This document shows, piece after piece, positions 1 to 64,000 of a DNA stretch of 64,000 bases (positions within the stretch are counted from its first letter, which is position 1; each line of letters starts with the position of its first letter). The notes beneath the pieces are model-generated. The model worked only from the letters and a program-made list of their open reading frames with translations, was not told where the DNA came from and did no database searches. Made by a program: the position numbers and the translations under genes. Origin of the DNA: Actinomadura litoris (GTDB lineage: Bacteria; Actinomycetota; Actinomycetes; Streptosporangiales; Streptosporangiaceae); contig NZ_WOFH01000011.1 in the NCBI RefSeq assembly GCF_009733595.1, forward strand, positions 1-64,000, in the 5' to 3' direction.

Positions 1-648
1 CGCCGTGCCGGGCGCGTCCACGTTGGCGGGCCGGTGCATGGTCGCCAGCACGTACCGCTCGGGCAGGTCGTGGGCCGCGCGGACCTTCGCGGTGTCGAAG
101 CTGTCGAGGTTGGCCAGCAGCGTGTCGATCATCGGGTTGCCGACCAGGTGCGCGCGGCCGACGGGGACGCCCTCGTTCGCCAGGTGGCCGATCGCCTCCG
201 GGCTCGTGACCAGGCACAGGTCGGAGAGCTGGTCGGTGAGGCGCCGGTTGACCTCCTCCGGCATCGTCATGTCGAAGCTGCGCAGCCCGGCCTCCACATG
301 GGCGACCGGGATGTGCAGCTTGGCCGCGACCAGCGCGGCGGCGATCGTCGAGTTCACGTCGCCGTACACGATGACGAGCGCGGGTGAACGGCTCGTGAAC
401 TCCCGCTCCAGCCCGATCATGAGCGCGGCGGTCTGCTCGGCGTGCCCGCCCGAGCCCACGCCGAGGTTGACGTCGGGCTCCGGGAGCCCCAGCTCCACAA
501 AGAAGATCTCCGACATCCGCTCGTCGTAGTGCTGGCCGGTGTGGACCACCGCCTGCTCCGCGCCGGCGGCGCGCAGGGCCGCGATCACCGGGGCGGCCTT
601 GACGAAGTTCGGCCGCGCCCCGAGGACGTGCACGATGGGTGCCAACAC
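1..648 (-). CDS. wecB: UDP-N-acetylglucosamine 2-epimerase, C-terminus cut by window edge
   Basis: Reverse translation from a GTG at 648 gives 216 residues that run off the left edge. The N-terminus reads IVHVLGARPNFVKAAPVIAAL, followed by HTGQHYD, GDVNSTIAAA, HVEAGLRS, MPEEVNRRLTDQ and ATMHRPAN. These are the nucleotide-binding and catalytic landmarks of non-hydrolysing UDP-GlcNAc 2-epimerases, which interconvert UDP-GlcNAc and UDP-ManNAc in the cytoplasm. An AGAAGGG element lies 5 nt before the GTG. The gene is divergent from a GT4 gene 42 bp away and lies near wecC (2179), so UDP-ManNAcA synthesis is the inferred joint product. The C-terminal half is not visible. Confidence 0.9.
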   Translation of the reverse strand, partial: MLAPIVHVLGARPNFVKAAPVIAALRAAGAEQAVVHTGQHYDERMSEIFFVELGLPEPDVNLGVGSGGHAEQTAALMIGLEREFTSRSPALVIVYGDVNSTIAAALVAAKLHIPVAHVEAGLRSFDMTMPEEVNRRLTDQLSDLCLVTSPEAIGHLANEGVPVGRAHLVGNPMIDTLLANLDSFDTAKVRAAHDLPERYVLATMHRPANVDAPGTA

Positions 649-690
649 AATTTCCCTTCTGTTCATCGGGGTTGCCTACGCTCGCCCGCC

Positions 691-2157
691 GTGCTCAGAA
701 AACCCGTCTACCTGCTGGGACTCACCTGGCGCCAGCTCCGCGACGACCCGGGGCGGGCGCCCCGGCTGGCCGTCCGGCTGCTGGCGCGGGTCGCGCCCGG
801 CCCGCTCGGCGGGCGGCTGCGGCGCTCCCGCCTGGCCGTCCCGCGTCCCCGCGGCGTGCAGCGCGAGGCCGGCGAGCTGCGCGCCCTGCTGGCCCGTACG
901 CCGCCGCCCCCCGCCGTGCCCCCCGGCATGCCCGTCCCCCCCGAGCGCGCCGCCGCCGAAGGGCCGCGCGTTCTCCAGTTCGTCACCAACGCCCTGCCGC
1001 GCACGAACGCCGGATACACCGTGCGCACGCACCGGCTCGCCCTCGCCCAGCGGGAGCTCGGCGCCGACGTCCACGTCGTGACGCGGCTCGGCTACCCGCT
1101 CAGCCAGGGCATCGGCGACACCCGGCCCCGTGTGGAGGTCGACGGCGTCCCCTACCACCGGCTGATCCCCTGGCTGCCGCCCGGCAATCCGGTCCGCGCG
1201 GTGGACAAGGGCGCCGACCTGGCCGGACGCCTCGTCCGCGAGCTGCGCCCCGACGTGCTGCACGCGGTCAGCAACCACCTGAACGCGGCCGTAGCGCTGG
1301 AGCTCGGGCGGCGGCACGATCTGCCCGTCGTTTACGAGGTGCGCGGGTTCCTGGAGGACTCGTGGCTCTCGCGTGACCCGTCCCACAAGGAGACGGACGA
1401 GTTCTACCGGCTCACCCGCGAGCTGGAGACCCGGCGCATGGTCGAGGCCGGCGCGGTCGTCACGCTGGGCGAGGCGATGCGCGCCGAGATCGCCTCCCGC
1501 GGCGTCCCCGCCGAGAAGATCTTCACGGTGCCGAACGGCGTGGACGAGGCGTTCCTCCAGCCGCTGCCCGACGCCGCCGACCTGCGCGTCTCGCTCGGCA
1601 TCCCGGCGGACGCGCCGGTCGTCGGCCTGACCTCGTCGTTCTACGGCTACGAGGGCATCGACACGCTGATCGACGCGGCGGCGCTGCTGCGCGAGCGGGG
1701 CACGCCCGTCACGCTGCTGCTGGTCGGCGACGGGCCCGAGCGCGGCGCGCTCGAACGGCGCGCGGCCGGGCACGGCGTCCACGCCGTGTTCACCGGACGC
1801 GTGCCGATGGATGCCGTTCGTCGCCACCACGCCGTCCTCGATGTGTTCGCGGTCCCCCGACGGGCCGACCGGGTCTGCCAATTGGTCACGCCCCTGAAGC
1901 CGATCGAGGCGATGGCCGGGGGGATCCCAGTAATAGCAAGTGATGTCAAGGCTCTGCGCGAAATCGTGGAACCGGGCGTAACGGGCACGTTAACAGTTCC
2001 GGAAGACCCGGAAGCATGGGCCATTTCGCTGGAAGAGCTCATTTACGCTCCAGAAAGACGCCGGAAAATCGGGCAGTCGGCTCGGGAGTGGGTGAGGGCG
2101 GAACGCACGTGGCGGGCCGTGGCGGCCGGCTACCGGGCGGCGTACGCCATCACATAG
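691..2157 (+). CDS. GT4-family glycosyltransferase
   Basis: This is a 488-residue GT-B fold glycosyltransferase. The reading frame is open further upstream, but that part overlaps wecB, so the GTG at 691 (VLRKPVYLLGLTW) is taken as the start; its ribosome-binding site is weak. Residues from about 95 (RVLQFVTNALPRTNAGYTVRTH) form the N-terminal Rossmann domain. The C-terminal domain shows VPNGVDEAFL, VGLTSSFYGYEGIDTLIDA, LLLVGDGPER and the nucleotide-sugar region KPIEAMAGGIPVIASD. It lies 21 bp before wecC and probably transfers a sugar onto an envelope polymer; donor and acceptor are unknown. The last 350 bases are less GC-rich and contain an in-frame TTA leucine codon at 1990, rare in such genomes. 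Confidence 0.88.
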   Translation: MLRKPVYLLGLTWRQLRDDPGRAPRLAVRLLARVAPGPLGGRLRRSRLAVPRPRGVQREAGELRALLARTPPPPAVPPGMPVPPERAAAEGPRVLQFVTNALPRTNAGYTVRTHRLALAQRELGADVHVVTRLGYPLSQGIGDTRPRVEVDGVPYHRLIPWLPPGNPVRAVDKGADLAGRLVRELRPDVLHAVSNHLNAAVALELGRRHDLPVVYEVRGFLEDSWLSRDPSHKETDEFYRLTRELETRRMVEAGAVVTLGEAMRAEIASRGVPAEKIFTVPNGVDEAFLQPLPDAADLRVSLGIPADAPVVGLTSSFYGYEGIDTLIDAAALLRERGTPVTLLLVGDGPERGALERRAAGHGVHAVFTGRVPMDAVRRHHAVLDVFAVPRRADRVCQLVTPLKPIEAMAGGIPVIASDVKALREIVEPGVTGTLTVPEDPEAWAISLEELIYAPERRRKIGQSAREWVRAERTWRAVAAGYRAAYAIT

Positions 2158-2178
2158 AACTCGCGAAGGGAGCCGGGC

Positions 2179-3441
2179 ATGGATCTGGTGGTCATCGGAC
2201 TCGGCTACGTGGGGCTGCCGCTGGTGCGGGAGGTCTGCCGGGCCGGTCTCGAAGTCGGCGGCCTGGACCGCGACGCGCGCGTGGTCGCCGGGCTCAAGGC
2301 CGGGCTGTCGCACATCGACGACGTCTCGACCGCCGAGGTCGAGCAGATGAACGAGGCCGGATTCACGCCCAGCCTGCACGAGGACATCCTGGACGGCGCG
2401 CGGACGGTGGTCATCTGCGTCCCGACCCCCCTCTCCGAGGAGGGCGGGCCCGACCTGACCGCCGTCCGCGGCGCCGCCGAGACCGTCGCCCGGCACCTGG
2501 AGCCCGGGATGCTGGTGGTGCTGGAGTCGACCACCTACCCGGGCACGACCGACGAGGTCGTCCGGCCGATCCTGGAGAAGTCCGGCCTGGTCGCGGGCGA
2601 GGAGTTCCACCTGGCCTTCTCGCCCGAGCGGATCGACCCGGGCAACCCCGTCTACGGGGTGCGGAACACGCCCAAGATCGTCGGCGGGCTGACCCCGGCG
2701 TGCGCGTCGGCCGCCGCCGCGTTCTACGGCAAGTTCGTCGAGCAGGTCGTGGAGGCCAAGGGCACCCGCGAGGCCGAGATGGCCAAGCTTTTGGAGAACA
2801 CCTACCGGCACGTGAACATCGCGCTGGTCAACGAGATGGCGGTGTTCTGCAACGAGCTCGGCATCGACCTCTGGGACGCGATCGACTGCGCCGCGACCAA
2901 GCCGTTCGGCTTCCAGGCGTTCCGTCCCGGGCCGGGAGTCGGCGGGCACTGCATCCCGATCGACCCGAACTACCTGTCCTACAAGGTGCGCTCCCTCGGG
3001 TACCCGTTCCGGTTCGTGGAGCTGGCCCAGGAGATCAACGACCGGATGCCCCGGTACATCGTGGAGCGGGCCCAGCAACTGCTGAACCGCGAGGGGCGGG
3101 CCCTCAAGGACGCCAGGGTGCTGCTCCTGGGCGTCACCTACAAGGCCGACATCGCCGACCAGCGCGAGTCCCCGGCCCGGCCCGTCGCCCGCCGCCTGGC
3201 CCGCCTCGGCGCCGACCTCAGCTTCCACGACCCGTTCGTGAGCGAGTGGCTGGTCGAGGGCACCGAGGTCCGGAACGCCGGGGACGACCTGCCGGCCGCG
3301 CTCGCGGCGGCGGACCTGGTGGTCGTCCTGGCCGACCACGCCGCCTACGACGCGGCGACGCTCGCCCGGCACTCCCGGCTGCTGTTCGACACGCGCGGCC
3401 GTACGAGGGATCTGCGGAGCGAGACCGTCGAGCTCCTCTGA
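2179..3441 (+). CDS. wecC: UDP-N-acetyl-D-mannosamine dehydrogenase-type nucleotide-sugar dehydrogenase
   Basis: The 420-residue protein opens with the NAD-binding motif VVIGLGYVGLPLVREV. It has the STTYPGTT and SPERIDPGN signatures, and the catalytic cysteine sits at about residue 258 in GVGGHCIPIDP. The C-terminal UDP-binding domain contains LLGVTYKADIADQRESPA. Family members oxidise a UDP-hexose C6 twice to the uronic acid using two NAD+. SPERIDPGN and GVGGHCIPIDPN are typical of the WecC/WbpA branch rather than the Ugd branch, and wecB next door supports UDP-ManNAc as substrate. That substrate is inference. The start has GAAGGGAGCC just upstream. Confidence 0.88.
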   Translation: MDLVVIGLGYVGLPLVREVCRAGLEVGGLDRDARVVAGLKAGLSHIDDVSTAEVEQMNEAGFTPSLHEDILDGARTVVICVPTPLSEEGGPDLTAVRGAAETVARHLEPGMLVVLESTTYPGTTDEVVRPILEKSGLVAGEEFHLAFSPERIDPGNPVYGVRNTPKIVGGLTPACASAAAAFYGKFVEQVVEAKGTREAEMAKLLENTYRHVNIALVNEMAVFCNELGIDLWDAIDCAATKPFGFQAFRPGPGVGGHCIPIDPNYLSYKVRSLGYPFRFVELAQEINDRMPRYIVERAQQLLNREGRALKDARVLLLGVTYKADIADQRESPARPVARRLARLGADLSFHDPFVSEWLVEGTEVRNAGDDLPAALAAADLVVVLADHAAYDAATLARHSRLLFDTRGRTRDLRSETVELL

Positions 3442-3448
3442 AGGGCGG

Positions 3449-3487
3449 TTCCGGGGGTTGTGTGGGGGGCGTCGTCCCCCGCACGGG
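3449..3487. repeat. G-tract palindromic repeat, copy 1
   Basis: Right after the wecC stop the plus strand reads TTCCGGGGG, then GTGTGGGGGG, a CGTCGT turn, and CCCCCGCAC. It can fold into a strong hairpin. The same architecture (CCGGGGGG, TGTGGGGGG, 4-6 nt, CCCCCCAC) recurs at 21076, 21121, 31056-31199 (three units) and, degenerate, at 40977. Here it may double as a terminator for wecC, but there is no T-tract. Confidence 0.7.
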
Positions 3488-3634
3488 ACCAGAAGGAACG
3501 AGGTCGTTCCCCCACCGAGGGTGATCTGCCCGGCGTTGGCCACCTTCTGGACGGCGGGGATTCATCGGCCATTTCCATCGCCACCGAAGACTCGGCCACA
3601 AGGCGATAATTCGGCACGTTGCGGAGTGAGTGGA

Positions 3635-4768
3635 ATGCGGGTCTGTGTTTGCACGATCGTGCATCATCCGGAGGATGCGCGCATTCTGCACCGGCAGATA
3701 CGCGCGCTCCTGGACGCCGGCCATGAAGTCACCTATATTGCACCATTTCGGTCATGCAACGTGACGCCGTGGCGCGAGATCAGCCCGGTGGACGTGCCCC
3801 GGGCGACGGGGCGGCGGCGCCTGCGCGCCCTGCGCGCGGCCCACCGCGCCCTCGCCGAGCACGCCGCCTACGCCGACCTGATCCTGCTGCACGACCCGGA
3901 GCTGCTCGTCTCGATGCCGCGCTCGGTGCGCGCGCGGACGGTCGTCTGGGACGTCCACGAGGACACCGCCGCCGCGCTCACCGCCAAGGGCTGGCTGCCC
4001 GGCCCGGCGCGGCCCGTGCTGCGCCCGGCGGTGCGGCGGCTGGAGCGGCGCAGCGAGCGGCGCCACCGGCTGCTGCTCGCCGAGGAGGGCTACCGGACGC
4101 GGTTCCGCGAGGAGCACCCGGTGGTGCCCAACACCACCTACGTCTCCGACCTGCCGCCCGGCCCGCCCGACGGCCGCCGCGCCGTCTACGTCGGGCACCT
4201 GTCGGCCGCCCGGGGCGCCTTCGACATGATCGAGATGGCCCGGCTGCTGGCCCCCGAGGGGATCATGGTCGAGCTGATCGGCTCCGCCGACGGCGACGTC
4301 CGGCCCGCGCTCCGCGAAGCGCAGCGCGAGAACCTGCTGCGCTGGTACGGGTTCGTCCCCAACGACCGGGCGCTGCGCATCGCCGAGGGCGCGATGGCCG
4401 GGCTGGCGCTGCTGCACGACGAGCCGAACTACCGGCACTCGATGCCGACCAAGGTCGTGGAGTACATGGCGCGCGGCGTCCCGGTGGTCTGCACGCCGAA
4501 CCCGCCCGCCGTGGAGATCGTCGAGCCGTCCGGCTGCGGGCTGGTCGTCCCGTTCGCCGACCCGGCCGCCGCCGCCGAGGCCGTCCGCCGCCTCCGGGAC
4601 GACCCGGAGATGCGCGTCGGCATGGGCAAGCGCGGCTACGAGACGGCCCGCGCGCGCTTCCACTGGCCCATCCAGGCCGAGCGGTTCGTCGCCCAGCTGG
4701 AGACCTGGGCGGGGCGCTCGCCCGCGCTCCGGCCGACCACCGACCCGGCGCCGGTCACCGAGTTCTGA
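3635..4768 (+). CDS. GT4-family glycosyltransferase
   Basis: The start is ATG 3635 because GGAG lies 8 nt upstream and the protein then begins with a typical GT-B N-terminus (MRVCVCTIVHHPEDARILHRQ). The open frame continues upstream only through the repeat at 3449. The 377-residue product has LLHDPELLVSMP and VVWDVHEDT in the first domain. The C-terminal domain carries the nucleotide-sugar binding stretch HSMPTKVVEYMARGVPVV with the E-x7-E spacing, followed by AVEIVEPSGCGLVVPFAD. It probably acts with wecB, wecC and the GT4 at 691 in one polysaccharide assembly pathway; sugar and linkage cannot be read from the sequence. It converges on the membrane protein at 4779, 10 bp away. Confidence 0.88.
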   Translation: MRVCVCTIVHHPEDARILHRQIRALLDAGHEVTYIAPFRSCNVTPWREISPVDVPRATGRRRLRALRAAHRALAEHAAYADLILLHDPELLVSMPRSVRARTVVWDVHEDTAAALTAKGWLPGPARPVLRPAVRRLERRSERRHRLLLAEEGYRTRFREEHPVVPNTTYVSDLPPGPPDGRRAVYVGHLSAARGAFDMIEMARLLAPEGIMVELIGSADGDVRPALREAQRENLLRWYGFVPNDRALRIAEGAMAGLALLHDEPNYRHSMPTKVVEYMARGVPVVCTPNPPAVEIVEPSGCGLVVPFADPAAAAEAVRRLRDDPEMRVGMGKRGYETARARFHWPIQAERFVAQLETWAGRSPALRPTTDPAPVTEF

Positions 4769-4778
4769 CGCCCCGGGA

Positions 4779-6797
4779 TCAGGGCCGGGCGGGATGCCGC
4801 AAGCGGTAGGCGATGCGGGCGGCGGCGCCCGGCGGGCGGTCGGTGTCGACGACCACGATCACGCGGCCGACGCGCAGCGCGATCGTCCCGGCGGTCGGGC
4901 CGAGCTCGTAGGCCTCGTCGCCGAGGTCGCGGCGCGGCCGCGCCTGCGCCTGGGTGGAGCGCAGGGCGTCCAGCAGCCGCCCGGCCGTGCCCTCGTTGGG
5001 CGCGACCCAGCGGACGCTCACGGTCAGCCCCCGGATGATCGGCTCCTTCCCGGGGTCGGGTGTCCCGCCGGGGCTCGCGGACGGCCCGCCGCTCCGCGTG
5101 CCGCCGGGCGAGGGCTCGCCGCTCCTCCCCGGCCCCTTGCCCCCCTTGCCCTGTTTGCCTGACTCGCCCTTCTTGGGACGGCCGGGCTCGGGCGGTTCGT
5201 AGGTGCACGACACCGCGTGCGGGAGCTTCACCGACCCGACATGGGCGCGGGTCGGCCTGCGGACGTAGGCGTCGAGGTGCTCCTTGGCCAGGTCGGGCCT
5301 GCTCAGCAGCTCGCACGCGTCCGGCCAGTCCGACTCCGGGACGCCGCCCAGCTCCGCGGGGCCGGTGCCGGTGGCCCCGCCGCGCAGCGCCGCCAGCCGC
5401 GCCCGCCCCTCGGGACGCGGCGGAGACTCGGCGTAGGCGACGTAGAGCAGCCCGCCCGCCGCCGCCATCCACGGCCGGACGCCCGGCAGGTCGGGATCGA
5501 CCGCGAGCGGCGCGGGCGCCGTGGTGGCCGCCCCCCGGTCCGGCGAGACGATGTCGACGCCCGCCGGGAGCAGCGCCTCCGACAGCCGGGGCCGCAGCGC
5601 GTAGATCCGGTCGCCCGCCTGCGCGAGCGCCGCGTACGCGGGGACGGCGCGCCGCCACACGAGGGCGCCGGAGGAGACGTCCACCGCCTCCATGCGCGCC
5701 GCCGAGTCCCCGTACCGCTCCTGGTCGCCGTTCTCGTCATCGGTCGACCGCTCTCCCTCGCCCTCTTCGCCCCCTTCGCCCTCTTCGTGGCGGGGCTTGC
5801 GCTCGCCCTCCGGATGGTGGACGACGACGAGCCGCCCGTCCGCGATCACGGCGGGGCACATCTCGTCACCGCACACGGCGTCGCCCTTCCAGGCCGCGAG
5901 CAGGGAGCCCTTCGGGCCGAACGCGCGCAGCGCCGTCCCGTCCGAGGCCAGCGTGACGCCGTCGAGCATCGCCACCTCGGGCGACTCCGGGGAGCCGAGC
6001 GTCCGGTCGAAGACGACGCGGCCGGTCGCCGGGTCCAGCGCCAGCAGCCGGCTGCGGCCGGGGCAGTCCAGGGCGAGCGCGGCGAGCTTCTCCCGGGCGT
6101 CGGAGGGGTGCGCGGCGCCCTCGAACAGCCGGCAGCGCCCCGGCAGCCGCCGCTCCCACACCCGCGCGCCGGTCTCGGCGGACCGGCCCGACACCGTCCG
6201 GCGCTCCTCGTCGGTCGCGAGCACGACCCCGGCCCCGGCGGGGAAGCGCAGCGTCGCCCGGGACGCGGCGGCGGGCCGCTCGCCCTCGCGGCGCCACAGC
6301 AGCCCGCCCGACAGCGCGTCGAACCCGGCGAACAGCCGCTCGCCGCGATGCCCGTCCCGCTCGAAGTAGGCGATCAGCCGGGACCGGGTGGAGGCCCAGC
6401 CGAGCAGCGTCCACCCGGAGCGGCGGTAGCTCCAGCGGCTGTCGCCGGTCCGCGCGTCCCGCACCTCAAGGCCGTCGCCCGAGGCCACGACCACCTGGCC
6501 CTGCGCGACGTCGTAGGCGACGCTGTCGTATCCGGCGACCGGGCCGTGGTGCATCGGGGTCGTGCGCTCCCAGCTCGCGGTGAGCGGCCCCGGCGGCGGT
6601 CCGATCGCGGCCTGCGGGGCGACCGGGTCGGCGGTGACGGTGTGCCGCACCTGCCACCACTCGGCGTGCAGGACGAACCGGTCGGTCAGCACGGTGCAAA
6701 GCGCGATCGCCACGGCGCCCGCGACGAGGCCGAGCGCGAGCCTGATCCTGCTCGCGGGCCCGGACCGGCCGCCGGTCCGCTGCCGGCTCCCGACCAC
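4779..6797 (-). CDS. Membrane-anchored PQQ-like beta-propeller protein
   Basis: The start is GTG 6797, with GGAGG about 10 nt upstream; longer readings would run into the divergent HD gene. The 672-residue product has a short cytoplasmic N-terminus, one transmembrane helix at about 17-38 (IRLALGLVAGAVAIALCTVL) and a long extracytoplasmic part. The latter has PQQ/WD-type repeats such as VVASGDGLEVRDARTGDSRW, GFDALSGGLLWRREGE and LLALDPATGRVVFDRTLG. An acidic Glu/Gly/Asp low-complexity stretch interrupts the propeller near residue 350. The last 200 residues hold a separate cysteine-containing domain (WPDACELLSR, VSCTYEPPEP) like actinobacterial exported domains of unknown function. No catalytic residues are evident, so a structural or sensing role is likely. 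Confidence 0.75.
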   Translation of the reverse strand: MVGSRQRTGGRSGPASRIRLALGLVAGAVAIALCTVLTDRFVLHAEWWQVRHTVTADPVAPQAAIGPPPGPLTASWERTTPMHHGPVAGYDSVAYDVAQGQVVVASGDGLEVRDARTGDSRWSYRRSGWTLLGWASTRSRLIAYFERDGHRGERLFAGFDALSGGLLWRREGERPAAASRATLRFPAGAGVVLATDEERRTVSGRSAETGARVWERRLPGRCRLFEGAAHPSDAREKLAALALDCPGRSRLLALDPATGRVVFDRTLGSPESPEVAMLDGVTLASDGTALRAFGPKGSLLAAWKGDAVCGDEMCPAVIADGRLVVVHHPEGERKPRHEEGEGGEEGEGERSTDDENGDQERYGDSAARMEAVDVSSGALVWRRAVPAYAALAQAGDRIYALRPRLSEALLPAGVDIVSPDRGAATTAPAPLAVDPDLPGVRPWMAAAGGLLYVAYAESPPRPEGRARLAALRGGATGTGPAELGGVPESDWPDACELLSRPDLAKEHLDAYVRRPTRAHVGSVKLPHAVSCTYEPPEPGRPKKGESGKQGKGGKGPGRSGEPSPGGTRSGGPSASPGGTPDPGKEPIIRGLTVSVRWVAPNEGTAGRLLDALRSTQAQARPRRDLGDEAYELGPTAGTIALRVGRVIVVVDTDRPPGAAARIAYRLRHPARP

Positions 6798-6921
6798 GAC
6801 CGCGCCGCCTCCTTCCCCTACTGTGCTCTTTCGTGCTCCCCGTATGGTGCGGGAAGACCAGTCCAACCATGCCGTGTGGCGGGCGCACGCGCGACACGGC
6901 CCGGGCAGAAGGGGAGGAACC

Positions 6922-7512
6922 GTGGAGGTCTTCGCCCACTGGCGGACGTGGGACGAGGCGCGCGCCGCCCTCACCGCGTCCGGTATCGACCTTAATCGTC
7001 TGGAGAAGGCCGCCCTGGCCGCGCGGCGCTGGCACGGCGACCAGACACGGCCGACGGGCGTCCCCTACGTCGAGCACCTGCTGGAGGCGCTGGAGGTGCT
7101 GGTGCGCGGCGCGGGCGAGACGAACCCCGCGATCCTGGACGCGGCGCTCCTGCACGACGTCGTCGAGGACACCCCCGCCACCCTCGCCGACATCGAGGCC
7201 GAGTTCGGCGACGAGGTGACGGAGCTGGTCGACTGGGTCACCAAGCCGCCCGCCGGGGGCGCGGGACGGCAGGCGAGGCGCGCCGCGAAGTCCGCCTACC
7301 TGCGGCGGCTGCGGGACGCCCCACGCGAGGCGGTCGTGGTGAAGCTGGCCGACCGGGCGAGCAACGTCCAGCGCCTCCACCAGATGCCGCCCGACTTCCA
7401 GCGCCGCTACTACGCCGAGACCGTGACCTACATCCTGCCGCTCGCCGAGGGCGAGCCGTGGTTCGCGTCCTGGTACGCGTCCTGGCGGGAGGAGTTCGCC
7501 CACCTGAGATGA
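6922..7512 (+). CDS. HD-domain (p)ppGpp hydrolase-like protein (small alarmone hydrolase type)
   Basis: The start is GTG 6922 with GGGGAGGAA directly upstream. The 196-residue product is a single HD domain of the RelA/SpoT hydrolase type. It has Y-x-EHLLEALEVL, the metal motif LLHDVVEDTPATLADIE, then VTELVDWVTKPP, and KLADRASNVQRLHQMP, which corresponds to the KLADRLHN motif of SpoT. No synthetase, TGS or ACT domain follows, so it resembles MESH1/SAH enzymes that remove the 3'-pyrophosphate of ppGpp. The substrate is inferred. It is divergent from the beta-propeller gene (124 bp gap) and 12 bp ahead of the SRPBCC gene, suggesting cotranscription with the latter. Confidence 0.8.
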   Translation: MEVFAHWRTWDEARAALTASGIDLNRLEKAALAARRWHGDQTRPTGVPYVEHLLEALEVLVRGAGETNPAILDAALLHDVVEDTPATLADIEAEFGDEVTELVDWVTKPPAGGAGRQARRAAKSAYLRRLRDAPREAVVVKLADRASNVQRLHQMPPDFQRRYYAETVTYILPLAEGEPWFASWYASWREEFAHLR

Positions 7513-7524
7513 CCGGGCGGTCGC

Positions 7525-8028
7525 ATGGGCGGGATGATTGCGGACATGGAACGCGAATGGGTGGTCGAGGAGAGCGTCGCGATCGGCGCGGACTCCAGGG
7601 AGGTCTACGCGGCGGTCGCCGATCCGCGCCGGATGCGCGAGTGGAGCCCCGAGGTCTTCGCGGTGTGGGTGCGGGGCCGGGCGGTCGTGCCGGGCCTGCG
7701 GTTCGTCGGGTTCAACCGCATCGGCTGGCGGCTCTGGTTCACCAGCTGCCGGGTGACGGCCGCCGTCCCGGGCCAGGCGTTCGCGTTCCGGGTGTCGAGC
7801 TTCGGGATGCCGGTGGCGCTGTGGGGCTACCGGGTCGAGGACATCGGCGGCGGCTCCACCCGGCTGACCGAGTACTGGGAGGACCTGCGGCGCGGCGGAC
7901 GCGGCGCGGCGTTCGTGTCGGTGCTCGGGCGGCTGTTCACCGGTGTCCCGGCCGCGCACCGCGCCGAGGTCAACCGGGCGGGCATGCGCGCCACCCTCGA
8001 CCGCATCAGGACGGGCGTCGCGGGGTAG
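7525..8028 (+). CDS. SRPBCC-family (polyketide cyclase/START-like) protein
   Basis: The 167-residue protein has the helix-grip pattern of SRPBCC proteins: EESVAIGADSREVYAAVADPRRMREWSPEV at the N-terminus, beta strands with RFVGFNRIGWRLWFTSCRVTAAVPGQAFAF, and a C-terminal helix AEVNRAGMRATLDRIR. Such proteins bind hydrophobic ligands; no active-site residues can be assigned. Starts at 7525, 7534 or 7546 are possible and none has a convincing ribosome-binding site, so 7525 is kept. It follows the HD gene by 12 bp. Confidence 0.75.
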   Translation: MGGMIADMEREWVVEESVAIGADSREVYAAVADPRRMREWSPEVFAVWVRGRAVVPGLRFVGFNRIGWRLWFTSCRVTAAVPGQAFAFRVSSFGMPVALWGYRVEDIGGGSTRLTEYWEDLRRGGRGAAFVSVLGRLFTGVPAAHRAEVNRAGMRATLDRIRTGVAG

Positions 8029-8072
8029 TCGGCAGGTGGGCGGGCCGCCCCCCGCCTGGGCCGGATGTCCGG

Positions 8073-8094
8073 TCCCCCCTTAACGTCGGGGGGA
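8073..8094. promoter_or_regulatory. 7-bp inverted repeat upstream of helD
   Basis: TCCCCCC and GGGGGGA flank the AT-richer 8-nt loop TTAACGTC, about 75 bp before the helD start and 45 bp after the preceding stop. It could be a terminator for the SRPBCC gene or an operator for helD; nothing in the sequence decides between these. Confidence 0.4.
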
Positions 8095-8170
8095 GCGAAT
8101 AAGCTGTCTCTTTCGCCCCCGCCGGGGCGCCGGGGGCGGTCCCCGGCAGCGGATCCGAGGAGCAGCCTGC

Positions 8171-10630
8171 ATGTCGTCCCAGGTCACCGGGCGGTCGTCC
8201 AGTACCGGCGGCACCGTCAAGGACCAAGAGATCGCCACCGAGCAGCGCTACGTCGACCTCGCGTACGCGCGGCTGGAGGAGATGCGCGCGGACGCCCAGG
8301 CCATGCTCCGCGAGGGCTACCGGCAGTCGCTCGCCGGCACCAAGGGCTCGCTCGTCGACCGGGACGCGATGGTCCACCAGGCGGCCCTGCGCGCGCAGGC
8401 GCTCGACGTCGCCGACGACGGGCTGGTCTTCGGCCGCCTCGACCTCGCCACCCGCGAGATCCGCTACGTCGGGCGCATCGGCGTGCGGACCCGCGACCAC
8501 GACTCCCTGGTGATCGACTGGCGCGCCCCCGCCGCCGAGGACTTCTACCGCGCCACCCCCGAGGACCCGCGCGGCGTCGTGCGGCGCCGCGTCCTGCACT
8601 CGCGCGGCCACACGGTCGTCGACCTGGAGGACGACCTGCTCGACCCGGCCGCCGCGCAGGAGATGACGGTCGTCGGCGACGGCGCGTTCCTGGCCTCCCT
8701 CGCCCGCACCCGCGAGGGCGCGATGCGCGACATCGTCGCGACGATCCAGCGCGAGCAGGACGAGGTGATCCGCGCGCCCGCCGAGGGCACCGTCCTCGTG
8801 CGCGGCGCCCCCGGCACCGGCAAGACCGCCGTCGCGCTGCACCGGGTCGCCTACCTGCTGTTCCGGCACCGCCGCCGGTTCGGCTCGCGCGGCGTGCTGG
8901 TGGTCGGCCCGAACCGCCGCTTCACCGCCTACATCGAGCGCGTGCTGCCCTCGCTCGGCGAGGGGTCGGCGACGCTGCGCTCGCTCGGCGACCTGGTCGA
9001 CGGCGCGACCGCGAGCGTCCACGACTCGCCCCGGCTGGCCCGGCTGAAGGGCGCCGAGACGATGGCGGCGGTGCTGCGCCGCGCCGTCACCGACCACGCC
9101 CCCGGCGCGCCGAACGAGCTGCGCGTGGTGTTCAAGGGCGTGGTCGTCGCGCTGGACCGGGCCCGCCTCGACCGGATCCGCGGCGAGGTCCACCGGCGCA
9201 GCCGGGGCGCCGTGAACGCGGCCCGCGGCCGCGCCGCCGACGCCCTGCTCGACGCCCTGTGGGAGCGGTTCAACGACCTCGGCGGTCCCGAGGCCGCCGA
9301 GGCGGCCGAGGGGGCGGAGGCCGGGCTGTGGAACGCGATCCTCGCGGCCGACGGCCTCGCCTCGATCGACGACGAGCCCGGCCACCCGAACGGCAACGGC
9401 GACGGGTCGGCCGGCAAGCGCGCCCAGTTCGACGCGCGGGTCCGCGAGCAGCGCGCGTTCACCGACTTCCTCGTCGCCTGGTGGCCGCTCCGCCGCCCGC
9501 TGGACGTGCTGCGCTCCCTCGGCGACCCGAACCGGCTGCGGCACGCCGCCGGCCGCGACCTCGACCGCGTCGACCTGACGCCGCTCGCCGCGTCCTGGGC
9601 CGGGGACGCCCCGCTCAGCTACCAGGACGTCGCGCTGCTCGACGAGATCGACGCGCTGCTCGGCGCGCCGCCCCGCCCGTCCCGGCGCCGCGCCCCCGCC
9701 GAGGGCGACCCGTTCGTCGTGGACGGCGTGAACATCCTCACCGGTGAGGAGGTCGCCGACGAGACGTGGGAGCCGGAGATGCAGGAGCTGACCACGTCGA
9801 TGGAGCGGCTGGAGCGGTCGCGGCGCGTCGACGACGGCGTGGTCGACGAGCGCCCGGAGTACGCGCACATCGTCGTGGACGAGGCGCAGGACCTCTCCCC
9901 CATGCAGTGGCGGATGCTCGGCCGCCGGGGCCGCCAGGCGAGCTGGACCATCGTGGAGGACCCGGCCCAGAGCGCCTGGGAGGACCTGGACGCCGCGCGG
10001 CGGGCGATGGAGGCCGCGCTCGGCGGCGAGCAGCCGGCGACGCGGGGCCGGTCCCGCCGGGGGAAGCCGCGCCGCAAGGCCCCGCCCCGCCGCGCCCGGC
10101 ACGAGTACGAGCTGACCACGAACTACCGCAACTCGACGGAGATCGCCGCCGTGTCCGCGCGGGTGCTGGCGGTCGCGCTGCCCGAGGCGCGCCCGGCGCG
10201 CGCGGTGCGCACCTCGGGGATCGAGCCGGTCGTCCGCGTCGTGCCGGAGGCCGGCCTCGCCGCCGCCGCCCGCGCGTCCGTCGAGGAGCTGCTCGGCCAG
10301 GTCGACGGGACGATCGGCCTGATCGTCCCGATGGCGCTGGAGGAGGACGGCCAGCTCACCCTGGACGGCCCGGCCGCCCCCGAGAGCACCGCCTGGGACG
10401 CCGCGGCCCGCGAGCGCCTCGGCGCGGGGCTGCCCGAGCGCGTGCAGGTGCTCGACGTCCTGGAGGCCAAGGGCCTGGAGTTCGACGCCGCCGTGATCGT
10501 CGCTCCCGAGACCGTCGCCGACCAGTCACCGCGCGGCCTGCGCGTCCTGTACGTGGCGGTCTCCCGCGCCACCCAGCGCCTGACCGTCCTCACCTCCGAC
10601 CCCGCCTGGCAGCGCACCCTCACGACCTAG
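8171..10630 (+). CDS. helD: HelD-type superfamily 1 helicase-like RNA polymerase-recycling ATPase
   Basis: The 819-residue protein has a coiled-coil N-terminus (ATEQRYVDLAYARLEEMRADAQAM split by short turns) typical of HelD, then Walker A GAPGTGKTAVALHR at about 212. A Q-rich region, Walker B VVDEAQDLSPMQWRML, motif IV TTNYRNSTEIA, motif V LEAKGLEFDAAVIVAPE and motif VI LYVAVSRATQRLTVL follow. HelD proteins insert arms into the RNA polymerase channels to release stalled complexes; some actinobacterial homologues (HelR) lower rifamycin sensitivity. GAGGAGCAG upstream supports ATG 8171. No rifamycin-associated element was recognised in the upstream 140 bp. Confidence 0.9.
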   Translation: MSSQVTGRSSSTGGTVKDQEIATEQRYVDLAYARLEEMRADAQAMLREGYRQSLAGTKGSLVDRDAMVHQAALRAQALDVADDGLVFGRLDLATREIRYVGRIGVRTRDHDSLVIDWRAPAAEDFYRATPEDPRGVVRRRVLHSRGHTVVDLEDDLLDPAAAQEMTVVGDGAFLASLARTREGAMRDIVATIQREQDEVIRAPAEGTVLVRGAPGTGKTAVALHRVAYLLFRHRRRFGSRGVLVVGPNRRFTAYIERVLPSLGEGSATLRSLGDLVDGATASVHDSPRLARLKGAETMAAVLRRAVTDHAPGAPNELRVVFKGVVVALDRARLDRIRGEVHRRSRGAVNAARGRAADALLDALWERFNDLGGPEAAEAAEGAEAGLWNAILAADGLASIDDEPGHPNGNGDGSAGKRAQFDARVREQRAFTDFLVAWWPLRRPLDVLRSLGDPNRLRHAAGRDLDRVDLTPLAASWAGDAPLSYQDVALLDEIDALLGAPPRPSRRRAPAEGDPFVVDGVNILTGEEVADETWEPEMQELTTSMERLERSRRVDDGVVDERPEYAHIVVDEAQDLSPMQWRMLGRRGRQASWTIVEDPAQSAWEDLDAARRAMEAALGGEQPATRGRSRRGKPRRKAPPRRARHEYELTTNYRNSTEIAAVSARVLAVALPEARPARAVRTSGIEPVVRVVPEAGLAAAARASVEELLGQVDGTIGLIVPMALEEDGQLTLDGPAAPESTAWDAAARERLGAGLPERVQVLDVLEAKGLEFDAAVIVAPETVADQSPRGLRVLYVAVSRATQRLTVLTSDPAWQRTLTT

Positions 10631-10648
10631 GCACCCCCGCACAGCGGC

Positions 10649-10678
10649 CTCAGCCTTCACGCGAGCGCGTGACCTGAG
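10649..10678. terminator. Intergenic stem-loop after helD
   Basis: TCACGCG and CGCGTGA form a perfect 7-bp stem around a 2-nt AG centre (10657-10672). Outer CTCAG and CTGAG pairs (10649-10653 and 10674-10678) extend it with a small asymmetry. It starts 19 bp after the helD stop. It lacks a T-tract, as many actinobacterial terminators do. Confidence 0.5.
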
Positions 10679-10833
10679 CGGTGGGGCGACGCCGGAGGCG
10701 AGCCCCGCCGGGAAGATCGCGGAGCGGTGCCGCACTCGCCAAAGGCATGGTCAAGGTGCGAGCCGCTAGGCGAGTACCTTGGGCCAGGGCTTCAATAGAC
10801 ACAGCGCCCCCGCCTACCTGTGGACGGAGATCC

Positions 10834-11475
10834 ATGAGCGGCCGAAACCCCGCCCCCCGGCGAAGCTATGCCGGCCGTTCCGCGCAGGAGCGCCGCGCCG
10901 AACGACGGGAGCGGCTGCTGGCCGCGGGCCTGGAGCTGTTCGGAACGCGCGGCTACGCGGCCACCTCGATCGAGCGGCTGTGCGCGACGGCGAGCGTGTC
11001 CACCCGCAACTTCTACGAGGAGTTCTCCGGCCGCGAGGAACTGCTCACCGCGCTGCACCGCGACATCAACGAGCGCGCGCGGGACGCGCTCATCGAGGCC
11101 TACGGCGACCCGTCCGGCGCGGGGCTGGCCGCCCTCGCCGAGCGCACCGTCCGCGCGTTCGTCACCGTCACCGCGAGCGACCCGCGCTGGGCCCGCATCG
11201 CGTTCGTCGAGGTCATCGGCGTCAGCGCCGACCTGGAGCGGCACCGCGCCCGGTGGCGGGCGCAGTGGGCCGAGGCGATCCTGGCGATCACCCGGGAGGC
11301 GGTCACGCGCGGCGAGGCCCCCGACCGCGACTACGGCCTGACCGTCATCGCGATCATCGGGGCCGTCGACGACCTCGTGCACCACTGGTCCGCGCGCGGG
11401 CAGGACATCCCCCTCGACGACATCGTCACCGAGCTGACCCACCTGATGCTCGCGGCCATCACGACCGCTAGATGA
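10834..11475 (+). CDS. TetR-family transcriptional regulator
   Basis: ATG 10834 follows GGAG by 4 nt. The 213-residue product has an arginine-rich leader, then the TetR helix-turn-helix RRERLLAAGLELFGTRGYAATSIERLCATASVSTRNFYEEFSGREELL (about residues 22-70). An all-helical ligand-binding domain follows, with AFVTVTASDPRWARIAFVEVIGV and IIGAVDDLVHHWSA. The target is unknown. It is transcribed in the direction of helD, but a hairpin lies between them and no divergent partner is adjacent. Its last 8 bp overlap the convergent GT2 gene. Confidence 0.88.
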   Translation: MSGRNPAPRRSYAGRSAQERRAERRERLLAAGLELFGTRGYAATSIERLCATASVSTRNFYEEFSGREELLTALHRDINERARDALIEAYGDPSGAGLAALAERTVRAFVTVTASDPRWARIAFVEVIGVSADLERHRARWRAQWAEAILAITREAVTRGEAPDRDYGLTVIAIIGAVDDLVHHWSARGQDIPLDDIVTELTHLMLAAITTAR

Positions 11476-12349
11476 TCGGCGGACGTCCGGTGCGGGTCAT
11501 GCGCCAGGCCGTGCGCCAGGAGATGGGACGGCGCGGCCCCGCCGGCTTGCGCCAGCCCTCGGCGAACCCCTTGAACCAGGGCTTGAGGGCGCTCGGCCTG
11601 CGCTCGCGCAGCACGGTCATCCCCACCCACACGGTGAGGTAGGTCAGCGCGAGCAGCCACGGAAGGTTGCGGCGGGCCAGCCACACGCGGTTGCGGGCGT
11701 TGTAGCGGTAGAACATGTCGTGCCGGGTGGGCAGCACGGCGGGGTGGAACATCACCGCCGACGCGTCGTAGACGATCCGGTACCCGGCGTCGAGGATCTG
11801 CCAGGCGAGGTCGGTCTCCTCGTGGGCGTAGAAGAAGTCCTCGGGCAGGCCGCCGCCCGCGTCGAAGGCGGCGCGGCGGATCGCGCAGGCGCCGCCGAGG
11901 AACGTGGTGACGGGCGAGGAGCGCTCCGGGTCGCCCGCGCGCAGCCGGGGGACGTGGCGCCGCTCGCCGCGGCCGCCCTCGGGGTCGCGGACGCGGAAGG
12001 AGACCACGCCGAGGTCGGGCTCGGCGGAGAAGCGGTCGCGCAGGTAGGTGCCGAGACGGTTGGAGCGGTACCAGCCGTCGTCGTCCAGGAACAGGACGAC
12101 GTCGCCGGACGACGCCTCGACGCCCCGGTTGCGCCCGGCGGGGATGCCGACGTTCTTCGGCAGGCTCAGCGTCCGGACGCGCTCGTCGTCGAAGGGCGCC
12201 GCCCCGGCGCCGGCGCCGACGGGGTCGACGCCGTTGCCGACGAGGACGACCTCCACGTCCACGTGCTCCTGGTCCAGCGCGCTCCGCACGGCGCGGGCCA
12301 GCTCCTCCGGGCGGTTGCCCATCGTGAGGACGACGACGCTGATCTTCAC
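11468..12349 (-). CDS. GT2-family glycosyltransferase with C-terminal membrane segment
   Basis: GTG 12349 overlaps the preceding stop as GTGA, with GGAG upstream, so it is translationally coupled to the CDP-alcohol transferase. The 293-residue product begins VKISVVVLTMGNRPEELARAV (GT-A fold), with VLFLDDDGW as the DXD-type metal site. FFYAHEETDLAWQ is the acceptor/base motif, and a hydrophobic stretch LPWLLALTYLTVWVGMTVL lies near residue 245. These features fit a membrane-associated inverting transferase of the rhamnosyl/galactosyl type. As the last gene of a set with a cytidylyltransferase and a CDP-alcohol transferase, it may glycosylate the same lipid- or polymer-linked product. Donor unknown. 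Confidence 0.85.
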   Translation of the reverse strand: MKISVVVLTMGNRPEELARAVRSALDQEHVDVEVVLVGNGVDPVGAGAGAAPFDDERVRTLSLPKNVGIPAGRNRGVEASSGDVVLFLDDDGWYRSNRLGTYLRDRFSAEPDLGVVSFRVRDPEGGRGERRHVPRLRAGDPERSSPVTTFLGGACAIRRAAFDAGGGLPEDFFYAHEETDLAWQILDAGYRIVYDASAVMFHPAVLPTRHDMFYRYNARNRVWLARRNLPWLLALTYLTVWVGMTVLRERRPSALKPWFKGFAEGWRKPAGPRRPISWRTAWRMTRTGRPPII

Positions 12350-13236
12350 TTCAGTCTCCGGGAGGCCAGGATGCTGACCAGGTGCAGCAGGGTCTGCAGG
12401 ACGGCGACGGCGGCGACGGCGACCATCAGGACGCGGGTCGCCGCGGGGGTGTCGGTGCCGAGCACGACGTCCAGCGCGGCGGCGCCGAGGATCAGCAGCG
12501 ACAGCTCGACCGCGCCGATGATCCGGTGGAAGCGCAGCATGGAGGCCGCCTGCCGGGCCAGCGCGATGCCGGTGGAGCGCGGCCGCAGCGCCCGGTCGCC
12601 GCCGGAGGGGTCGGCGGTCAGCCCCGACTTGGCCCGCGCCACGACGACGTTGTCGGTCTCCGCCTTGATCAGGGCGGCGCCGAGCGCGGCGACGAGCCCG
12701 AGCTCGACCCAGCCGCCGTTCCTCCAGCCGCCCTGCGCGGCGAACCCGAGCCCGATGAGCAGGGACACCTCGGAGAGGTAGTGGCCGATCCGGTCGAGGA
12801 ACACCCCGGCGACCGACGTCCGGCGCAGGTAGCGGGCGACCTCGCCGTCCACGCAGTCGAGCAGGAGGTAGACCTGGATGAGGACGGCGCCGCCGAGCGC
12901 CGTCCACAGCGCGGCGGTGCCGGAGGCGGGCAGCGACACCACGGCGCCCGCGACGATGCCGCTGAGCATCATCAGGTAGGTGAGCTGGTTGGGGCTGAAC
13001 CCGAGGCGCAGCGCGATCCACGCGAAGTAGGGGGACAGGTCGCGCATGTAGAGGCGGCCGGCCCAGTGCTCCTCGTTGCGCCGGTCCTTCAGGCCGGGCG
13101 GCTGCCCGTACCGGCGGATGTCGGCGACGCTCGCGCCCCGGCGGTCGGGCCGCTGGTCGGGCCGCTGGTCGCCGCCGCCCGCCGCACCGGCGGGGGCCTG
13201 GTGATCGGGGGCCTCAGCCTCCATGGGCCTGGACAT
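12346..13236 (-). CDS. CDP-alcohol phosphatidyltransferase-family membrane enzyme
   Basis: The 296-residue polytopic protein has a hydrophilic 45-residue N-terminus and then about six hydrophobic segments. The CDP-OH-P signature is visible as DCVDGEVARYLRRTSVAG then VFLDRIGH. It matches D-x2-DG-x2-AR-x8-G-x3-D, but the final position of the usual D-x3-D is histidine. The family displaces CMP from a CDP-alcohol with another alcohol or phosphoalcohol. The start overlaps the upstream gene by 23 bp, with GGTGG/GGAAGAG before the ATG. Next to a sn-glycerol-1-phosphate dehydrogenase-like gene and a cytidylyltransferase, the natural donor may be CDP-linked glycerol or another polyol; this is inference. 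Confidence 0.82.
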   Translation of the reverse strand: MSRPMEAEAPDHQAPAGAAGGGDQRPDQRPDRRGASVADIRRYGQPPGLKDRRNEEHWAGRLYMRDLSPYFAWIALRLGFSPNQLTYLMMLSGIVAGAVVSLPASGTAALWTALGGAVLIQVYLLLDCVDGEVARYLRRTSVAGVFLDRIGHYLSEVSLLIGLGFAAQGGWRNGGWVELGLVAALGAALIKAETDNVVVARAKSGLTADPSGGDRALRPRSTGIALARQAASMLRFHRIIGAVELSLLILGAAALDVVLGTDTPAATRVLMVAVAAVAVLQTLLHLVSILASRRLK

Positions 13237-14287
13237 ACTCTTCCACCGCCTTGAGGGTCGCGCCGTAGTCGAGGCCGAGATGTTCCAAGATCGTGTAGCG
13301 GCCGGGCCGGGTCTGCGGGGCGTACTGGACGGCCTCGGCGAACTGCTCGACCGACAGGCCGACGTCGCCGGGGAACCGGGGCAGGCCGTGCCGGCCGAGG
13401 CAGGCGAGGATCTCCTCCAGCCGCCGCTCGCCCTCGCCGAGCCGGGTCGCGCGCAGGTGGTAGCAGAACGCCGCGCCGATCCCGGCCAGCTCGCCGTGGT
13501 TGGCGGTGCCGGGGTAGAGCTGGTCGATGGCGTGCAGGATCTCGTGGTCGCCGCCGCTGGCGGGGCGGGAGTCCCCGGCGAACGACATCGCCATCCCCGA
13601 CAGCACGAGCCCCTCGGCGAGGACGGTCAGGAACCGGTCCGACTCGATCGACTCGGGCTGGTGCAGCAGCGCCTCGGCGGCGGTGCGGGCGACGGTGAGC
13701 GCCATCCGGTCGACGCGCTCGCCGCACTCCTGCGCGGCGAGCAGCCAGTCCTCGACGGCGGAGAAGTTGCTCACCACGTCCCCGATCCCGGCGCGGACGA
13801 GGCGCTCCGGCGCGGCCCGCACGTAGTCGAGGTCGACGATCATCGCCAGCGGCATCACGACGCCGAACGAGCCCTTGCCCTTGTCGTGGACGAGCGAGGC
13901 GACCGGGGAGCAGATCCCGTCGTGGGAGAGGTTGGTCGCGACCGACACCATCGGGATGCCCGACAGCGTCGCCGCGTACTTGGTCGCGTCGATCGTGCGT
14001 CCGCCGCCGATGCCGACGACGGCCTCATACGATCCGGCGCGCAGCTTGGAGCCGAGGCTGACGGCCGCCTCGACGGTGCCGCCCTCGACCTGGAACACCT
14101 CGCACGCCGTCAGCGACGGGCGGACGTGCTCGGCGATGTGGTCGCCCTGGCCGGGGCCGACCGCGATCGCCACCCGTCCCTCGGTGGCGATCCTCCTGTC
14201 GGCCAGCAGCTCGCCCAGGGCCGCGACGGCCCCGCGCCGCACGTCGATGGACAGCGGTGCGGTCAGCATCCGCGTCAGCAGGGGCAT
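13214..14287 (-). CDS. sn-glycerol-1-phosphate dehydrogenase (EgsA/AraM)-like enzyme
   Basis: The 357-residue protein belongs to the iron-containing alcohol/glycerol dehydrogenase superfamily. It shows the glycine-rich NAD(P) site VVGIGGGRTIDATKYAA, then VATNLSHDGICSPVAS, closely resembling the SHDG-x-SP metal/substrate motif of archaeal EgsA and bacterial AraM. GGDHEILHAID and TANHGELAGIGAAF supply the metal-binding histidines. EgsA/AraM enzymes reduce dihydroxyacetone phosphate to sn-glycerol-1-phosphate, a stereochemistry rare in bacteria. The gene lies 77 bp after the cytidylyltransferase and overlaps the CDP-alcohol transferase. That supports a polyol-phosphate activation pathway; 3-dehydroquinate synthase-like or plain glycerol dehydrogenase activity is less likely. 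Confidence 0.8.
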   Translation of the reverse strand: MPLLTRMLTAPLSIDVRRGAVAALGELLADRRIATEGRVAIAVGPGQGDHIAEHVRPSLTACEVFQVEGGTVEAAVSLGSKLRAGSYEAVVGIGGGRTIDATKYAATLSGIPMVSVATNLSHDGICSPVASLVHDKGKGSFGVVMPLAMIVDLDYVRAAPERLVRAGIGDVVSNFSAVEDWLLAAQECGERVDRMALTVARTAAEALLHQPESIESDRFLTVLAEGLVLSGMAMSFAGDSRPASGGDHEILHAIDQLYPGTANHGELAGIGAAFCYHLRATRLGEGERRLEEILACLGRHGLPRFPGDVGLSVEQFAEAVQYAPQTRPGRYTILEHLGLDYGATLKAVEEYVQAHGG

Positions 14288-14364
14288 GGGCCTCCTCGAT
14301 CGTTCGGTCGCGCGGGTCGCGCGGCCGGTTGCTCAGGGCCGGGTGGGCGCCAAGACCGGCGGGC

Positions 14365-15108
14365 TCAGTAGCCCTTGGCGATCAGGCGGGCCTTCTCCAG
14401 GTCGTCGTGGTTGTCGACCTCGACCCAGTCGACGTCGCCGATCGGCGCGACGGCGACGCGCCCGCCCCGGTTGACGAACTCCTGGTAGCCGTCCTCGTAG
14501 TACAGGTCGGGGTCGCGCTCGAAGGTGGCCTTCAGCGCGTCGGCCAGCGGCTCCGCGGCGGCCGGCTCGATCAGCGTGGCGCCGATGTACTCGCCGTCGG
14601 CGGTGGAGGGGTCCATCAGCTTGGTGATGGTCCGCAGGTGGCCCCCGTCGTCGAGGATCACCTTCATCTCCTCGTCGGCCAGAGTTTTCACGTTGTCCAC
14701 GGCGAGGAGGATGTCAGGCCCACGAGCGGACAATAGTGTCTTCTCGACCCCGACCGGGTGGACCGTGTCGCCGTTCACCATGAGGACGCCCCTGGAGAAG
14801 TACTCCCGAGCCAGCCACATGGAGTAGGCGTTGTTCCACTCCTCGGCCTTGTCGTTGTGGACGAGCGTGATGCTCACGCCGTACCGCTCCTCAAGGGCGG
14901 CCTTGCGCTCCTCGACGGCCGAGGCGCGGTAGCCGACGACGATGACGACCTCGGTCAGGCCGACCTCGGCGAGGTTGCCGAGCGCGATGTCGAGGATCGT
15001 CGTCCCGCCGTCGGCGGACTCGATCACGGGGACCAGCGCCTTGGGGAGGGTGTCGGTGTAGGGCCGCAGCCTCCGGCCCGCGCCGGCCGCCAGCACCATG
15101 CCGATCAT
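14365..15108 (-). CDS. LicC/IPCT-like sugar- or polyol-phosphate nucleotidyltransferase
   Basis: ATG 15108 is preceded by GGAGGAACG. The 247-residue product starts MIGMVLAAGAGRRLRPYTDTLPKAL, the NTP-binding signature of nucleotidyltransferases. It continues with VVGYRASAVEERK, LVHNDKAEEWNNAYSMWLA (close to the NNxYSL region of LicC-type phosphocholine cytidylyltransferases) and MVNGDTVHP. VDWVEVDNHDDLEKA follows, the metal-binding end. The family couples CTP or UTP to a phosphorylated alcohol. As the first gene of the minus-strand set with a G1P dehydrogenase and a CDP-alcohol transferase, CTP and a polyol phosphate are the likely substrates. Confidence 0.82.
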   Translation of the reverse strand: MIGMVLAAGAGRRLRPYTDTLPKALVPVIESADGGTTILDIALGNLAEVGLTEVVIVVGYRASAVEERKAALEERYGVSITLVHNDKAEEWNNAYSMWLAREYFSRGVLMVNGDTVHPVGVEKTLLSARGPDILLAVDNVKTLADEEMKVILDDGGHLRTITKLMDPSTADGEYIGATLIEPAAAEPLADALKATFERDPDLYYEDGYQEFVNRGGRVAVAPIGDVDWVEVDNHDDLEKARLIAKGY

Positions 15109-15426
15109 GCTTTTCGTTCCTCCAGGTCGAGGGTCACACCGGTGCCGCGTCCGGCCCTCCGGGAGCGTCCGGCCCTCTCGGGGCCGAGCCCGGCGTGAAG
15201 GACCCGCCCCGCGGCCGGTCCCGGGCGGGAGCGGTACGCGGTGGCGTGGTGGTAGGGCGCGCGGATCGTGACCAGCGCGCGGACAGGGGCGCCGAGATCC
15301 CCTGCGCAAACCCCAACACGGCGAGGTAACCATACTCGATCTCGCGCGTCCGGGCGGTCCGGTACGTGGCACGCGGACGCTCAGCGTAGTGCTTGAATGA
15401 CTTCGGGTCGTGACGAACGGGGTGAG
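15109..15426. other. 318-bp divergent intergenic region
   Basis: This stretch separates the minus-strand cytidylyltransferase from the plus-strand IspD-like gene and must hold both promoters. It is GC-rich on the left and somewhat poorer from 15300 to 15420. I see no clear -35/-10 pair, no strong inverted repeat and no convincing small ORF. Confidence 0.4.
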
Positions 15427-16128
15427 ATGGCGACGCGGACGGTGGCGGTGGTACTCGCCGGGGGGATCGGCGCCCGGCTGGGCGCGGGGCGCCCCAAGCA
15501 GCTGGTCGAGGTCGGCGGGCGCACGATCCTCGCGCGCTCGATCGCGGCGTTCGACGCGCATCCGGGGGTGGACGAGGTCCTCGTCGTGATGGCGGCGGCG
15601 CACCTGCGGGAGGCCGCGGCGATCGCGGCGCCGTTCCGCCGCGTGAGCGCGGTGGTCGAGGGCGGCGAGACCCGCACCGCCTCCTCGGTGGCCGCGCTGC
15701 GCCGCCTGGAGGGCCACGCCGACGAGACGCGGGTGCTGTTCCACGACGCCGCCCGCCCGTTCGTGGACGCCGAGGTGATCGGCCGGGTGCTGGACGCGCT
15801 GGAGACGCACGAGGCCGTCGCGGTGGGCGTCCCCTCGTCCGACACGATCGTCGTGGTGGAGGACGGGCTCGTCGCCTCGATGCCGCCGCGCGACACGACC
15901 GTGCGGTTCCAGACGCCGCAGGGGTTCCGGCTCGGCACCATCCGCAAGGGCTACGAGCTGGCGCTGGCCGACCCCGGGCTGCGCGCGACCGACGACTGCG
16001 GCATCGTCCACCGCTACCTGCCGGACGTGCCGATCCGGGTCGTCGCGGGCGACGAGCGCAACCTCAAGGTCACCCGCCCGCTGGACGTGGTGATCGCCGA
16101 ACACCTCGCCGACGGGAAATCACTGTGA
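15427..16128 (+). CDS. IspD/TarI-like cytidylyltransferase
   Basis: ATG 15427 is preferred over the in-frame ATG 15397 because GGGGTGAG immediately precedes it. The 233-residue product has VAVVLAGGIGARLGAGRPKQL (CTP-binding glycine loop), FHDAARPFVDAEV, RFQTPQGFRL and ATDDCGIVHRY. These are all shared by IspD (methylerythritol-4-phosphate cytidylyltransferase) and TarI (ribitol-5-phosphate cytidylyltransferase). IspF, the usual partner of IspD, is absent. Instead the stop overlaps the start of a glycerophosphodiesterase gene as GTGA. Beside a second cytidylyltransferase and a CDP-alcohol transferase, a polyol-phosphate (TarI-like) role is at least as likely as isoprenoid synthesis; sequence alone does not settle this. 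Confidence 0.8.
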   Translation: MATRTVAVVLAGGIGARLGAGRPKQLVEVGGRTILARSIAAFDAHPGVDEVLVVMAAAHLREAAAIAAPFRRVSAVVEGGETRTASSVAALRRLEGHADETRVLFHDAARPFVDAEVIGRVLDALETHEAVAVGVPSSDTIVVVEDGLVASMPPRDTTVRFQTPQGFRLGTIRKGYELALADPGLRATDDCGIVHRYLPDVPIRVVAGDERNLKVTRPLDVVIAEHLADGKSL

Positions 16129-16877
16129 TCTTCGAGCGGACGCCCGCCGTCATCGGCCACCGGGGCCTCGGTTCGGGCACGCTGACGCCGCCCGGCGGCA
16201 CGTCGTCGGTCGTGGAGAACACGCTGCCCTCGATGCTCGCGGCCGTCGAGGCGGGGGCGTCATGGGTCGAGATCGACGTGACGCGCACCGCCGACGACCG
16301 GCTCGTCCTGCGGCACGACCCGACGACCCCCGAGGGCGACCATGTGGTCGAGCTGCCCGCCGAGGCCACCGGGCTACCGCTGCTGGAGGAGATCTTCGAG
16401 GGCCTGCCCGCCGAGGTCGCGGTGGACGTGGACGTCAAGACCGTCCTGGAGGACGCGACCGACGACCCGTCCCGGCGCACCGGCGCGCTGCTGCTGCCGG
16501 TGCTGCGGCGCGAGGCGCGGCGCCGCCGGTTGCTGGTGACCTCGTTCGACCCGTCGCTGCTGGTGTTCCTGCGCGAGGAGCTGCCGGGCGTCCCGCTGGG
16601 GCTGCTGACCTGGCTGCGGTTCCCGCTGTGGCACGCCGTCCCGGCGGCGGCGGGCCTCGGCCTCCAGGCCGTCGCGCCGCACACCGGGTCGTGCGGGTTC
16701 GAGCACCCCGACACGCGGCTGCGCCCGCTGGAGCGCTGCGTCGAGCAGGCCCACAAGGCGGGCCTGGACGTCGTCGTCTGGTGCCCGTCCGCCGAGCGCG
16801 CGCCCGACTACAAGGCGGCCGGGGTCGACGCGATGGTGGTCAACGACGTCCCCGGGGTGCTCGCCGCCGTGCGCTGA
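16125..16877 (+). CDS. Glycerophosphodiester phosphodiesterase
   Basis: The 250-residue TIM-barrel protein starts at GTG 16125, overlapping the upstream stop by 4 bp. It shows IGHRGLGSG (catalytic His-Arg), VENTLPSMLAAVEAGASWVEIDV with the metal-binding Glu/Asp, and LVLRHDPTT (second catalytic His). VWCPSAERAPDYKAAGVDAMVVNDVPGVL is the family's typical C-terminus. There is no signal peptide, so it is probably cytoplasmic. The family hydrolyses glycerophosphodiesters to glycerol phosphate and an alcohol. Coupling to a cytidylyltransferase suggests recycling or processing of a glycerol- or polyol-phosphate product. Confidence 0.88.
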   Translation: MIFERTPAVIGHRGLGSGTLTPPGGTSSVVENTLPSMLAAVEAGASWVEIDVTRTADDRLVLRHDPTTPEGDHVVELPAEATGLPLLEEIFEGLPAEVAVDVDVKTVLEDATDDPSRRTGALLLPVLRREARRRRLLVTSFDPSLLVFLREELPGVPLGLLTWLRFPLWHAVPAAAGLGLQAVAPHTGSCGFEHPDTRLRPLERCVEQAHKAGLDVVVWCPSAERAPDYKAAGVDAMVVNDVPGVLAAVR

Positions 16878-16883
16878 GGCGGG

Positions 16884-17726
16884 TCAGGAGCGGTCCTTCC
16901 CCTCGCCGCGCAGGTCGTCGCCGCCGTACATCTGCGTCCACTCGCCGACGCCCTCGCCCGAGCCGCCCTGCGGCGACGACGGCTTCGGGCTCTGTGCGGG
17001 CGGCGGCGCGAACGGGCTGGGCGAGCTGCCCGGCGCCCCGGGCGCCCCGGGAGCGCCGGGAGCGGGCTGCGCGGGATGTGCGGGGTGGCCGTACGGGCCG
17101 CTCGGCGGCTGCCACGGCTGGTCCTGCGGCGGACGCCCCGGAGCGCCGGGCGGAGGGGCCGCGTGCCCGGGGGGCGCGCCCAGCAGCGGCGGAGGGGCCA
17201 TCTGGCCGCCCATCGGGGCGGACATCGGTCGTCCCGGCGACGGGCCGAGCGGCGCGGGCGGCGGGCCGCCGAAGCGCGGCGCCGCGCCCGCGGTGCTCGC
17301 CGTCCAGCGGGACGGCGCGAGCGAGGCCACGATCAGCAGCACCCCGATGACCAGGAAGCCGCCGTAGGACGCCAGCGTCATGTACCCGACCGTGAACCTG
17401 TCGGGGGCGAAGTCCCGCACGGTGTTCTCGGCCGCCCAGTTGGGGGCGAGCACCCACAGGACCCCGACGGAGGCGAACGCGACGCCGGGGACGAGCGAGG
17501 CGAGCGGCGAGAGCCGCGACCCCGCCGACACCCCGAGGACGGCCGCGACCAGGATCAGCAGCGCCGCGCCGACCCACTTGTCGCTGCCGCCCGCCCGGCC
17601 CGTGTAGGCCGACAGCCGGATGCCGAACCCGAGTTTCTGGGCGCCGTACAGCAGGGCCCCGGCCACCAGTGGCGTGATGATCAGACCGATCAGCGCGCCT
17701 ATCACGTGACGTGCGCTGTTGGACAT
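16884..17726 (-). CDS. Four-helix membrane protein with Pro/Gly-rich tail
   Basis: ATG 17726 is chosen because AGGAGGTGGGC lies directly upstream; a longer open frame to 17762 has no such site. The 280-residue product has hydrophobic segments at about 6-28 (HVIGALIGLIITPLVAGALL), 51-68, 75-95 and 125-147. A long low-complexity tail rich in Pro, Gly and Ala (APGAPGAPGAPG and similar) follows, ending GGDDLRGEGKDRS. No family is recognised beyond this architecture, which is common in actinobacterial membrane proteins near envelope genes. It converges on the glycerophosphodiesterase with 6 bp between them. Confidence 0.7.
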   Translation of the reverse strand: MSNSARHVIGALIGLIITPLVAGALLYGAQKLGFGIRLSAYTGRAGGSDKWVGAALLILVAAVLGVSAGSRLSPLASLVPGVAFASVGVLWVLAPNWAAENTVRDFAPDRFTVGYMTLASYGGFLVIGVLLIVASLAPSRWTASTAGAAPRFGGPPPAPLGPSPGRPMSAPMGGQMAPPPLLGAPPGHAAPPPGAPGRPPQDQPWQPPSGPYGHPAHPAQPAPGAPGAPGAPGSSPSPFAPPPAQSPKPSSPQGGSGEGVGEWTQMYGGDDLRGEGKDRS

Positions 17727-17819
17727 GCCCACCTCCTCGTCGGTTGGCGGCATGACCGCCAACCTAACCCTCAGACGTACCTGAGCGCACGGGGGTTCAG
17801 GGGAGGAGCGGGCTGCCCG

Positions 17820-18956
17820 CTATCGGACGGCTTCTCCTGGTTTGGCCGGAGCGGGCTGGCCGAGCCCGGGCGGGCTGGTGAGGAAGCCGACACCCCAGGT
17901 GAGGTGCATGGTCGCGAAGACCAGCGGGAGGCGCAGCCACGCCGACACCGGCAGGCCCCGCCCCTCGACGGCGGCGCCCGCGACCATCGCCGCCGCGTAG
18001 CCGCCGGGCAGGATCCAGCCCGGCCAGAAGCCGACCGCGCCCGCCACCACGCCCGCGGTGATCGCCAGCACGGCGATCGGCGGCGCGAGGTAGCGCAGGT
18101 TGAGCGTGCCCTGGTGCTCGCGCCCGACGACGCGGCGCCAGCGCCCGGTGTGGAAGTACTGCTTGGCGAGGGCCCGCAGGTTGGGCCGGGGGCGGTAGGT
18201 GACGCGCATCCGGGGGGTGAAGAAGATCCGCCCGCCGCTCTGCCGGATGCGGTGGTTCATCTCCCAGTCCTGGGCGCGGGTGAAGGTCTCGTCGTAGCCG
18301 CCGACCCGCTCCAGCGCGCTGCGGCGGAACGTGCCGAGGTAGACGGTCTCGACCTCGCCGGCCTCGCCGCCGGTGTGGAAGCGGGCGTTGCCGACGCCGA
18401 GCTTGGAGGTCATCGCGCGCGCGACGGCCTTCTCGAACGCGGTGACGCCCTCGGCGGCCATGATGCCGCCCACGTTGTCGGCGCCGGACTCCTCCATCGT
18501 CTCGACCGCCGCGCGGACGTAGTCGGGCGGCAGCAGCGAGTGGCCGTCCACCCGGACGATGATCGAGTACTGCGACGCCTTGATCGCGATGTTGAGGCCC
18601 TGCGGGGTGCGGCCGGTCGGGTTCGCGACCACGACGATGCGGGCGTCCTCCCCGGCCAGCCTGCGGGAGATCTCCTCGGTGCGGTCGCGCGAGGGCCCGA
18701 TCGCCAGGACCAGCTCAAGCTCGCCGGGATAGTCCTGGGTGAGGATGCGCCGGACGGCGTCGGTCAGGTGGCGCTGCTCGTTGAGCACCGGCATCACCAC
18801 CGACACGGCCGGCCACGTGCGCTCGCCGGCGGCGGCACGCGGCTCGGGCTGCGGCACTGGCTCCGGCTGCGGCACCGGCTCCGGCGCCGGCCGCTCTCCG
18901 GTCTGCTGGGCCTGCTTGGCGTGGGGAGACGGGTTCATATGGGCTCGCGGACACAC
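17820..18956 (-). CDS. GT2-family glycosyltransferase with C-terminal transmembrane segments
   Basis: The 378-residue product has a disordered PEPVPQPEP-type repeat near residues 24-40. A GT-A domain follows: AVSVVMPVLNEQRHLTDAVRRI, VVVANPTGRTPQGLNIAI, RVDGHSLLPPDYV as the DXD-equivalent, and TRAQDWEMNHRIRQSGG as the acceptor motif. At least two hydrophobic segments follow (IAVLAITAGVVAGAVGFWPGW and a later one). This resembles ExoA-type or polysaccharide glucosyltransferases at the inner membrane. GTG 18956 is used; ATG 18938 is the alternative and neither has a strong ribosome-binding site. It is divergent from the LCP ligase gene. Confidence 0.83.
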   Translation of the reverse strand: MCPRAHMNPSPHAKQAQQTGERPAPEPVPQPEPVPQPEPRAAAGERTWPAVSVVMPVLNEQRHLTDAVRRILTQDYPGELELVLAIGPSRDRTEEISRRLAGEDARIVVVANPTGRTPQGLNIAIKASQYSIIVRVDGHSLLPPDYVRAAVETMEESGADNVGGIMAAEGVTAFEKAVARAMTSKLGVGNARFHTGGEAGEVETVYLGTFRRSALERVGGYDETFTRAQDWEMNHRIRQSGGRIFFTPRMRVTYRPRPNLRALAKQYFHTGRWRRVVGREHQGTLNLRYLAPPIAVLAITAGVVAGAVGFWPGWILPGGYAAAMVAGAAVEGRGLPVSAWLRLPLVFATMHLTWGVGFLTSPPGLGQPAPAKPGEAVR

Positions 18957-19117
18957 CTCGACCTACCGGCCGGAGGAGGCCCCCCTTCCTCTCTCTCGCT
19001 GGCTTGCCTGACGCGGCCCACGCCACCCAGGATCACGTGCGGGCCGCCGGGTGTGGTCAAGTCGGCGCCACGTTACTGCAAGGACACGAGGTCCAGGTAG
19101 CCATCGGACGGGTGTCT

Positions 19118-19133
19118 CCCACTTTAGAGTGGG
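19118..19133. promoter_or_regulatory. Inverted repeat in the GT2/LCP divergent region
   Basis: CCCACT and AGTGGG form a perfect 6-bp stem around TTAG, extendable by a G-U and a C-G pair. It lies 55 bp before the LCP start, in the 232-bp region shared with the divergent GT2 gene. It could be an operator or leader hairpin. Confidence 0.4.
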
Positions 19134-19188
19134 GGGCACTCGCGTCGACACGCGCTGGATGGCAGTCCTTGGGGAGGCGGGCGGTCGC

Positions 19189-20865
19189 ATGGCAGACGGG
19201 CACGACTCAGGTCGAGGCGACTCCGACCCGCTGGAACACTACTTCCGGCCCCGCCCGGGGGGCGCGGCGAAGGGTCCGGGGTCCGGCGACGAGGGCGATA
19301 TCGAGGGCGTGACCATCGAGGGCATGCCCGCCCCGAGGGTGCCGGTGGAGGGCCGCGGGCCCCGCCGCCCGGGGCCGACGCTGAGCCCGCGCGCGGCGGT
19401 GAGCGCCCGGCGGCAGCGCCGTTTCCTCATGGTCACCGGAACGATGTCGGCGTTCGTGCTGCTGACCTCCGGCGGCGCGTGGGCCTTCCAGAACTACGTG
19501 ACCGGCGCGATCGACAAGGTGTCGGTCGGCGGGCTCGGCAAGGGCAAGGACGCGCCGAAGGGCGCGATGACGATCCTGGTCGCGGGCGTCGACCGGCGCG
19601 AGGGGCTGACGCGCGAGCAGCAGCGGGCGGCCAGGCTCGGGCACGAGCCGGGCGAGCGGTCCGACACGATGATGCTGCTGCACATCTCCCGCGACCACGA
19701 CGACGTGTCGGTCGTGAACCTGCCGCGCGACTCCTACGTCACGATCCCGGCGCACGACTCGAACGGCTCGGAGGGCGCGAAGGGGGCGCGGGTCCCGGCC
19801 CGTCCCGGCAAGCTGACCTGGGCCTACCAGTTCGGCGGGCCCGACCTGACCGTCGACACGATCAAGCGGGCCACCGGCGTGTCCATCGACCACTACGTCG
19901 AGGTCAACTTCTACGGCTTCGTCAACATGGTGGACGCGCTCGGCGGTGTGGACATCTGCACCGAGCAGCCGATCGACGACGCCAAGAGCGGGCTGAAGCT
20001 CCCGGCGGGCAAGTCGCACGTGGACGGCCTGAAGGCGCTCGGGTTCGCGCGCGCCCGCTACACGCTGACCGGCGGCAGCGACCTCGGGCGCATCGACCGG
20101 CAGCAGCAGTTCATGGCGCAGATGATGAAGCAGGCGCTCTCGTCCAGGACGCTGAGCGACCCGGTGAAGTCGACGCGGTTCCTGAACGCGGCGCTGAAGT
20201 CGCTGCGCGTCGACCCGAAGCTCGCCAAGAACCTGCCGAAGCTCGCCAACCAGATGAAGGACCTCTCGACCGACCGGCTGACGTTCGCGAAGGTGCCGCT
20301 GGCCAACCCCGACTACAACACCGTGCTGTGGAACGCCTCGACCCCGCAGTCGACCGTCCAGTGGGACGAGCGCCGCGCGCGGGACCTGTTCACCCGGATC
20401 CGGCGCGACAAGGCGCTGGCCAAGGAGACCCCGAAGCCGAAGCCGAGCGCGAGCCCGACGACCAAGAAGCCGGGCGAGGAGTTGACCGTGCCACCGGACG
20501 AGATCCAGGTGCGCGTGCTCAACGCGATCGGCACCCGGGGGCTCGCGACGCGCGCGGGCGGGGAGTTGAACCGGGCCGGATTTCACGCGACCGTCGTGCC
20601 CGGCGTGGCGCGGCGCGGGCTCCAGACGACGCAGATCCAGTACGGCCCGGGCCGCGAGGACTCGGCCAAGACCCTCGCCGCCGCGATCCCGGGGGCGCGG
20701 CTGAAGAAGGTCTCCTCGCTCGGGAGCCGCATCCAGGTGCTGGTCGGCGGCGACTGGGACGGGGTGAAGAAGGTCAAGGTGACCGGCGCGTCGCCGACCC
20801 CGACGCCTTCGTCCGGCACCCCGGCGGTGGAGACCGGCACGGCCACCCAGAAGCTCTGCGACTGA
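19189..20865 (+). CDS. LytR-CpsA-Psr (LCP) family cell-wall glycopolymer ligase with LytR C-terminal domain
   Basis: Start ATG 19189 follows GGGGAGGCGG; ATG 19159 is an in-frame alternative. The 558-residue protein has a 75-residue cytoplasmic Arg/Pro-rich leader and one transmembrane helix at about 83-103 (FLMVTGTMSAFVLLTSGGAWAF). The extracellular LCP domain shows RSDTMMLLHISR, VVNLPRDSYVTIP, VEVNFYGFVNMVDALGGV and FARARYTLTGGSDLGRIDRQQ, which contain the conserved Asp and Arg residues. The LytR_C domain starts near residue 432 (IQVRVLNAIGTRGLA). LCP enzymes transfer polyprenyl-linked wall polymers to peptidoglycan, matching the nearby polymer-synthesis genes. Confidence 0.92.
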   Translation: MADGHDSGRGDSDPLEHYFRPRPGGAAKGPGSGDEGDIEGVTIEGMPAPRVPVEGRGPRRPGPTLSPRAAVSARRQRRFLMVTGTMSAFVLLTSGGAWAFQNYVTGAIDKVSVGGLGKGKDAPKGAMTILVAGVDRREGLTREQQRAARLGHEPGERSDTMMLLHISRDHDDVSVVNLPRDSYVTIPAHDSNGSEGAKGARVPARPGKLTWAYQFGGPDLTVDTIKRATGVSIDHYVEVNFYGFVNMVDALGGVDICTEQPIDDAKSGLKLPAGKSHVDGLKALGFARARYTLTGGSDLGRIDRQQQFMAQMMKQALSSRTLSDPVKSTRFLNAALKSLRVDPKLAKNLPKLANQMKDLSTDRLTFAKVPLANPDYNTVLWNASTPQSTVQWDERRARDLFTRIRRDKALAKETPKPKPSASPTTKKPGEELTVPPDEIQVRVLNAIGTRGLATRAGGELNRAGFHATVVPGVARRGLQTTQIQYGPGREDSAKTLAAAIPGARLKKVSSLGSRIQVLVGGDWDGVKKVKVTGASPTPTPSSGTPAVETGTATQKLCD

Positions 20866-20936
20866 CGGCACGACCACCCGGCGGCCCGCCGGACGCCCTC
20901 CCCTAGAATGCGGTTCTAGGAGCGAGGGAGGTCCCT

Positions 20937-21815
20937 GTGGAGGCGTTCTACCGGCCGCTCGGCGGCGGGCTGTTCGCGAGCACCCCGGCGACGGCGGGCC
21001 CCTGGTCGCCGCACGCGCAGCACGCCGGGCCGGTCGCGGGCCTGCTCGGGCACGTCCTCGAACGGCACGAGCCGGACTCTGGCGGGGGGACGACACGCCA
21101 CACCCCCCAGAACGACTCGAACTCTGGTGGGGGGACGACCCCCCACACCCCCCGGAACGGCCCGAAGCCGCGCACGCGTATCGCCCGGGTGACGGTGGAG
21201 ATCCTCGGCCCCGTCCCGGTGGCGGAGCTGGCGGTGACGGCGCGGGTCCTGCGTCCGGGGCGGCGGGTGGCGCTGCTCGAAGCGGAGATGACGCACGCGG
21301 GACGGCCGGTGGCACGTGCCACCGCCTGGCGGATCCTCGCGGCGCCCGAGCGGCTCCCCTCGGTCTGGCACGCTCCCGCGCCGCCGCCGATGCCGGCGGC
21401 GGCCTCGCCGCTGGTGGCGTGGGAGGGCGCCCACCTCGACGGCTACCTGTCGGCGATGGAGTGGCGCGTGGTCGAGGGCGCCCTCGGACGTCCCGGGCCC
21501 GGCGTGGTCTGGGCGCGGCCCCGGATCCCGCTCGTCGCGGGCGAGGCCGACACGCCGCTCGTGCGGGCGCTCGTGCTGGCCGACAGCGCGTCCGGCGTCG
21601 GCAGCCAGCTCGATCTCTCCAAGTGGCTGATCATCAACACCGACCTGACCGTCGCGCTGCACCGCGACCCGGTCGGCGAATGGCTGTGCATGGGCGCCGC
21701 GCTGCACGCGAGCGCGCTGGGCAGCGCGCTGTGCGAGGCCACGCTGGCCGACCGCGACGGCGACGTCGGGCGCGTCCTGCAGACCCTCCTGGTGGACGAG
21801 CTCCCCTCCGCCTGA
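20937..21815 (+). CDS. Double-hotdog acyl-CoA thioesterase-like protein carrying an in-frame repeat insertion
   Basis: GTG 20937 has GGGAGGTCC upstream. The 292-residue product fits the TesB-like two-hotdog fold: FYRPLGGGLFASTPATAGPW and HAQHAGPVAGLLGHVLE in the first half, VTVEILGPVPVAELAVTARVLRPG, then SGVGSQLDLSKWLIINTDLTVALHR in the second hotdog. Between residues about 45 and 75 it contains two copies of SGGGTT-x-HTP-x-N, encoded by two 38-bp G-tract palindromic repeats. Relatives would normally run straight from the helix into the strand. Whether the insertion is tolerated as a surface loop or damages the enzyme is unknown. Substrate unknown. Confidence 0.78.
   Translation: MEAFYRPLGGGLFASTPATAGPWSPHAQHAGPVAGLLGHVLERHEPDSGGGTTRHTPQNDSNSGGGTTPHTPRNGPKPRTRIARVTVEILGPVPVAELAVTARVLRPGRRVALLEAEMTHAGRPVARATAWRILAAPERLPSVWHAPAPPPMPAAASPLVAWEGAHLDGYLSAMEWRVVEGALGRPGPGVVWARPRIPLVAGEADTPLVRALVLADSASGVGSQLDLSKWLIINTDLTVALHRDPVGEWLCMGAALHASALGSALCEATLADRDGDVGRVLQTLLVDELPSA
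21076..21113. repeat. G-tract palindromic repeat, copy 2 (inside thioesterase gene)
   Basis: This 38-bp unit runs from ACTCTGGCGGGGGG through ACGACAC to CCACACCCCCCAGAAC. It differs from the next unit at a few positions, and its length together with the 7-bp spacer keeps the reading frame. It is the more degenerate of the pair. Confidence 0.75.
21121..21158. repeat. G-tract palindromic repeat, copy 3 (inside thioesterase gene)
   Basis: This is the second 38-bp unit, 45 bp after the first. GTGGGGGG-ACGA-CCCCCCAC gives a perfect 8-bp stem with a tetraloop, followed by ACCCCCCGGAAC. The layout matches the units at 31056-31199 in reverse orientation. Confidence 0.8.
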
Positions 21816-21859
21816 GCCCCGGCTCGACCGGACCCGACCCGCCCTGACCTCGACCACCC

Positions 21860-21888
21860 TTGATCGCTACTCTCTGTGATGATAGGCA
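21860..21888 (+). promoter_or_regulatory. Putative sigma-70-type promoter for the lipoprotein gene
   Basis: TTGATC at 21860 and TAGGCA at 21883 are separated by exactly 17 bp, close to the actinobacterial TTGACA / TAGnnT pattern. This places the transcription start about 35 bp before the ATG at 21930. Confidence 0.55.
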
Positions 21889-21929
21889 GACAGAGAGAAG
21901 TCACGTGCGACCGTCAGGAGACACACAGC

Positions 21930-22439
21930 ATGTCGGCAAGGGTTCTCGTCCTGCTCACCACGACCGCCGCCGCACTGGCCCTCACGGGCTGCGGCAGCGA
22001 CACTCATCTCGCATCCGCCGCGCCGACCCCCGGGGGCCATCCCGTGGTGGACGCGCCCGCGGCACAACCCGACCCGGACTCGCCGGAGGCGGGCCCGGGC
22101 AAACCGAAGACCAAGCCGAAGGGCAACCCGAAGGCCGCGGCCGCGGAGGCCAAGGACGGCACCGACCTCGGCGCCTGCCTGGACGCCACCTGCGAGGTGG
22201 AGGTCAGCGACGGCCAGGAGATCCCGCTGGACGGCAGGCACGGCGCCGACTCGATCGCCGTCAAGGTCAGGGGGGACCAGGTCACCTTCACCATGCGGAA
22301 CAAGGGCTCGAAGGCCACCACCACGCAGTGGCTGATCGGATCGAACGCGGTCGGCGGGACCTCGGTGTTCAATGGGATCAGGCTGACCCCGCGCAAGGGG
22401 CCGGACGGCAAGGTCATCGTGGACATCTCCCACGACTGA
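21930..22439 (+). CDS. Small secreted lipoprotein of unknown function
   Basis: ATG 21930 has AGGAG 9 nt upstream. The 169-residue product has a signal peptide (VLVLLTTTAAALALTGC) whose lipobox LTGC puts the lipidated Cys near residue 19. A Pro/Lys linker (PGKPKTKPKGNPK) leads to a compact domain with a CLDATCEVEV cysteine pair, VKVRGDQVTFTMRN and a C-terminal VIVDISHD. The domain looks like a small beta-sandwich, but no family can be named. It has its own promoter and is followed by a strong terminator, so it is probably monocistronic. Confidence 0.75.
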   Translation: MSARVLVLLTTTAAALALTGCGSDTHLASAAPTPGGHPVVDAPAAQPDPDSPEAGPGKPKTKPKGNPKAAAAEAKDGTDLGACLDATCEVEVSDGQEIPLDGRHGADSIAVKVRGDQVTFTMRNKGSKATTTQWLIGSNAVGGTSVFNGIRLTPRKGPDGKVIVDISHD

Positions 22440-22452
22440 CGCCCGGGTGAGG

Positions 22453-22496
22453 CGCGGCCGCGCCCCCGTCCGGTGCCGGACGGGGGCGCGGCCGCG
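22453..22496. terminator. 21-bp perfect hairpin terminator
   Basis: CGCGGCCGCGCC... at 22453-22473 pairs perfectly over 21 bases with 22476-22496 around a 2-nt TG centre. It starts 14 bp after the lipoprotein stop. The stem is almost pure G/C and has no T-tract. Its position between two plus-strand genes fits a factor-independent terminator insulating ugd from upstream transcription. Confidence 0.75.
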
Positions 22497-22646
22497 TGAA
22501 CGGGCGATCACCCGCCGGCGGGACGTCCGGCCCCGCACCCCGTAGGATTTCGGACACGCGCACCATGTGCGAACCCCCGCCAAACGCCGCTCGCCACCCC
22601 CTCCCGCGGAGACCCCGCGGCGGCGGCGAACCGAGAGGAGCCCGAC

Positions 22647-23981
22647 TTGGCCCACCGGCTGACGGTCATCGGAACCGGTTACCTCGGCGCCACGCACGCC
22701 GCCTGCATGGCGGACCTCGGCTTCGAGGTCCTCGGCCTGGACATGGACGAGGAGAAGGTCGCCCGGCTGTCGGCCGGTGACCTGCCCTTCTACGAACCCG
22801 GGCTGGAACCGGTGCTGCGCCGGGGGCTGGAGAGCGGGCGGCTGCGCTTCACCTCGTCCTACGCGGAGGCCGCCGAGTTCGGCGACGTGCACTTCCTCTG
22901 CGTCGGCACCCCGCAGAAGTCGGGCGAGTACGCCGCCGACCTGACCTACGTGAACGCGGCGGTCGAGGCGCTGGCGCCGCTGCTGACCCGGCCCTGCCTG
23001 GTCGTCGGCAAGTCCACGGTCCCGGTCGGGACGGCCGCGCGGCTCGGTGACGTGCTGGCCCGGCTCGCGCCCGTCGGCGGCGACGCCGTCCTCGCCTGGA
23101 ACCCCGAGTTCCTGCGCGAGGGCTTCGCCGTCGACGACACGCTGAACCCCGACCGGATCGTGGTCGGCCTGCCCGGCGAGCAGGGCGCCGCCGAGCACGC
23201 CGAGAAGGTCCTGCGCGAGGTCTACGCGAGCGCGCTGGGCGCCGGGACCCCGCTCGTCACCGCCGACTTCCCGACCGCCGAGCTCGTGAAGGTGTCGGCC
23301 AACGCGTTCCTCGCCACCAAGATCTCCTTCATCAACGCGATGGCCGAGGTCTGCGAGGCCGCGCACGCCGACGTGACGAAGCTCTCGGAGGCGCTCTCCT
23401 ACGACGACCGGATCGGCGGCCGGTTCCTCGGCCCCGGCCTCGGCTTCGGCGGCGGCTGCCTGCCCAAGGACATCCGCGCGTTCATGGCCCGCGCGGGCGA
23501 GTTGGGCGCCGACCAGGCGCTCACGTTCCTGCGCGAGGTCGACGAGATCAACATCCGCCGCCGCATCCGCATGGTGGACCTCGCCCGGCAGCTGCTCGGC
23601 GGCTCCTTCATCGGCCGGACGGTCGGCGTGCTCGGCGCCGCGTTCAAGCCGAACTCCGACGACGTCCGCGACTCCCCCGCCCTGGACGTGGCCGCCTCCA
23701 TCCGCGCGCAGGGCGGCAAGGTCACCGTCTACGACCCGCAGGCCATGCCCAACGCCCGCCGCGCCCACCCGTCCCTGGACTTCGGCGAGTCGGCGCTCGC
23801 GGCGGCGGCCGGCGCGCACGTCGTCCTGCTGCTGACCGAGTGGGCCGAGTTCCGCGACATGGAGCCCGACGCCCTGGCCGGCGCCGTCGCCGAGCGCAAC
23901 CTGGTCGACGGCCGCAACGCCCTGGACCCCGAACGCTGGCGCGCCGCGGGCTGGAACTACCGCGCCCTCGGCCGCCCCTAG
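22647..23981 (+). CDS. ugd: UDP-glucose 6-dehydrogenase
   Basis: The start is TTG 22647, with GAGAGGAG upstream. The 444-residue protein has the NAD-binding TVIGTGYLGATHAACMADLG, the VGTPQKSGEYAADLTYV loop, KSTVPVGT and WNPEFLREGFAVDDTLNPDRIVVG. The catalytic Cys271 lies in GFGGGCLPKDIRA. A C-terminal UDP-binding domain has LGAAFKPNSDDVRDSPALDVA. These are the marks of Ugd, which makes UDP-glucuronate for uronic-acid polymers. It is distinct from the wecC-type enzyme at 2179, so the region encodes two different UDP-uronic acid routes. It stands alone, 38 bp before a CoA-binding protein gene. Confidence 0.9.
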   Translation: MAHRLTVIGTGYLGATHAACMADLGFEVLGLDMDEEKVARLSAGDLPFYEPGLEPVLRRGLESGRLRFTSSYAEAAEFGDVHFLCVGTPQKSGEYAADLTYVNAAVEALAPLLTRPCLVVGKSTVPVGTAARLGDVLARLAPVGGDAVLAWNPEFLREGFAVDDTLNPDRIVVGLPGEQGAAEHAEKVLREVYASALGAGTPLVTADFPTAELVKVSANAFLATKISFINAMAEVCEAAHADVTKLSEALSYDDRIGGRFLGPGLGFGGGCLPKDIRAFMARAGELGADQALTFLREVDEINIRRRIRMVDLARQLLGGSFIGRTVGVLGAAFKPNSDDVRDSPALDVAASIRAQGGKVTVYDPQAMPNARRAHPSLDFGESALAAAAGAHVVLLLTEWAEFRDMEPDALAGAVAERNLVDGRNALDPERWRAAGWNYRALGRP

Positions 23982-24019
23982 GCGGGAACGCCCCGGAACC
24001 CGGGCGTGTTGTGCGACGT

Positions 24020-24430
24020 ATGGGGCATTTTGCTGAGCCGGACGTCATCGAGCGGTTGTTGAGCGACACCAAGGTCTGGGCCTTCGTGGGCCTGGGCGCC
24101 AACCCGGCGCGCGAGGTCTACAACCAGGCGCGCCTGCTCCAGGGGCGGGGAAAGCGGATCATCCCCGTGCACCCGGACGGCGAGGAGGTCCTCGGCGAGC
24201 AGGCGTACGCCTCGCTGGCCGACGTCCCCGGGGAAGTCGACGTCGTGGGCGTCTACCGGCGCTCGGAGTTCGCGGGCGCCGTCGTGGACGAGGCGATCGC
24301 GGCCGGCGCGAAGGCCGTGTGGCTCCCGCTCGACGTGGTCGACGAAGCCGCCGGGCGGCGGGCGCGCGACGCGGGCCTGGACGTCGTCATGGACCGGTGC
24401 CCGGCGATCGAGTGGGCGAAGCGCCGGTAG
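24020..24430 (+). CDS. CoA-binding domain protein (YccU-like)
   Basis: The 136-residue protein is a single Rossmann-type CoA-binding domain: VWAFVGLGANPAREVYNQARLLQGRGKRIIPVHPDGEEVLGEQAYASLADVP in sequence order, then VDVVGVYRRSEFAGAVVDEAIAAGAKAVWLPLDVVDE, ending MDRCPAIEW. The conserved Cys-Pro near the end is typical of the family. Its physiological role is not established. ATG 24020 or GTG 24011 could start translation; neither has a good ribosome-binding site. Confidence 0.8.
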   Translation: MGHFAEPDVIERLLSDTKVWAFVGLGANPAREVYNQARLLQGRGKRIIPVHPDGEEVLGEQAYASLADVPGEVDVVGVYRRSEFAGAVVDEAIAAGAKAVWLPLDVVDEAAGRRARDAGLDVVMDRCPAIEWAKRR

Positions 24431-24443
24431 CGGCGGGCGGCGC

Positions 24444-24932
24444 TCAGAGCTGGGCTCGCAGGCGGGCGCCCTTCGCCTTGGCCTGACCGTAGAGGTCGCG
24501 CTGGAAGACCTTCATCCTCGCCTGGAGCTCCTCGTCGGCGGCGGCGAGGATGCGGACGGCCAGGAGCCCCGCGTTGCGGGCGGCGCCGACCGCGACGGTG
24601 GCGACCGGGACCCCGGCGGGCATCTGGACGATCGACAGCAGCGAGTCCATCCCGTCCAGGTACTTCAGCGGGACGGGCACGCCGATCACCGGGAGCGGCG
24701 TCACCGAGGCGAGCATGCCGGGCAGGTGCGCGGCGCCGCCGGCCCCGGCGATGATCACCGCCAGGCCCCGGCCGGCGGCCTGCTCACCGTAGGCGATCAT
24801 GTCGTGCGGCATCCGGTGCGCGGAGACGACGTCGGCCTCGTAGGGGACGCCGAACTCCTCCAGCGCCTCGCCGGCGGCCTTCATGACCGGCCAGTCGGAG
24901 TCGCTGCCCATGACCACGCCCACCAGCGTCAT
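24444..24932 (-). CDS. purE: N5-carboxyaminoimidazole ribonucleotide mutase
   Basis: The 162-residue class I PurE has [34 protein letters not shown] with the catalytic His, and [14 protein letters not shown], plus [30 protein letters not shown]. It converts N5-CAIR to CAIR in purine synthesis. Its ATG overlaps the purK stop as ATGA, so the two are translationally coupled, the normal actinobacterial arrangement. Confidence 0.95.
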
Positions 24933-26209
24933 CGCTTCCCCCAGCGCAGGTAGTCGGCCGCGTGGCGCGCGCGCTCGCGGACCTCGTCCAGGTCGGCGCC
25001 GAGCGCCGTGACATGACCGACCTTGCGGCCGGGCCGCACGTCCTTGCCGTACAGGTGCACCTTGACGGCCGGGTCGTGGGCCATCACGTGGAAGTAGCGC
25101 TCGAACACGTCCGGGGCGTCGCCGCCGAGGACGTTCGCCATCACCGTGTACGGCGCGGTCGGCTCGGTGGAGCCGAGCGGCAGGTCGAGGACGGCGCGCA
25201 GGTGCTGCTCGAACTGCGACGTGCGGGCGCCCTCGATCGTCCAGTGCCCGGAGTTGTGCGGGCGCATGGCCAGCTCGTTGACCAGCAGGCCCGTGTCGGT
25301 CTCGAACAGCTCGACCGCGAGCAGGCCGGTGACGCCGAGCCGTCCGGCGATGTCGAGGGCGAGGTGCTGCGCCTCGGCCGCGAGGTCGCCGGACAGGCCG
25401 GGCGCGGGCGAGATCACCTCGGTGCAGATCCCGCCCTCCTGGACGGTCTCCACGATCGGGTACGCGGCGCCCTGCCCGTAGGGGGAGCGGGCGACGAGCG
25501 CGGCGAGCTCCCGCCGGAACGGGACGTGCTGCTCGACCATGAGGTCGACGCCCTCGTCCAGCAGCCGCCGGACGAGGTCGCCCGCGTCGCCGGAGAGGCC
25601 CTCGACGACCCAGACGCCCTTGCCGTCGTAGCCGCCGCTGGTGGCCTTGAGGACGAGCGGCCACCCGTGCTCACCGGCCCAGGACTCCAGGAAGGGCAGC
25701 GGCGCGGTGGACGGGACGTGCGCGTATGCGGGGCAGGGGACGCCGAGCTCGCTGAGCCGGTCGCGCATGACCAGCTTGTTCTGCGCGTGGGCGAGGGCCG
25801 CCGACCCCGGGCGGCACGCCACGCCCGACCTCTCCAGCTCCTGGATGTGCGGCCCCGGCACGTGCTCGTGGTCGAAGGTGACGACGTCGCAGCCCTGGGC
25901 GAAGGCGCGCAGGTCGCCGAGCGAGCGGTCGTCGCCGGTCCGGACGTCCGCGACGACCTTGGCGGCGGAGTCGTCGGCGGCCCCGGCCAGCACGCGCAGC
26001 GGCACGCCCAGCGCGATCGCCGCCTGCTGCGTCATCCGGGCGAGCTGCCCGCCGCCCGCCATCCCGACGACGGGGGTGGTGCGCGCCACCCTGCGGGGCG
26101 CCTCGTCCCGGCCCGCGGCGGGCGGCACTTCCCGGGGTGCTTCTCGCGGCGCTTCCCGGGGGGCTTCCCGGGAGGCTTCCCGCGCGCGGCGCTGAGCTGG
26201 AGATGTCAC
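24929..26209 (-). CDS. purK: N5-carboxyaminoimidazole ribonucleotide synthase
   Basis: This ATP-grasp enzyme converts AIR, bicarbonate and ATP to N5-CAIR for PurE. Visible features are [22 protein letters not shown] at the N-terminal domain, [23 protein letters not shown] (ATP-grasp P-loop) and [29 protein letters not shown]. Read from GTG 26209 it is 426 residues and carries an unusual 40-residue leader of Arg-Glu-Ala-Pro repeats ([12 protein letters not shown]) encoded by a 12-bp tandem repeat. No strong ribosome-binding site precedes that GTG, and an internal GTG at 26089 would remove the leader. The true start is therefore uncertain; the function is not. Confidence 0.92.
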
Positions 26210-26439
26210 GTCAGAAGGCTATCCGGCGGCCGGACCGAACGAATCGCCCGTCCCCCGCGTCGAACGTGTGTGGACGGCCGGACAGCGGGGAGGGAACCGC
26301 ACGGACGGCCTGAAACGTTCATGTTCCGACGCCACTGGGGTCCCGTGCGTCTATCCTCGTCATACCTCCGCGGTGGGAGCGGCGCCTCCGCCGCTGCTCC
26401 CTGGCCGAAGTCCAAGTCCGGAAGGGACGGTTCCGTTTC

Positions 26440-27057
26440 GTGAGCCTGGTCGCCAATCTCCAACGGCGGTTCGCGCACCTGGTGCGCGAGCTCGCGAAGT
26501 TCGGCAGCGTGGGCGCCATCGCGTTCGTGATCACTGTCGCGCTCGGCAACGTCCTGCACACCGGCCTCGGCATGGGCCCGCTGACCTCCAACGGCATCGC
26601 CACGGTCGTCGCCACCACGTTCTCCTACCTGGCGAACCGCTACTGGACGTTCCGGCACCGCGACCGCACCGGCCTGACCCGCGAGTACGTGCTGTTCTTC
26701 GCGCTGAACGGGATAGGGCTGGTGATCACCGAGCTGTTCATCGGCTTCACCCGCTACGTGCTGGACATGTCCGGCGCGCTGCCCTACAACGTCTCGCTGG
26801 TGATCGGCACCGGGGTCGCCACGCTGTTCCGCTTCTGGTCGTACAAGAAGTGGGTGTTCCTGCCGACGAGCGCGCCGCAGGTCGACCCGGCCTCGGGGCT
26901 GCCCGAGGCGCCGCACGACCCCTCCCGCGGCGAGGTGCCCGACGGGCGGCCCGGCGCGCACCGGGCGGGCGGCCGCGACGCCGCCTCCCCCCGGCTCGGG
27001 CACCCGCTCGACGCCCACCCCGCCGAGGACTACGCCCAGGTCACCCCGGGCAACTGA
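26440..27057 (+). CDS. GtrA-family polyprenyl-glycolipid flippase-like protein
   Basis: The 205-residue protein has the four-helix GtrA pattern: KFGSVGAIAFVITVALGNVLH, TATTFSYLANRYWTFRHR-type loop (ATVVATTFSYLANRYWTF), EYVLFFALNGIGLVITELFI and VSLVIGTGVATLFRFWSYKKWVF. A hydrophilic tail of about 50 residues follows. GtrA proteins help move polyprenyl-phosphate-linked sugars across the membrane, so it may serve the envelope glycosylation genes upstream. Start GTG 26440 has GGGACGG about 9 nt upstream. A 7-bp stem-loop (26378-26395) lies in the 230-bp divergent region with purK; no clear promoter was recognised there. Confidence 0.85.
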   Translation: MSLVANLQRRFAHLVRELAKFGSVGAIAFVITVALGNVLHTGLGMGPLTSNGIATVVATTFSYLANRYWTFRHRDRTGLTREYVLFFALNGIGLVITELFIGFTRYVLDMSGALPYNVSLVIGTGVATLFRFWSYKKWVFLPTSAPQVDPASGLPEAPHDPSRGEVPDGRPGAHRAGGRDAASPRLGHPLDAHPAEDYAQVTPGN

Positions 27058-27089
27058 GGCCGCCGCGGGTCTCACGCGGGCCGCGGGTC

Positions 27090-28367
27090 TCACGCGGGGC
27101 CGATGACCACCCGTTCGGACGCGAGCCGCGCGTCGGTCGCCTGGCGGAGGAACACCCCGAACACCGCCGGACGGGCCTGGACGAGTTCCAGCCGTCCCCC
27201 GTCCACGGCGGCCAGCGAGCGGGCGAGGTAGAGCCCGAGCCCGGTGCCCTTGCCGCCGCTGACGCTGCGCTCGAAGATGCGGGGCTCCAGTTCGGGCGCG
27301 ATCCCGGCGCCCTCGTCGCCGACCTCGACGACCACCGATCCGGCGCCCGGCTTGGTGTTGATCGTGACGGTGCCGGAGCCGTGCATGAGCGAGTTGTCCA
27401 GCAGCGTCGCGACGATCTGGGAGAGGCCCTCGGGGTTGGTGACGCCGACCAGGCCCTGCTCGCCGGTCATCCGGACGTCGCGCCCGTCCCGGCGGAAGAT
27501 CGGCCGCCACTCCTCGACCTGCTGGGCGATGATGTCGTCGACCGGGGACGCGACGGCGCCGCCGGTGCGGTCGTGGCGGGCGCGGGCGAGCAGCTGCTCG
27601 ACGACCGCGACGAGCCGCTCGGCCTGCGCGACCGCCGCGACGCCCTCCTCCCGGACGACGTCGGGGTAGTCGGCGGCGTCGATCATCTCCTCCAGCCGCA
27701 TCGACAGCGCGGTCAGCGGGGTGCGGAGCTGGTGGCTGGCGTCGGAGGCGAACTCGCGGCTGGCGGCCAGCAGGTCGGCGATCCGGACGGCGCTGCGGTC
27801 CAGCACCTCGGCGACGCGGTCGACCTCGGGGATGCCGTAGCGGCGGCGGCGCGGGCGCGCGTTGCCGGTACCGAGCCGGTCGGCGGTCTCGGCGAGGTCG
27901 ATCAGCGGGAGCGTCAGCTTGCGGGCCTGGAACATCGCGAGCCCGACCGTGACGGCGACGCCGAACAGCGCGAGGCTGCCGATCAGCGCGAGCAGCCGGA
28001 GCGACTCGTCCTGCACCTCGGCGGCGGGGCGGTACACCCGCACCCGCACGTTCCCGCCGGACGCGGCGGCGGTGAGCATCCGCTCGGAGGCGTCGGGACG
28101 GCCTCCCGCGACGATCGTCCGGCCGTCGGGCAGCGTGATGACGATGTCACGGCCCGGGTACTCCTGGGCGATCTTGTCGCCGGTGAGGGGCTGGCGGGTC
28201 TGCAGGCTGTAGCCGACGCCGCCGACGATGGAGACGGCCTCCCGGTTCAGCGCCTGCCCGGCCTCCTCGTAGATGAGCTTTCGGGTGGCGAAGGCGAGGG
28301 GGATGCCGAGCAGCAGTATCGCGACGACCGCCACCGCGAGCGTCGACAGCAGGAGTCGGCGCCTCAT
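27090..28367 (-). CDS. Two-component sensor histidine kinase
   Basis: The 425-residue protein has TM1 at about 5-27, an extracytoplasmic sensor of about 95 residues, and TM2 at about 125-146. A HAMP-like linker follows, then the phosphoacceptor His212 in FASDASHQLRTPLTAL. The ATPase domain has LLDNSLMHGSG (N box), VGDEGAGIAPEL (G1) and GGKGTGLGLYLARSL (G2). It autophosphorylates and signals to the OmpR-type regulator encoded just upstream in the same direction (96-bp gap with nested hairpins). The signal is unknown. Confidence 0.92.
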   Translation of the reverse strand: MRRRLLLSTLAVAVVAILLLGIPLAFATRKLIYEEAGQALNREAVSIVGGVGYSLQTRQPLTGDKIAQEYPGRDIVITLPDGRTIVAGGRPDASERMLTAAASGGNVRVRVYRPAAEVQDESLRLLALIGSLALFGVAVTVGLAMFQARKLTLPLIDLAETADRLGTGNARPRRRRYGIPEVDRVAEVLDRSAVRIADLLAASREFASDASHQLRTPLTALSMRLEEMIDAADYPDVVREEGVAAVAQAERLVAVVEQLLARARHDRTGGAVASPVDDIIAQQVEEWRPIFRRDGRDVRMTGEQGLVGVTNPEGLSQIVATLLDNSLMHGSGTVTINTKPGAGSVVVEVGDEGAGIAPELEPRIFERSVSGGKGTGLGLYLARSLAAVDGGRLELVQARPAVFGVFLRQATDARLASERVVIGPA

Positions 28368-28388
28368 CAGGGCTCCTTGGAGGGTGTG

Positions 28389-28455
28389 GCCACGGCCGCG
28401 CGAACACCGCCCCGGGCCTCTCGGGAAGGCCCGGGGTGCCGCCGCCGGCCGTGGC
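28389..28455. promoter_or_regulatory. Nested inverted repeats between response regulator and kinase genes
   Basis: GCCACGGCCG (28389-28398) pairs with CGGCCGTGGC (28446-28455). Inside it, CCCCGGGCCT (28410-28419) pairs with AGGCCCGGGG (28427-28436) around a 7-nt loop. Two perfect 10-bp stems, one inside the other, occupy most of the 96-bp gap. It may attenuate or stabilise the dicistronic message. Confidence 0.6.
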
Positions 28456-28463
28456 GGCGGGGA

Positions 28464-29135
28464 CTAGTCGCCGCGTTCGAACCGGAAGCCGACGCCCCGC
28501 ACCGTGGTGATGTAGCGGGGGCTGCCGGCGTCGTCGCCGAGCTTGCGGCGCAGCCAGGAAATGTGCATGTCGAGGGTCTTGGTGGAACCCCACCAGTTGG
28601 TGTCCCACACCTCGCGCATGATCTGTTCGCGGGTCACGACCTTGCCCGCGTCGCGGACGAGGACGCGCAGCAGGTCGAACTCCTTGGTGGTGAGCTGGAG
28701 CTCCTGCTCGCCCATCCAGGCGCGGCGCGACTCGGCGTCGATCCGCACCCCCTGGACGATCGGCGTCTCGGTGCTGCCGCGGCGCAGCAGCGCCCGCACC
28801 CGGGCGAGCAGTTCGGCCAGCCGGAACGGCTTGGTCACGTAGTCGTCGGCGCCCGCGTCCAGGCCGACGACGGTGTCGACCTCGTCGGCGCGGGCGGTCA
28901 GGATCAGTATGGGGACGCCATGCCCCTCGGCACGCACCCGGCGGGCCACTTCGAGGCCGTCCAGCTCGGGCAGGCCCAGGTCCAGGACGATGAGGTCCAC
29001 ACCGCCGCCGAGCGCCCGCTCCAGGGCCTGCGGTCCGTCCGGGCTGACTTCGACGGTGTACCCCTCGCGGCGGAGCGCGCGGGCGAGAGGCTCGGAGATG
29101 GACGTGTCGTCCTCGGCGAGCAGTACTGAGGTCAT
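28464..29135 (-). CDS. OmpR-family response regulator
   Basis: ATG 29135 gives a 223-residue protein beginning MTSVLLAEDDTSISEPLARAL. The receiver domain has acidic pocket residues D9/D10, phosphoacceptor D52 in LIVLDLGLPELDG and the conserved Lys in ADDYVTKPF. The C-terminal winged helix has TTKEFDLLRVLVRDAGKVVTREQIM and ITTVRGVGFRF. It pairs with the kinase downstream. The upstream 174 bp separate it from treZ and contain a TCCCGG/CCGGGA inverted repeat near 29235, but no promoter can be assigned with confidence. Confidence 0.92.
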   Translation of the reverse strand: MTSVLLAEDDTSISEPLARALRREGYTVEVSPDGPQALERALGGGVDLIVLDLGLPELDGLEVARRVRAEGHGVPILILTARADEVDTVVGLDAGADDYVTKPFRLAELLARVRALLRRGSTETPIVQGVRIDAESRRAWMGEQELQLTTKEFDLLRVLVRDAGKVVTREQIMREVWDTNWWGSTKTLDMHISWLRRKLGDDAGSPRYITTVRGVGFRFERGD

Positions 29136-29309
29136 GGACCGATCGTATGACCATTCTTGAACATTGCCCGGTCGCCGCCGCGCTCTTGACCTGCGGTTTG
29201 CCACTCGTAGTACATCCTCGAACACCACTATTCCCGGCTGAACCGGGATGTTGCCGTCAAGTCGCCCGCCGCCCGTGTGGCGCGTGGTCGCCGTGGTGGT
29301 GCCGCGCGG

Positions 29310-31052
29310 TCAGCCGAGTACCGCGACGCAGGTGCCGGGAAGGGCCAGCGTGACGGTCCGGGAATCGCCGTTGACGTCCGGTTGAAGGTCGATCGCCGGG
29401 TTCGAGGCGAGCAGCAGCCGACCGCCGGGGACGTCGAGGCGGACCGGACGTTCGCCCAGGTTGGCGGCGAGGTGGACGCCGCCGCGCCGCATCGTGAGCC
29501 AGCGGTCGCCGGTCTCGACGGCGGGCGCGGCGGGGTCGTTCAGCTCCGGTCTCGCACGGCGGAGCGTGATCAGCGCGCGGTGCCATTCGAGCATCTCGCG
29601 GTGCGGCCGCGCGGCGGGCTCGGCCCAGTCGAGCGCCGACCGGCGGAAAGTTTCCACAGCCTGTGGATCGGGGACGTCGTCCGCCCAGCCGTGCCGGGCG
29701 AACTCCCGGCGGCGCCCCTCGCTCACCGCGCGGGCGAGGTCCGGGTCGCGGTGGTCGGTGAAGTAGCACCAGGGGGTGGAGGCGCCCCACTCCTCGCCCA
29801 TGAAGATCATCGGCGTGTACGGCGCGAGCAGCAGCAGGGCCGCGCCGATCTTGAGGAGGTCCGGCGGGAGCGACGCGCCGACGCGGTCGCCGGACGCGCG
29901 GTTGCCGACCTGGTCGTGGTTCTGGAGGAACCCCACGAACCTGTGCGCGGGCGTCGTTCGGAGGTCCACGGGGCGGCCGTGGTGCCGCCCCCGGTAGGAC
30001 GACATCGTCCCGTCGTGCACGAAGACCTTTGTCAGGGCCTTCTCCAGGGTCTCCATCGAACCGAAGTCGCAGTAATAGCCCTGCCGTTCTCCGGTGAGCG
30101 CCGCATGCAGGGCATGGTGGAAATCGTCATTCCATTGCGCGTCGAGGCCATAACCGCCCGCTTCCCTGGAGGTCACCAGACGCGGGTCGTTCAGATCGGA
30201 TTCGGCGATGAGGAACAGTTCCCGTCCCAGGTGCGCGGAGAGCGCGTCCACCTCGCGGGTCATCTCCTCCAGGACGTGGACGGCGCTCTGGTCGCTGATG
30301 GCGTGGACGGCGTCCAGGCGGAGCCCGTCCAGATGGAAGTCGCGGAGCCACATCAGCGCGTTCTGGACGGCGAAGGCGCGGACCTCGTCCGAGCCCTCCT
30401 GGTCGAAGTTCACCGCCTCGCCCCAGGGCGTGGTGTGCGCGGCGGTGAAGTACGGGCCGTAGGACGCCAGGCGGTTCCCGTCCGGGCCCAGGTGGTTGTA
30501 GACGACGTCCAGGACGACGGCGATGCCGTGCGCGTGCGCGGCGTCGACGAAGCGCTTCAGCCCGTCGGGGCCGCCATAGGGCTCGTGCGGCGCCCACAGG
30601 TGAACGCCGTCGTATCCCCAGCCGTGCCGCCCCGGGAAGGACGCGACCGGGAGCAGTTCCACGGCGTCCACCCCCAGGGCGGCCAGGTGGTTCAGGTGTT
30701 CGGTGGCCGCGTCGAAGGTGCCTTCGGGGGTGAACGTGCCCACGTGCAGCTCGTAGAGGACGCTGCCGGGGAGCGGGCGTCCATGCCAGCGGTGGTCGGT
30801 CCATGCGAAGCGGTCGTGGTCGTAGACGCGGCTCAGACCGTGCACGCCATGCGGCTGCCACCGGGAACGCGGATCCGGCAGCGCCTCCTCCGCGTCGTCC
30901 AGCAGGAAGCCGTAGTCGGTGCCGTGCCCGGCCGACGGGACGTCGGCGAACCACCAGCCGGGACGGCCCTCCACGGCGGCCATGGGATGCGGGGCACCGG
31001 CCGCCGCCACGGCGACGCGTCCGGCCGCCGGTGCCCACACCTCGAACCTCAC
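29310..31052 (-). CDS. treZ: Malto-oligosyltrehalose trehalohydrolase
   Basis: The GH13 enzyme releases trehalose from maltooligosyl-trehalose. From GTG 31052, preceded by AAGGGA, it is 580 residues, the usual size. It opens VRFEVWAPAAGRVAVAAAG (N-terminal CBM48-like domain), with ELHVGTFTPEGTF, VELLPVASFPGRHGWGYDGV, the nucleophile region DGLRLDAVHAI, acid/base LFLIAESDLND and transition-state stabiliser FLQNHDQVGN. The frame stays open upstream through three 48-bp repeats to an ATG at 31199 that overlaps the treY stop, which would add 49 repeat-encoded residues. Whether these are translated is unresolved. It is co-directional with treY. Confidence 0.9.
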   Translation of the reverse strand: MRFEVWAPAAGRVAVAAAGAPHPMAAVEGRPGWWFADVPSAGHGTDYGFLLDDAEEALPDPRSRWQPHGVHGLSRVYDHDRFAWTDHRWHGRPLPGSVLYELHVGTFTPEGTFDAATEHLNHLAALGVDAVELLPVASFPGRHGWGYDGVHLWAPHEPYGGPDGLKRFVDAAHAHGIAVVLDVVYNHLGPDGNRLASYGPYFTAAHTTPWGEAVNFDQEGSDEVRAFAVQNALMWLRDFHLDGLRLDAVHAISDQSAVHVLEEMTREVDALSAHLGRELFLIAESDLNDPRLVTSREAGGYGLDAQWNDDFHHALHAALTGERQGYYCDFGSMETLEKALTKVFVHDGTMSSYRGRHHGRPVDLRTTPAHRFVGFLQNHDQVGNRASGDRVGASLPPDLLKIGAALLLLAPYTPMIFMGEEWGASTPWCYFTDHRDPDLARAVSEGRRREFARHGWADDVPDPQAVETFRRSALDWAEPAARPHREMLEWHRALITLRRARPELNDPAAPAVETGDRWLTMRRGGVHLAANLGERPVRLDVPGGRLLLASNPAIDLQPDVNGDSRTVTLALPGTCVAVLG

Positions 31053-31055
31053 CTG

Positions 31056-31199
31056 TCCCTTGCGAGGGGAAGACCCCCCACACCCCCCGGTAACTGCGCT
31101 CATCACCTCGTGGGGGGACGAACCCCCACGCCCCCCGGCCAGTGCGCTCGTTACCTTGTGGGGGGAAGACCCCCCACACCCCCCGGTAACTGCGCTCAT
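31056..31199 (-). repeat. Three tandem 48-bp G-tract palindromic repeats at the treY/treZ junction (copies 4-6)
   Basis: On the minus strand each unit has the form MSAVTGGCGGSSPHKV (16 codons); the second reads TSALAGGRGGSSPHEV and the third MSAVTGGCGGSSPRKG. At DNA level each holds CCGGGGGG, TGTGGGGGG, TCTT or TCGT, and CCCCCCAC, able to form an 8-9 bp stem with a tetraloop. The array begins exactly where the treY stop codon lies (ATGA) and ends 4 nt before the conventional treZ GTG. Confidence 0.85.
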
Positions 31200-33649
31200 C
31201 TGTCGATCGCCCGCGGAACGAGCAGCGCCACGGGCAGGTGCGCGAACAGGTCGGCGGCCTCCAGCTCCGGGCCCCACAGCGTGGCGCCGGTCAGGACGTC
31301 GCGCCAGCCCACGCTTCCGACGTCCAGGGTCGTCCCGGCCCAGCCGCCGCGCCGCTCCAGCCCGACCGGCAGCCGGGTCGCGACCACGACCGCCTCGCCC
31401 CGGGCGAACGCCACGACATGGTCGGCGGCGGGCCCGCGCGCGGCGACGGGCTCGTGCCGCGAGCCGGGGCCGAACCAGCCGGGCCGGGACCGGCGCAGCC
31501 GCAGCGTCCGGGAGGTGACCAGGAGCTTCTCGTCGTCCACCTCCTTCGGCCGCCGCCCGGTGTCGAGCCGGAGCAGCTTCTCGCGGCGCCGCCCGTAGTC
31601 GACCGGCCGCCGGTTGTCGGGGTCGACGAGCGCGAGGCCGGTCAGCTCGCAGCCCTGGTAGACGTCCGGGACGCCCGGCATGGCGAGCTGCACGAGCTTC
31701 TGCCCGAGCGTGTTCACCCGCGCGTAGGGGGCGAGCCGCCGCACGAACGACGTCATGTCGGTGACGAGGTCGGGGTCGGCCAGCACGCGCCGCGCGTACG
31801 CGAGGACGGCCTCCTCGTAGGCGGCGTCCTGGTCGATCCAGGAGGTGCTCGTCTTCGCCTCGCGCATCGCCTTGGTGAGGTACTCCGTCAGCCGGTCGGG
31901 GGTGAGCGGCCACGCGCCGACGAGCGTCTGCCAGAACAGGTACTCCAGATCCGGTTCCATGGGCGAGGCGCCCGGCCCCCACCAGTTCCACCACCGGTCG
32001 ACGGCCTCGGCCCACTCCCCCGGAAGCTCCGCCAGGACGGCCAGCCATGCGCGCACGTCCTCCTCGCGCTTGGTGTCGTGCGTGGACAGCGTCGTCATCG
32101 TCAGCGGCCAGTCGCGCGCGAGCCGTATGCAGTGCGAGTGGAAGTCCGCCTGGCCGACGGAGAAGCGCCCCGGGTCGCCGCCCACCTCGTTCAGAGCGGC
32201 CATGCGGTTCCACCGGTAGAACGCGGTGTCCTCCACGCCCTTGGCCGCCAGCGGCGCCGTCGTCTGCTGGAACCGGACGATGAACTCGGCGTCGGAGACC
32301 TCGCCCCGGCCCAGGGCCAGGTCCACGAGCGTCTCCAGGTCGCCGTGGAGCTCCCGGGGGAGGTGGAGGCGGGCGCGGTTGGCGGCCTCCTCCAGGACGT
32401 CCACGGCCCGCTGGGGGGCGTCCTCGCCGGGCACGACGTACGCGCGGTAGACGGGCATCTCCACGAGGAGCTCGACCAGCGCCCGCTCAAGGCCCGGACG
32501 ATCCGTCCCGGCGACCCGGCGCAGGACGCGCACGAGCCGGTCGACCTCGGGCTTCAGGCCGTGCCTGGCGGCGTGCAGCCGGCCGCCGCGCGCGACGCCC
32601 GCGAACGTGTCCGGGCCGCCGGTCAGCGACGCGTACAGGTCGGTGAGCGGCTTCTCCCCGTCCGGGTCGACGAACAGGCCGCCGACCATCCCGAGCGAGT
32701 CGTAGCCGGTGGTGCCCGCGCAGGGCCAGTCCGGCGGGAGCCGCTCCTCGCCCTCGGTGATCTTCTCGACGACGATCCAGCCCTCCGGCGCGACCTCGGC
32801 CAGTCGCCGCAGATAGCCGCGCGGATCGGCGAGCCCGTCGGGGTGGTCCACGCGCAGCCCGTCGACCAGTCCCTCCTCGATCAGCTCGCGCGGCAGCCCG
32901 TGCGTCCGCTCGAACACCTCCGGGTCCTCCTGGCGGAGCCCGATCAGCCCGGAGATGTCGAAGAACCGGCGGAAGTTCGGCTCCCCCTCCCCGGGCGGGA
33001 CGAGGCGTCCGCCGCCCGCGTCCCAGTCGACGTCGAACCACGCCGCGTGCGCGGACTCCGGCCCCCGCGCGAGCACGTCGGCGAGCGCCGGGCTCAGGTC
33101 GCGGCGCTCGGGGAAGGCCATGTGGTTGGGGACGACGTCCACGAGCAGGCGTAGCCCGTGCGCGCGGAAGCGGGCGGCCATCGCGCCGAACGCCTCGGGG
33201 CCGCCCAGTTCCTCCGACAGCCGGGTGTGGTCGACGACGTCGTAGCCGTGCGCGGACCCGGGCGCCGCCTGCGAGATCGGCGACAGGTACACGTGCGACA
33301 CGCCGAGCGCCGCGAGATAGGGGGCGAGCGCGGCGGCCTCGGCGAAGCCGAAACGGCCCTCCGGCGTGCCGCGGAGCTGGAGCCGGTACGTTCCGGACGG
33401 GGGCGCGGTGAAGTGTTCCTCCGCCGCGACGGCCTCCTCGGCCGTGTGTTCCTCGGACACGATTTCCTCTGGGGGTTTTTCGTCGGGGAGCGGTCGGTGC
33501 GGGAGCGGCGCGTCGGGGAGCGGCGCGCCGGGCACCGGTTCATCGGGGAGCGGTTCATCGGGGAGCGGTTCGCCGGGGAGGGGTGCCTCGGGGGCGGGCA
33601 CCGCGGCGGCGGGGGCGCCGTCAGACACGGCACGGCGGAGCTGAGCCAA
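31196..33649 (-). CDS. treY: Malto-oligosyltrehalose synthase
   Basis: The GH13 enzyme rearranges the reducing-end alpha-1,4 linkage of maltodextrins to alpha-1,1. Landmarks are TYRLQLRGTPEGRFGFAEA, YLSPISQAAPGSAHGYDVVD, VDVVPNHMA, nucleophile region VDGLRVDHPDGLADP, VVEKITEGEERLP and STHDTKREEDVRAWL. MPGVPDVYQGCEL lies near the C-terminus. Read from TTG 33649 (GGGTGG upstream) it is 817 residues, with an unusual 70-residue acidic Pro-rich leader of repeated PLPDEP units. GTG 33460, with AGAGGA just upstream, is a good alternative that removes it. It is coupled to treZ through ATGA. TreX is not in the window. Confidence 0.92.
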   Translation of the reverse strand: MAQLRRAVSDGAPAAAVPAPEAPLPGEPLPDEPLPDEPVPGAPLPDAPLPHRPLPDEKPPEEIVSEEHTAEEAVAAEEHFTAPPSGTYRLQLRGTPEGRFGFAEAAALAPYLAALGVSHVYLSPISQAAPGSAHGYDVVDHTRLSEELGGPEAFGAMAARFRAHGLRLLVDVVPNHMAFPERRDLSPALADVLARGPESAHAAWFDVDWDAGGGRLVPPGEGEPNFRRFFDISGLIGLRQEDPEVFERTHGLPRELIEEGLVDGLRVDHPDGLADPRGYLRRLAEVAPEGWIVVEKITEGEERLPPDWPCAGTTGYDSLGMVGGLFVDPDGEKPLTDLYASLTGGPDTFAGVARGGRLHAARHGLKPEVDRLVRVLRRVAGTDRPGLERALVELLVEMPVYRAYVVPGEDAPQRAVDVLEEAANRARLHLPRELHGDLETLVDLALGRGEVSDAEFIVRFQQTTAPLAAKGVEDTAFYRWNRMAALNEVGGDPGRFSVGQADFHSHCIRLARDWPLTMTTLSTHDTKREEDVRAWLAVLAELPGEWAEAVDRWWNWWGPGASPMEPDLEYLFWQTLVGAWPLTPDRLTEYLTKAMREAKTSTSWIDQDAAYEEAVLAYARRVLADPDLVTDMTSFVRRLAPYARVNTLGQKLVQLAMPGVPDVYQGCELTGLALVDPDNRRPVDYGRRREKLLRLDTGRRPKEVDDEKLLVTSRTLRLRRSRPGWFGPGSRHEPVAARGPAADHVVAFARGEAVVVATRLPVGLERRGGWAGTTLDVGSVGWRDVLTGATLWGPELEAADLFAHLPVALLVPRAIDR

Positions 33650-33750
33650 TGTCCCACCCTTCCGTCCGATGCGACGGAAGCCCTTCCCCGTGAGGGGTGG
33701 CTCACACCGGTCAGGGGCCCCCTGGCCAGAACCGACAAACGTGGGTTACC

Positions 33751-33769
33751 TTAGGGGAGCCTAACCTTA
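33751..33769 (+). promoter_or_regulatory. Iron box (IdeR/DtxR-type operator) upstream of bfd-bfr
   Basis: TTAGGGGAGCCTAACCTTA matches the 19-bp actinobacterial iron box TTAGGTTAGGCTAACCTAA at most positions, including both TTAGG and CTAACC arms. It lies 78 bp before the chosen bfd start, within the 197-bp region divergent from treY. IdeR/DtxR proteins bind such sites with Fe2+; iron-storage genes are often activated this way. Direction of regulation here is inferred. Confidence 0.8.
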
Positions 33770-33846
33770 TTGAGGGGGCCCTAACGCCGCAGGTCAGGGG
33801 CCCACAGGATCGCCTGATGGCCCGCACGGGAGGTACCCCCACCGGC

Positions 33847-34206
33847 ATGTACGTCTGCATCTGCAACGCCGTCACCGAGGACGACGTGTACGGCTGCATG
33901 GCGGGCGGCGCCTGCACCTCGGCCAAGGATGTCAAGGCGGCCTGCGGCATGTTGCCCGGTTGCGGCTCCTGCACCAAGCGGATCCACGCCATGGTGAGCG
34001 AGTTCCGCACCGCGAGCGATCTCGCGGACGCCCTCACCGGCGGGCCGCACCCCCTAACCGCCGTCCCGGAGCCCACCGTCCCCGAGACCACCGTGCCGGA
34101 GACCACCGTGCCGGCGACCACCGGGCCGGGGCCGATCGCGGCGGAGTCGATCGCGTCGGAGCCCGAGCGCGGCAAGAGGGGAGCGGCGCCGCCCACAGCC
34201 GCCTGA
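33847..34206 (+). CDS. bfd: Bacterioferritin-associated ferredoxin-like [2Fe-2S] protein
   Basis: The conserved domain starts MYVCICNAVTEDDVYGC and continues to AACGMLPGCGSCTKRI. This gives the CxC...CxxC cluster ligands of Bfd within about 45 residues. Bfd reduces bacterioferritin to release iron, and bfr follows 106 bp downstream. ATG 33847 begins the domain; in-frame ATG 33817 is an alternative. The product is 119 residues because of a 50-residue low-complexity tail with VPETTVPETTVPATT repeats, which normal Bfd proteins (about 65 residues) lack. An iron box lies upstream. Confidence 0.88.
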   Translation: MYVCICNAVTEDDVYGCMAGGACTSAKDVKAACGMLPGCGSCTKRIHAMVSEFRTASDLADALTGGPHPLTAVPEPTVPETTVPETTVPATTGPGPIAAESIASEPERGKRGAAPPTAA

Positions 34207-34312
34207 GCCCGGTCTCCGGCACCCGCACGGCCCGCCCGTCACCGGGGCGGACACACGCCGTGCGGGGGTCAGTGCTGTCCACCGGTCGCGCGGCGTGGAA
34301 GCATGGGGCGAT

Positions 34313-34810
34313 ATGGAAGGCGACAAGGACATCATCGCGCTGCTGAACGAGCAGCTCACGGCCGAGCTGACCGCCATCAACCAGTACTTCCTGCACTCCA
34401 AGATGCAGGAGAACTGGGGCTACACGCGGATCGCGAAGCACACCCGGGACGAGTCCATCGACGAGATGCGGCACGCCGAGCGGCTCACCGACCGGATCCT
34501 GTTCCTGGAGGGGCTGCCGAACTACCAGAAGCTCGGCACGCTGCGGATCGGCCAGACCGTCTTCGAGCAGCTCGAAGCCGACCTCCAGGTCGAACTGGAG
34601 GCCGTGGCCCGGCTGCGCCCCGGCATCGACCTGATGCGCTCGCGCGGCGACGTCACCTCCGCGCGGATCTTCGAGGACATCCTCGCCGACGAGGAGCAGC
34701 ACATCGACTACCTGGAGACCGAGATCGGGCTCGTCCGGGCCCTCGGCGAGCAGAACTACCTCCAGCGCCTCACCGACGCCCCCGGCGAGGGCGGCCCCAG
34801 CCCCGTCTAG
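34313..34810 (+). CDS. bfr: Bacterioferritin
   Basis: From ATG 34313 the product has 165 residues, close to the family's 158-160. Glu18 (LLNEQLTAELTAINQYF), the DEMRHAERL motif with ferroxidase Glu and His and haem-ligating Met52, and DEEQHIDYLETEI near the end give a complete dinuclear iron site. Bacterioferritins form 24-mer haem-containing iron stores. It follows bfd and probably shares its iron-responsive control. Confidence 0.95.
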   Translation: MEGDKDIIALLNEQLTAELTAINQYFLHSKMQENWGYTRIAKHTRDESIDEMRHAERLTDRILFLEGLPNYQKLGTLRIGQTVFEQLEADLQVELEAVARLRPGIDLMRSRGDVTSARIFEDILADEEQHIDYLETEIGLVRALGEQNYLQRLTDAPGEGGPSPV

Positions 34811-34866
34811 ACAGCCGCGCCGTCCCGGTGGGGCACGCGGCCGCGCGTCGCCTCACCCGGGCCGGT

Positions 34867-35880
34867 TCAGGCGCCGTCCGGGGGTTTGGGGTTGCGGCGC
34901 AGGACGTAGGGCTGGATGATCCCGAGGCCCCGCACCGGGCGCCGGACGATCCGCGTCACCTCATACGCCGGGTCCTCCTCCAGCCGCGCCGCCAGCTCCG
35001 AGTCGATCATCACCGAGCCCGGCCGGGCGAGCGAGGTCAGCCGCGCCGCGAGGTTCACCGTCGTGCCGAACACGTCCCCCATCAGCGGCAGGACGGGCCC
35101 GTAGGCCACGCCGACCCGGACGTCGGGCACCTCGGTCTCGTCCTGGATGGCCGCCGCGACCGTCAACGCGATCTCCGCGCCGACCCGCGGCGTCTCCGCG
35201 CTGAACAGCACCTCGTCGCCGAGCGTCTTGACCAGCCGCCCGCCGCAGGTGGCGATGATGTCGGCGGCGGTCTCCTCGAACCACTCCACGACCCGGGCCA
35301 GCTCGATCTCCTCCAGCTCCCGGCTGACCTGCGTGAACGACACCATGTCGGCGAACCCGACCGTGGTCATCGGACGCCCGGAGGGATCACCGCCCGCCCG
35401 GGTGGCCGCCGCCGCCATCGCGCGCGTCCCCGCCGCCGCGAGCTGCCGCCGCCACGCGTGCACCACCAGCGGCTCGAACTCGCCGATGTGCCGCTCGGCG
35501 ATGTCCACGATCGTGTTCAGGGCGCTCTCGGACGCCTGCTCCCCCGGCTCCGGCGCGAGCATCCCCCGCAGCAGGTTCACCTGCCACTCGGCGAGCCGCG
35601 TCATCGTCTGCCCGAACGCCCGGACGAGCCGGATCACGCCGTCCTCGTCGAGGACCCCCTCCTCCATCAGCTCCCGGATACGGCACAGCGCCGAGATGTC
35701 ACCCTCGGTGTAGGCGATGGCGTCGTCGGGCATCGACGGGTACCCGAACGCCCGCCACAGCCGCCCGGAGAACTCCCGGGTGACCCCCGACAGCCGGACG
35801 GCGTCGACCCGCGTGTAGCGCAGCTCGCCACCGAGCAGGAGCTCTTCGATCTCCTTCGGATCCGGCAATCCCGCTGCCAT
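34867..35880 (-). CDS. Class III adenylate cyclase
   Basis: ATG 35880 follows GAGGGGCGGGCGG. The 337-residue soluble protein has a helical N-terminal regulatory region of about 165 residues that includes LGGELRYTRVDAVRLSGVT, as in actinobacterial pH- or helical-sensor cyclases. The C-terminal cyclase homology domain has metal Asp in GFADMVSFTQVS, substrate Lys and second metal Asp in LVKTLGDEVLFSAETP, GVAYGPVLPLMGDVFG, and TTVNLAARLTSLARPG carrying the transition-state Asn and Arg. All catalytic residues appear present, so cAMP production is likely. It is separated from birA by 107 bp. Confidence 0.9.
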   Translation of the reverse strand: MAAGLPDPKEIEELLLGGELRYTRVDAVRLSGVTREFSGRLWRAFGYPSMPDDAIAYTEGDISALCRIRELMEEGVLDEDGVIRLVRAFGQTMTRLAEWQVNLLRGMLAPEPGEQASESALNTIVDIAERHIGEFEPLVVHAWRRQLAAAGTRAMAAAATRAGGDPSGRPMTTVGFADMVSFTQVSRELEEIELARVVEWFEETAADIIATCGGRLVKTLGDEVLFSAETPRVGAEIALTVAAAIQDETEVPDVRVGVAYGPVLPLMGDVFGTTVNLAARLTSLARPGSVMIDSELAARLEEDPAYEVTRIVRRPVRGLGIIQPYVLRRNPKPPDGA

Positions 35881-35987
35881 CCGCCCGCCCCTCAGTCCAC
35901 CGGCATGGGCCCCGCCTGCGACGATATGACCCGGCACCACGATATATCCGTGCAGATCCGGAGGCTGTCGGGTGTTCCCACCAATGT

Positions 35988-36830
35988 TCACCGAACGTGG
36001 ACGACGTCCCCCGCGCTGACCGTCGTCTCCCCGCGCGGGCCGTCCACGACGAGGCGGCCGGAGCCGTCGATGTCGCGCGCCGTCCCGCTCAGGGTCCCGC
36101 CTCCGGGCATCTCGACCCGGACCTCCCGGCCGAGCGTCACGCACAGGTCCTTGTAGGCGGTGCGCAGGCCGCTGGTCTCCGGGTCGCCGCCCAGCGCCGT
36201 CCACTCCCGGTACCAGGTCTCGAACCCGCGCAGGATCGAGCGCAGCAGCGGCGCCCGGTCGCTCAGCGGCGCGCCCTCGATCGCCAGGGACGTGGCCGTC
36301 GGCACCGGCAGCTCGGACTCCCGCAGCCCCACGTTCAGGCCGACCCCCACGACGAGCGCGTCCCCGGCCTTCTCCGCCAGGATCCCCGCCAGCTTCCGGT
36401 CCCCGACCAGCAGGTCGTTCGGCCACTTCAGCCGCGCGTCCACCGCCACGTCGCCGCCCTCGCCCGAGGACTCCGAGAACGCGGTCATCCGCCGGACGGC
36501 CGTGACCACCGCCACCCCCGCCAGCAGCGGCACCCACCCGAGCGAGGACGCGGGCACCTCGGGCCGCAGCAGCACCGAGAACATCAGCCCCGACCTCGGC
36601 GGCGCCGCCCACCGCCGTCCGAGCCGCCCGCGCCCGGCGGTCTGCACCTCGGTGACCAGCACCGTCCCCTCCGGCGCCCCGCCCCCGGCCGCCGCCGCGA
36701 GATCGGCGTTGGTCGATCCCGTCTCGGGCACCACCCGCACGTCCCGCCACAGCCCGCCCGGCCGGACGAGCGCCCCCCGCAACGCCCCCTCGTGCAGCGG
36801 CGGCCGGTCGAGATCCCCATATGAGCTCAT
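35988..36830 (-). CDS. birA: Biotin--[acetyl-CoA-carboxylase] ligase
   Basis: The 280-residue class I (no DNA-binding domain) ligase has VVPETGSTNADLAAAA, TEVQTAGRGRLGRRWAAP (biotinyl-AMP loop), DARLKWPNDLLVGDRKLAGILAE and VGVGLNVGL, plus a C-terminal SH3-like domain (LGREVRVEMPGGGTLSGTARDID). It biotinylates acyl-CoA carboxylase alpha subunits; the beta and epsilon subunits are encoded at 41041-42901. ATG 36830 lacks a strong ribosome-binding site. Confidence 0.92.
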   Translation of the reverse strand: MSSYGDLDRPPLHEGALRGALVRPGGLWRDVRVVPETGSTNADLAAAAGGGAPEGTVLVTEVQTAGRGRLGRRWAAPPRSGLMFSVLLRPEVPASSLGWVPLLAGVAVVTAVRRMTAFSESSGEGGDVAVDARLKWPNDLLVGDRKLAGILAEKAGDALVVGVGLNVGLRESELPVPTATSLAIEGAPLSDRAPLLRSILRGFETWYREWTALGGDPETSGLRTAYKDLCVTLGREVRVEMPGGGTLSGTARDIDGSGRLVVDGPRGETTVSAGDVVHVR

Positions 36831-37074
36831 GGGTTCATACTGCCGTGTTGTTGCATTGCCCTCGGCGTCGGTCGCCAGCGCTCCCTCCTTCAGCGGGCAA
36901 TGCGTGCGATCGCTGGCATCGCTCCGAACTCGCCTGGCGGCTCGCTGCGCGATCAGGTCCTCGCTTCGCTCGTACCTGCCTTCGGACGCGATCGCTACGG
37001 TTCCTGGTCGTCGCGTGGCTGGAGTGGTGGCTGGGGTCCCTGCTTCCGGTGGCGGTGCGATTAGGGTGCGGGGC
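36831..37074. other. 244-bp intergenic region with unusual composition and inverted repeats
   Basis: This divergent spacer between birA and the enoyl-CoA hydratase is noticeably poorer in G+C than the genes. GCATTGCCC (36853-36861) and GGGCAATGC (36895-36903) form a perfect 9-bp inverted repeat. GCGATC recurs three times up to 37000, and TCGCT-rich short repeats fill the middle. No ORF or RNA gene is recognised; it may be a repeat element or regulatory region. Confidence 0.5.
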
Positions 37075-37845
37075 ATGGACGGTGTGAGCGTTGCGCGGGA
37101 CGGGCATGTGGTGGAGATCGTGCTGGACCGGCCTGAGGCGTTGAACGCCTTGTCCACGGCCATGGCCCGGCGGTTGGCGGCGGTGTGCCGGGAGGTCGCG
37201 GACGACCCGTCCGTGCGGGCCGTGGTGCTCTCGGCGGCGGGCGAGAAGGCGTTCTGCGTGGGGGCCGACCTCAAGGAGCGCAACGGGATGAGCGACGCGG
37301 AGATCTACGCGCAGCGGCCGGTGTTCCGGGCCGCGTTCGGCGGGGTGCTCGGGCTGCCGCAGCCGGTGGTCGCGGCGGTGCACGGGTACGCGCTCGGAGG
37401 CGGGTGCGAGTTCGCGCTGTCGGCCGACATGATCGTCGCGGACGAGACCGCCGTGTTCGGGCTGCCCGAGGTGGGCGTCGGGCTCGTGCCGGGCGGGGGC
37501 GGGACGCAGCTCGCGCTGCGCAGGCTCGGCCCCGGGCGGGCCGCCGACCTGGTGTTCACCGGGCGGCGCGTGAAGATCGACGAGGCCGTGGCGTACGGGC
37601 TCGCCGACCACCGGGTGGCCGCCGGGACGGCGCGCGAGGAGGCCCTCGCGATCGCCGGGCGGATCGCGCGGAACTCGCCCACCGCCGTCCGCGCCGCGAA
37701 GCGGGCCATGCGGCTCGGCGGGGGCGTGGGGCTCGACGCCGCGCTCGACCTGGAGGAGAACGCCTGGCGCACGGCGGCGTTCTCCCCCGACCGCCGGGAG
37801 GGCATCGCGGCGTTCAACGAGAAGCGGACGCCGAACTGGTCCTAG
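37075..37845 (+). CDS. Enoyl-CoA hydratase/isomerase family protein
   Basis: The 256-residue crotonase-fold protein has VEIVLDRPEALNALSTAMARRL, the oxyanion-hole segment KAFCVGADLKERN, AVHGYALGGGCEFALSADMIVA, and GLPEVGVGLVPGGGGTQLALRRLG carrying one catalytic Glu. The position of the second catalytic Glu is not certain, so hydratase and isomerase roles both remain possible. ATG 37075 starts the conserved part. It converges on the GNAT gene with a 4-bp overlap of stop codons. Confidence 0.88.
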   Translation: MDGVSVARDGHVVEIVLDRPEALNALSTAMARRLAAVCREVADDPSVRAVVLSAAGEKAFCVGADLKERNGMSDAEIYAQRPVFRAAFGGVLGLPQPVVAAVHGYALGGGCEFALSADMIVADETAVFGLPEVGVGLVPGGGGTQLALRRLGPGRAADLVFTGRRVKIDEAVAYGLADHRVAAGTAREEALAIAGRIARNSPTAVRAAKRAMRLGGGVGLDAALDLEENAWRTAAFSPDRREGIAAFNEKRTPNWS

Positions 37846-38285
37846 TCCAGCGTCTTCGCCAGGTGGACGACGTGGCGGCCGCCGATGTCCTCGCGTCCGC
37901 CGGGGAGGTAGCCGAGCGACTCGTACAGCGCGATGTTCCTGGTCATCAGCTCGTTGGTGTACAGGCGCAGCGCGGGGAGCCCCAGGTTGCGCGCGTGGTC
38001 CTCGGCGAAGGCCAGCAGGCTGCGGCCGATGCCCCGGCCGTGCCGGTCGGGGGCGACGGCGACGTTCTCCACCAGCAGCACGCCGTCCTCGGGGACGAGG
38101 ACGATCAAGCCGTCGGGGCCTTCGCCCGTGACGAAGACGTTCCCCGCGTCGATCAGCGCGGCGTAGTCGGCGTCCATCGGCAGCGGGCGGGCGCCGATGA
38201 CCTCGACCCAGGGGGCGTAGGCGGCCTGGACGATCCGCTCCACGCGGGCGCGGTCGTCCGGGGCGGCGGCTCTGATCGTCGCCAT
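37842..38285 (-). CDS. GNAT-family N-acetyltransferase
   Basis: The 147-residue protein has the GNAT motifs in order: IRAAAPDDRARVERIVQAAY at the N-terminus, VENVAVAPDRHGRGIGRSLLAFAEDHA (acetyl-CoA pyrophosphate loop), LRLYTNELMTRNIALYESLGY, and a C-terminal HVVHLAKTL strand. The start shares one base with the ppc stop (TGATG), so it is translated after ppc. The acetyl acceptor is unknown. Confidence 0.88.
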   Translation of the reverse strand: MATIRAAAPDDRARVERIVQAAYAPWVEVIGARPLPMDADYAALIDAGNVFVTGEGPDGLIVLVPEDGVLLVENVAVAPDRHGRGIGRSLLAFAEDHARNLGLPALRLYTNELMTRNIALYESLGYLPGGREDIGGRHVVHLAKTLD

Positions 38286-40912
38286 CAGCCGGTGTTCTGG
38301 AGCCCGGCGGCGACACCGTTCACCGAGAGCAGGAGCAGGGCCTCCAGATGGGCGCGCTCGCCCTCGTCGGTGACGTCGCCGGAGCGCAGCGCGGACAGCG
38401 CGCGCAGTTGCAGCAGCGACAGCGCGTCCACATAGGGGTTGCGCAGTTCGACGGCGCGCGACAGCACGCGGCGGTTCTCCAGCAGCCGGTCGTGGCCGGT
38501 GACCGCGAGGACGAGCGAGCGGGTGCGGTCGTACTCGGCGAGCACGGCCTCCGACAGCTCCGGGCGCTCGCCGAGGGCCAGGTAGCGCTCGGCGATCGCG
38601 CGGTCGGACTTGGCGAGGCTCATCTCGGCGTTGTCCAGCAGGGTGTTGAACAGCGGCCACGCCTCGTAGGCCTCGCGGAGTTCGGCGAGGTCGCGGCCGT
38701 CGCCCGAGACGGCGGCGAGGCCGCTGCCGAGCCCGTACCAGCCGGGGAGGTTGACGCGGGTCTGCGTCCACGCGAACACCCAGGGGATGGCGCGCAGGTC
38801 CTCCAGGCCGCGGGCGGCCTTGCGGCGGGCGGGGCGGGAGCCGATGCGCAGTTCGGCGATCTCCTCCAGCGGGCTGACCCGCGCGAACCAGGACGCGAAG
38901 CCCTCGGACTCGATCAGCGCCCGGAACGACGCCTTGGCCGCCTCGCCGATCTTGTCGGCGAGCGGGCGGAACCGCGCGGCGGCGTCGCGGGCGCGGTCCT
39001 GGACGGCGCCGGTGGAGGCCAGCAGCACGGCGCTGGTCACCTGCTCGACGTGGCGGTGCGCGATCTGCGGGTGGCCGTAGCGGGCGAAGATGACCTCGCC
39101 CTGCTCGGTGACCTTGAAGCGGCCCGCGACCGAACCGGGCGCCTGCGCGAGGATCGCGCGGTTGGCAGGGCCCCCGCCGCGGCCGAGCGAGCCGCCGCGG
39201 CCGTGGAAGAGCGTCAGCCTCACGTCGTGGTGCGCGGCCCACGCGGTGAGGGCCTCCTGCGTGTCGTAGAGGCGGAGGGTGGCGCTGGCCGGGCCGAGCT
39301 GCTTGGCGGAGTCGGAGTAGCCGAGCATGACCTCCAGCCGGCGTCCCGTCTCCTCCAGCCGGCGCCGGACGGCGGGGATCTCCAGCATGCCGTCGAGGAC
39401 GTGCGGGGCGCGTTCCAGGTCCTCGCCGGTCTCGAACAGCGGGATCACGTCGAGGACGGGGGCGCCGTCGCCGAGCGAGGCGGCGAGCGCGTGCACGTTC
39501 GCGATGTCCTCGGCGGACCGGGTGAACGACACGATGTAGCGGTGGCAGGCCCGGACGCCGAAGCGCCGCTGGATCCACGCGACGACGCGGAGCGTGTCGA
39601 GGATCTCCTGGGTCGTCTCGCTCTGCTCGCCGCCGCCGTCCACCTCGGCGAGGGCCTTGGCGTGCAGTTCGGAGTGCTGGCGGATCTCCAGTTCGGCCAG
39701 GTGGAAGCCGAACGTCTCGACCTGCCAGATGAGCTGCTGGACGCGTCCGTACGCCTGGCGGGCCGCGCCCGCCTCGGCGAGGGAGTCCTGGACGGTCCGC
39801 AGGTCGGCGAGGAGGTCGTCCGGGGAGGCGTAGGCGAGGTCGGCGTCGCGGACGCGGGTCGCCGCGACGCGCGCGGCGGCGTAGAGCAGGAACTGGCGGT
39901 GCGGCTCCCCCGGCGACCGCTTGGTCATCTCCTCGATCCGGGCGGGCTGGGCGGTGCGCGCGGCGGCGAGGGCCTCGCGCAGCGCGGGCGAGGCCGGGGT
40001 CGTGGCCTCGTGCACGGTCAGCTCCCGCCCCACCCGGGCGCACGCGGCCTCAAGGGCGCGCAGGACGTGCTCGGACTGGATCATGACCGCGTCCCGGGTG
40101 ACCTGGGCGGTCACGTACGGGTTGCCGTCGCGGTCGCCGCCGATCCAGCTCCCGAACCGCAGGTAGGGGCGGGCCTTCGGGGGGCGGGTGCCGGTGCCGT
40201 CGCCCTCCAGCGCCCGGTCGAGCGACCGGTAGACCTCCGGGACGACCCGGAAGATCGTCTCGTCGAACGCGGCCATCGCGGTGCGGACCTCGTCCAGCGG
40301 GTCCATCTGGGTGCCCCGGCGCAGCGCCGTCCGCCAGAGCAGGTCGATCTCCTCGCGGAGCCGCCGCTCGGCCTCCTCGCGCTCGCCCGCGCCGGGCCCC
40401 GCGTTCAGCCCGGTGAGCAGGTCGCTGATCCGCTGGATGGCGGTGACGACGGCGCGGCGGCGGGCCTCGGTCGGGTGCGCGGTGAAGACCGGACGGAACT
40501 CCAGGCCCTCGATGACCTCGGCGAGCCGCCCGTCGGCGGACGAGGCGCGGATCTCCTCCACGGCCGCGGCGACCGACCCGGGGACGGCGCCGCCGGTGTC
40601 GCGTTCCCGCAGGGTCCGGATGCGGTGGTGCTCCTCCGCCAGGTTGGTGAGGTGGAAGTACACGGTGAACGCGCGGGCCACCTGCTCGGCACGTTCCAGC
40701 GTCCAGCCGTCGACGAGCGCCGCGACCTCCTCGATGCCCGTCTCGCCCCGGCGGGCGGCGATCACGGCCCGGCGGAGCCGCTCGACGTCGTCCAGCAACT
40801 CCTGGCCGCCGTACTCGACCAGGCCGTCGCCGAGCATCGCGCCCAGCAGCCGGACGTCGCGGCGCAGCGGTTCCGGCATGTCCTGGCGGAGGATGTCACG
40901 TGTCTTAGCCAC
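38285..40912 (-). CDS. ppc: Phosphoenolpyruvate carboxylase
   Basis: GTG 40912 gives 875 residues, a normal size. Landmarks are [14 protein letters not shown] with the catalytic His, [57 protein letters not shown], and the C-terminal [11 protein letters not shown] whose final glycine is essential in the family. The enzyme makes oxaloacetate from PEP and bicarbonate. Methionines further in (MPEPLRRDV at 40876) are possible starts. It overlaps the downstream GNAT gene. Confidence 0.93.
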
Positions 40913-40976
40913 CCGCCCAGCGTAGTGAGCGGGCCGCCCGGCCCGTCCCGCCGGACCCCGGGCACCGCTCCCGGCT

Positions 40977-41005
40977 CCTGTGGGGCGCCCCCACACCCCC
41001 GGGAC
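40977..41005. repeat. Degenerate G-tract palindromic repeat, copy 7
   Basis: CCTGTGGGG, CGC, CCCCACACCCCCGGGAC resembles the repeat at 21121 but with shorter G/C tracts; a 7-bp TGTGGGG/CCCCACA stem remains. It sits in the 128-bp divergent spacer between ppc and the carboxylase gene, 36 bp before the latter's start. Confidence 0.5.
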
Positions 41006-41040
41006 GGGCCCGGTCCGCCCGTGCGGTTACTCTGGCGCGC

Positions 41041-42633
41041 ATGGCGATGCAAGCCCCTGACCCCTCGGCGGCCCCCGACGTCCACACGACCGCGGGCAAG
41101 ATCGCGGACCTGGAGCGGCGGCGGTCCCAGGCGGTGCACGCCGGGTCCGCGCGCGCCGTCGAGAAGCAGCACGCCAAGGGCAAGATGACGGCCCGCGAAC
41201 GGGTCGCCGCGCTGCTGGACGAGGGCTCGTTCGTCGAGTTCGACGAGATGGCGCGGCACCGCTCCACCAACTTCGGGATGGAGAAGGACCGCCCCTACGG
41301 CGACGGGGTGGTCACCGGGCACGGCACCGTCGACGGGCGCCCGGTCGCGGTCTTCAGCCAGGACTTCACCGTCTCCGGCGGCTCGCTCGGCGAGGTGTTC
41401 GGCGAGAAGATCTGCAAGGTCATGGACCACGCGGTGAAGGTCGGCTGCCCGGTCATCGGCATCAACGACTCCGGCGGCGCGCGGATCCAGGAGGGCGTGG
41501 TCGCGCTCGGCCTCTACGCCGAGATCTTCAAGCGCAACGTGCACGCCTCCGGCGTGATCCCGCAGATCTCGCTGGTCATGGGCCCGTGCGCGGGCGGCGC
41601 CGTGTACTCCCCCGCGATCACCGACTTCATCGTCATGGTCGACAAGACCTCCCACATGTTCATCACCGGCCCCGACGTGATCAGGACGGTCACCGGGGAG
41701 GAGGTGAGCATGGAGGAGCTGGGCGGCGCGCACTCGCACAACTCCCGGTCCGGGGTGGCGCACTACCAGGGCTCGGACGAGGACGACGCGATCGGCTACG
41801 TCAAGGCGCTGCTGTCCTACCTGCCGTCCAACAACCTGTCCGACGCGCCGGTGTTCGACGCCCCCGCCGACCCGTCGGAGCTGGACGAGGAGCTCGACGC
41901 CCTCATCCCCGACTCGCCGAACCAGCCCTACGACATGCACACCGCCATCGAGCACGTGCTGGACGACGGCGAGTTCCTGGAGGTCCAGGAGAAGTTCGCG
42001 CCCAACATCATCGTCGGGTTCGGGCGGGTCGAGGGCCACTCGGTCGGCGTCGTGGCGAACCAGCCGATGCAGTTCGCCGGGACGCTCGACATCGCCGCCT
42101 CCGAGAAGGCCGCCCGGTTCGTCCGGACGTGCGACGCGTTCAACATCCCCGTGCTGACGTTCGTGGACGTCCCCGGCTTCCTCCCCGGCACCGACCAGGA
42201 ATGGAACGGGATCATCCGGCGCGGCGCGAAGCTGCTGTACGCCTACGCCGAGGCGACCGTCCCGCTGGTCACGGTGATCACGCGGAAGGCGTACGGCGGC
42301 GCCTACGACGTCATGGGCTCCAAGCACCTCGGCGCCGACGTCAACCTCGCCTGGCCGACCGCGCAGATCGCCGTGATGGGCGCGCAGGGCGCGGTCAACA
42401 TCCTGTACCGGCGCGAGCTGGCCGCCGCCGACGACCCCGACGCCCGCCGCGCCGAGCTGGTCACCGAGTACGAGGACACGCTCGCCAACCCCTACATCGC
42501 CGCCGAGCGCGGCTACGTCGACAACGTGATCAAGCCGTCGGAGACGCGCGGGCAGGTCGTGCGGGCGCTGCGGGCACTCCGGGAGAAGCGCCGGACGCTG
42601 CCGCCCAAGAAGCATGGGAACATCCCACTGTGA
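41041..42633 (+). CDS. Acyl-CoA (acetyl-/propionyl-CoA) carboxylase beta subunit, carboxyltransferase
   Basis: The 530-residue AccD/PccB-type carboxyltransferase starts at ATG 41041. It has the N-terminal carboxyltransferase half with [22 protein letters not shown] and [18 protein letters not shown], and the C-terminal half with [34 protein letters not shown] and [21 protein letters not shown]. It moves the carboxyl group from biotin to acetyl- or propionyl-CoA in a complex with a biotinylated alpha subunit (not in the window) and the epsilon subunit encoded next. Confidence 0.93.
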
Positions 42634-42652
42634 CCGTTCCGAGGGGGTTCCG

Positions 42653-42901
42653 GTGAGCGACGACAGGCCCGAGCGGCCGTTCCTCCAGATCGTGCGGGGT
42701 GAGCCGTCCGCCGAGGAGGTCGCGGCGCTCGTCGCCGTGCTGACCGCCCGCGCGCGGGCCTCCGCCCAGGCGCCGGACGGCGCCGACACGCCGCGGCCCT
42801 CCCGCTGGGCCGACCGCTCCCGGCTCGTCCGGGGGACGGCGGCCGGGGTGGCCACCCCGCGCGGCCCCGGCGCCTGGAAGGCCGCCGCACTACCGCGCTG
42901 A
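42653..42901 (+). CDS. Acyl-CoA carboxylase epsilon subunit
   Basis: GTG 42653 follows GAGGGGG. The 82-residue product has the small-subunit pattern: FLQIVRGEPSAEEVAALVAVLTARA, an Ala-rich linker, then SRWADRSRLVRG and PGAWKAAALPR at the end. AccE/PccE subunits stabilise actinobacterial carboxylase complexes. It lies 19 bp downstream of the beta subunit gene. Confidence 0.88.
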   Translation: MSDDRPERPFLQIVRGEPSAEEVAALVAVLTARARASAQAPDGADTPRPSRWADRSRLVRGTAAGVATPRGPGAWKAAALPR

Positions 42902-43038
42902 GCACGGCACCGGGGGACGGCGAGGGGACGACAAGGGGGATCTCGGCACCTCACGGGCACGCGAGGTGACGGCGCCTAGGGACATGTAACCGTGGTTCGC
43001 GCCCAGTGAGGGCTCCGGCACGAATAAGGTGGAAGGCC

Positions 43039-44109
43039 ATGGCCACCTCGGAGTTCGTCCCACAGCCCGCGCGATACGCCATATTCGTCGACGCGGGATA
43101 CCTCTACGCGGCCTCCGGGGCCCTGCTGCTCGGCTGCGGTTCACGGCGCGAGTACCGGGTCGCCGCCGAGAAGCTGATCAAGGCGCTGACCAGCCATGCC
43201 GACGACAAGCTGCTCGGCGAGCTGCTGCGCGTCTACTGGTTCGACGCCGCGCCCAAGCGGCAGCCGACCGTCGACCAGCGGGTCATCGCCAACCTGCCGC
43301 TGGTGAAGCTGCGCCTGGGCAACCTGAACGCGCAGGGCCAGCAGAAGGGCGTGGACGCCCAGCTCCGCGCCGATCTGGAGGCCCTCGCCCGGCACCGCGC
43401 GATCACCGACGCGGTGCTGCTCGCCGGCGACGAGGACATGCTGCCCGCCGTGGAGGCCGCGCAGCGCTACGGCGTCCGCGTGCACCTGTGGGGGGTCGAG
43501 CCGACGCACGGCTCGAACCAGGCCGAGTGGCTGGTGTGGGAGTCCGACACGGTCGAGGTGCTGCCCGCCGACTTCCTGCGCCCCTACTTCACCAAGGCCA
43601 AGGTGCTGCCCGTCCCCGCGCCCGGCACCGCCGCCGCCGTCCGGGACGCCGCCGACGCCGCCGCCGCGCAGCGCGCCACGCCCGCCGTCCCCTCGCCGTC
43701 GCAGGTGTTCGCGGGACGCCCCCCGGCGATCAAGCCGGCCCCGGCGCCCGCGCGCACCCCCGTCCCGGTGGGCGCGGCCCCCGCGACGCCCGCCACCGTC
43801 GCCGCGTCGATGAACAACGCCGCTGCCGCCGCCTCCGACGGCAAGCTCGGCCCCGACCGCGACCACATGCTGGAGATCGGCGAGCATGTCGCACAGAAGT
43901 GGATCTTCGAGCGGGGCCGCGACAACATCCGCGACCTGCTGCCGGGGCCGATCCTGCCGCCCGTCATCGACAAGGAGCTGCTGATCGAGGCGGAGAAGGA
44001 GCTCGGCGGGTCGCTGCGCCCCTACCAGGAGGCCCGCACCTGGCTGCGGGACGGCTTCTGGGAGCGCGTCTACCGCGAGTTCGGCATCGGGATCGGCAAG
44101 TCCGACTGA
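43039..44109 (+). CDS. NYN-domain (PIN-like) RNase-like protein
   Basis: ATG 43039 has AAGGTGGAAGG upstream. The 356-residue product has an NYN domain in the first 175 residues: YAIFVDAGYLYAASGALL with the first acidic residue, VYWFDAAPKRQPT, KLRLGNLNAQGQQKGVDAQLRADLEALAR, and AVLLAGDEDMLPAVEAAQRYGVRVHLWG with the other acidic residues. An Ala/Pro-rich linker of about 80 residues leads to a C-terminal helical domain (RDHMLEIGEHVAQKWIFERGRDNIRDLLPG). The acidic residues expected for metal-dependent RNA cleavage are present. The target is unknown. Confidence 0.82.
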   Translation: MATSEFVPQPARYAIFVDAGYLYAASGALLLGCGSRREYRVAAEKLIKALTSHADDKLLGELLRVYWFDAAPKRQPTVDQRVIANLPLVKLRLGNLNAQGQQKGVDAQLRADLEALARHRAITDAVLLAGDEDMLPAVEAAQRYGVRVHLWGVEPTHGSNQAEWLVWESDTVEVLPADFLRPYFTKAKVLPVPAPGTAAAVRDAADAAAAQRATPAVPSPSQVFAGRPPAIKPAPAPARTPVPVGAAPATPATVAASMNNAAAAASDGKLGPDRDHMLEIGEHVAQKWIFERGRDNIRDLLPGPILPPVIDKELLIEAEKELGGSLRPYQEARTWLRDGFWERVYREFGIGIGKSD

Positions 44110-44226
44110 CCCGGCGGGGCGTCGCGGCCGCCGCGGCCGCGCCCTGCCCGCCGACACGTCTTGCGATTACTCGGACACACGGAGTCGCGCGCCGGTACAG
44201 TCCCCGCCGGGAAGGGGGACCCGCGC

Positions 44227-45411
44227 ATGCGACGACGATCACCTGCCGCCGCGCTCGCCGTGGGCGTGCTGGTCGTGGCCACGGCACTCGCCGGATGCGA
44301 GTCGCCCGTCCCGTTCCACCCGCCCGGGGAGGGGCCGGCGGACGGCCCGGTGGTGGACCTCGGCGGGGCGGCGCCCTACGTCCGGACGAGGCCGCCCGCC
44401 ACGGGCGCCCCGGATCCGGAGGCGCCCCTGCCCTCGCCACCGCCCGGCGGCGGCGCGACCGGCGGTGCGCTGGCCCGGCCGAGCACCTCGCCGGTGCGGC
44501 TCTACGTCGCGAACGGACCGGTGATCGACGTCATCGACCCGGTGGCGGCGCGGATCGTCCAGCGGATCGGCGCGGGCCCGGCCACCGCGCGGGTCGTCCC
44601 GTCCTTCGACCTGCGGCGGCTGTGGGCGACCGACCTCGCGCACGGGACGCTGACGCCGGTCGGCCCGCGCAGCGGCGCGCGGGGCCGCGCGGTCGCCGCC
44701 ACCGAACCCGCCGGCCTCTACTTCACCCCGGACGGGCGGGACGCGCTCGTCCTCGCCGGGCGGGCGCGGCGGCTCGACGTCCGCGACCCGCGCACGATGC
44801 GCCCCCGCCTCTCGGTGCCGCTGCCCTGCGCGGCCGCACACGCCGACTTCACCCCGGACGGGGCGTCCCTCCTCGCGAGCTGCGCAGGGGCGGGGCGGCT
44901 CCTCCGGGTGGACGTCGCGCGCCGCCAGGTCACCGGGACCATCCGGCTGCCGGACGGCGCGCGGCCCGGTGACCTGCGGCTCTCCCCCGACGGTGCGCGC
45001 TTCTACGTCGCCGACCCGGCCAGGGGCGGGGTGTGGGTGATCGCCGCCCGGCCGACGGTCGGGCCGCCCGGGTTCGTGCCGACCGGGCCGGGCGCGCGGG
45101 GCCTCGCGCTCGACCGGGACGCGCGGCGCCTGTTCGTCGTCGGCGACGCCGCGCTGACCGCGCTCGACCTCGCCGGAGGCGGCGTCGCCGCGCGCTGGCC
45201 ACTGCCGCGCGGCGGCTCACCCGCGCCGGGCGGCCTCTCGGCGGACGGCGCGGAGCTGTGGCTCGCCGACGCCGCCGGGATGGTCTACGCCGTGTCCACC
45301 CGGACGGGCCGGACGCTCCGCCAGGTATGGGTGGGCGGACGCCCGTCGGCGCTGCTCGTCCACCCGCAGCCGGGGCGGTACTCGCTCGGCGGCACCGGCC
45401 TGTACCGGTGA
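44227..45411 (+). CDS. Secreted lipoprotein with YncE/YVTN-type beta-propeller
   Basis: ATG 44227 has GGGAAGGGGGACC upstream. The 394-residue product starts RRRSPAAALAVGVLVVATALAGC, a lipoprotein signal peptide with Cys near residue 24, then a Pro-rich linker. At least six propeller blades follow, such as LYVANGPVIDVIDPVAARIVQRI, AGLYFTPDGRDALVLAGRARRLDVRDP, LRLSPDGARFYVADPARGGVWVI and RDARRLFVVGDAALTALDL. No catalytic residues are evident. Such exported propellers are usually structural or binding proteins. Confidence 0.78.
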   Translation: MRRRSPAAALAVGVLVVATALAGCESPVPFHPPGEGPADGPVVDLGGAAPYVRTRPPATGAPDPEAPLPSPPPGGGATGGALARPSTSPVRLYVANGPVIDVIDPVAARIVQRIGAGPATARVVPSFDLRRLWATDLAHGTLTPVGPRSGARGRAVAATEPAGLYFTPDGRDALVLAGRARRLDVRDPRTMRPRLSVPLPCAAAHADFTPDGASLLASCAGAGRLLRVDVARRQVTGTIRLPDGARPGDLRLSPDGARFYVADPARGGVWVIAARPTVGPPGFVPTGPGARGLALDRDARRLFVVGDAALTALDLAGGGVAARWPLPRGGSPAPGGLSADGAELWLADAAGMVYAVSTRTGRTLRQVWVGGRPSALLVHPQPGRYSLGGTGLYR

Positions 45412-45420
45412 GCCGGCGCC

Positions 45421-45473
45421 GGTCGGTCAGCGTTGGTGGGTCAGCGTTGGTGGGTCAGCGCCGGTGGGTCAGC
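45421..45473. repeat. 14-bp tandem repeat spanning a stop codon
   Basis: GTTGGTGGGTCAGC occurs twice without change (45432-45445, 45446-45459). It is flanked by GGTCGGTCAGC on the left and GCCGGTGGGTCAGC (45460-45473) on the right. The last unit supplies the stop codon of the LysM/BTAD gene at 45469-45471. The array fills the 57-bp convergent gap. Confidence 0.75.
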
Positions 45474-48400
45474 GGGAGCCGACGCGGTGCCAGCCCGGCA
45501 AAAGCTCCTCGACCAGCGCCTCCGTCTCGGGCTGGAGCCCGCCGAACATCGGGTCGTGGGCGATCCGGGAGCGCATCTCGTCCACGATGACCCCGATCTG
45601 CGCGACGTCACCGGACGCGTGGGTCGCGCGGAGCAGGTCGCGCCACAGGCCCTCGTCGTCGGGCGCGAGCCGCAGCCCGGCGCGGGCGGCGCCGACCGCG
45701 CCGTGCGGGTCGCCCTCGTCCAGCCGCAGCACGACGAGCCGGTGCGCGACGTCCACGACCCGCGCCGCCGCCTCGTACTCCAGGTCGTGCGAGGCCAGCC
45801 AGGAGTAGCGGCCGCGCGGGCGGTCGGCGAGCAGCGGGCCGCGCACGAGGTCCAGCGCGTAGGACATGTAGGCGGCCTCGGAGGCGGGCTCGGCCGCCGA
45901 CCGCCACACCAGCCAGCGGAACACCGCGAGGTCGACGCGGACCTCCGAGCCGAGCTTGATCCGCCCCCGGTCGTCGTAGTACAGGTTCGGGCGGCCGCGC
46001 GTGTCGCGGCCGAGCCAGTCCGACACGCGCGCCACGGACGCGTCGCGGACGGCGGCGGTCACCCCGCGCGGCCAGATCGCGCCGGCCAGCACGGTCGGGT
46101 GCACGCCGTTCGGATGCGCGGCGAGGTAGACCAGCAGCTCGGTGCACAGGTCGCGGCGGTCCTCGTCCATCGGTCCGGGCGCCTCGACCTCGATCGGGCC
46201 GAGCAGCCGCACCTGCGCCGAGGACCGCTGCGCGGCGGGCGGCTCCTCGCCGCCGGCCGGCTCGGGCAGCGGCACCGCGTCGAGCCGCCCGGCGGTCCGG
46301 AACAGCTCGAACACACCGTGGTAGTGCTCCTCCGGGACGAGCTGCGCGGCGACCTGGAAGCCGAGGACTCCGGCGTGCAGGCGCCCGGCGGCGTCGATGT
46401 CCCACGTCCAGGTGGCGCCCTGCACCTCGCCGGGGACGATGTAGCCCGCCGCCATCCGGGTGCCGGTGCGGGCCAGCGCGACCAGCCGGTCGGCCTCCTG
46501 CTCCGACGGCGGGTCCGCCATGATCAGGTAGTGCGGCATCCACGCCTCGCCGAACACGCCCCGGCTCCGCCCGGTGAGGACGGAGTCGACGCCGGAGGCG
46601 GCGAGCGCCTGCCGCACCTCCTCGGTGCGGCCCTCCAGCTCCGGCATCGCGTCGGCGAGGTTCGGGACGGCGCGGATCCGGTCGGGCGCGATCTCCGCCA
46701 TGCCCTCGCCGAACTCCGTCCCGAACCCGACGAGCGTGATCCGCATGTGGTCGGACCAGCGGTTGGTGGCCAGCTCCAGCGCGATCGCGGCGAGCGCGGC
46801 GCGGCGGGTGTCGGCGGGGCCGCGCAGCGCGATCAGGCCGTGCGCGGCCTCCAGGTCGACGAGGATGCGGCCGTTGTCGTTCGTGCCGATCGACACGAGC
46901 CCGGGATAGGGGGCGAGCACGTCGCCCGCCCCGGCGGCGGGGTCGGCCGCCTCGACGGCGTCCAGGTCCTCCGCGCGCAGCCGCCACACCTGGCCGTCGT
47001 CGAACGCCTGCCAGGGCGCGGGCGGGTTGCGGTCGGCGGGCGCGATCCACAGGTCCAGGCTCTCGACGCCGAGGTGCACGCCATAGACGGTGGGCAGCGC
47101 GCGGCCCCCGGCGGCCATGGACTTCGACAGGTGCCGCAGCCCGAGGTCGAGGAGCCGCGCGGCGGACGCGTCGGCGCCCAGGCGCAGCGCCCGCTCGACC
47201 TCCGCCGCCGCCCCCTCCGGCCGGACGGCCATGTGCCCGAACGCGCGGTTCCACATCTGGACGCGGCGCCGCCGCCCGAGCACGGTCAGCAGCCCGGCGG
47301 CCAGCAGCGAGGCGGCCGCGAGCCCGTGCGGCCAGCCGAGGTCGAACGAGCCGTCGTGCTCCTGCGCCGAGGAGTTCCGGCCGGGGACCGACGCGCCGCC
47401 GCTCCCGGCCCCGCCGGTCATCTCGCCGGACGGCCCGTCCGCGCCGCCGCCCGCGGGCGGCATCCGCCGCGGATCGGCGTGCTGCTGGGCGGGGCCCTGC
47501 TGCCCCGGGGTCTGCGGTGCTGGAGTGTGCGGTGCCGGGGTGTGCGGTGCCGGGGTCTGCGGAGCGGGGGCGTGCGACGCGGGAGGCCGCGCGGGCGCGG
47601 GCTCGGCCGGGGCGGGCTTGGAGGGCGCCGGCCTGGAGGGCGCGGGCTTGGAAGGGGCCGGGTCCTTGTCGGGGACGGCGTGCCCGTAGCGGTAGTACTC
47701 GTCCAGGTCCTGGAGGGGGATGACCTTGGCGCCCCTGGCGTCCGCCGGCATCTCCAGCACCCAGCCGGGGCGGATCAGGCTGGCGTGCGTGAGCCTGCTG
47801 CCGTCCGGCTGGACGCGGTTCTTGTTGAGGTCGTGGATCTCCTGGTAGCGGCGCCCGTCCCCGAGGCACTTCTCCGCGATCTCCCAGAGGCTCTCGTGGT
47901 GGCGGCCCTCCGGCGGCTGCACCCGGTAGATCTTGGTGGTGCGGTTCTCCGCGGGGCTCGCGGTGAGCGGCTCCGCGACGTCGCCGGGCGCCGCCGCCGG
48001 GCGCTCCGGCGCGTCCGCGACCCGGTGGAACTCCTGCGCCTGCGGCTGGGCCTGCGGTCGCGCCGCAGCCGCCGCGCGCTGCTGCGTCAGCCCGCCGCCG
48101 CCCGAGAACGCGGGCATGATGACCGACGTCGCGGTGAACAGCAGCAGCGCCGTCACCACGAGCCGGTGGACGAGCGACTGCGTCCCGCCCGCGAGCGGCA
48201 CCCGCGCGGGCACGCCGACGCCCCGGATCCCCGCGTACACCTCGACGACCACGCACGCGGTGAGCTGGGCCCAGGCGAGCCACACCAGCACGACCAGCAC
48301 CGTGATGAGCGCGCCCGGCCCGAGCCGGTGCGTGAGGTCGGACGCGGCGGGCATCCCGTCGGGGAGCGCCGAGCCGAAGAACGTCAGCAGCGCGTAGGGG

Positions 48401-48528
48401 ACGCCGCCGACCAGCGCCGCCAACGCGAGCATCGCGCCGATGCCCGCCGCGACGTCGCCCGCGCTGCGCCGCCGCCCGCGCGGGGGCGTCATCCGTTGGG
48501 GCGTCCTCCGCCCGTGCCCTGTCACCAT
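45469..48528 (-). CDS. Multi-pass membrane protein with LysM and BTAD transcriptional-activator domains
   Basis: The 1019-residue protein has three predicted helices in the first 135 residues (VAAGIGAMLALAALVGGVPYALL, ALITVLVVLVWLAWAQLTACVVV, HRLVVTALLLFTATSVIMPAF). A LysM-like domain follows at about 190-260 (ESLWEIAEKCLGDGRRYQEIHDLN), then a Pro/Ala-rich stretch and a further helix near 400. The long C-terminal half ends in a winged-helix plus BTAD region (VRLLGPIEVEAPG; VVDVAHRLVVLRLDEGDPHGAVGAARAGLRLAPDDEGLWRDLL in sequence). This unusual fusion is a recurrent actinobacterial neighbour of Tad loci. It may couple pilus or wall state to expression, but DNA binding from a membrane anchor is only inferred. 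It is 58 bp downstream of the last pseudopilin gene. Confidence 0.8.
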   Translation of the reverse strand: MVTGHGRRTPQRMTPPRGRRRSAGDVAAGIGAMLALAALVGGVPYALLTFFGSALPDGMPAASDLTHRLGPGALITVLVVLVWLAWAQLTACVVVEVYAGIRGVGVPARVPLAGGTQSLVHRLVVTALLLFTATSVIMPAFSGGGGLTQQRAAAAARPQAQPQAQEFHRVADAPERPAAAPGDVAEPLTASPAENRTTKIYRVQPPEGRHHESLWEIAEKCLGDGRRYQEIHDLNKNRVQPDGSRLTHASLIRPGWVLEMPADARGAKVIPLQDLDEYYRYGHAVPDKDPAPSKPAPSRPAPSKPAPAEPAPARPPASHAPAPQTPAPHTPAPHTPAPQTPGQQGPAQQHADPRRMPPAGGGADGPSGEMTGGAGSGGASVPGRNSSAQEHDGSFDLGWPHGLAAASLLAAGLLTVLGRRRRVQMWNRAFGHMAVRPEGAAAEVERALRLGADASAARLLDLGLRHLSKSMAAGGRALPTVYGVHLGVESLDLWIAPADRNPPAPWQAFDDGQVWRLRAEDLDAVEAADPAAGAGDVLAPYPGLVSIGTNDNGRILVDLEAAHGLIALRGPADTRRAALAAIALELATNRWSDHMRITLVGFGTEFGEGMAEIAPDRIRAVPNLADAMPELEGRTEEVRQALAASGVDSVLTGRSRGVFGEAWMPHYLIMADPPSEQEADRLVALARTGTRMAAGYIVPGEVQGATWTWDIDAAGRLHAGVLGFQVAAQLVPEEHYHGVFELFRTAGRLDAVPLPEPAGGEEPPAAQRSSAQVRLLGPIEVEAPGPMDEDRRDLCTELLVYLAAHPNGVHPTVLAGAIWPRGVTAAVRDASVARVSDWLGRDTRGRPNLYYDDRGRIKLGSEVRVDLAVFRWLVWRSAAEPASEAAYMSYALDLVRGPLLADRPRGRYSWLASHDLEYEAAARVVDVAHRLVVLRLDEGDPHGAVGAARAGLRLAPDDEGLWRDLLRATHASGDVAQIGVIVDEMRSRIAHDPMFGGLQPETEALVEELLPGWHRVGSR

Positions 48529-48586
48529 CGCGTCGCCGCCGTTCGCCGGTCCCTGGACGTCGCCGTACCAATCGTAGACACGCGAG

Positions 48587-49036
48587 TCATCGGTCGTCGC
48601 CTCCCGTGACGGGATGGGCCGTCGCGCTGGAGGACATCTGGAACGCCCCGAAACCGGGGATGATGCCGAGGAACTGGGGTTCGACGCGGATCTCGACGGT
48701 CACCGAGACCTCCCCCTCGTCGGCGTCGCAGCGGGACGCGGCGACCTGGTCGCGGTAGACGTCGAGCAGGTCGCACGCGGCGGCGCGGGCCCGGTCCGGC
48801 GCGAGCACAGGCTTGCCCGTGTCGCGCAGCGCCGCGGTGTCGATCTCGTTGGCGCCCGCGCGGGCCGCCTGCTCGGCCATGTCGGCGGCGCGCTGCCGGG
48901 CGTGGATCGCGAGCCCGCCGTCCACGAGCAGACCCGCGAGCATGAACACGACCGGGGTGAACAGCACGACGTACATCGCGACGGACCCGCGCCCGCGACG
49001 CGGCGCGGCGACCCGGCGGCGCAGTGCCCTCACCAT
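48587..49036 (-). CDS. TadE/TadG-like pseudopilin
   Basis: The 149-residue product has a basic leader (VRALRRRVAAPRRGRGS) followed by VAMYVVLFTPVVFMLAGLLVDGGLAIHARQRAADMAEQAARAGANEID in order. This is the hydrophobic N-terminal helix and polar follow-on typical of TadE/TadG proteins, with a small extracytoplasmic domain after it. The ATG shares one base with the preceding stop (TGATG). It is the last pseudopilin of the Tad operon. Confidence 0.82.
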   Translation of the reverse strand: MVRALRRRVAAPRRGRGSVAMYVVLFTPVVFMLAGLLVDGGLAIHARQRAADMAEQAARAGANEIDTAALRDTGKPVLAPDRARAAACDLLDVYRDQVAASRCDADEGEVSVTVEIRVEPQFLGIIPGFGAFQMSSSATAHPVTGGDDR

Positions 49037-49509
49037 CAGGGATCGACCCCGCCGTCGCCGTCGCCGCCCTCGCCCTCGCCGTCGCCGCCCCGGAAGGTGT
49101 AGGTGTCGACGGGCGCGAGCGCGCGCCCCTGGAGCCGCTTGGACCCGGGGAGCCCGATGAACGACAGGTCGCCGAGGTCGACGTCGCAGATGATCGTGAC
49201 CTCGACGCGTCCGCCCGGCCGCCAGTCCTTCACGTCGGTGCTGACGGAAGGCCCGCCCGAGCACCAGTCGTGGCCGCGCAGGCCCGCCGTGGCCGCCTCC
49301 TCCGCGAGGTCCTGCGCGGACGGGGCGCTGCGGGCGATGGACGCGGCGCGCGCACCGTCCCGCGCGGCGCCGTCCACCTGGCTCTGGGCGTCCACCATCC
49401 GCCCGGCGCCCGCCAGGAACAGCAGGAACGCGACGAACAGCGGGGTGACCAGCACCATCTCCAGCGACATCGAGCCGCGCTCGCGGACGGCCCGGGGCAG
49501 GCGGATCAT
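49036..49509 (-). CDS. TadE-like pilus assembly pseudopilin
   Basis: The 157-residue protein starts MIRLPRAVRERGSMSLEMVLVTPLFVAFLLFLAGAGRMVDAQ. RERGSMSLEM is the prepilin-type cleavage/TadE signature with the conserved Glu. The rest is an exported domain with two cysteines (DWCSGG, IICDVDLG) and a Gly/Asp-rich tail. ATGA overlap with the upstream tadE-like gene indicates coupling. Confidence 0.85.
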   Translation of the reverse strand: MIRLPRAVRERGSMSLEMVLVTPLFVAFLLFLAGAGRMVDAQSQVDGAARDGARAASIARSAPSAQDLAEEAATAGLRGHDWCSGGPSVSTDVKDWRPGGRVEVTIICDVDLGDLSFIGLPGSKRLQGRALAPVDTYTFRGGDGEGEGGDGDGGVDP

Positions 49510-49964
49510 CGTGCGGACTCCTGGCAGGCGACGCCGTCGCCGACGTCCGGGCGGAAGCACTCGATCGGCCCGCGCGAGCGCTGCGACACGTGGAACGTCA
49601 TGAACGGGATGACGCGGACCGCCTCGCCGCTCACCTCGACCCAGCGCTCGTCGTCCTCCTCGCCGGTCCGCACCTGGAGGCCGCCGAGCAGGTTGGGGCC
49701 GACCTTGCGGACATCGCCCTCGGCCTGCCGGGACGCCGCGTCCTGCCACCCGCCGCCGACCGGCTGCGTGCGGGCGACGCGGGCGCCCGACTGCGCGGCG
49801 GCGAGCGCGACGTGCCGCGCGTGGTAGACCATCGCGAACTGCACGACGGCGAGCATCACGAAGATGAGGATCGGCGTGAGCAGCGCCCACTCCATCGACG
49901 ACACCCCGGAGTCGGACCGGATCCGCCGCCGCAACTCGCGCAGCCTGCGCGTGCGGGGCCGCAC
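49506..49964 (-). CDS. TadE-like pilus assembly pseudopilin
   Basis: GTG 49964 starts 5 bp after the flp stop and gives 152 residues. RSDSGVSSMEWALLTPILIFVMLAVVQFAMVYHARHVALAAAQSGARVAR shows, in order, the TadE cleavage region with the conserved Glu, the hydrophobic helix and the amphipathic continuation. A small exported domain with a Cys pair (ECFRPDVGDGVACQ) follows. It is translationally coupled to the next gene. Confidence 0.85.
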   Translation of the reverse strand: MRPRTRRLRELRRRIRSDSGVSSMEWALLTPILIFVMLAVVQFAMVYHARHVALAAAQSGARVARTQPVGGGWQDAASRQAEGDVRKVGPNLLGGLQVRTGEEDDERWVEVSGEAVRVIPFMTFHVSQRSRGPIECFRPDVGDGVACQESAR

Positions 49965-49969
49965 GGCGG

Positions 49970-50191
49970 TCAGCCCGTCTTGATGCTGTCGGCCTTCTCC
50001 GTGATCTTCTTCTGGATCACCGCGCCGATCGTGATCGCGATCAGCGCGAGGATCGCGGTGATGATCGCCCATTCGATGGCGGACGCGCCGCGCCCGCGCT
50101 CCTCCCGCGAGCGCAGCCGCGCCAGCCGGGCGCCGAGCACGGCTCTCAGGTAGAGAACGGACGGGTCGTTCAGGGGGTTGAGCGGACTCAT
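49970..50191 (-). CDS. flp: Flp-type pilin subunit
   Basis: The 73-residue protein has a long hydrophilic leader ending REERGRGASAIEWAIITAILALIAITIGAVIQKKI. The Gly-Ala-Ser-Ala-Ile-Glu-Trp region is the prepilin peptidase site with Glu5 of mature Flp pilins, followed by the hydrophobic helix. GGAGGTGCCACG upstream of ATG 50191 is a strong ribosome-binding site, fitting a highly made structural subunit. No prepilin peptidase (TadV) is in the window. Confidence 0.85.
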   Translation of the reverse strand: MSPLNPLNDPSVLYLRAVLGARLARLRSREERGRGASAIEWAIITAILALIAITIGAVIQKKITEKADSIKTG

Positions 50192-50228
50192 CGTGGCACC
50201 TCCAGGAGGTCGCGGGGTCGGGCGGGCG

Positions 50229-51146
50229 TCATGAGGCGAGCACCCGCATGAGGGCCGGGTAGGCCAGGAAGATCAGGAATCCGGCGCACAGGAACAGCTG
50301 CGCGACCAGCATCGACTGGGACCGCTCGCCGGCCTTGCCCTCCAGGTCCGACAGCTCGCGGCTGCGCATCGAGGCAGCGCGCGCGGCCAGCGACTTGCGG
50401 ATCTGCGCGCCGTCGTCGGCGACGAGCGCGAGCGCCCCCGCGAGGTCGCGCAGCTCGGCGACGTCGAGGTCGTCGCCGAGGCGGCCGAGGGCCTGCCAGG
50501 GGGTCTGGCCGGTGATGCGGGCGTTGCCGAGCGCGTCGCGGATGCGGTGCATCGCCCAGCCCTCGCCGACGTTCGAGGCGGTCATCAGCGCCTCGGGGAC
50601 GCCGCGCCCGCCCGCGAGGTTCATCGAGACCAGGTCGAGGAACGCTCCCACGACATGCCGGAAGTCCTGGCGGCGGGCCTGCGCCTCCTGCCGGAGCTGC
50701 ATGTCGGGGAGGAAGAAGAACACGAGCGCGAACAGCAGCCCGACCCACGCGGGGACCTGCACCGACGAGCCGAGCCCGAGCAGCGTGAACCACGCGACGA
50801 GCACCGGGATGAACAGCAGCGCCGCCGAGGGCAGCAGGAACTTGGTCGCGAGGAACCCCTCCAGCGACCGCTCGGTGATCGCGAGGTCGGCGCGGATCGA
50901 GCGGAGCTTCCAGCCGCGCGCCTCGCAGAACCGGACCAGCTCGCGGCCGACCTTCGCGCGCGTCCCGCCGACCCGCTCCAGCGTCGGGGACGCGCGCCCG
51001 GCCTGGGCCTCCTCCAGGTCGCGGCGGCGCGCCGCGTCCAGCGCCGCCATCCGCGCGGCGAGCCCGGGACGCGCCGGGAACAGCGCCCTGACCAGCAGGT
51101 ACAGGCCGCCGCCGATGATCGCCCCGGCGACCATCGCGCCGGTCAC
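50229..51146 (-). CDS. tadC: Tad secretion system inner-membrane protein TadC
   Basis: GTG 51146 overlaps the tadB stop as GTGA. The 305-residue type II secretion F domain protein has an N-terminal helix (VAGAIIGGGLYLLVRALF), two central helices (LPSAALLFIPVLVAWFTLLG; VPAWVGLLFALVFFFLPDM) and the cytoplasmic GspF-like helical segment with FLDLVSMNLAGGRGVPEALMTAS. A C-terminal helix AQLFLCAGFLIFLAYPALM completes it. It forms the pilus assembly platform with TadB. Confidence 0.88.
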   Translation of the reverse strand: MTGAMVAGAIIGGGLYLLVRALFPARPGLAARMAALDAARRRDLEEAQAGRASPTLERVGGTRAKVGRELVRFCEARGWKLRSIRADLAITERSLEGFLATKFLLPSAALLFIPVLVAWFTLLGLGSSVQVPAWVGLLFALVFFFLPDMQLRQEAQARRQDFRHVVGAFLDLVSMNLAGGRGVPEALMTASNVGEGWAMHRIRDALGNARITGQTPWQALGRLGDDLDVAELRDLAGALALVADDGAQIRKSLAARAASMRSRELSDLEGKAGERSQSMLVAQLFLCAGFLIFLAYPALMRVLAS

Positions 51147-52126
51147 GAGCCGCCTCCGCCCGCGTCCATGGTGTGCCGGCCGCGCAGCGGGAGCTCCTGC
51201 GAGCCCGTCGCGGACGCGGCGCCCTGCCAGCCCGCGACCGTGCTCGGCACCTCGCCGGGCACGCCCGGCTGGGCCCTGCGCGGCTCGCTGAGGAACCGTC
51301 CGGGCAGCTCGTACTTCGCCAGCCGCCGCAGCCACAGGAACGCCGCCGCGTACAGCGCGACGACCACGCACAGGACGAGCTGCCCGAGGAAGTCGTCATA
51401 GGGCTCGACGTAGGAGTGGTTGAACACGGCGAGGCCGAGCGCCGTCCCGACCGAGACGCCGACGACGATGCGGACGCTGCGCCGGGTGGAGCGCCGGTCG
51501 GCCTCGACGCGGCGGCGCATGTCCAGCTCGGCGCGGGCGGAGTTCGCGAGCGCGCCGAGCATGTCGCGCAGGCCGGGGCCGCGCAGCTTCGCGTTCAGCA
51601 CCAGCGCCGCGATCACGAGGTCGGCGGACGGGTCGTTCAGGTCGTCGGCGAACCGGCGCAGCGCGTCCGGCATCGGGACGCGGGTGTGCAGCCGGTCGAC
51701 CAGCCCGCGCAGCGGCTGCGCGATGGCGGGCGCGGCGGCGCGCTGCGAGGCGGGGATGGCCTGTTCTAGCCCGACCGCGCCCGCGATCGTGTCGCGCAGC
51801 GACTCGGTCCACGCGGCGAGCGCCTCCAGCCGCGCCATGCCCCGGCGCTCCTCGGCGGCACCGCCCGCGAGGCCGTCCCAGCCGAGGACGAGCACGCCCG
51901 TCCCGGCGGCGGCGATCGGCCAGCGGGTCACCACCAGCACCGCCGCCCCGGTGATGACCGCGACGGCCGTCCGGGTGGTCAGCGTGCGGACGAGTTCCTC
52001 GCGGCTGCGCCCGCGCACCGGGCGCGTCCGCACCGGCAGCCCGCGCAGCGCGAGGACCAGCAGCACGATCCCGCCGCCGGCCACGGAGCCCGCGATGACG
52101 GCGAACATCACGTCCGGCGTGCCCAT
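51143..52126 (-). CDS. tadB: Tad secretion system inner-membrane protein TadB
   Basis: ATG 52126 lies 6 nt after GGAGG; GTG 52129 is adjacent. The 327-residue product has N-terminal helices (VMFAVIAGSVAGGGIVLLVLAL; AVAVITGAAVLVVTRWPIAAAG). A GspF-like domain follows with LEQAIPASQRAAAPAIAQPLRGLVDRL and LVIAALVLNAKLRGPGLRDMLGALA, plus C-terminal helices near 210-275. It partners TadC and contacts the TadA ATPase. The gap to tadA is 45 bp. Confidence 0.88.
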   Translation of the reverse strand: MGTPDVMFAVIAGSVAGGGIVLLVLALRGLPVRTRPVRGRSREELVRTLTTRTAVAVITGAAVLVVTRWPIAAAGTGVLVLGWDGLAGGAAEERRGMARLEALAAWTESLRDTIAGAVGLEQAIPASQRAAAPAIAQPLRGLVDRLHTRVPMPDALRRFADDLNDPSADLVIAALVLNAKLRGPGLRDMLGALANSARAELDMRRRVEADRRSTRRSVRIVVGVSVGTALGLAVFNHSYVEPYDDFLGQLVLCVVVALYAAAFLWLRRLAKYELPGRFLSEPRRAQPGVPGEVPSTVAGWQGAASATGSQELPLRGRHTMDAGGGGS

Positions 52127-52171
52127 CACCGGCCTCCGCTTCGACCGGGCGGCGTCCTCACCACGGTGTTC

Positions 52172-53470
52172 TCACCACACACCCCCGGACGGGTCGTAGC
52201 CGTGCTCGGCCAGCTCGTTCGCGCACGCGATCGGCGCGGCGGGGACGGCATGCCCCTCAGGACCGAGCGCGAACACCTCCGAGGACAGGACCCGCCCGTC
52301 CACGCCCGTGACCTCCCGGACGCTCGCGACGTAGCGGCGCAGCCGCCCGCCGGTGGCGTAGTCGTTGTGCTTCTCGATGAACACGACGAAGTCGATGGCG
52401 CCCGCGATCAGCATGTGCGTCGCCTCGACCGGCAGCCGCTCCTCCGACTGGATCGCGTAGGTGGCGACGCGGTTGAACACCTCCACCGAGGAGTTCGCGT
52501 GGATCGTGGACAGCGAGCCGTCGTTGCCCTGCGTCATCGCGTTCAGCATCGTGACGATCTCGTCGCCGAGCACCTCGCCGACGATCACCCGGGACGGGTT
52601 CATCCGCAGCGACCGGCGCACCAGCTCGGCCATCGAGATCGCGCCCTGCCCCTCGGAGTTCGGCAGCCGCTGCTCGAAGGCCACGCAGTTCGGGTGCAGG
52701 TCGGGGAAGGCGTCCAGGCCGAGCTCCAGCGCCCGCTCGACGGTGATGAGCCGCTCGTGCGCCGGGATCTCGTTGGCGACCGCGCGCAGCAGCGTCGTCT
52801 TCCCCGCGTTGGTCGCGCCCGCGATCATGATGTTCTTGCGGGCGTGCACGGCGGCGCGGAAGAAGTGGCCGAGCTCCGGGCTGAACGTGCCGTTGCCGAC
52901 CAGGTCGGCGAGGAACACCTTGCCGAGGCGGGCGCGGCGGATCGACAGCGCGGGGCGGACGGTCACGTCCATCACCGCCGAGAGCCGCGACCCGTCGGGC
53001 AGCCGCAGGTCGAGCTGCGGGTTCGCGGTGTCGAACGGGCGCGAGGACAGCCCGCTGTAGGCGGCGAGGATCTGGATCAGCTCGACCAGCTCCTCGTCGC
53101 TCTCGGCGACCGGCTCGCCCATCACCTCGCGCCCGTCGGCGTAGCCGATGAACACCCGGTCGCAGCCGTTGACGTCGATGTTCTCGATCTCGGGGTCCTC
53201 CAGCAGCGGCTGGAGCCGGCCGACGCCGAACAGCGCCGCGTGCACGCCCGCCGCGAGGGCCTCTTCCTCCTCGGCGTTCGGCGGCCGGCGGCCCGAGGTG
53301 ATCTCGCCGCGCGCGAACTCCTCCAGCACCTGCCCGATCAGCGCGCGGGCGAACTGCCGCTCGTCCTCCCCGGTCATCGGCGGCATGCCGTGCGCGGCGT
53401 CGAGGCGGCGCTGCTGCGCGAGGCGGTCGCCGACCTCCTGGCGGAGCCGCTTGACGAGACCGTGGTCCAT
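52172..53470 (-). CDS. tadA: Tad pilus assembly ATPase TadA (CpaF)
   Basis: The 432-residue type II/IV secretion ATPase has an N-terminal helical domain, IENIDVNGCDRVFIGYADGRE, then Walker A GATNAGKTTLLRAVANEIP near 218. ITVERALELGL (Asp box region), VRRSLRMNPSRVIVGEVLGDEI (Walker B) and MTQGNDGSLSTIHANSS (His box) follow. It powers pilin assembly from the cytoplasm. Its ATG directly follows the tadZ stop. Confidence 0.93.
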   Translation of the reverse strand: MDHGLVKRLRQEVGDRLAQQRRLDAAHGMPPMTGEDERQFARALIGQVLEEFARGEITSGRRPPNAEEEEALAAGVHAALFGVGRLQPLLEDPEIENIDVNGCDRVFIGYADGREVMGEPVAESDEELVELIQILAAYSGLSSRPFDTANPQLDLRLPDGSRLSAVMDVTVRPALSIRRARLGKVFLADLVGNGTFSPELGHFFRAAVHARKNIMIAGATNAGKTTLLRAVANEIPAHERLITVERALELGLDAFPDLHPNCVAFEQRLPNSEGQGAISMAELVRRSLRMNPSRVIVGEVLGDEIVTMLNAMTQGNDGSLSTIHANSSVEVFNRVATYAIQSEERLPVEATHMLIAGAIDFVVFIEKHNDYATGGRLRRYVASVREVTGVDGRVLSSEVFALGPEGHAVPAAPIACANELAEHGYDPSGGVW

Positions 53471-54445
53471 CTACCGGTCCCCCTTCTCGCCGCGCCCGCC
53501 CGCAGGGACCTGCTCGCCCGCGTACCCGGCCCCGGCGGGGACGCCGTGCACGCCGGGCGAGGAGTCGGCGGGACGTCCCGGGGCGGGGCCGTAGGGCGCG
53601 GCGGGCGCGGGCTGGAGCCGTCCGACCAGGTCGGCGGCGACCTCGCGGGCGGAGCGGATCAGCAGCGAACGGTCCAGCCGGCCGCCCCAGCTTCCCGACA
53701 GCAGCGCGGCGCCCTTCGGGTCGAGCGCCAGCCCGCCGAGCACGGTGACGGTGGGCGGCGGCGGACCGGCGGGCTCGGCGCCCGCGTCCCCCGGCGACCG
53801 TCCGCGCGCACCGGCGACGATGCGGTCGACCTCGGCGATCGAGCCGCGGAAGTCCCTCGGGTCGGCGAGCACGAGCACGCCGAGCGGCGGGCCGCCGCGC
53901 AGGTCCTCCGACAGCGCGGCGACGCGTTCGCGCAGGTGCGCGACCTGCTCCAGCGTCGCCCGCGTCAGCAGGACGACGAGGTCGGCCTCGCGCAGCAGGT
54001 CGGTCAGCGGCGTGCCCGCGCCGAGCCGCCCGCAGTCGACGATCACATCGACGGGGGCGAGGCCGGCGAAGGCGCGGCCGAGTGGGCCCCACAGCCACGT
54101 CATGGCCTGCGCCTGCTCGGCGTTGGTGAGCCCGACCAGCACGTCCAGCCCGCCGACGAGCCGCTGGCAGTGCTCGGCGACCTGCTCGGGGCGCAGCCCG
54201 CGCCGGGCGGTCGCGGCGAGGCTGAGCAGCCCGCGCGACGGGTTCAGCATGCCGCCGTCGCGGTCCTGCTCCTGGCCTCCCCGGCCGGAGTCGGACGGCG
54301 CGGCGGGCAGCCGGTACACCAGGTCGCCGCCCGCCTGGTCGCACTCGGCGACCAGCACGGGACGCGGCCACACGGCGCCGAGGGCCACGGCCGCGGTGGT
54401 GACGCCCGGCGCCCCCTTGTCGGCCGCGAGCGCGATGAGGGCCAC
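53471..54445 (-). CDS. TadZ/CpaE-like MinD-ParA family protein with degenerate P-loop
   Basis: The 324-residue product starts VALIALAADKGAPGVTTAAVALGAVWPRPVLVAECDQAGGDL. It aligns by position with the deviant Walker A of ParA/MinD proteins (KGG-x-GKT), but the signature lysine of GKT is replaced by Val. VDVIVDCGRLGAGTPLTDLLREADLVVLLTRA supplies the Walker B region. TadZ proteins localise the Tad machine and often have altered nucleotide sites. The C-terminal 60 residues are Pro/Gly-rich. The start is 2 bp after the cpaB-like stop. Confidence 0.8.
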   Translation of the reverse strand: MALIALAADKGAPGVTTAAVALGAVWPRPVLVAECDQAGGDLVYRLPAAPSDSGRGGQEQDRDGGMLNPSRGLLSLAATARRGLRPEQVAEHCQRLVGGLDVLVGLTNAEQAQAMTWLWGPLGRAFAGLAPVDVIVDCGRLGAGTPLTDLLREADLVVLLTRATLEQVAHLRERVAALSEDLRGGPPLGVLVLADPRDFRGSIAEVDRIVAGARGRSPGDAGAEPAGPPPPTVTVLGGLALDPKGAALLSGSWGGRLDRSLLIRSAREVAADLVGRLQPAPAAPYGPAPGRPADSSPGVHGVPAGAGYAGEQVPAGGRGEKGDR

Positions 54446-54447
54446 GG

Positions 54448-55320
54448 TCAGTTCCCGCCTGTGGCAGGGGGCCGCGCGCCGGGCCCCTGGGTTCCGGGGT
54501 TCTGCGTGCCCGGGTTCTGCGTCCCCGGGTTCTGCGTGCCGCCCGGCTGCTGCGGGGGCGGGGCCTCCTCGGTGGCGGGCGGCTGCTTGCCCGCGGGCGG
54601 CTGCGCGACCTTCGTCCCCTCCGGGACGAGCGCGAGCGCGACCGTCCCGGCGGACGCGGCCTGGGTGAGCAGCGGCGCGTCGGCGGGCAGGACGGCGACG
54701 TCCACCGACGTCTGGTCCGAGCGCAGCCGGTCGCCGCCGCCGCGTCCGACGCCGACGACGACCGCGTCCGCGGACAGCACGGTTCCGGCGCGGGGGCCGC
54801 CGCTCGTCCCGCCGCCGACCGCGTAGAGCGTCACCCGCCTGCCGGTCTCGACGTCGCGCGCCGGAAGCTGGCCCGGTTTGAGCGCGAGCCCGACGACGAC
54901 CCGGCCCTTGGCCGCGTCGTCCGCCCGGCTGATCATGGAGTTGGTCAGCAGCGCGCCCTTCACCAGCGGGACGGCCGCGTAGTAGCGGCCCACGTTCTGC
55001 CGCTCCGACCAGTTGATGTACTGGATGCCGGTGTCGCCGACCGGCACCTCCTCCAGCGCGCCCGGCGGGATGCGCTGCCCGGCCGCGACCGGCTGCGCGA
55101 TCCGGATCGCCGACACCCGCTGGCCGCTCGCCATCACGAGGTAGGCGCTGGCGAGCGCGCCGCCGAGGATCAGCAGCACCGCGAGCGCGGCGAGTGCCGG
55201 CTTGCGCTCGCGCGGGGACGTGGGGAGCCGCTGCCCGCCCGAGGTCCCGAGTCCGGACCGGCCCAGCCCCGCTGTGCCGCCCGGCGGGCTCGCCGAGACG
55301 GTCGACTGGTTGGACTTCAT
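54448..55320 (-). CDS. CpaB/RcpC-like SAF-domain pilus assembly protein
   Basis: ATG 55320 gives 290 residues with a cytoplasmic Ser/Gly leader and one transmembrane helix at about 45-65 (ALAALAVLLILGGALASAYLVM). A SAF domain follows (IRIAQPVAAGQRIPPGALEEVPVG; RYYAAVPLVKGALLTNSMIS), then the RcpC/CpaB second domain. The C-terminal tail has three to four GTQNPGTQNPG repeats. It is the first gene of the Tad operon as seen. No secretin gene is present, as expected for a monoderm. Upstream in-frame starts exist but lie in sequence without coding support. Confidence 0.82.
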   Translation of the reverse strand: MKSNQSTVSASPPGGTAGLGRSGLGTSGGQRLPTSPRERKPALAALAVLLILGGALASAYLVMASGQRVSAIRIAQPVAAGQRIPPGALEEVPVGDTGIQYINWSERQNVGRYYAAVPLVKGALLTNSMISRADDAAKGRVVVGLALKPGQLPARDVETGRRVTLYAVGGGTSGGPRAGTVLSADAVVVGVGRGGGDRLRSDQTSVDVAVLPADAPLLTQAASAGTVALALVPEGTKVAQPPAGKQPPATEEAPPPQQPGGTQNPGTQNPGTQNPGTQGPGARPPATGGN

Positions 55321-55479
55321 GCGCTCGCCACGAGCTCCTTCCCGCACCGCTTTCCCGGACCGCGGGGGCCTCGCGCCGCGAGGTCTCCGCATCACCGAGC
55401 GATCCATGCTTGCGGTGCCGACGACGCCACGTCAATGGATTCGGTGAGGTGAAGCGCCCGCCCGGCGGAGCGCACCGCC

Positions 55480-55534
55480 GTGACCTGCGATTCCCCCGGT
55501 CACTTCGTGACTTACCACCAGTCACACGAGTCAC
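55480..55534. promoter_or_regulatory. Cluster of GTCAC/GTGAC half-sites upstream of eccC
   Basis: GTGAC at 55480, GTCAC at 55499, GTGAC at 55507, GTCAC at 55521 and GTCAC at 55530 fall within 55 bp. The second and third form the inverted repeat GTCAC-TTC-GTGAC. Similar CGTGACG elements occur upstream of the WXG100 gene (63634-63665), hinting at a shared regulator. Confidence 0.45.
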
Positions 55535-55577
55535 TGACCACATTCAGGATCAAACGGATGCCGTGGGACGGCGCCCC

Positions 55578-55601
55578 GGTGCGGTGTCCGGTGCGGTGTC
55601 C
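55578..55601. repeat. Perfect 12-bp tandem duplication
   Basis: GGTGCGGTGTCC is repeated without change at 55578-55589 and 55590-55601, about 95 bp before the eccC start. It may be an operator or simple replication slippage. Confidence 0.6.
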
Positions 55602-55696
55602 GGGCGCGAGTCGCCACCCCGCCGGAGGCCGGGTAATTAAGCTGTGCACGGCGGCGCGGAGGACGGCGCGGAGGGCCGCGCACAAGGAGGGCACGG

Positions 55697-58600
55697 ATGC
55701 GGATCTCGTTCACGGCGCTGACCGGCGGCGGGCCACGGGACGTCGTGATCACCGTGGACTCCGGCGCCACCGTGGACGGCGTCGCGCGGTCGCTGTCGAC
55801 CACGCTCGACGAGCGGCCGGTACCCCGCTTCTCCAAGGACGCCCAGCAGGCGGAGGCCGAGCGGAAAGCGCTGTGGATGGACGGGCGGATGCTCGACCCG
55901 CAGGCCCTCGCCGTCAAGGAGCTGCGCGACGGCGCGGTCGTCGCGGTCGAGCGGCGCGGCGCCGCCGCCACCGTGCGGGCCGAGCCGTCCGGGCTCGTGG
56001 AGGTGCGCGTCGTCGGCGGTCCGGCCGCCGGGTCGGTGCACCGGCTCGGGCTCGGCGTCGCCACGGTCGGCTTCGGCGACGACGTCGACGTCCGGCTGGA
56101 CGACCCGTCGGTGCCCGCCCGGTCGCTGCGGATCACGGTCGGGGTGGAAGACGTGCTGGTCGAGCCGTCGGCGATGACGCGGGCCGCCCTCGACGGCGAG
56201 CCGCTGGCCGATCCCGCGCGCTGGCCCGCCGGGGGGCTGCTGTCGGTCGGCTCCAGCGTGCTCGCGCTGATGCCGAGCGCCGCGCCCGACACGCACCTGG
56301 AGCCGCTGCCCGAGGGCGGGCTGGCGTTCAACCGCCCGCCCCGGCTGAACCCGGGGAGCCACGTCCGGTCGCTGGAGGTGCCCGAGCGCCCCGAACGCAA
56401 CCCGCGCGAGCGGCTCCGGTTGTTCGGCGCGCTGCTGTTCTCGGTGTTCGGGCTGGTCATGGCGTTCGCGATGGGCCAGTGGTGGTGGGCCCTGTTCGCG
56501 CTCGCCTGGCCGGTGATGACGGTCGGCGAGTGGATCGGCGACCGCATGCACGGGCGCAAGTCGTACAAGAAGGCGCTGAAGGAGTACCAGCGCAAGGCAG
56601 GCGAGTTCGACGGGGAACTGGAGCGGCTGCGGCGCGAGGACCAGGCCGAACGCCGCGCCCTTTACCCCGACCCCGCCGAGGTGCTGCTGACCGCGACCGG
56701 CCCCCGGCGGCGGCTGTGGGAGCGCCGCCGCGACGACCCCGACGCGCTGCACCTGCGGCTCGGCCTCGCCGACCTGCCCGCGCGGATCGAGCTGACCGGC
56801 GACGTCCCGGTCCCGGTCGCGAAGCAGGTGCCGGTCGCGCTGCCGCTCGCGCAGCTCGGGGTGCTCGGGCTCACCGGCCCGCGCCCCGCCTCCCGCGCGC
56901 TCGCCCGCTGGATCGTCGCGCAGGCCGCCGCCCTGCACAGCCCCCGCGACCTCGCCGTCGTCGTGCTGTCGGCCGACGCCGAGGCGGGCGAGGAGTGGAA
57001 CTGGGTGCGCTGGCTGCCGCACTGCGCGCCGCGCGAGGGCGAGGACTGCGTGGCGCTCGTCGGCACCGACCCCGAGTCGGTCGCGCGCCGCGTCACCGAA
57101 CTCGCGATCCGGGTGACCGAGCGGCGCCGCGCCGCGCAGGCCGGGGCGCAGTTCTTCGGGCAGGGGAAGGCCGCCGACGCCGTCCCGTACAACATCCTCA
57201 TCGTGCTGGACGGGGCGCGCACGCTGCGCCGCGTCCCGGGCATGCCCATGCTGCTCTCGCGCGGCCCCGAGTTCGGCCTCTACGCCGTGTGCGTGGACGA
57301 CGAGGAGCGCCTCCTGCCCGAGGAGTGCGCCGCCGTCGCCGCCTGGGACGCGCGGTACCCGTCCTACGTCCACCTGCGCGGCCAGGGGCTGGACGTCCTC
57401 GGACCCGTGCTCGCCGACCAGGTCTCCCCGTCCTGGACCGACCGCGTGGCCCGCGCGCTCGCCCCCGTCCGCGACGTGTCCCGCGAGGACGCGGAGGAGG
57501 CCATCCCGTCCACCGTGCGGCTCCTGGACCTCCTCGACATGCCCGAGCCCACCGCCGACCACATCCTGCGCACCTGGACGCGCACCCGCGGGCGCACCAC
57601 CCGCGTCCCCATCGGGATCGGCGCGGGCAGCCGCACCGGCCGCCCCCACCAGCCCTACCGCGTCGACCTGCGCGCCGACGGCCCGCACGGGCTCATCGCC
57701 GGGACCACCGGCGCGGGCAAGTCCGAGCTGCTCCAGACCCTGATCGCCTCGCTGGCCGTGGCGAACCGCCCGGACGAGATGACGTTCGTCCTCATCGACT
57801 ACAAGGGCGGCGCCGCGTTCAAGGACTGCGCCCGCCTCCCGCACACCGTCGGCATGGTCACCGACCTGGACGGCCACGCCACCGAACGCGCGCTGGAGTC
57901 CCTGTCCGCCGAGCTGCGGCGCCGCGAGGAGGTCCTGCTCGCCCACGGCGCCAAGGACGTCGACGACTACAACGACCTGCGCCCCGCGAACCCCGGGCTG
58001 CCGCCGATGCCGCGCCTCGTCCTCGTCATCGACGAGTTCGCCGCCATGGTCACCGACCTGCCCGACTTCGTCACCGGCCTGGTCGACATCGGACGCCGCG
58101 GCCGCTCCCTCGGCGTCCACCTGATCCTGGCCACCCAGCGCCCCGCCGGGGTGGTGACCGCCGACATCCGCGCCAACACCAACCTGCGCGTCGCGCTGCG
58201 CGTCACCGACCCGGACGAGTCGACCGACGTCCTGGACTCCCCCGAGGCCGCGCAGATCTCCAAGTCCACCCCGGGCCGCTGCTACGTGCGCTCCGGCGGC
58301 TCGCTGCACGCCGTCCAGTCCGCCCGGATCGGCGGCCGCCGCCCCGGCGCCACCGACCGCCGCACCACGATCCTGCCGCTCCCCTGGCAGCGGCTCGGCC
58401 GCCCCCTCCCCGCGCCCCGCGAGGCGCCCGACGACCTCGCCACCGACCTCGCCCTCCTGGTCGAGGCGATCGACGAGGCCGCCCGCCGCGCCGGGATCGC
58501 CCGGCAGCCCTCCCCCTGGCTCAACCCGCTGCCCGACCAGGTCCGCCTGACGCCCCGCACCGCCGCCGGGGGCTCGGTGGCCGACGTCCCGCCGATCCCG

Positions 58601-60127
58601 TTCGGCGTCACCGACCTGCCCGCCGTCCAGTCCCGCGAGGAACTCGCCCTCGACCTCACCACCGGCGGCCACCTCTACCTCGCCGGCTCCGCGCAGTCGG
58701 GACGCTCCACCGCCCTGCGCACGATCGCGGGCGCCCTCGCCGGGGCGTGCTCCCCCTACGACGCCCACCTGTACGCGATCGACTGCGGCGCGGGCGCGCT
58801 CCTCCCCCTGATCTCCCTCCCGCACTGCGGCGCCGTCGTCAGCCGCGACCAGCTCGACCGCTGCGAGCGCCTGCTCACCGCCCTGTCCGCCGAGGTCGCC
58901 CGCCGCCAGCAGCTCCTCGCCGGAGCGGGCTTCGCCTCCCTCCCCGAGCAGCGCGCCGCCGTCGCCGCCACCGACCGCCTCCCCTGGATGATCCTGCTCC
59001 TGGACCGCTGGGAGGGCTTCCTCGGCGCGTTCGAGCACTACGACTACGGCCGCCTCGTCGACCAGACCCTCCGGCTCCTGCGCGAGGGCGCCGCCGTCGG
59101 CCTGCGCGCCGTCTTCACCGGCGACCGCTCCGGCCTCGGCGGGCAGATCTCCACCGTCTTCGACCGCCGCCTCATCCTGCGCATGTCCGACCCGAACGAC
59201 TACGGCTACGCGGGCCTCCAGGAGAAGCACGTCCCGGCCGCGATGCCCCCGGGCCGCGCCCTGGAGTCGGTCACCCCGGGCGCGCCGCTGCGCGAATCCC
59301 AGATCGGCCTGCTCTCGGACGACCCGTCCGGCACGTCCCAGGTCGCCGTCCTCCAGGAGATCGCCCGCGCCTCCGTCACCCGCTACGGCCGCCTGCCCCG
59401 CCGCCAGCGCCCCCTCCGCGTGGACGAGCTCCCCGTCCGCGTCACCTACCGCGAGGCCATGGCCCTGGACGCCGACTTCCTCGCCCCCTCGGCCCTCTGG
59501 GCCCTCGTCGGCGTGGGCGGCGACACCCTCGCCCCCGTGGGCATCGACCTCCTGAACGAGGGTCCGGGCTTCGCCGTCGCGGGCCCGCCCCGCTCCGGCC
59601 GCTCCACGACCCTCCGGACGATCGTCCACTCCCTCCTGGACCCCGCGGTCGGCGGCGGCCTGGTCCCCGTGGTCCTCGTGACCCCCCGCCGCTCGCCCCT
59701 GCGCCTCCTCCAGGGCCGCCCCGGCGTCCTCGGCGTCCTCACCTCCGACTCCGACCCCGACGACCTGGAAAAGGCGATCGGCGACGAACACCGCTACGCC
59801 GTCATCGTCGACGACGCCGAACTCCTGGACGAGACCGACCTCGACGACGCCCTCCGCGACGTCCTGCGCACCGCCCGCGACGGCGAGCACGCCGTCGTCA
59901 TCGGCGGCACCACCACCGACCTGACCCGCGGCTACCGGGGCTTCCTCTCCGACACCCGCCGCTCCCGCTCCGGCGTCCTGCTCTCCATAGAATCCCCGGA
60001 CGACGGCGAACTGTTCAACCTGCGCCTCCCCCGAAACGCCCCGCTGATAGGCCCGACCGGCCGAGGCCTCTTCGTGGCCAGCGGCCTGTCAACCCAGATC
60101 CAGGTAGCCCTGCCCCCCGCCGACTGA
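55697..60127 (+). CDS. Type VII secretion FtsK/SpoIIIE ATPase, EccC/EssC type with N-terminal FHA-like region
   Basis: AAGGAGGGCACGG precedes ATG 55697. The 1476-residue protein has a ubiquitin/FHA-like N-terminus to about 190 and two transmembrane helices at about 241-280 (LFGALLFSVFGLVMAFAMGQ; WWWALFALAWPVMTVGEWIG). A DUF-type linker and three FtsK-like ATPase domains follow. The first has an intact Walker A (AGTTGAGKSELLQT near 671-679) and DYKGGAAFKD and VLVIDEFAAM. The second (AGSAQSGRSTAL, about 995) and third (AGPPRSGRSTTL, about 1294) have Arg in place of the P-loop Lys. This is the energising channel component of ESX/T7SS systems, translocating WXG100 substrates. EccB, EccD, EccE and MycP genes are absent nearby. 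It converges on the lipoprotein gene with 3 bp between stops. Confidence 0.9.
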   Translation: MRISFTALTGGGPRDVVITVDSGATVDGVARSLSTTLDERPVPRFSKDAQQAEAERKALWMDGRMLDPQALAVKELRDGAVVAVERRGAAATVRAEPSGLVEVRVVGGPAAGSVHRLGLGVATVGFGDDVDVRLDDPSVPARSLRITVGVEDVLVEPSAMTRAALDGEPLADPARWPAGGLLSVGSSVLALMPSAAPDTHLEPLPEGGLAFNRPPRLNPGSHVRSLEVPERPERNPRERLRLFGALLFSVFGLVMAFAMGQWWWALFALAWPVMTVGEWIGDRMHGRKSYKKALKEYQRKAGEFDGELERLRREDQAERRALYPDPAEVLLTATGPRRRLWERRRDDPDALHLRLGLADLPARIELTGDVPVPVAKQVPVALPLAQLGVLGLTGPRPASRALARWIVAQAAALHSPRDLAVVVLSADAEAGEEWNWVRWLPHCAPREGEDCVALVGTDPESVARRVTELAIRVTERRRAAQAGAQFFGQGKAADAVPYNILIVLDGARTLRRVPGMPMLLSRGPEFGLYAVCVDDEERLLPEECAAVAAWDARYPSYVHLRGQGLDVLGPVLADQVSPSWTDRVARALAPVRDVSREDAEEAIPSTVRLLDLLDMPEPTADHILRTWTRTRGRTTRVPIGIGAGSRTGRPHQPYRVDLRADGPHGLIAGTTGAGKSELLQTLIASLAVANRPDEMTFVLIDYKGGAAFKDCARLPHTVGMVTDLDGHATERALESLSAELRRREEVLLAHGAKDVDDYNDLRPANPGLPPMPRLVLVIDEFAAMVTDLPDFVTGLVDIGRRGRSLGVHLILATQRPAGVVTADIRANTNLRVALRVTDPDESTDVLDSPEAAQISKSTPGRCYVRSGGSLHAVQSARIGGRRPGATDRRTTILPLPWQRLGRPLPAPREAPDDLATDLALLVEAIDEAARRAGIARQPSPWLNPLPDQVRLTPRTAAGGSVADVPPIPFGVTDLPAVQSREELALDLTTGGHLYLAGSAQSGRSTALRTIAGALAGACSPYDAHLYAIDCGAGALLPLISLPHCGAVVSRDQLDRCERLLTALSAEVARRQQLLAGAGFASLPEQRAAVAATDRLPWMILLLDRWEGFLGAFEHYDYGRLVDQTLRLLREGAAVGLRAVFTGDRSGLGGQISTVFDRRLILRMSDPNDYGYAGLQEKHVPAAMPPGRALESVTPGAPLRESQIGLLSDDPSGTSQVAVLQEIARASVTRYGRLPRRQRPLRVDELPVRVTYREAMALDADFLAPSALWALVGVGGDTLAPVGIDLLNEGPGFAVAGPPRSGRSTTLRTIVHSLLDPAVGGGLVPVVLVTPRRSPLRLLQGRPGVLGVLTSDSDPDDLEKAIGDEHRYAVIVDDAELLDETDLDDALRDVLRTARDGEHAVVIGGTTTDLTRGYRGFLSDTRRSRSGVLLSIESPDDGELFNLRLPRNAPLIGPTGRGLFVASGLSTQIQVALPPAD

Positions 60128-60130
60128 TTC

Positions 60131-60703
60131 TCAGGAGGGCCGGGGCGTGCACTTATGAATCTCCCCGAACCGCCTCTCGGCGATCCGCATGAAATCCACC
60201 ATATCCCGCACAGCATCCCGCCCCCGCACCACCGGAGCGAAGTCGATGCTCATCCAGGGCCGCCTCTTTCCGCACGAGAATCGACTGATGACGTAATTGG
60301 GCCGCGGAACGGCACCCAAGCTCGGATTGATCACCGCCAAACCGCTCCCCAACTCGGCTGGAAGCGGATGCGTGGCGGCCTTCGCCCATCTCGTGCGTTG
60401 AACCCCGAGAATCTCGTCACCGCCATCAAAGGCCCAGTCGATCCCCAGGGGCGCCTCGCGACCTTTCGCGTGCGCAAGACAAAGCCCATTCTTCGTCGGC
60501 ACCCCGGACCAGTACGCATTGAGTGCGACGGTCAACCCGGTGACAGCTCGAAATGCCTTTTCGGGGACCAGATCACACAGGTAGGGAGCATTGTCCGCAA
60601 CGGGGCCCAGGTCAGCACTTGGAGTCGCTTTCGGAGAACCCGACTCGCATCCGGCGACGAACAACCCGACCGCCACGCAAGCACTCACCAACAATGGCCG
60701 CAT
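60131..60703 (-). CDS. Lipoprotein of unknown function in the type VII-linked cluster
   Basis: The 190-residue product starts MRPLLVSACVAVGLFVAGCES, a lipoprotein signal with lipobox VAGC and lipidated Cys near 19. The exported domain has YLCDLVPEKAFRAVTGLTVALNAYW, LCLAHAKG, FSCGKRRPW and IHKCTPRP, so about four cysteines could form two disulfides. The layout recalls actinobacterial DUF3558-like lipoproteins, but I cannot confirm the family. The DNA is less GC-rich (about 53-65% in 60-base samples) than neighbouring genes. ATG 60703 is 5 bp after the stop of the 721-residue protein, implying cotranscription. A partner or surface-immunity role for that protein is conjecture. Confidence 0.75.
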   Translation of the reverse strand: MRPLLVSACVAVGLFVAGCESGSPKATPSADLGPVADNAPYLCDLVPEKAFRAVTGLTVALNAYWSGVPTKNGLCLAHAKGREAPLGIDWAFDGGDEILGVQRTRWAKAATHPLPAELGSGLAVINPSLGAVPRPNYVISRFSCGKRRPWMSIDFAPVVRGRDAVRDMVDFMRIAERRFGEIHKCTPRPS

Positions 60704-60708
60704 GGAGG

Positions 60709-62874
60709 CTATCTTTCGATCGAAGGGCCGACGTTGTGCCCGTCTTTGTCCCGATAATGGCCCGCCGTCTTGATGGCGCCATTGAAGACAGAGTTCATCA
60801 TGGCGTCACTCAGATCCGAAAGACCCTTCTTGTCATCGGCCCATCGAAGGAGCCTCTCCGTTTCATCTGGATTGAGCTCCTCGATCGGGCGCACTTTGGG
60901 CGGCTCTCCCTCCGTGGCGAAGGAGTTGCCGGCCACTCCCGGGCCGTCGAGGCGGCCGTGGGATACCAGGGAGGATGTGATCATCTGGTTGAGGAGGCGT
61001 TCCAGGTTCTCGGTTTCGGTTGTGGGGGCCACTATGGCGGGTTCGGCCTTGTCGGCCAGGCGTTTTGCCAGCCAGTTGGTCATTTGGGTGGTGGCCTTGG
61101 CGGAGGCGGCGGCGTAGGCCTTGCCGCCCAGGGGGGATTTCGAGGCGACCATGTCGGTGCCCAGGGGGACCAGGCCCACGCCGTAGCCGACGTATTTGCG
61201 CATGCGTTCCAGGTCTTCGGCGAGGCGGGCCTCTTCGGCGCCCACGGACTGGTGGCGGGCCTCCAGGAGGTGGCCGAACATGCGGCCCTCGCCGACGACG
61301 GCGTTGGTGAGGTCGCCGTCGCGGGCGACGGTGCGGTCGATGGTGATCTTGGAGTGGGCGAGCTGGCCCATGATCAGGGTTTCGTAGGCCCGCGCGTCGC
61401 GGGTGATGTCCAGGAGGAGGTAGTCGAGGTCGTCGCCGGTCAGGCCGGTGGAGCCGGGGCGCTCGTCGTAGTTGGCCAGGCGGACGAGGTCGTGCAGGCG
61501 GTCCAGGTGGGCGACGAGGACCTTGGCCATGCCGGGGCGGAGCCCGGAGAGTTCGTCGTAGTGGTGCGGGCGGGCGATGGCGTCGGCCAGGTCGCCGCTC
61601 CTGAGGGCGGCGAGGGGGGACTTGTCTCCCACGGTGACCTTGCCGTCCTTGACCGGGTAGTTCGGACGGGCGTCGTCCGCGAGGAGCTTGGCGATCTCGA
61701 AGGCGAGGCGGGAGGACTCGGGGTCCTGGCCGGTGGCCGCGGCCTCGATGGTCTTGCCGAGGGCCGCGCCGTGGTCGGACTCGCCCCAGACGGCGCGGCG
61801 GTCGTGCAGGAGGTATTCGAGGTTGGTGACCTTGATGCCCGGAACGGCGCCGAGCTGCTGGGGGCCGTTCCACTCGCGGGTGAGGAGGGCCTGGGCCGCC
61901 TCCGCGCCGGACGCGGCGGCCGCCGTCAGAAGGGGCGAGAGGAAGTCGGTCTTGCGGTCGTCCGCCTTGACCTTGGTGGTGGACGGGTCGAGGGCGTTGC
62001 CCAGGCGGTACCGGGTGGCGAGGTCGGTGAGGGGGAGCTGGCCCAGGCGCTTCCGGACACCGCTGTCGTAGGCGATCATGTCGTTGCCGACGACGTTGAC
62101 GAAGTGGAACGAGAAGCGGGTGTCCGTCGAGCCGATCAGCGTGGCGAGGGACTGGTAGCCCGCGACGCCGTTCGGGAGCGTGCTGCGCGGCGGGAAGGTC
62201 GTGCGGCCGGCGCGGCGGAGGGCGAGCAGGTAGTCCTCGCCGAGGTAGCCCTTGCCCCGGCTGTCGGTGCCGAGCGCGACGGCGCGGCCGAGGAGGGCGA
62301 GGATCGCGCGGGTGTCGGCGGCGTCGGCGTCGGTGCCGGAGCGGTGCTGGGTGATGTCGCCGGAGAGCTTCAGCGAGAGCGCCATCGGGAGCTTGAGGAG
62401 TTCCTCGGGGCCGAGCGCTTCGAGGAGGCCCTTGGCGAACAGCGGGGTGATGTCGGACGGCTGGAGGCGCCGCAGCTCCGTCCGGGCGGCGGCGTCGCCG
62501 CTCGCGGCGCGGCGGAACAGGTCGGCTTCGCGGCGGCCGGCGGCGTAGCCGACCTGGTCGGTGTAGCGGTCGGGGAGCCGCAGGTAGGTGCCGTCGGCGC
62601 GGCAGACGGTGAAGGCGAGGTGCTGCCGGTCGAGGTCGCGTGCGAGCAGGTTGCGCCGCCGCAGGTCGGTCGCGGCGTCCTCGGTCCAGGCGGCGATGCG
62701 CTTGATCTCCATCGCGGGGGCCGTGCTGACCCCGGCGCCGTGCAGGGCCTGCCAGAGGTCGTCGGCGAGCCGGCGGAGCGCGGGCGCGGCCCGGCTCATG
62801 TCCTCGGTCATGTGCTCGAACTCGGCGAGCTTGACGCCGCAGGCGTCGGGGCCGAGCCATCCGTCCGCGGTCAT
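60709..62874 (-). CDS. Large protein of unknown function encoded with WXG100 proteins
   Basis: The 721-residue protein has no signal peptide. Its first 120 residues are helical (VKLAEFEHMTEDMSRAAPALRRLADDLWQALHG), like N-termini of type VII substrates. The middle is soluble and helical, with LGRAVALGTDSRGKGYLGEDYLLALRRAG, FSFHFVNVVGNDMIAYDSGV, LDYLLLDITRDARAYETLIMGQL and VVGEGRMFGHLLEARHQ. A mildly hydrophobic patch is near 595. The last about 80 residues (PKVRPIEELNPDETERLLRW onward) are encoded by DNA of about 48-65% G+C, far below the rest. The ATG overlaps the small W-x-G gene's stop (ATGA). I cannot assign a family; a secreted effector or matrix protein is possible. Confidence 0.72.
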   Translation of the reverse strand: MTADGWLGPDACGVKLAEFEHMTEDMSRAAPALRRLADDLWQALHGAGVSTAPAMEIKRIAAWTEDAATDLRRRNLLARDLDRQHLAFTVCRADGTYLRLPDRYTDQVGYAAGRREADLFRRAASGDAAARTELRRLQPSDITPLFAKGLLEALGPEELLKLPMALSLKLSGDITQHRSGTDADAADTRAILALLGRAVALGTDSRGKGYLGEDYLLALRRAGRTTFPPRSTLPNGVAGYQSLATLIGSTDTRFSFHFVNVVGNDMIAYDSGVRKRLGQLPLTDLATRYRLGNALDPSTTKVKADDRKTDFLSPLLTAAAASGAEAAQALLTREWNGPQQLGAVPGIKVTNLEYLLHDRRAVWGESDHGAALGKTIEAAATGQDPESSRLAFEIAKLLADDARPNYPVKDGKVTVGDKSPLAALRSGDLADAIARPHHYDELSGLRPGMAKVLVAHLDRLHDLVRLANYDERPGSTGLTGDDLDYLLLDITRDARAYETLIMGQLAHSKITIDRTVARDGDLTNAVVGEGRMFGHLLEARHQSVGAEEARLAEDLERMRKYVGYGVGLVPLGTDMVASKSPLGGKAYAAASAKATTQMTNWLAKRLADKAEPAIVAPTTETENLERLLNQMITSSLVSHGRLDGPGVAGNSFATEGEPPKVRPIEELNPDETERLLRWADDKKGLSDLSDAMMNSVFNGAIKTAGHYRDKDGHNVGPSIER

Positions 62875-63104
62875 GCGCGGCGGAGCTCGTCCTCGACGAG
62901 CCGGAGCGCCCTCTGTAATGCGGCGCGCAGGGCGGCGTCGTTGCGTTCCAGTCTGGCGGCGAAGGAGCGGGCCGCCGCGCCGCCGACCCAGGCGCGGTCG
63001 TCCATGGCGCGGCGGGACGCGGTGAAGGTGTGCCAGTGCTGGTCGGACAGCGTCTGGATGCGACTCAGAAGGAACCGCAGGCGGGCGGCCTCGGCCTGGT
63101 TCAC
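62871..63104 (-). CDS. Small W-x-G helical protein (WXG100-like partner)
   Basis: GTG 63104 follows GGAGGAAGGGC. The 77-residue product is two helices around a turn: NQAEAARLRFLLSRIQTLSDQHW, then RAWVGGAAARSF with a W-V-G at about 40-42, then ARLERNDAALRAALQRALRLVEDEL. This is the WXG100 hairpin architecture, though shorter than the usual 95-100 residues. It lies between the WXG100 gene and the 721-residue protein gene, coupled to the latter, and could form a heterodimer with the WXG100 protein or act as a chaperone. This is inference. Confidence 0.72.
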   Translation of the reverse strand: MNQAEAARLRFLLSRIQTLSDQHWHTFTASRRAMDDRAWVGGAAARSFAARLERNDAALRAALQRALRLVEDELRRA

Positions 63105-63180
63105 GCCCTTCCTCCAGGGAATGGTGCGGGCCCCGGCCTCGGGGGGATGGGCCGGGACCCGCGGTCTTGGGGGGCGGACG

Positions 63181-63453
63181 TCAGCGCGTGGCGGCCTCGA
63201 TGTTCTGCTGGGCCTTCTTGATGTCCTGGCCGCCCTGCTCCAGGGCGAGCGCCATCTTGTCGAAGGCGGTCTTGGCCTCGGCCCAGGCGGAGCGGAAGCG
63301 GTCGGCGCCGGGGCCCCACCAGGCCTGGGAGCTGCTGACCGTGCGCCCGTTCAGATCCTTGATCAGCGCGTCGAGATTGCGGGAGTGCTTGCTGAAGATC
63401 CGGGACAGCTCCTCCAGTTCGCCGATGTTGGCGCCGCGCCTGTCACCGCTCAC
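63181..63453 (-). CDS. WXG100-family type VII secretion substrate
   Basis: GTG 63453 gives 90 residues. The helix-turn-helix pattern is LEELSRIFSKHSRNLDALIKDLNG, then SSSQAWWGPGADRFRSAWAEAKTAF containing W-x-G at the turn, then a second helix MALALEQGGQDIKKAQQNIEAATR. These are EsxA/EsxB-type features. It is the first gene of the minus-strand type VII-linked set and pairs naturally with the EccC ATPase 3.3 kb away on the other strand. Confidence 0.9.
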   Translation of the reverse strand: MSGDRRGANIGELEELSRIFSKHSRNLDALIKDLNGRTVSSSQAWWGPGADRFRSAWAEAKTAFDKMALALEQGGQDIKKAQQNIEAATR

Positions 63454-63744
63454 TGCTCGACCTTTCGTCGCCCACCGATTTGCCTACCGTGCCGTCAAGA
63501 ATGGCGCCAGCCTACGCCCACTCGATCACCTAAATCCACCCGTACGCCTACCTAAACAGCCACATTCCTACCATCTTTCCTTGTCCGCTTGTGGTCACCC
63601 GCTCCCGGACAGAAGGGCGTTTACGTGTCGTGGCGTGACGCTGCGCAATCTCGTGACGTGCGTCATTACCGTCCGTCAAGACCCTTTCAGACTGCGTTGG
63701 ATGACCTTTTCCCAGGGAAACAGTTCATTGGCCAGAAAGTAACA
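63454..63744. other. 291-bp upstream region of the WXG100 gene
   Basis: This stretch is much less GC-rich than the window. It contains CGTGACG at 63634 and 63652 (18 bp apart), the inverted pair TGACG-TG-CGTCA at 63654-63665, and ACCTAAA at 63528 and 63550 (22 bp apart, two helical turns). TTGACG appears twice on the minus strand as possible -35 elements, but no matching -10 is convincing. No gene is seen. Confidence 0.55.
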
Positions 63745-64000
63745 TCAGCGAGCCGGAGGTTCCGGGTCGTTGACCGGGTGCGCCGCCGGGTCGAGGACGC
63801 GTTCGCCGACCAGTGTGATCTGCTCACCGCGTGTCCGGAACTCGAATCTGCGCCGGACCGATTGGACCAGCGAGCCCGTGTCGTAGCGAACCTCGGTGTG
63901 CTCCACCGCCTCCAGCGTGATGCGGTCGCCCGTCCGGATGGCCTCGCCCCCGTCCAGCCGGGTGCGGGCGCCGGTGTAGGCGGGGCCGCCCTCGACCGGC
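63745..64000 (-). CDS. C-terminal fragment of an unknown protein, open at the right window edge
   Basis: A minus-strand frame ends with TGA at 63745-63747 and stays open to the edge: 85 residues including GEAIRTGDRITLEAVEHTEV, VQSVRRRFEFRTRGEQI and VLDPAAHPVNDPEPPAR. Codons show the G/C-rich third positions of real genes here. Alternating charged and hydrophobic residues suggest beta strands. Family and start are unknown. Confidence 0.5.
   Translation of the reverse strand, partial: PVEGGPAYTGARTRLDGGEAIRTGDRITLEAVEHTEVRYDTGSLVQSVRRRFEFRTRGEQITLVGERVLDPAAHPVNDPEPPAR

Follow-up and report, generated by a model that had tools for sequence, protein, structure and literature searches.

The window, a stretch of 64,000 nucleotides from contig C3 of Actinomadura litoris, carries near its right end an EssC-type ATPase gene facing 4 genes on the opposite strand, and it raises the question of whether these genes make up a secretion system and, if so, which parts belong to the machine and which to its cargo. 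A preliminary description had seen in them a single module, either a satellite island that relies on core components from another locus or a reduced system in which a 721-aa protein is the substrate or belongs to the structure. All 5 open reading frames proved to be real genes conserved across species. The ATPase (1476 aa; 55697..60127 in the ORF list, + strand) is convergent with the gene of its core partner, a 90-aa WXG100 protein (63181..63453, - strand). Between them, also on the - strand, are a 77-aa helical hairpin protein with a W-V-G turn (62871..63104), a candidate co-secretion partner; a 721-aa DUF6571-like protein (60709..62874), a candidate substrate; and a 190-aa lipoprotein (60131..60703), a candidate immunity protein or surface-anchored partner. 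The minus-strand genes are coupled or closely spaced, as first described: 4 bp are shared by the 77-aa and 721-aa genes, the lipoprotein gene starts 5 bp past the 721-aa stop codon, and 76 bp separate the WXG100 gene from the 77-aa gene. This gap holds a G+C-rich 13-bp hairpin (63126..63162, - strand), a possible terminator or attenuator with no U run, whose stem recurs identically in 2 relatives (G007 and G019). Third-position G+C is 0.90-0.98 in 4 of the 5 genes and 0.71 in the lipoprotein gene. Across named loci, the order WXG100, 77-aa, 721-aa was found in 21 of 23, and the lipoprotein gene came next in all 18 whose 721-aa match extends to residue 712 or beyond. The module is real and T7SS-like, but it consists of 2 units, a core pair of ATPase and WXG100 protein and an accessory triad operon of the other 3 genes. 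On the WXG100 side, an SPFH/Band 7 (flotillin-like) membrane protein (locus L009, 9772-10953; C3:64772-65953) adjoins the locus in some relatives only.

The ATPase begins with a predicted beta-grasp-like domain (residues ~1-93), followed by an FHA domain (98-195) and 3 FtsK_SpoIIIE stretches, in agreement with the earlier view of a three-ATPase protein with an FHA-like N-terminus. By eye, the Walker A lysine is kept only in ATPase domain 1 (GTTGAGKS, vs GSAQSGRS and GPPRSGRS in the other 2). Its domain order and top NCBIfam matches are those of T7SS EssC/EccC proteins, with scores under the cut-offs of TIGR03924 (402.4 vs 509.15 bits), TIGR03925 (310.8 vs 346.55 bits), and TIGR03928, the model of T7SSb EssC (517.9 vs 778.4 bits). 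Three ESX-type EccCs of the same genome exceed the EccCa cut-off. The small partner is a canonical WXG100 protein, as had been described, and passes PF06013 (35.7 vs 27.3 bits). An FtsK-type ATPase with N-terminal membrane segments and 3 ATPase domains is thus accompanied by a WXG100 protein, which is what a T7SS in the wide sense comprises. A second, distant FHA-EssC, 44-45% identical, was identified at loci L100 (G047:C5) and L101 (G053:C332), with its own WXG100 gene 200-320 bp off and several membrane proteins behind. At L102 (G065:C12), FHA-EssC lies among ORFs that by eye resemble PP2C phosphatase, protein kinase, and FHA proteins, a company that resembles descriptions of other T7SS subtypes.

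Of the triad proteins, the smallest has an invariant A-W-V turn and a pattern of W-V-G turn plus hairpin; it gave no PF06013 match at E <=1 and only a chance-level match in Pfam and NCBIfam. The lipoprotein, with the lipobox VAGC read by eye, matched nothing in Pfam and NCBIfam. The 721-aa protein falls just short of the cut-off of Pfam DUF6571 (PF20211; 26.4 bits, cut-off 27), and 12 of its 18 aligned homologues match that model at E <=1e-3 (best 7.8e-11), as do 3 of 7 homologues of other genera. This alignment covers 18 loci of the set L024-L044 (21 in all): L031 was left aside, L034 was dropped because it lies at a contig end, and L038 because its start is ambiguous. The predicted model bears out the helical N-terminus proposed earlier: a helical hairpin (16-47, 52-83), one of the most strongly conserved regions, is followed by a long helical body. 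The predicted fold gave no enzyme match, and the protein is conserved through its C-terminus, unlike polymorphic toxins.

A Tad/Flp pilus cluster (48587..55407, - strand), absent from the preliminary description, starts 289 bp from the ATPase gene and is divergent from it. It encodes CpaB (54448-55407), TadZ (53471-54448, named by eye), TadA (52172-53470), TadB (51143-52129), TadC (50229-51371), and TadG/TadE-like proteins (48587-49890, named by eye), all on the - strand, as well as a Flp-like pilin. TadA was found in 59 of the 60 Actinomadura genomes that form our genus sample, whose named relatives include Spirillospora albida, and Tad lies within 8 kb of EssC in all 51 genomes having both on one contig; this count excludes 8 genomes with the genes on different contigs and G050, which had no TadA match. 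At the EssC loci of 9 other genera, CpaB, TadZ, TadA, and TadB are divergent from EssC in 18/18, and the WXG100 gene is convergent in 14/18, an EccB-bearing ESX locus adjoining the remaining 4. Since the linkage holds in 51/51 genus genomes, 18/18 other-genus loci, and at least 1 further family, coincidence is unlikely. On the side of the Tad cluster away from the ATPase lies the gene of a 1019-aa protein (45469..48528, - strand) with 3 hydrophobic segments within residues 22-143, a BTAD domain at the C-terminus, and a LysM-like stretch (~200-262) seen by eye only, with no Pfam LysM match. A protein encoded immediately ahead of WXG100-EssC in another family shares 40-41% identity with it, and further matches adjoin FHA-EssC at L094 and L095. 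From this sequence context, the membrane protein may be another component of the secretion system.

Within the genus, FHA-EssC and WXG100 form a core pair that is vertically inherited, next to Tad, and independent of ESX genes. An orthologue of the ATPase is present in 60/60 genomes and one of the WXG100 protein in 50/60, the latter 82-99% identical across the named loci possessing it. One clade of 9 genomes keeps EssC and Tad and lacks WXG100, a single loss on the EssC tree when the contig-edge genome G050 is set aside. Because this clade retains the ATPase, EssC may have another job; the clade weighs against a simple export picture and leaves room for other EssC functions. In several of its members (L088-L093 region), EssC has an epimerase-like gene immediately upstream. 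A different elaboration was seen at L086 (G042:C5:222000-233500, 2497-7415), where 2 additional WXG100 copies, 91-93% identical, each precede a protein of 453-469 aa and one of ~190 aa. The larger proteins share their N-terminal part and diverge toward the C-terminus, and the sets resemble polymorphic toxin-immunity pairs served by the same WXG100.

The triad follows another pattern. The 721-aa gene was identified in 24/60 genomes and is missing from 36/60; we counted as present the fragmentary matches in G052 (70 aa), G053 (contig end), G024 (2 contigs), and G049 (2 pieces), and did not count G026, whose match (31% over 70 aa) is a different protein. Its presence requires 10 changes on the EssC tree, 6 of them forced by well-supported branches, and the triad was lost at least 6 times on such branches. 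Among 26 triad-less genomes compared at the locus, 18 have 88-440 bp between the stop codons of WXG100 and EssC, and in the remaining 8, 977-5354 bp of other DNA lie between the 2 genes. The triad-less G019, sister of G007, retains 83 bp matching the interior of the G007 721-aa gene (77%, E 1.8e-11), which, judged from the sequence, is a deletion scar. Recurrent loss and this scar together indicate that the triad is old cargo and not part of the machine. Other genes occupy the place between WXG100 and EssC in triad-less genomes (L074-L081), among them that of a 1174-aa nSTAND1-WD40 protein at L074 (G008:C4, 2002-5526).

Outside the genus, a query with the family alignment gave matches in 36 of 200 same-family genomes and 16 of 68 genera. 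We analyzed 20 other-genus loci from 18 genomes, taken among 33 matching non-genus genomes and picked for complete matches. The 77-aa, 721-aa, and lipoprotein genes kept their order and strand in 20/20. The expectation that homologues of the 721-aa protein occur together with WXG100 or EccC genes held in the genus and at some loci of 2 other families, where a triad-type unit adjoins FHA-EssC, but at none of these 20 same-family loci was a WXG100 or EssC match found within the stretch. In G081, a genome of another family, locus L099 has the order Tad, 1010-aa membrane protein, WXG100, EssC, 115-aa W-x-S protein, DUF6571, lipoproteins. Its DUF6571 protein (696 aa) scores 35.2 bits against the cut-off of 27, and a profile comparison of the window's 721-aa family with it was weak, at a probability of 5.6%, so that the DUF6571 link rests on the Pfam model and gene order. 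In 40 DUF6571 neighborhoods of ~20 kb each, selected from the match list, FHA-EssC was identified in 8, and in 24 no T7SS gene was found within ~20 kb. Of the 40 loci, 24 encode a small W-x-[GSC] protein upstream of DUF6571 (control genes: 26 of 161), and 16 encode a lipobox protein downstream (control genes: 15/161), the other 24 having none there; both occur together in 9/40 vs 6/161. Locus L141 has 2 triad-like sets after EssC, the large protein of the first being a presumed DUF6571 member.

How the locus relates to ESX systems bears on 2 alternative explanations. The absence of EccB, EccD, EccE, and MycP noted in the preliminary description is true of the locus, where the scanned ORFs gave no EccB, EccD, or MycP match, but the genome has 2 ESX loci elsewhere (C1 and C4), EccD genes at C1, C4, and C3:85429, and an ESX-like locus at C3:83.5-93 kb. 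The thought that a complete ESX locus might follow the window directly is correct only in that this ESX-like locus exists: it lies ~19.5 kb past the right edge, and in G007 a distance of 2.7 Mb separates EssC from the matching EccD. Just before it, at L010 (G000:C3:75001-95000, 848-7482), related 776- and 830-aa proteins, the first without a Pfam match, alternate with ~225-310-aa proteins. That EccB, EccD, and MycP are missing at the locus and encoded elsewhere in the genome speaks for a satellite ATPase/substrate island borrowing an ESX membrane core. EccD, however, is missing in 6 of the 60 genus genomes, all of which retain EssC and WXG100. In 5 of these, the top EccC-like match is FHA-EssC itself (375-390 bits) and the next reaches at most 119.5 bits, the level of FtsK; 3 of the 5 are single-contig assemblies, and the sixth EccD-less genome, G052, has fragments of other EccCs. 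The EccD search also found none in 15 of 16 EssC-bearing genomes outside the genus. Since genomes without EccD and ESX-type EccC keep the core pair, an ESX core elsewhere is not needed, and the satellite explanation is very improbable, being unsupported for ESX and largely refuted for EccD and EccC. A different connection to ESX would be that the triad is cargo of ESX or of several T7SSs and stands beside FHA-EssC in this genus by historical accident. The ESX loci of the window's own genome fit this, as do the ESX-type genes in 8 of the 40 DUF6571 neighborhoods (4 with EccC) and the position of the triad away from FHA-EssC in 20/20 other-genus loci, many of whose genomes have ESX-like EccCs. 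It is at odds with G049, which retains the 721-aa gene in 2 aligned pieces with no ESX EccC or EccD found, with the unit's place beside FHA-EssC in 2 other families, and with the presence of FHA-EssC elsewhere in all 18 other-genus triad genomes, the last of which alone is no proof of dependence. We consider this explanation unlikely.

The reduced system of the preliminary description fits better than the satellite, and of the 2 roles it left to the 721-aa protein, substrate is favored over structural part, because 36/60 genomes lack the gene, its loss is repeated, and the triad lies apart from EssC in other genera (20/20 loci). A structural or envelope-spanning protein of a reduced machine, with the lipoprotein as its anchor, would suit the full-length conservation, the single long helical body of the model, the lipoprotein partner, and the lack of a toxin-like variable C-terminus, but EssC persists in all the genomes without the protein, and inspection of the protein, made without a predictor, showed neither a signal peptide nor a transmembrane segment; we hold this role to be quite improbable. 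Nor do we find it probable, though somewhat less remote, that FHA-EssC is no exporter at all and serves the Tad pilus or a DNA or cell-envelope process, with WXG100 regulating EssC and the triad an unrelated neighbor. FtsK-type ATPases also move DNA, and the linkage of EssC with Tad is stronger than that with WXG100, the 9 genomes of the WXG100-less clade keeping EssC and Tad. Against it stand the EssC/EccC domain order and best NCBIfam matches of the ATPase, the convergence of WXG100 with EssC in most species, and the WXG100 genes near FHA-EssC in several distant genomes where Tad was not found nearby.

Our preferred reading, to which we assign a probability of about 0.55, is that this is a Tad-linked, non-ESX T7SS locus of Actinomycetota with a cargo operon for a candidate substrate, a small protein that pairs with it, and a lipoprotein of the cell surface. 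Among published systems, the T7SSc-T7SSj subtypes come nearest, above all T7SSd and T7SSg/T7SSh, as set out in the available part of a 2024 survey (Garrett et al. 2024, PMC11217815). Shared with the T7SSc-j group are an EssC-like ATPase and WXG100 protein, few other parts, and substrates near small WXG100-related partners. T7SSd, reported from Olsenella and Bifidobacterium with the kinase TsdD, TsdH, and TsdI and no ubiquitin-like protein (PMC11217815, in part), has the phylum Actinomycetota and the FHA domain of the ATPase in common with the locus, whereas here the scanned locus proteins gave no kinase or Ig-like Pfam match. T7SSg and T7SSh, from Bacillota, are likewise Tad-adjacent, but their ATPases are without FHA, and the locus differs by its FHA domain and Actinomycetota host. 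In that survey, as far as the part available goes, the question of whether the Tad link is functional or coincidental was left open, few genera being available, and the main text contains none of the terms Streptomyces, Micromonospora, Actinomadura, and "lipoprotein" (PMC11217815).

The better-known systems are further off. ESX/T7SSa shares the FtsK-type three-ATPase protein and WXG100, but the locus is without EccB, EccD, EccE, and MycP, its ATPase is under the EccC cut-offs, and an FHA domain is present. T7SSb shares an EssC with N-terminal FHA and a single WXG100, but has 2 FHA domains where we found a beta-grasp-like domain and 1 FHA, and the ATPase is under the EssCb cut-off; none of EssA, EssB, or EsaA was seen among the locus ORFs scanned. 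The locus is thus a T7SS variant in the wide sense and not a member of ESX, T7SSb, T7SSd, T7SSg, or T7SSh. None of the papers searched describes this Tad-linked arrangement of FHA-EssC, WXG100, and triad, and the subtype is apparently new to the literature. For the cargo, the nearest likeness is TslA-TlaA1/TlaA2-TilA of Staphylococcus aureus T7SSb, described, in the part of the source available, as a large substrate targeted through a helical region, together with small helical partners and a co-encoded lipoprotein (PMC10730906). TslA combines a phospholipase domain with a helical domain at its C-terminus, whereas no enzyme can be recognized in the 721-aa protein, which carries its hairpin at the N-terminus; the TslA system has 2 small partners and the triad operon 1, for which WXG100 could be the second.

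Under the preferred reading, EssC would export WXG100, and the triad, as its sequences suggest, probably makes an exported protein and a cell-surface lipoprotein. WXG100 proteins and substrate-partner pairs are helical bundles recognised by EssC/EccC (PMC11217815, in part), and the 77-aa hairpin together with the N-terminal hairpin of the 721-aa protein would form a composite signal through which EssC exports the latter, the 2 acting as a substrate-partner pair with WXG100 as co-substrate. The intergenic hairpin between the WXG100 and 77-aa genes would allow excess WXG100 production. The lipoprotein would be the surface partner of the 721-aa protein, most likely in immunity, as TilA is for TslA (PMC10730906, in part); by this analogy, it is perhaps an immunity protein. 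A bolder and doubtful extension is that a new T7SS subtype of at least 3 actinobacterial families joins FHA-EssC/WXG100 and the Tad pilus in 1 apparatus. There, EssC and the 1019-aa protein as its envelope partner would carry cargo tagged with WXG100, the DUF6571 protein for instance, through the membrane at the Tad machine and deliver it on contact, while the lipoprotein would protect sister cells.

The Tad link found here involves a different, FHA-bearing ATPase from that of the Bacillota T7SSg/T7SSh, as those are described in the available part of the survey (PMC11217815). Whether such a link is functional or coincidental can be tested in these harmless soil bacteria, some of which are without any ESX system. 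The analysis also connects DUF6571 with T7SS-type loci, as part of a constant set of 3 genes in which a small hairpin protein and a lipoprotein are its companions.
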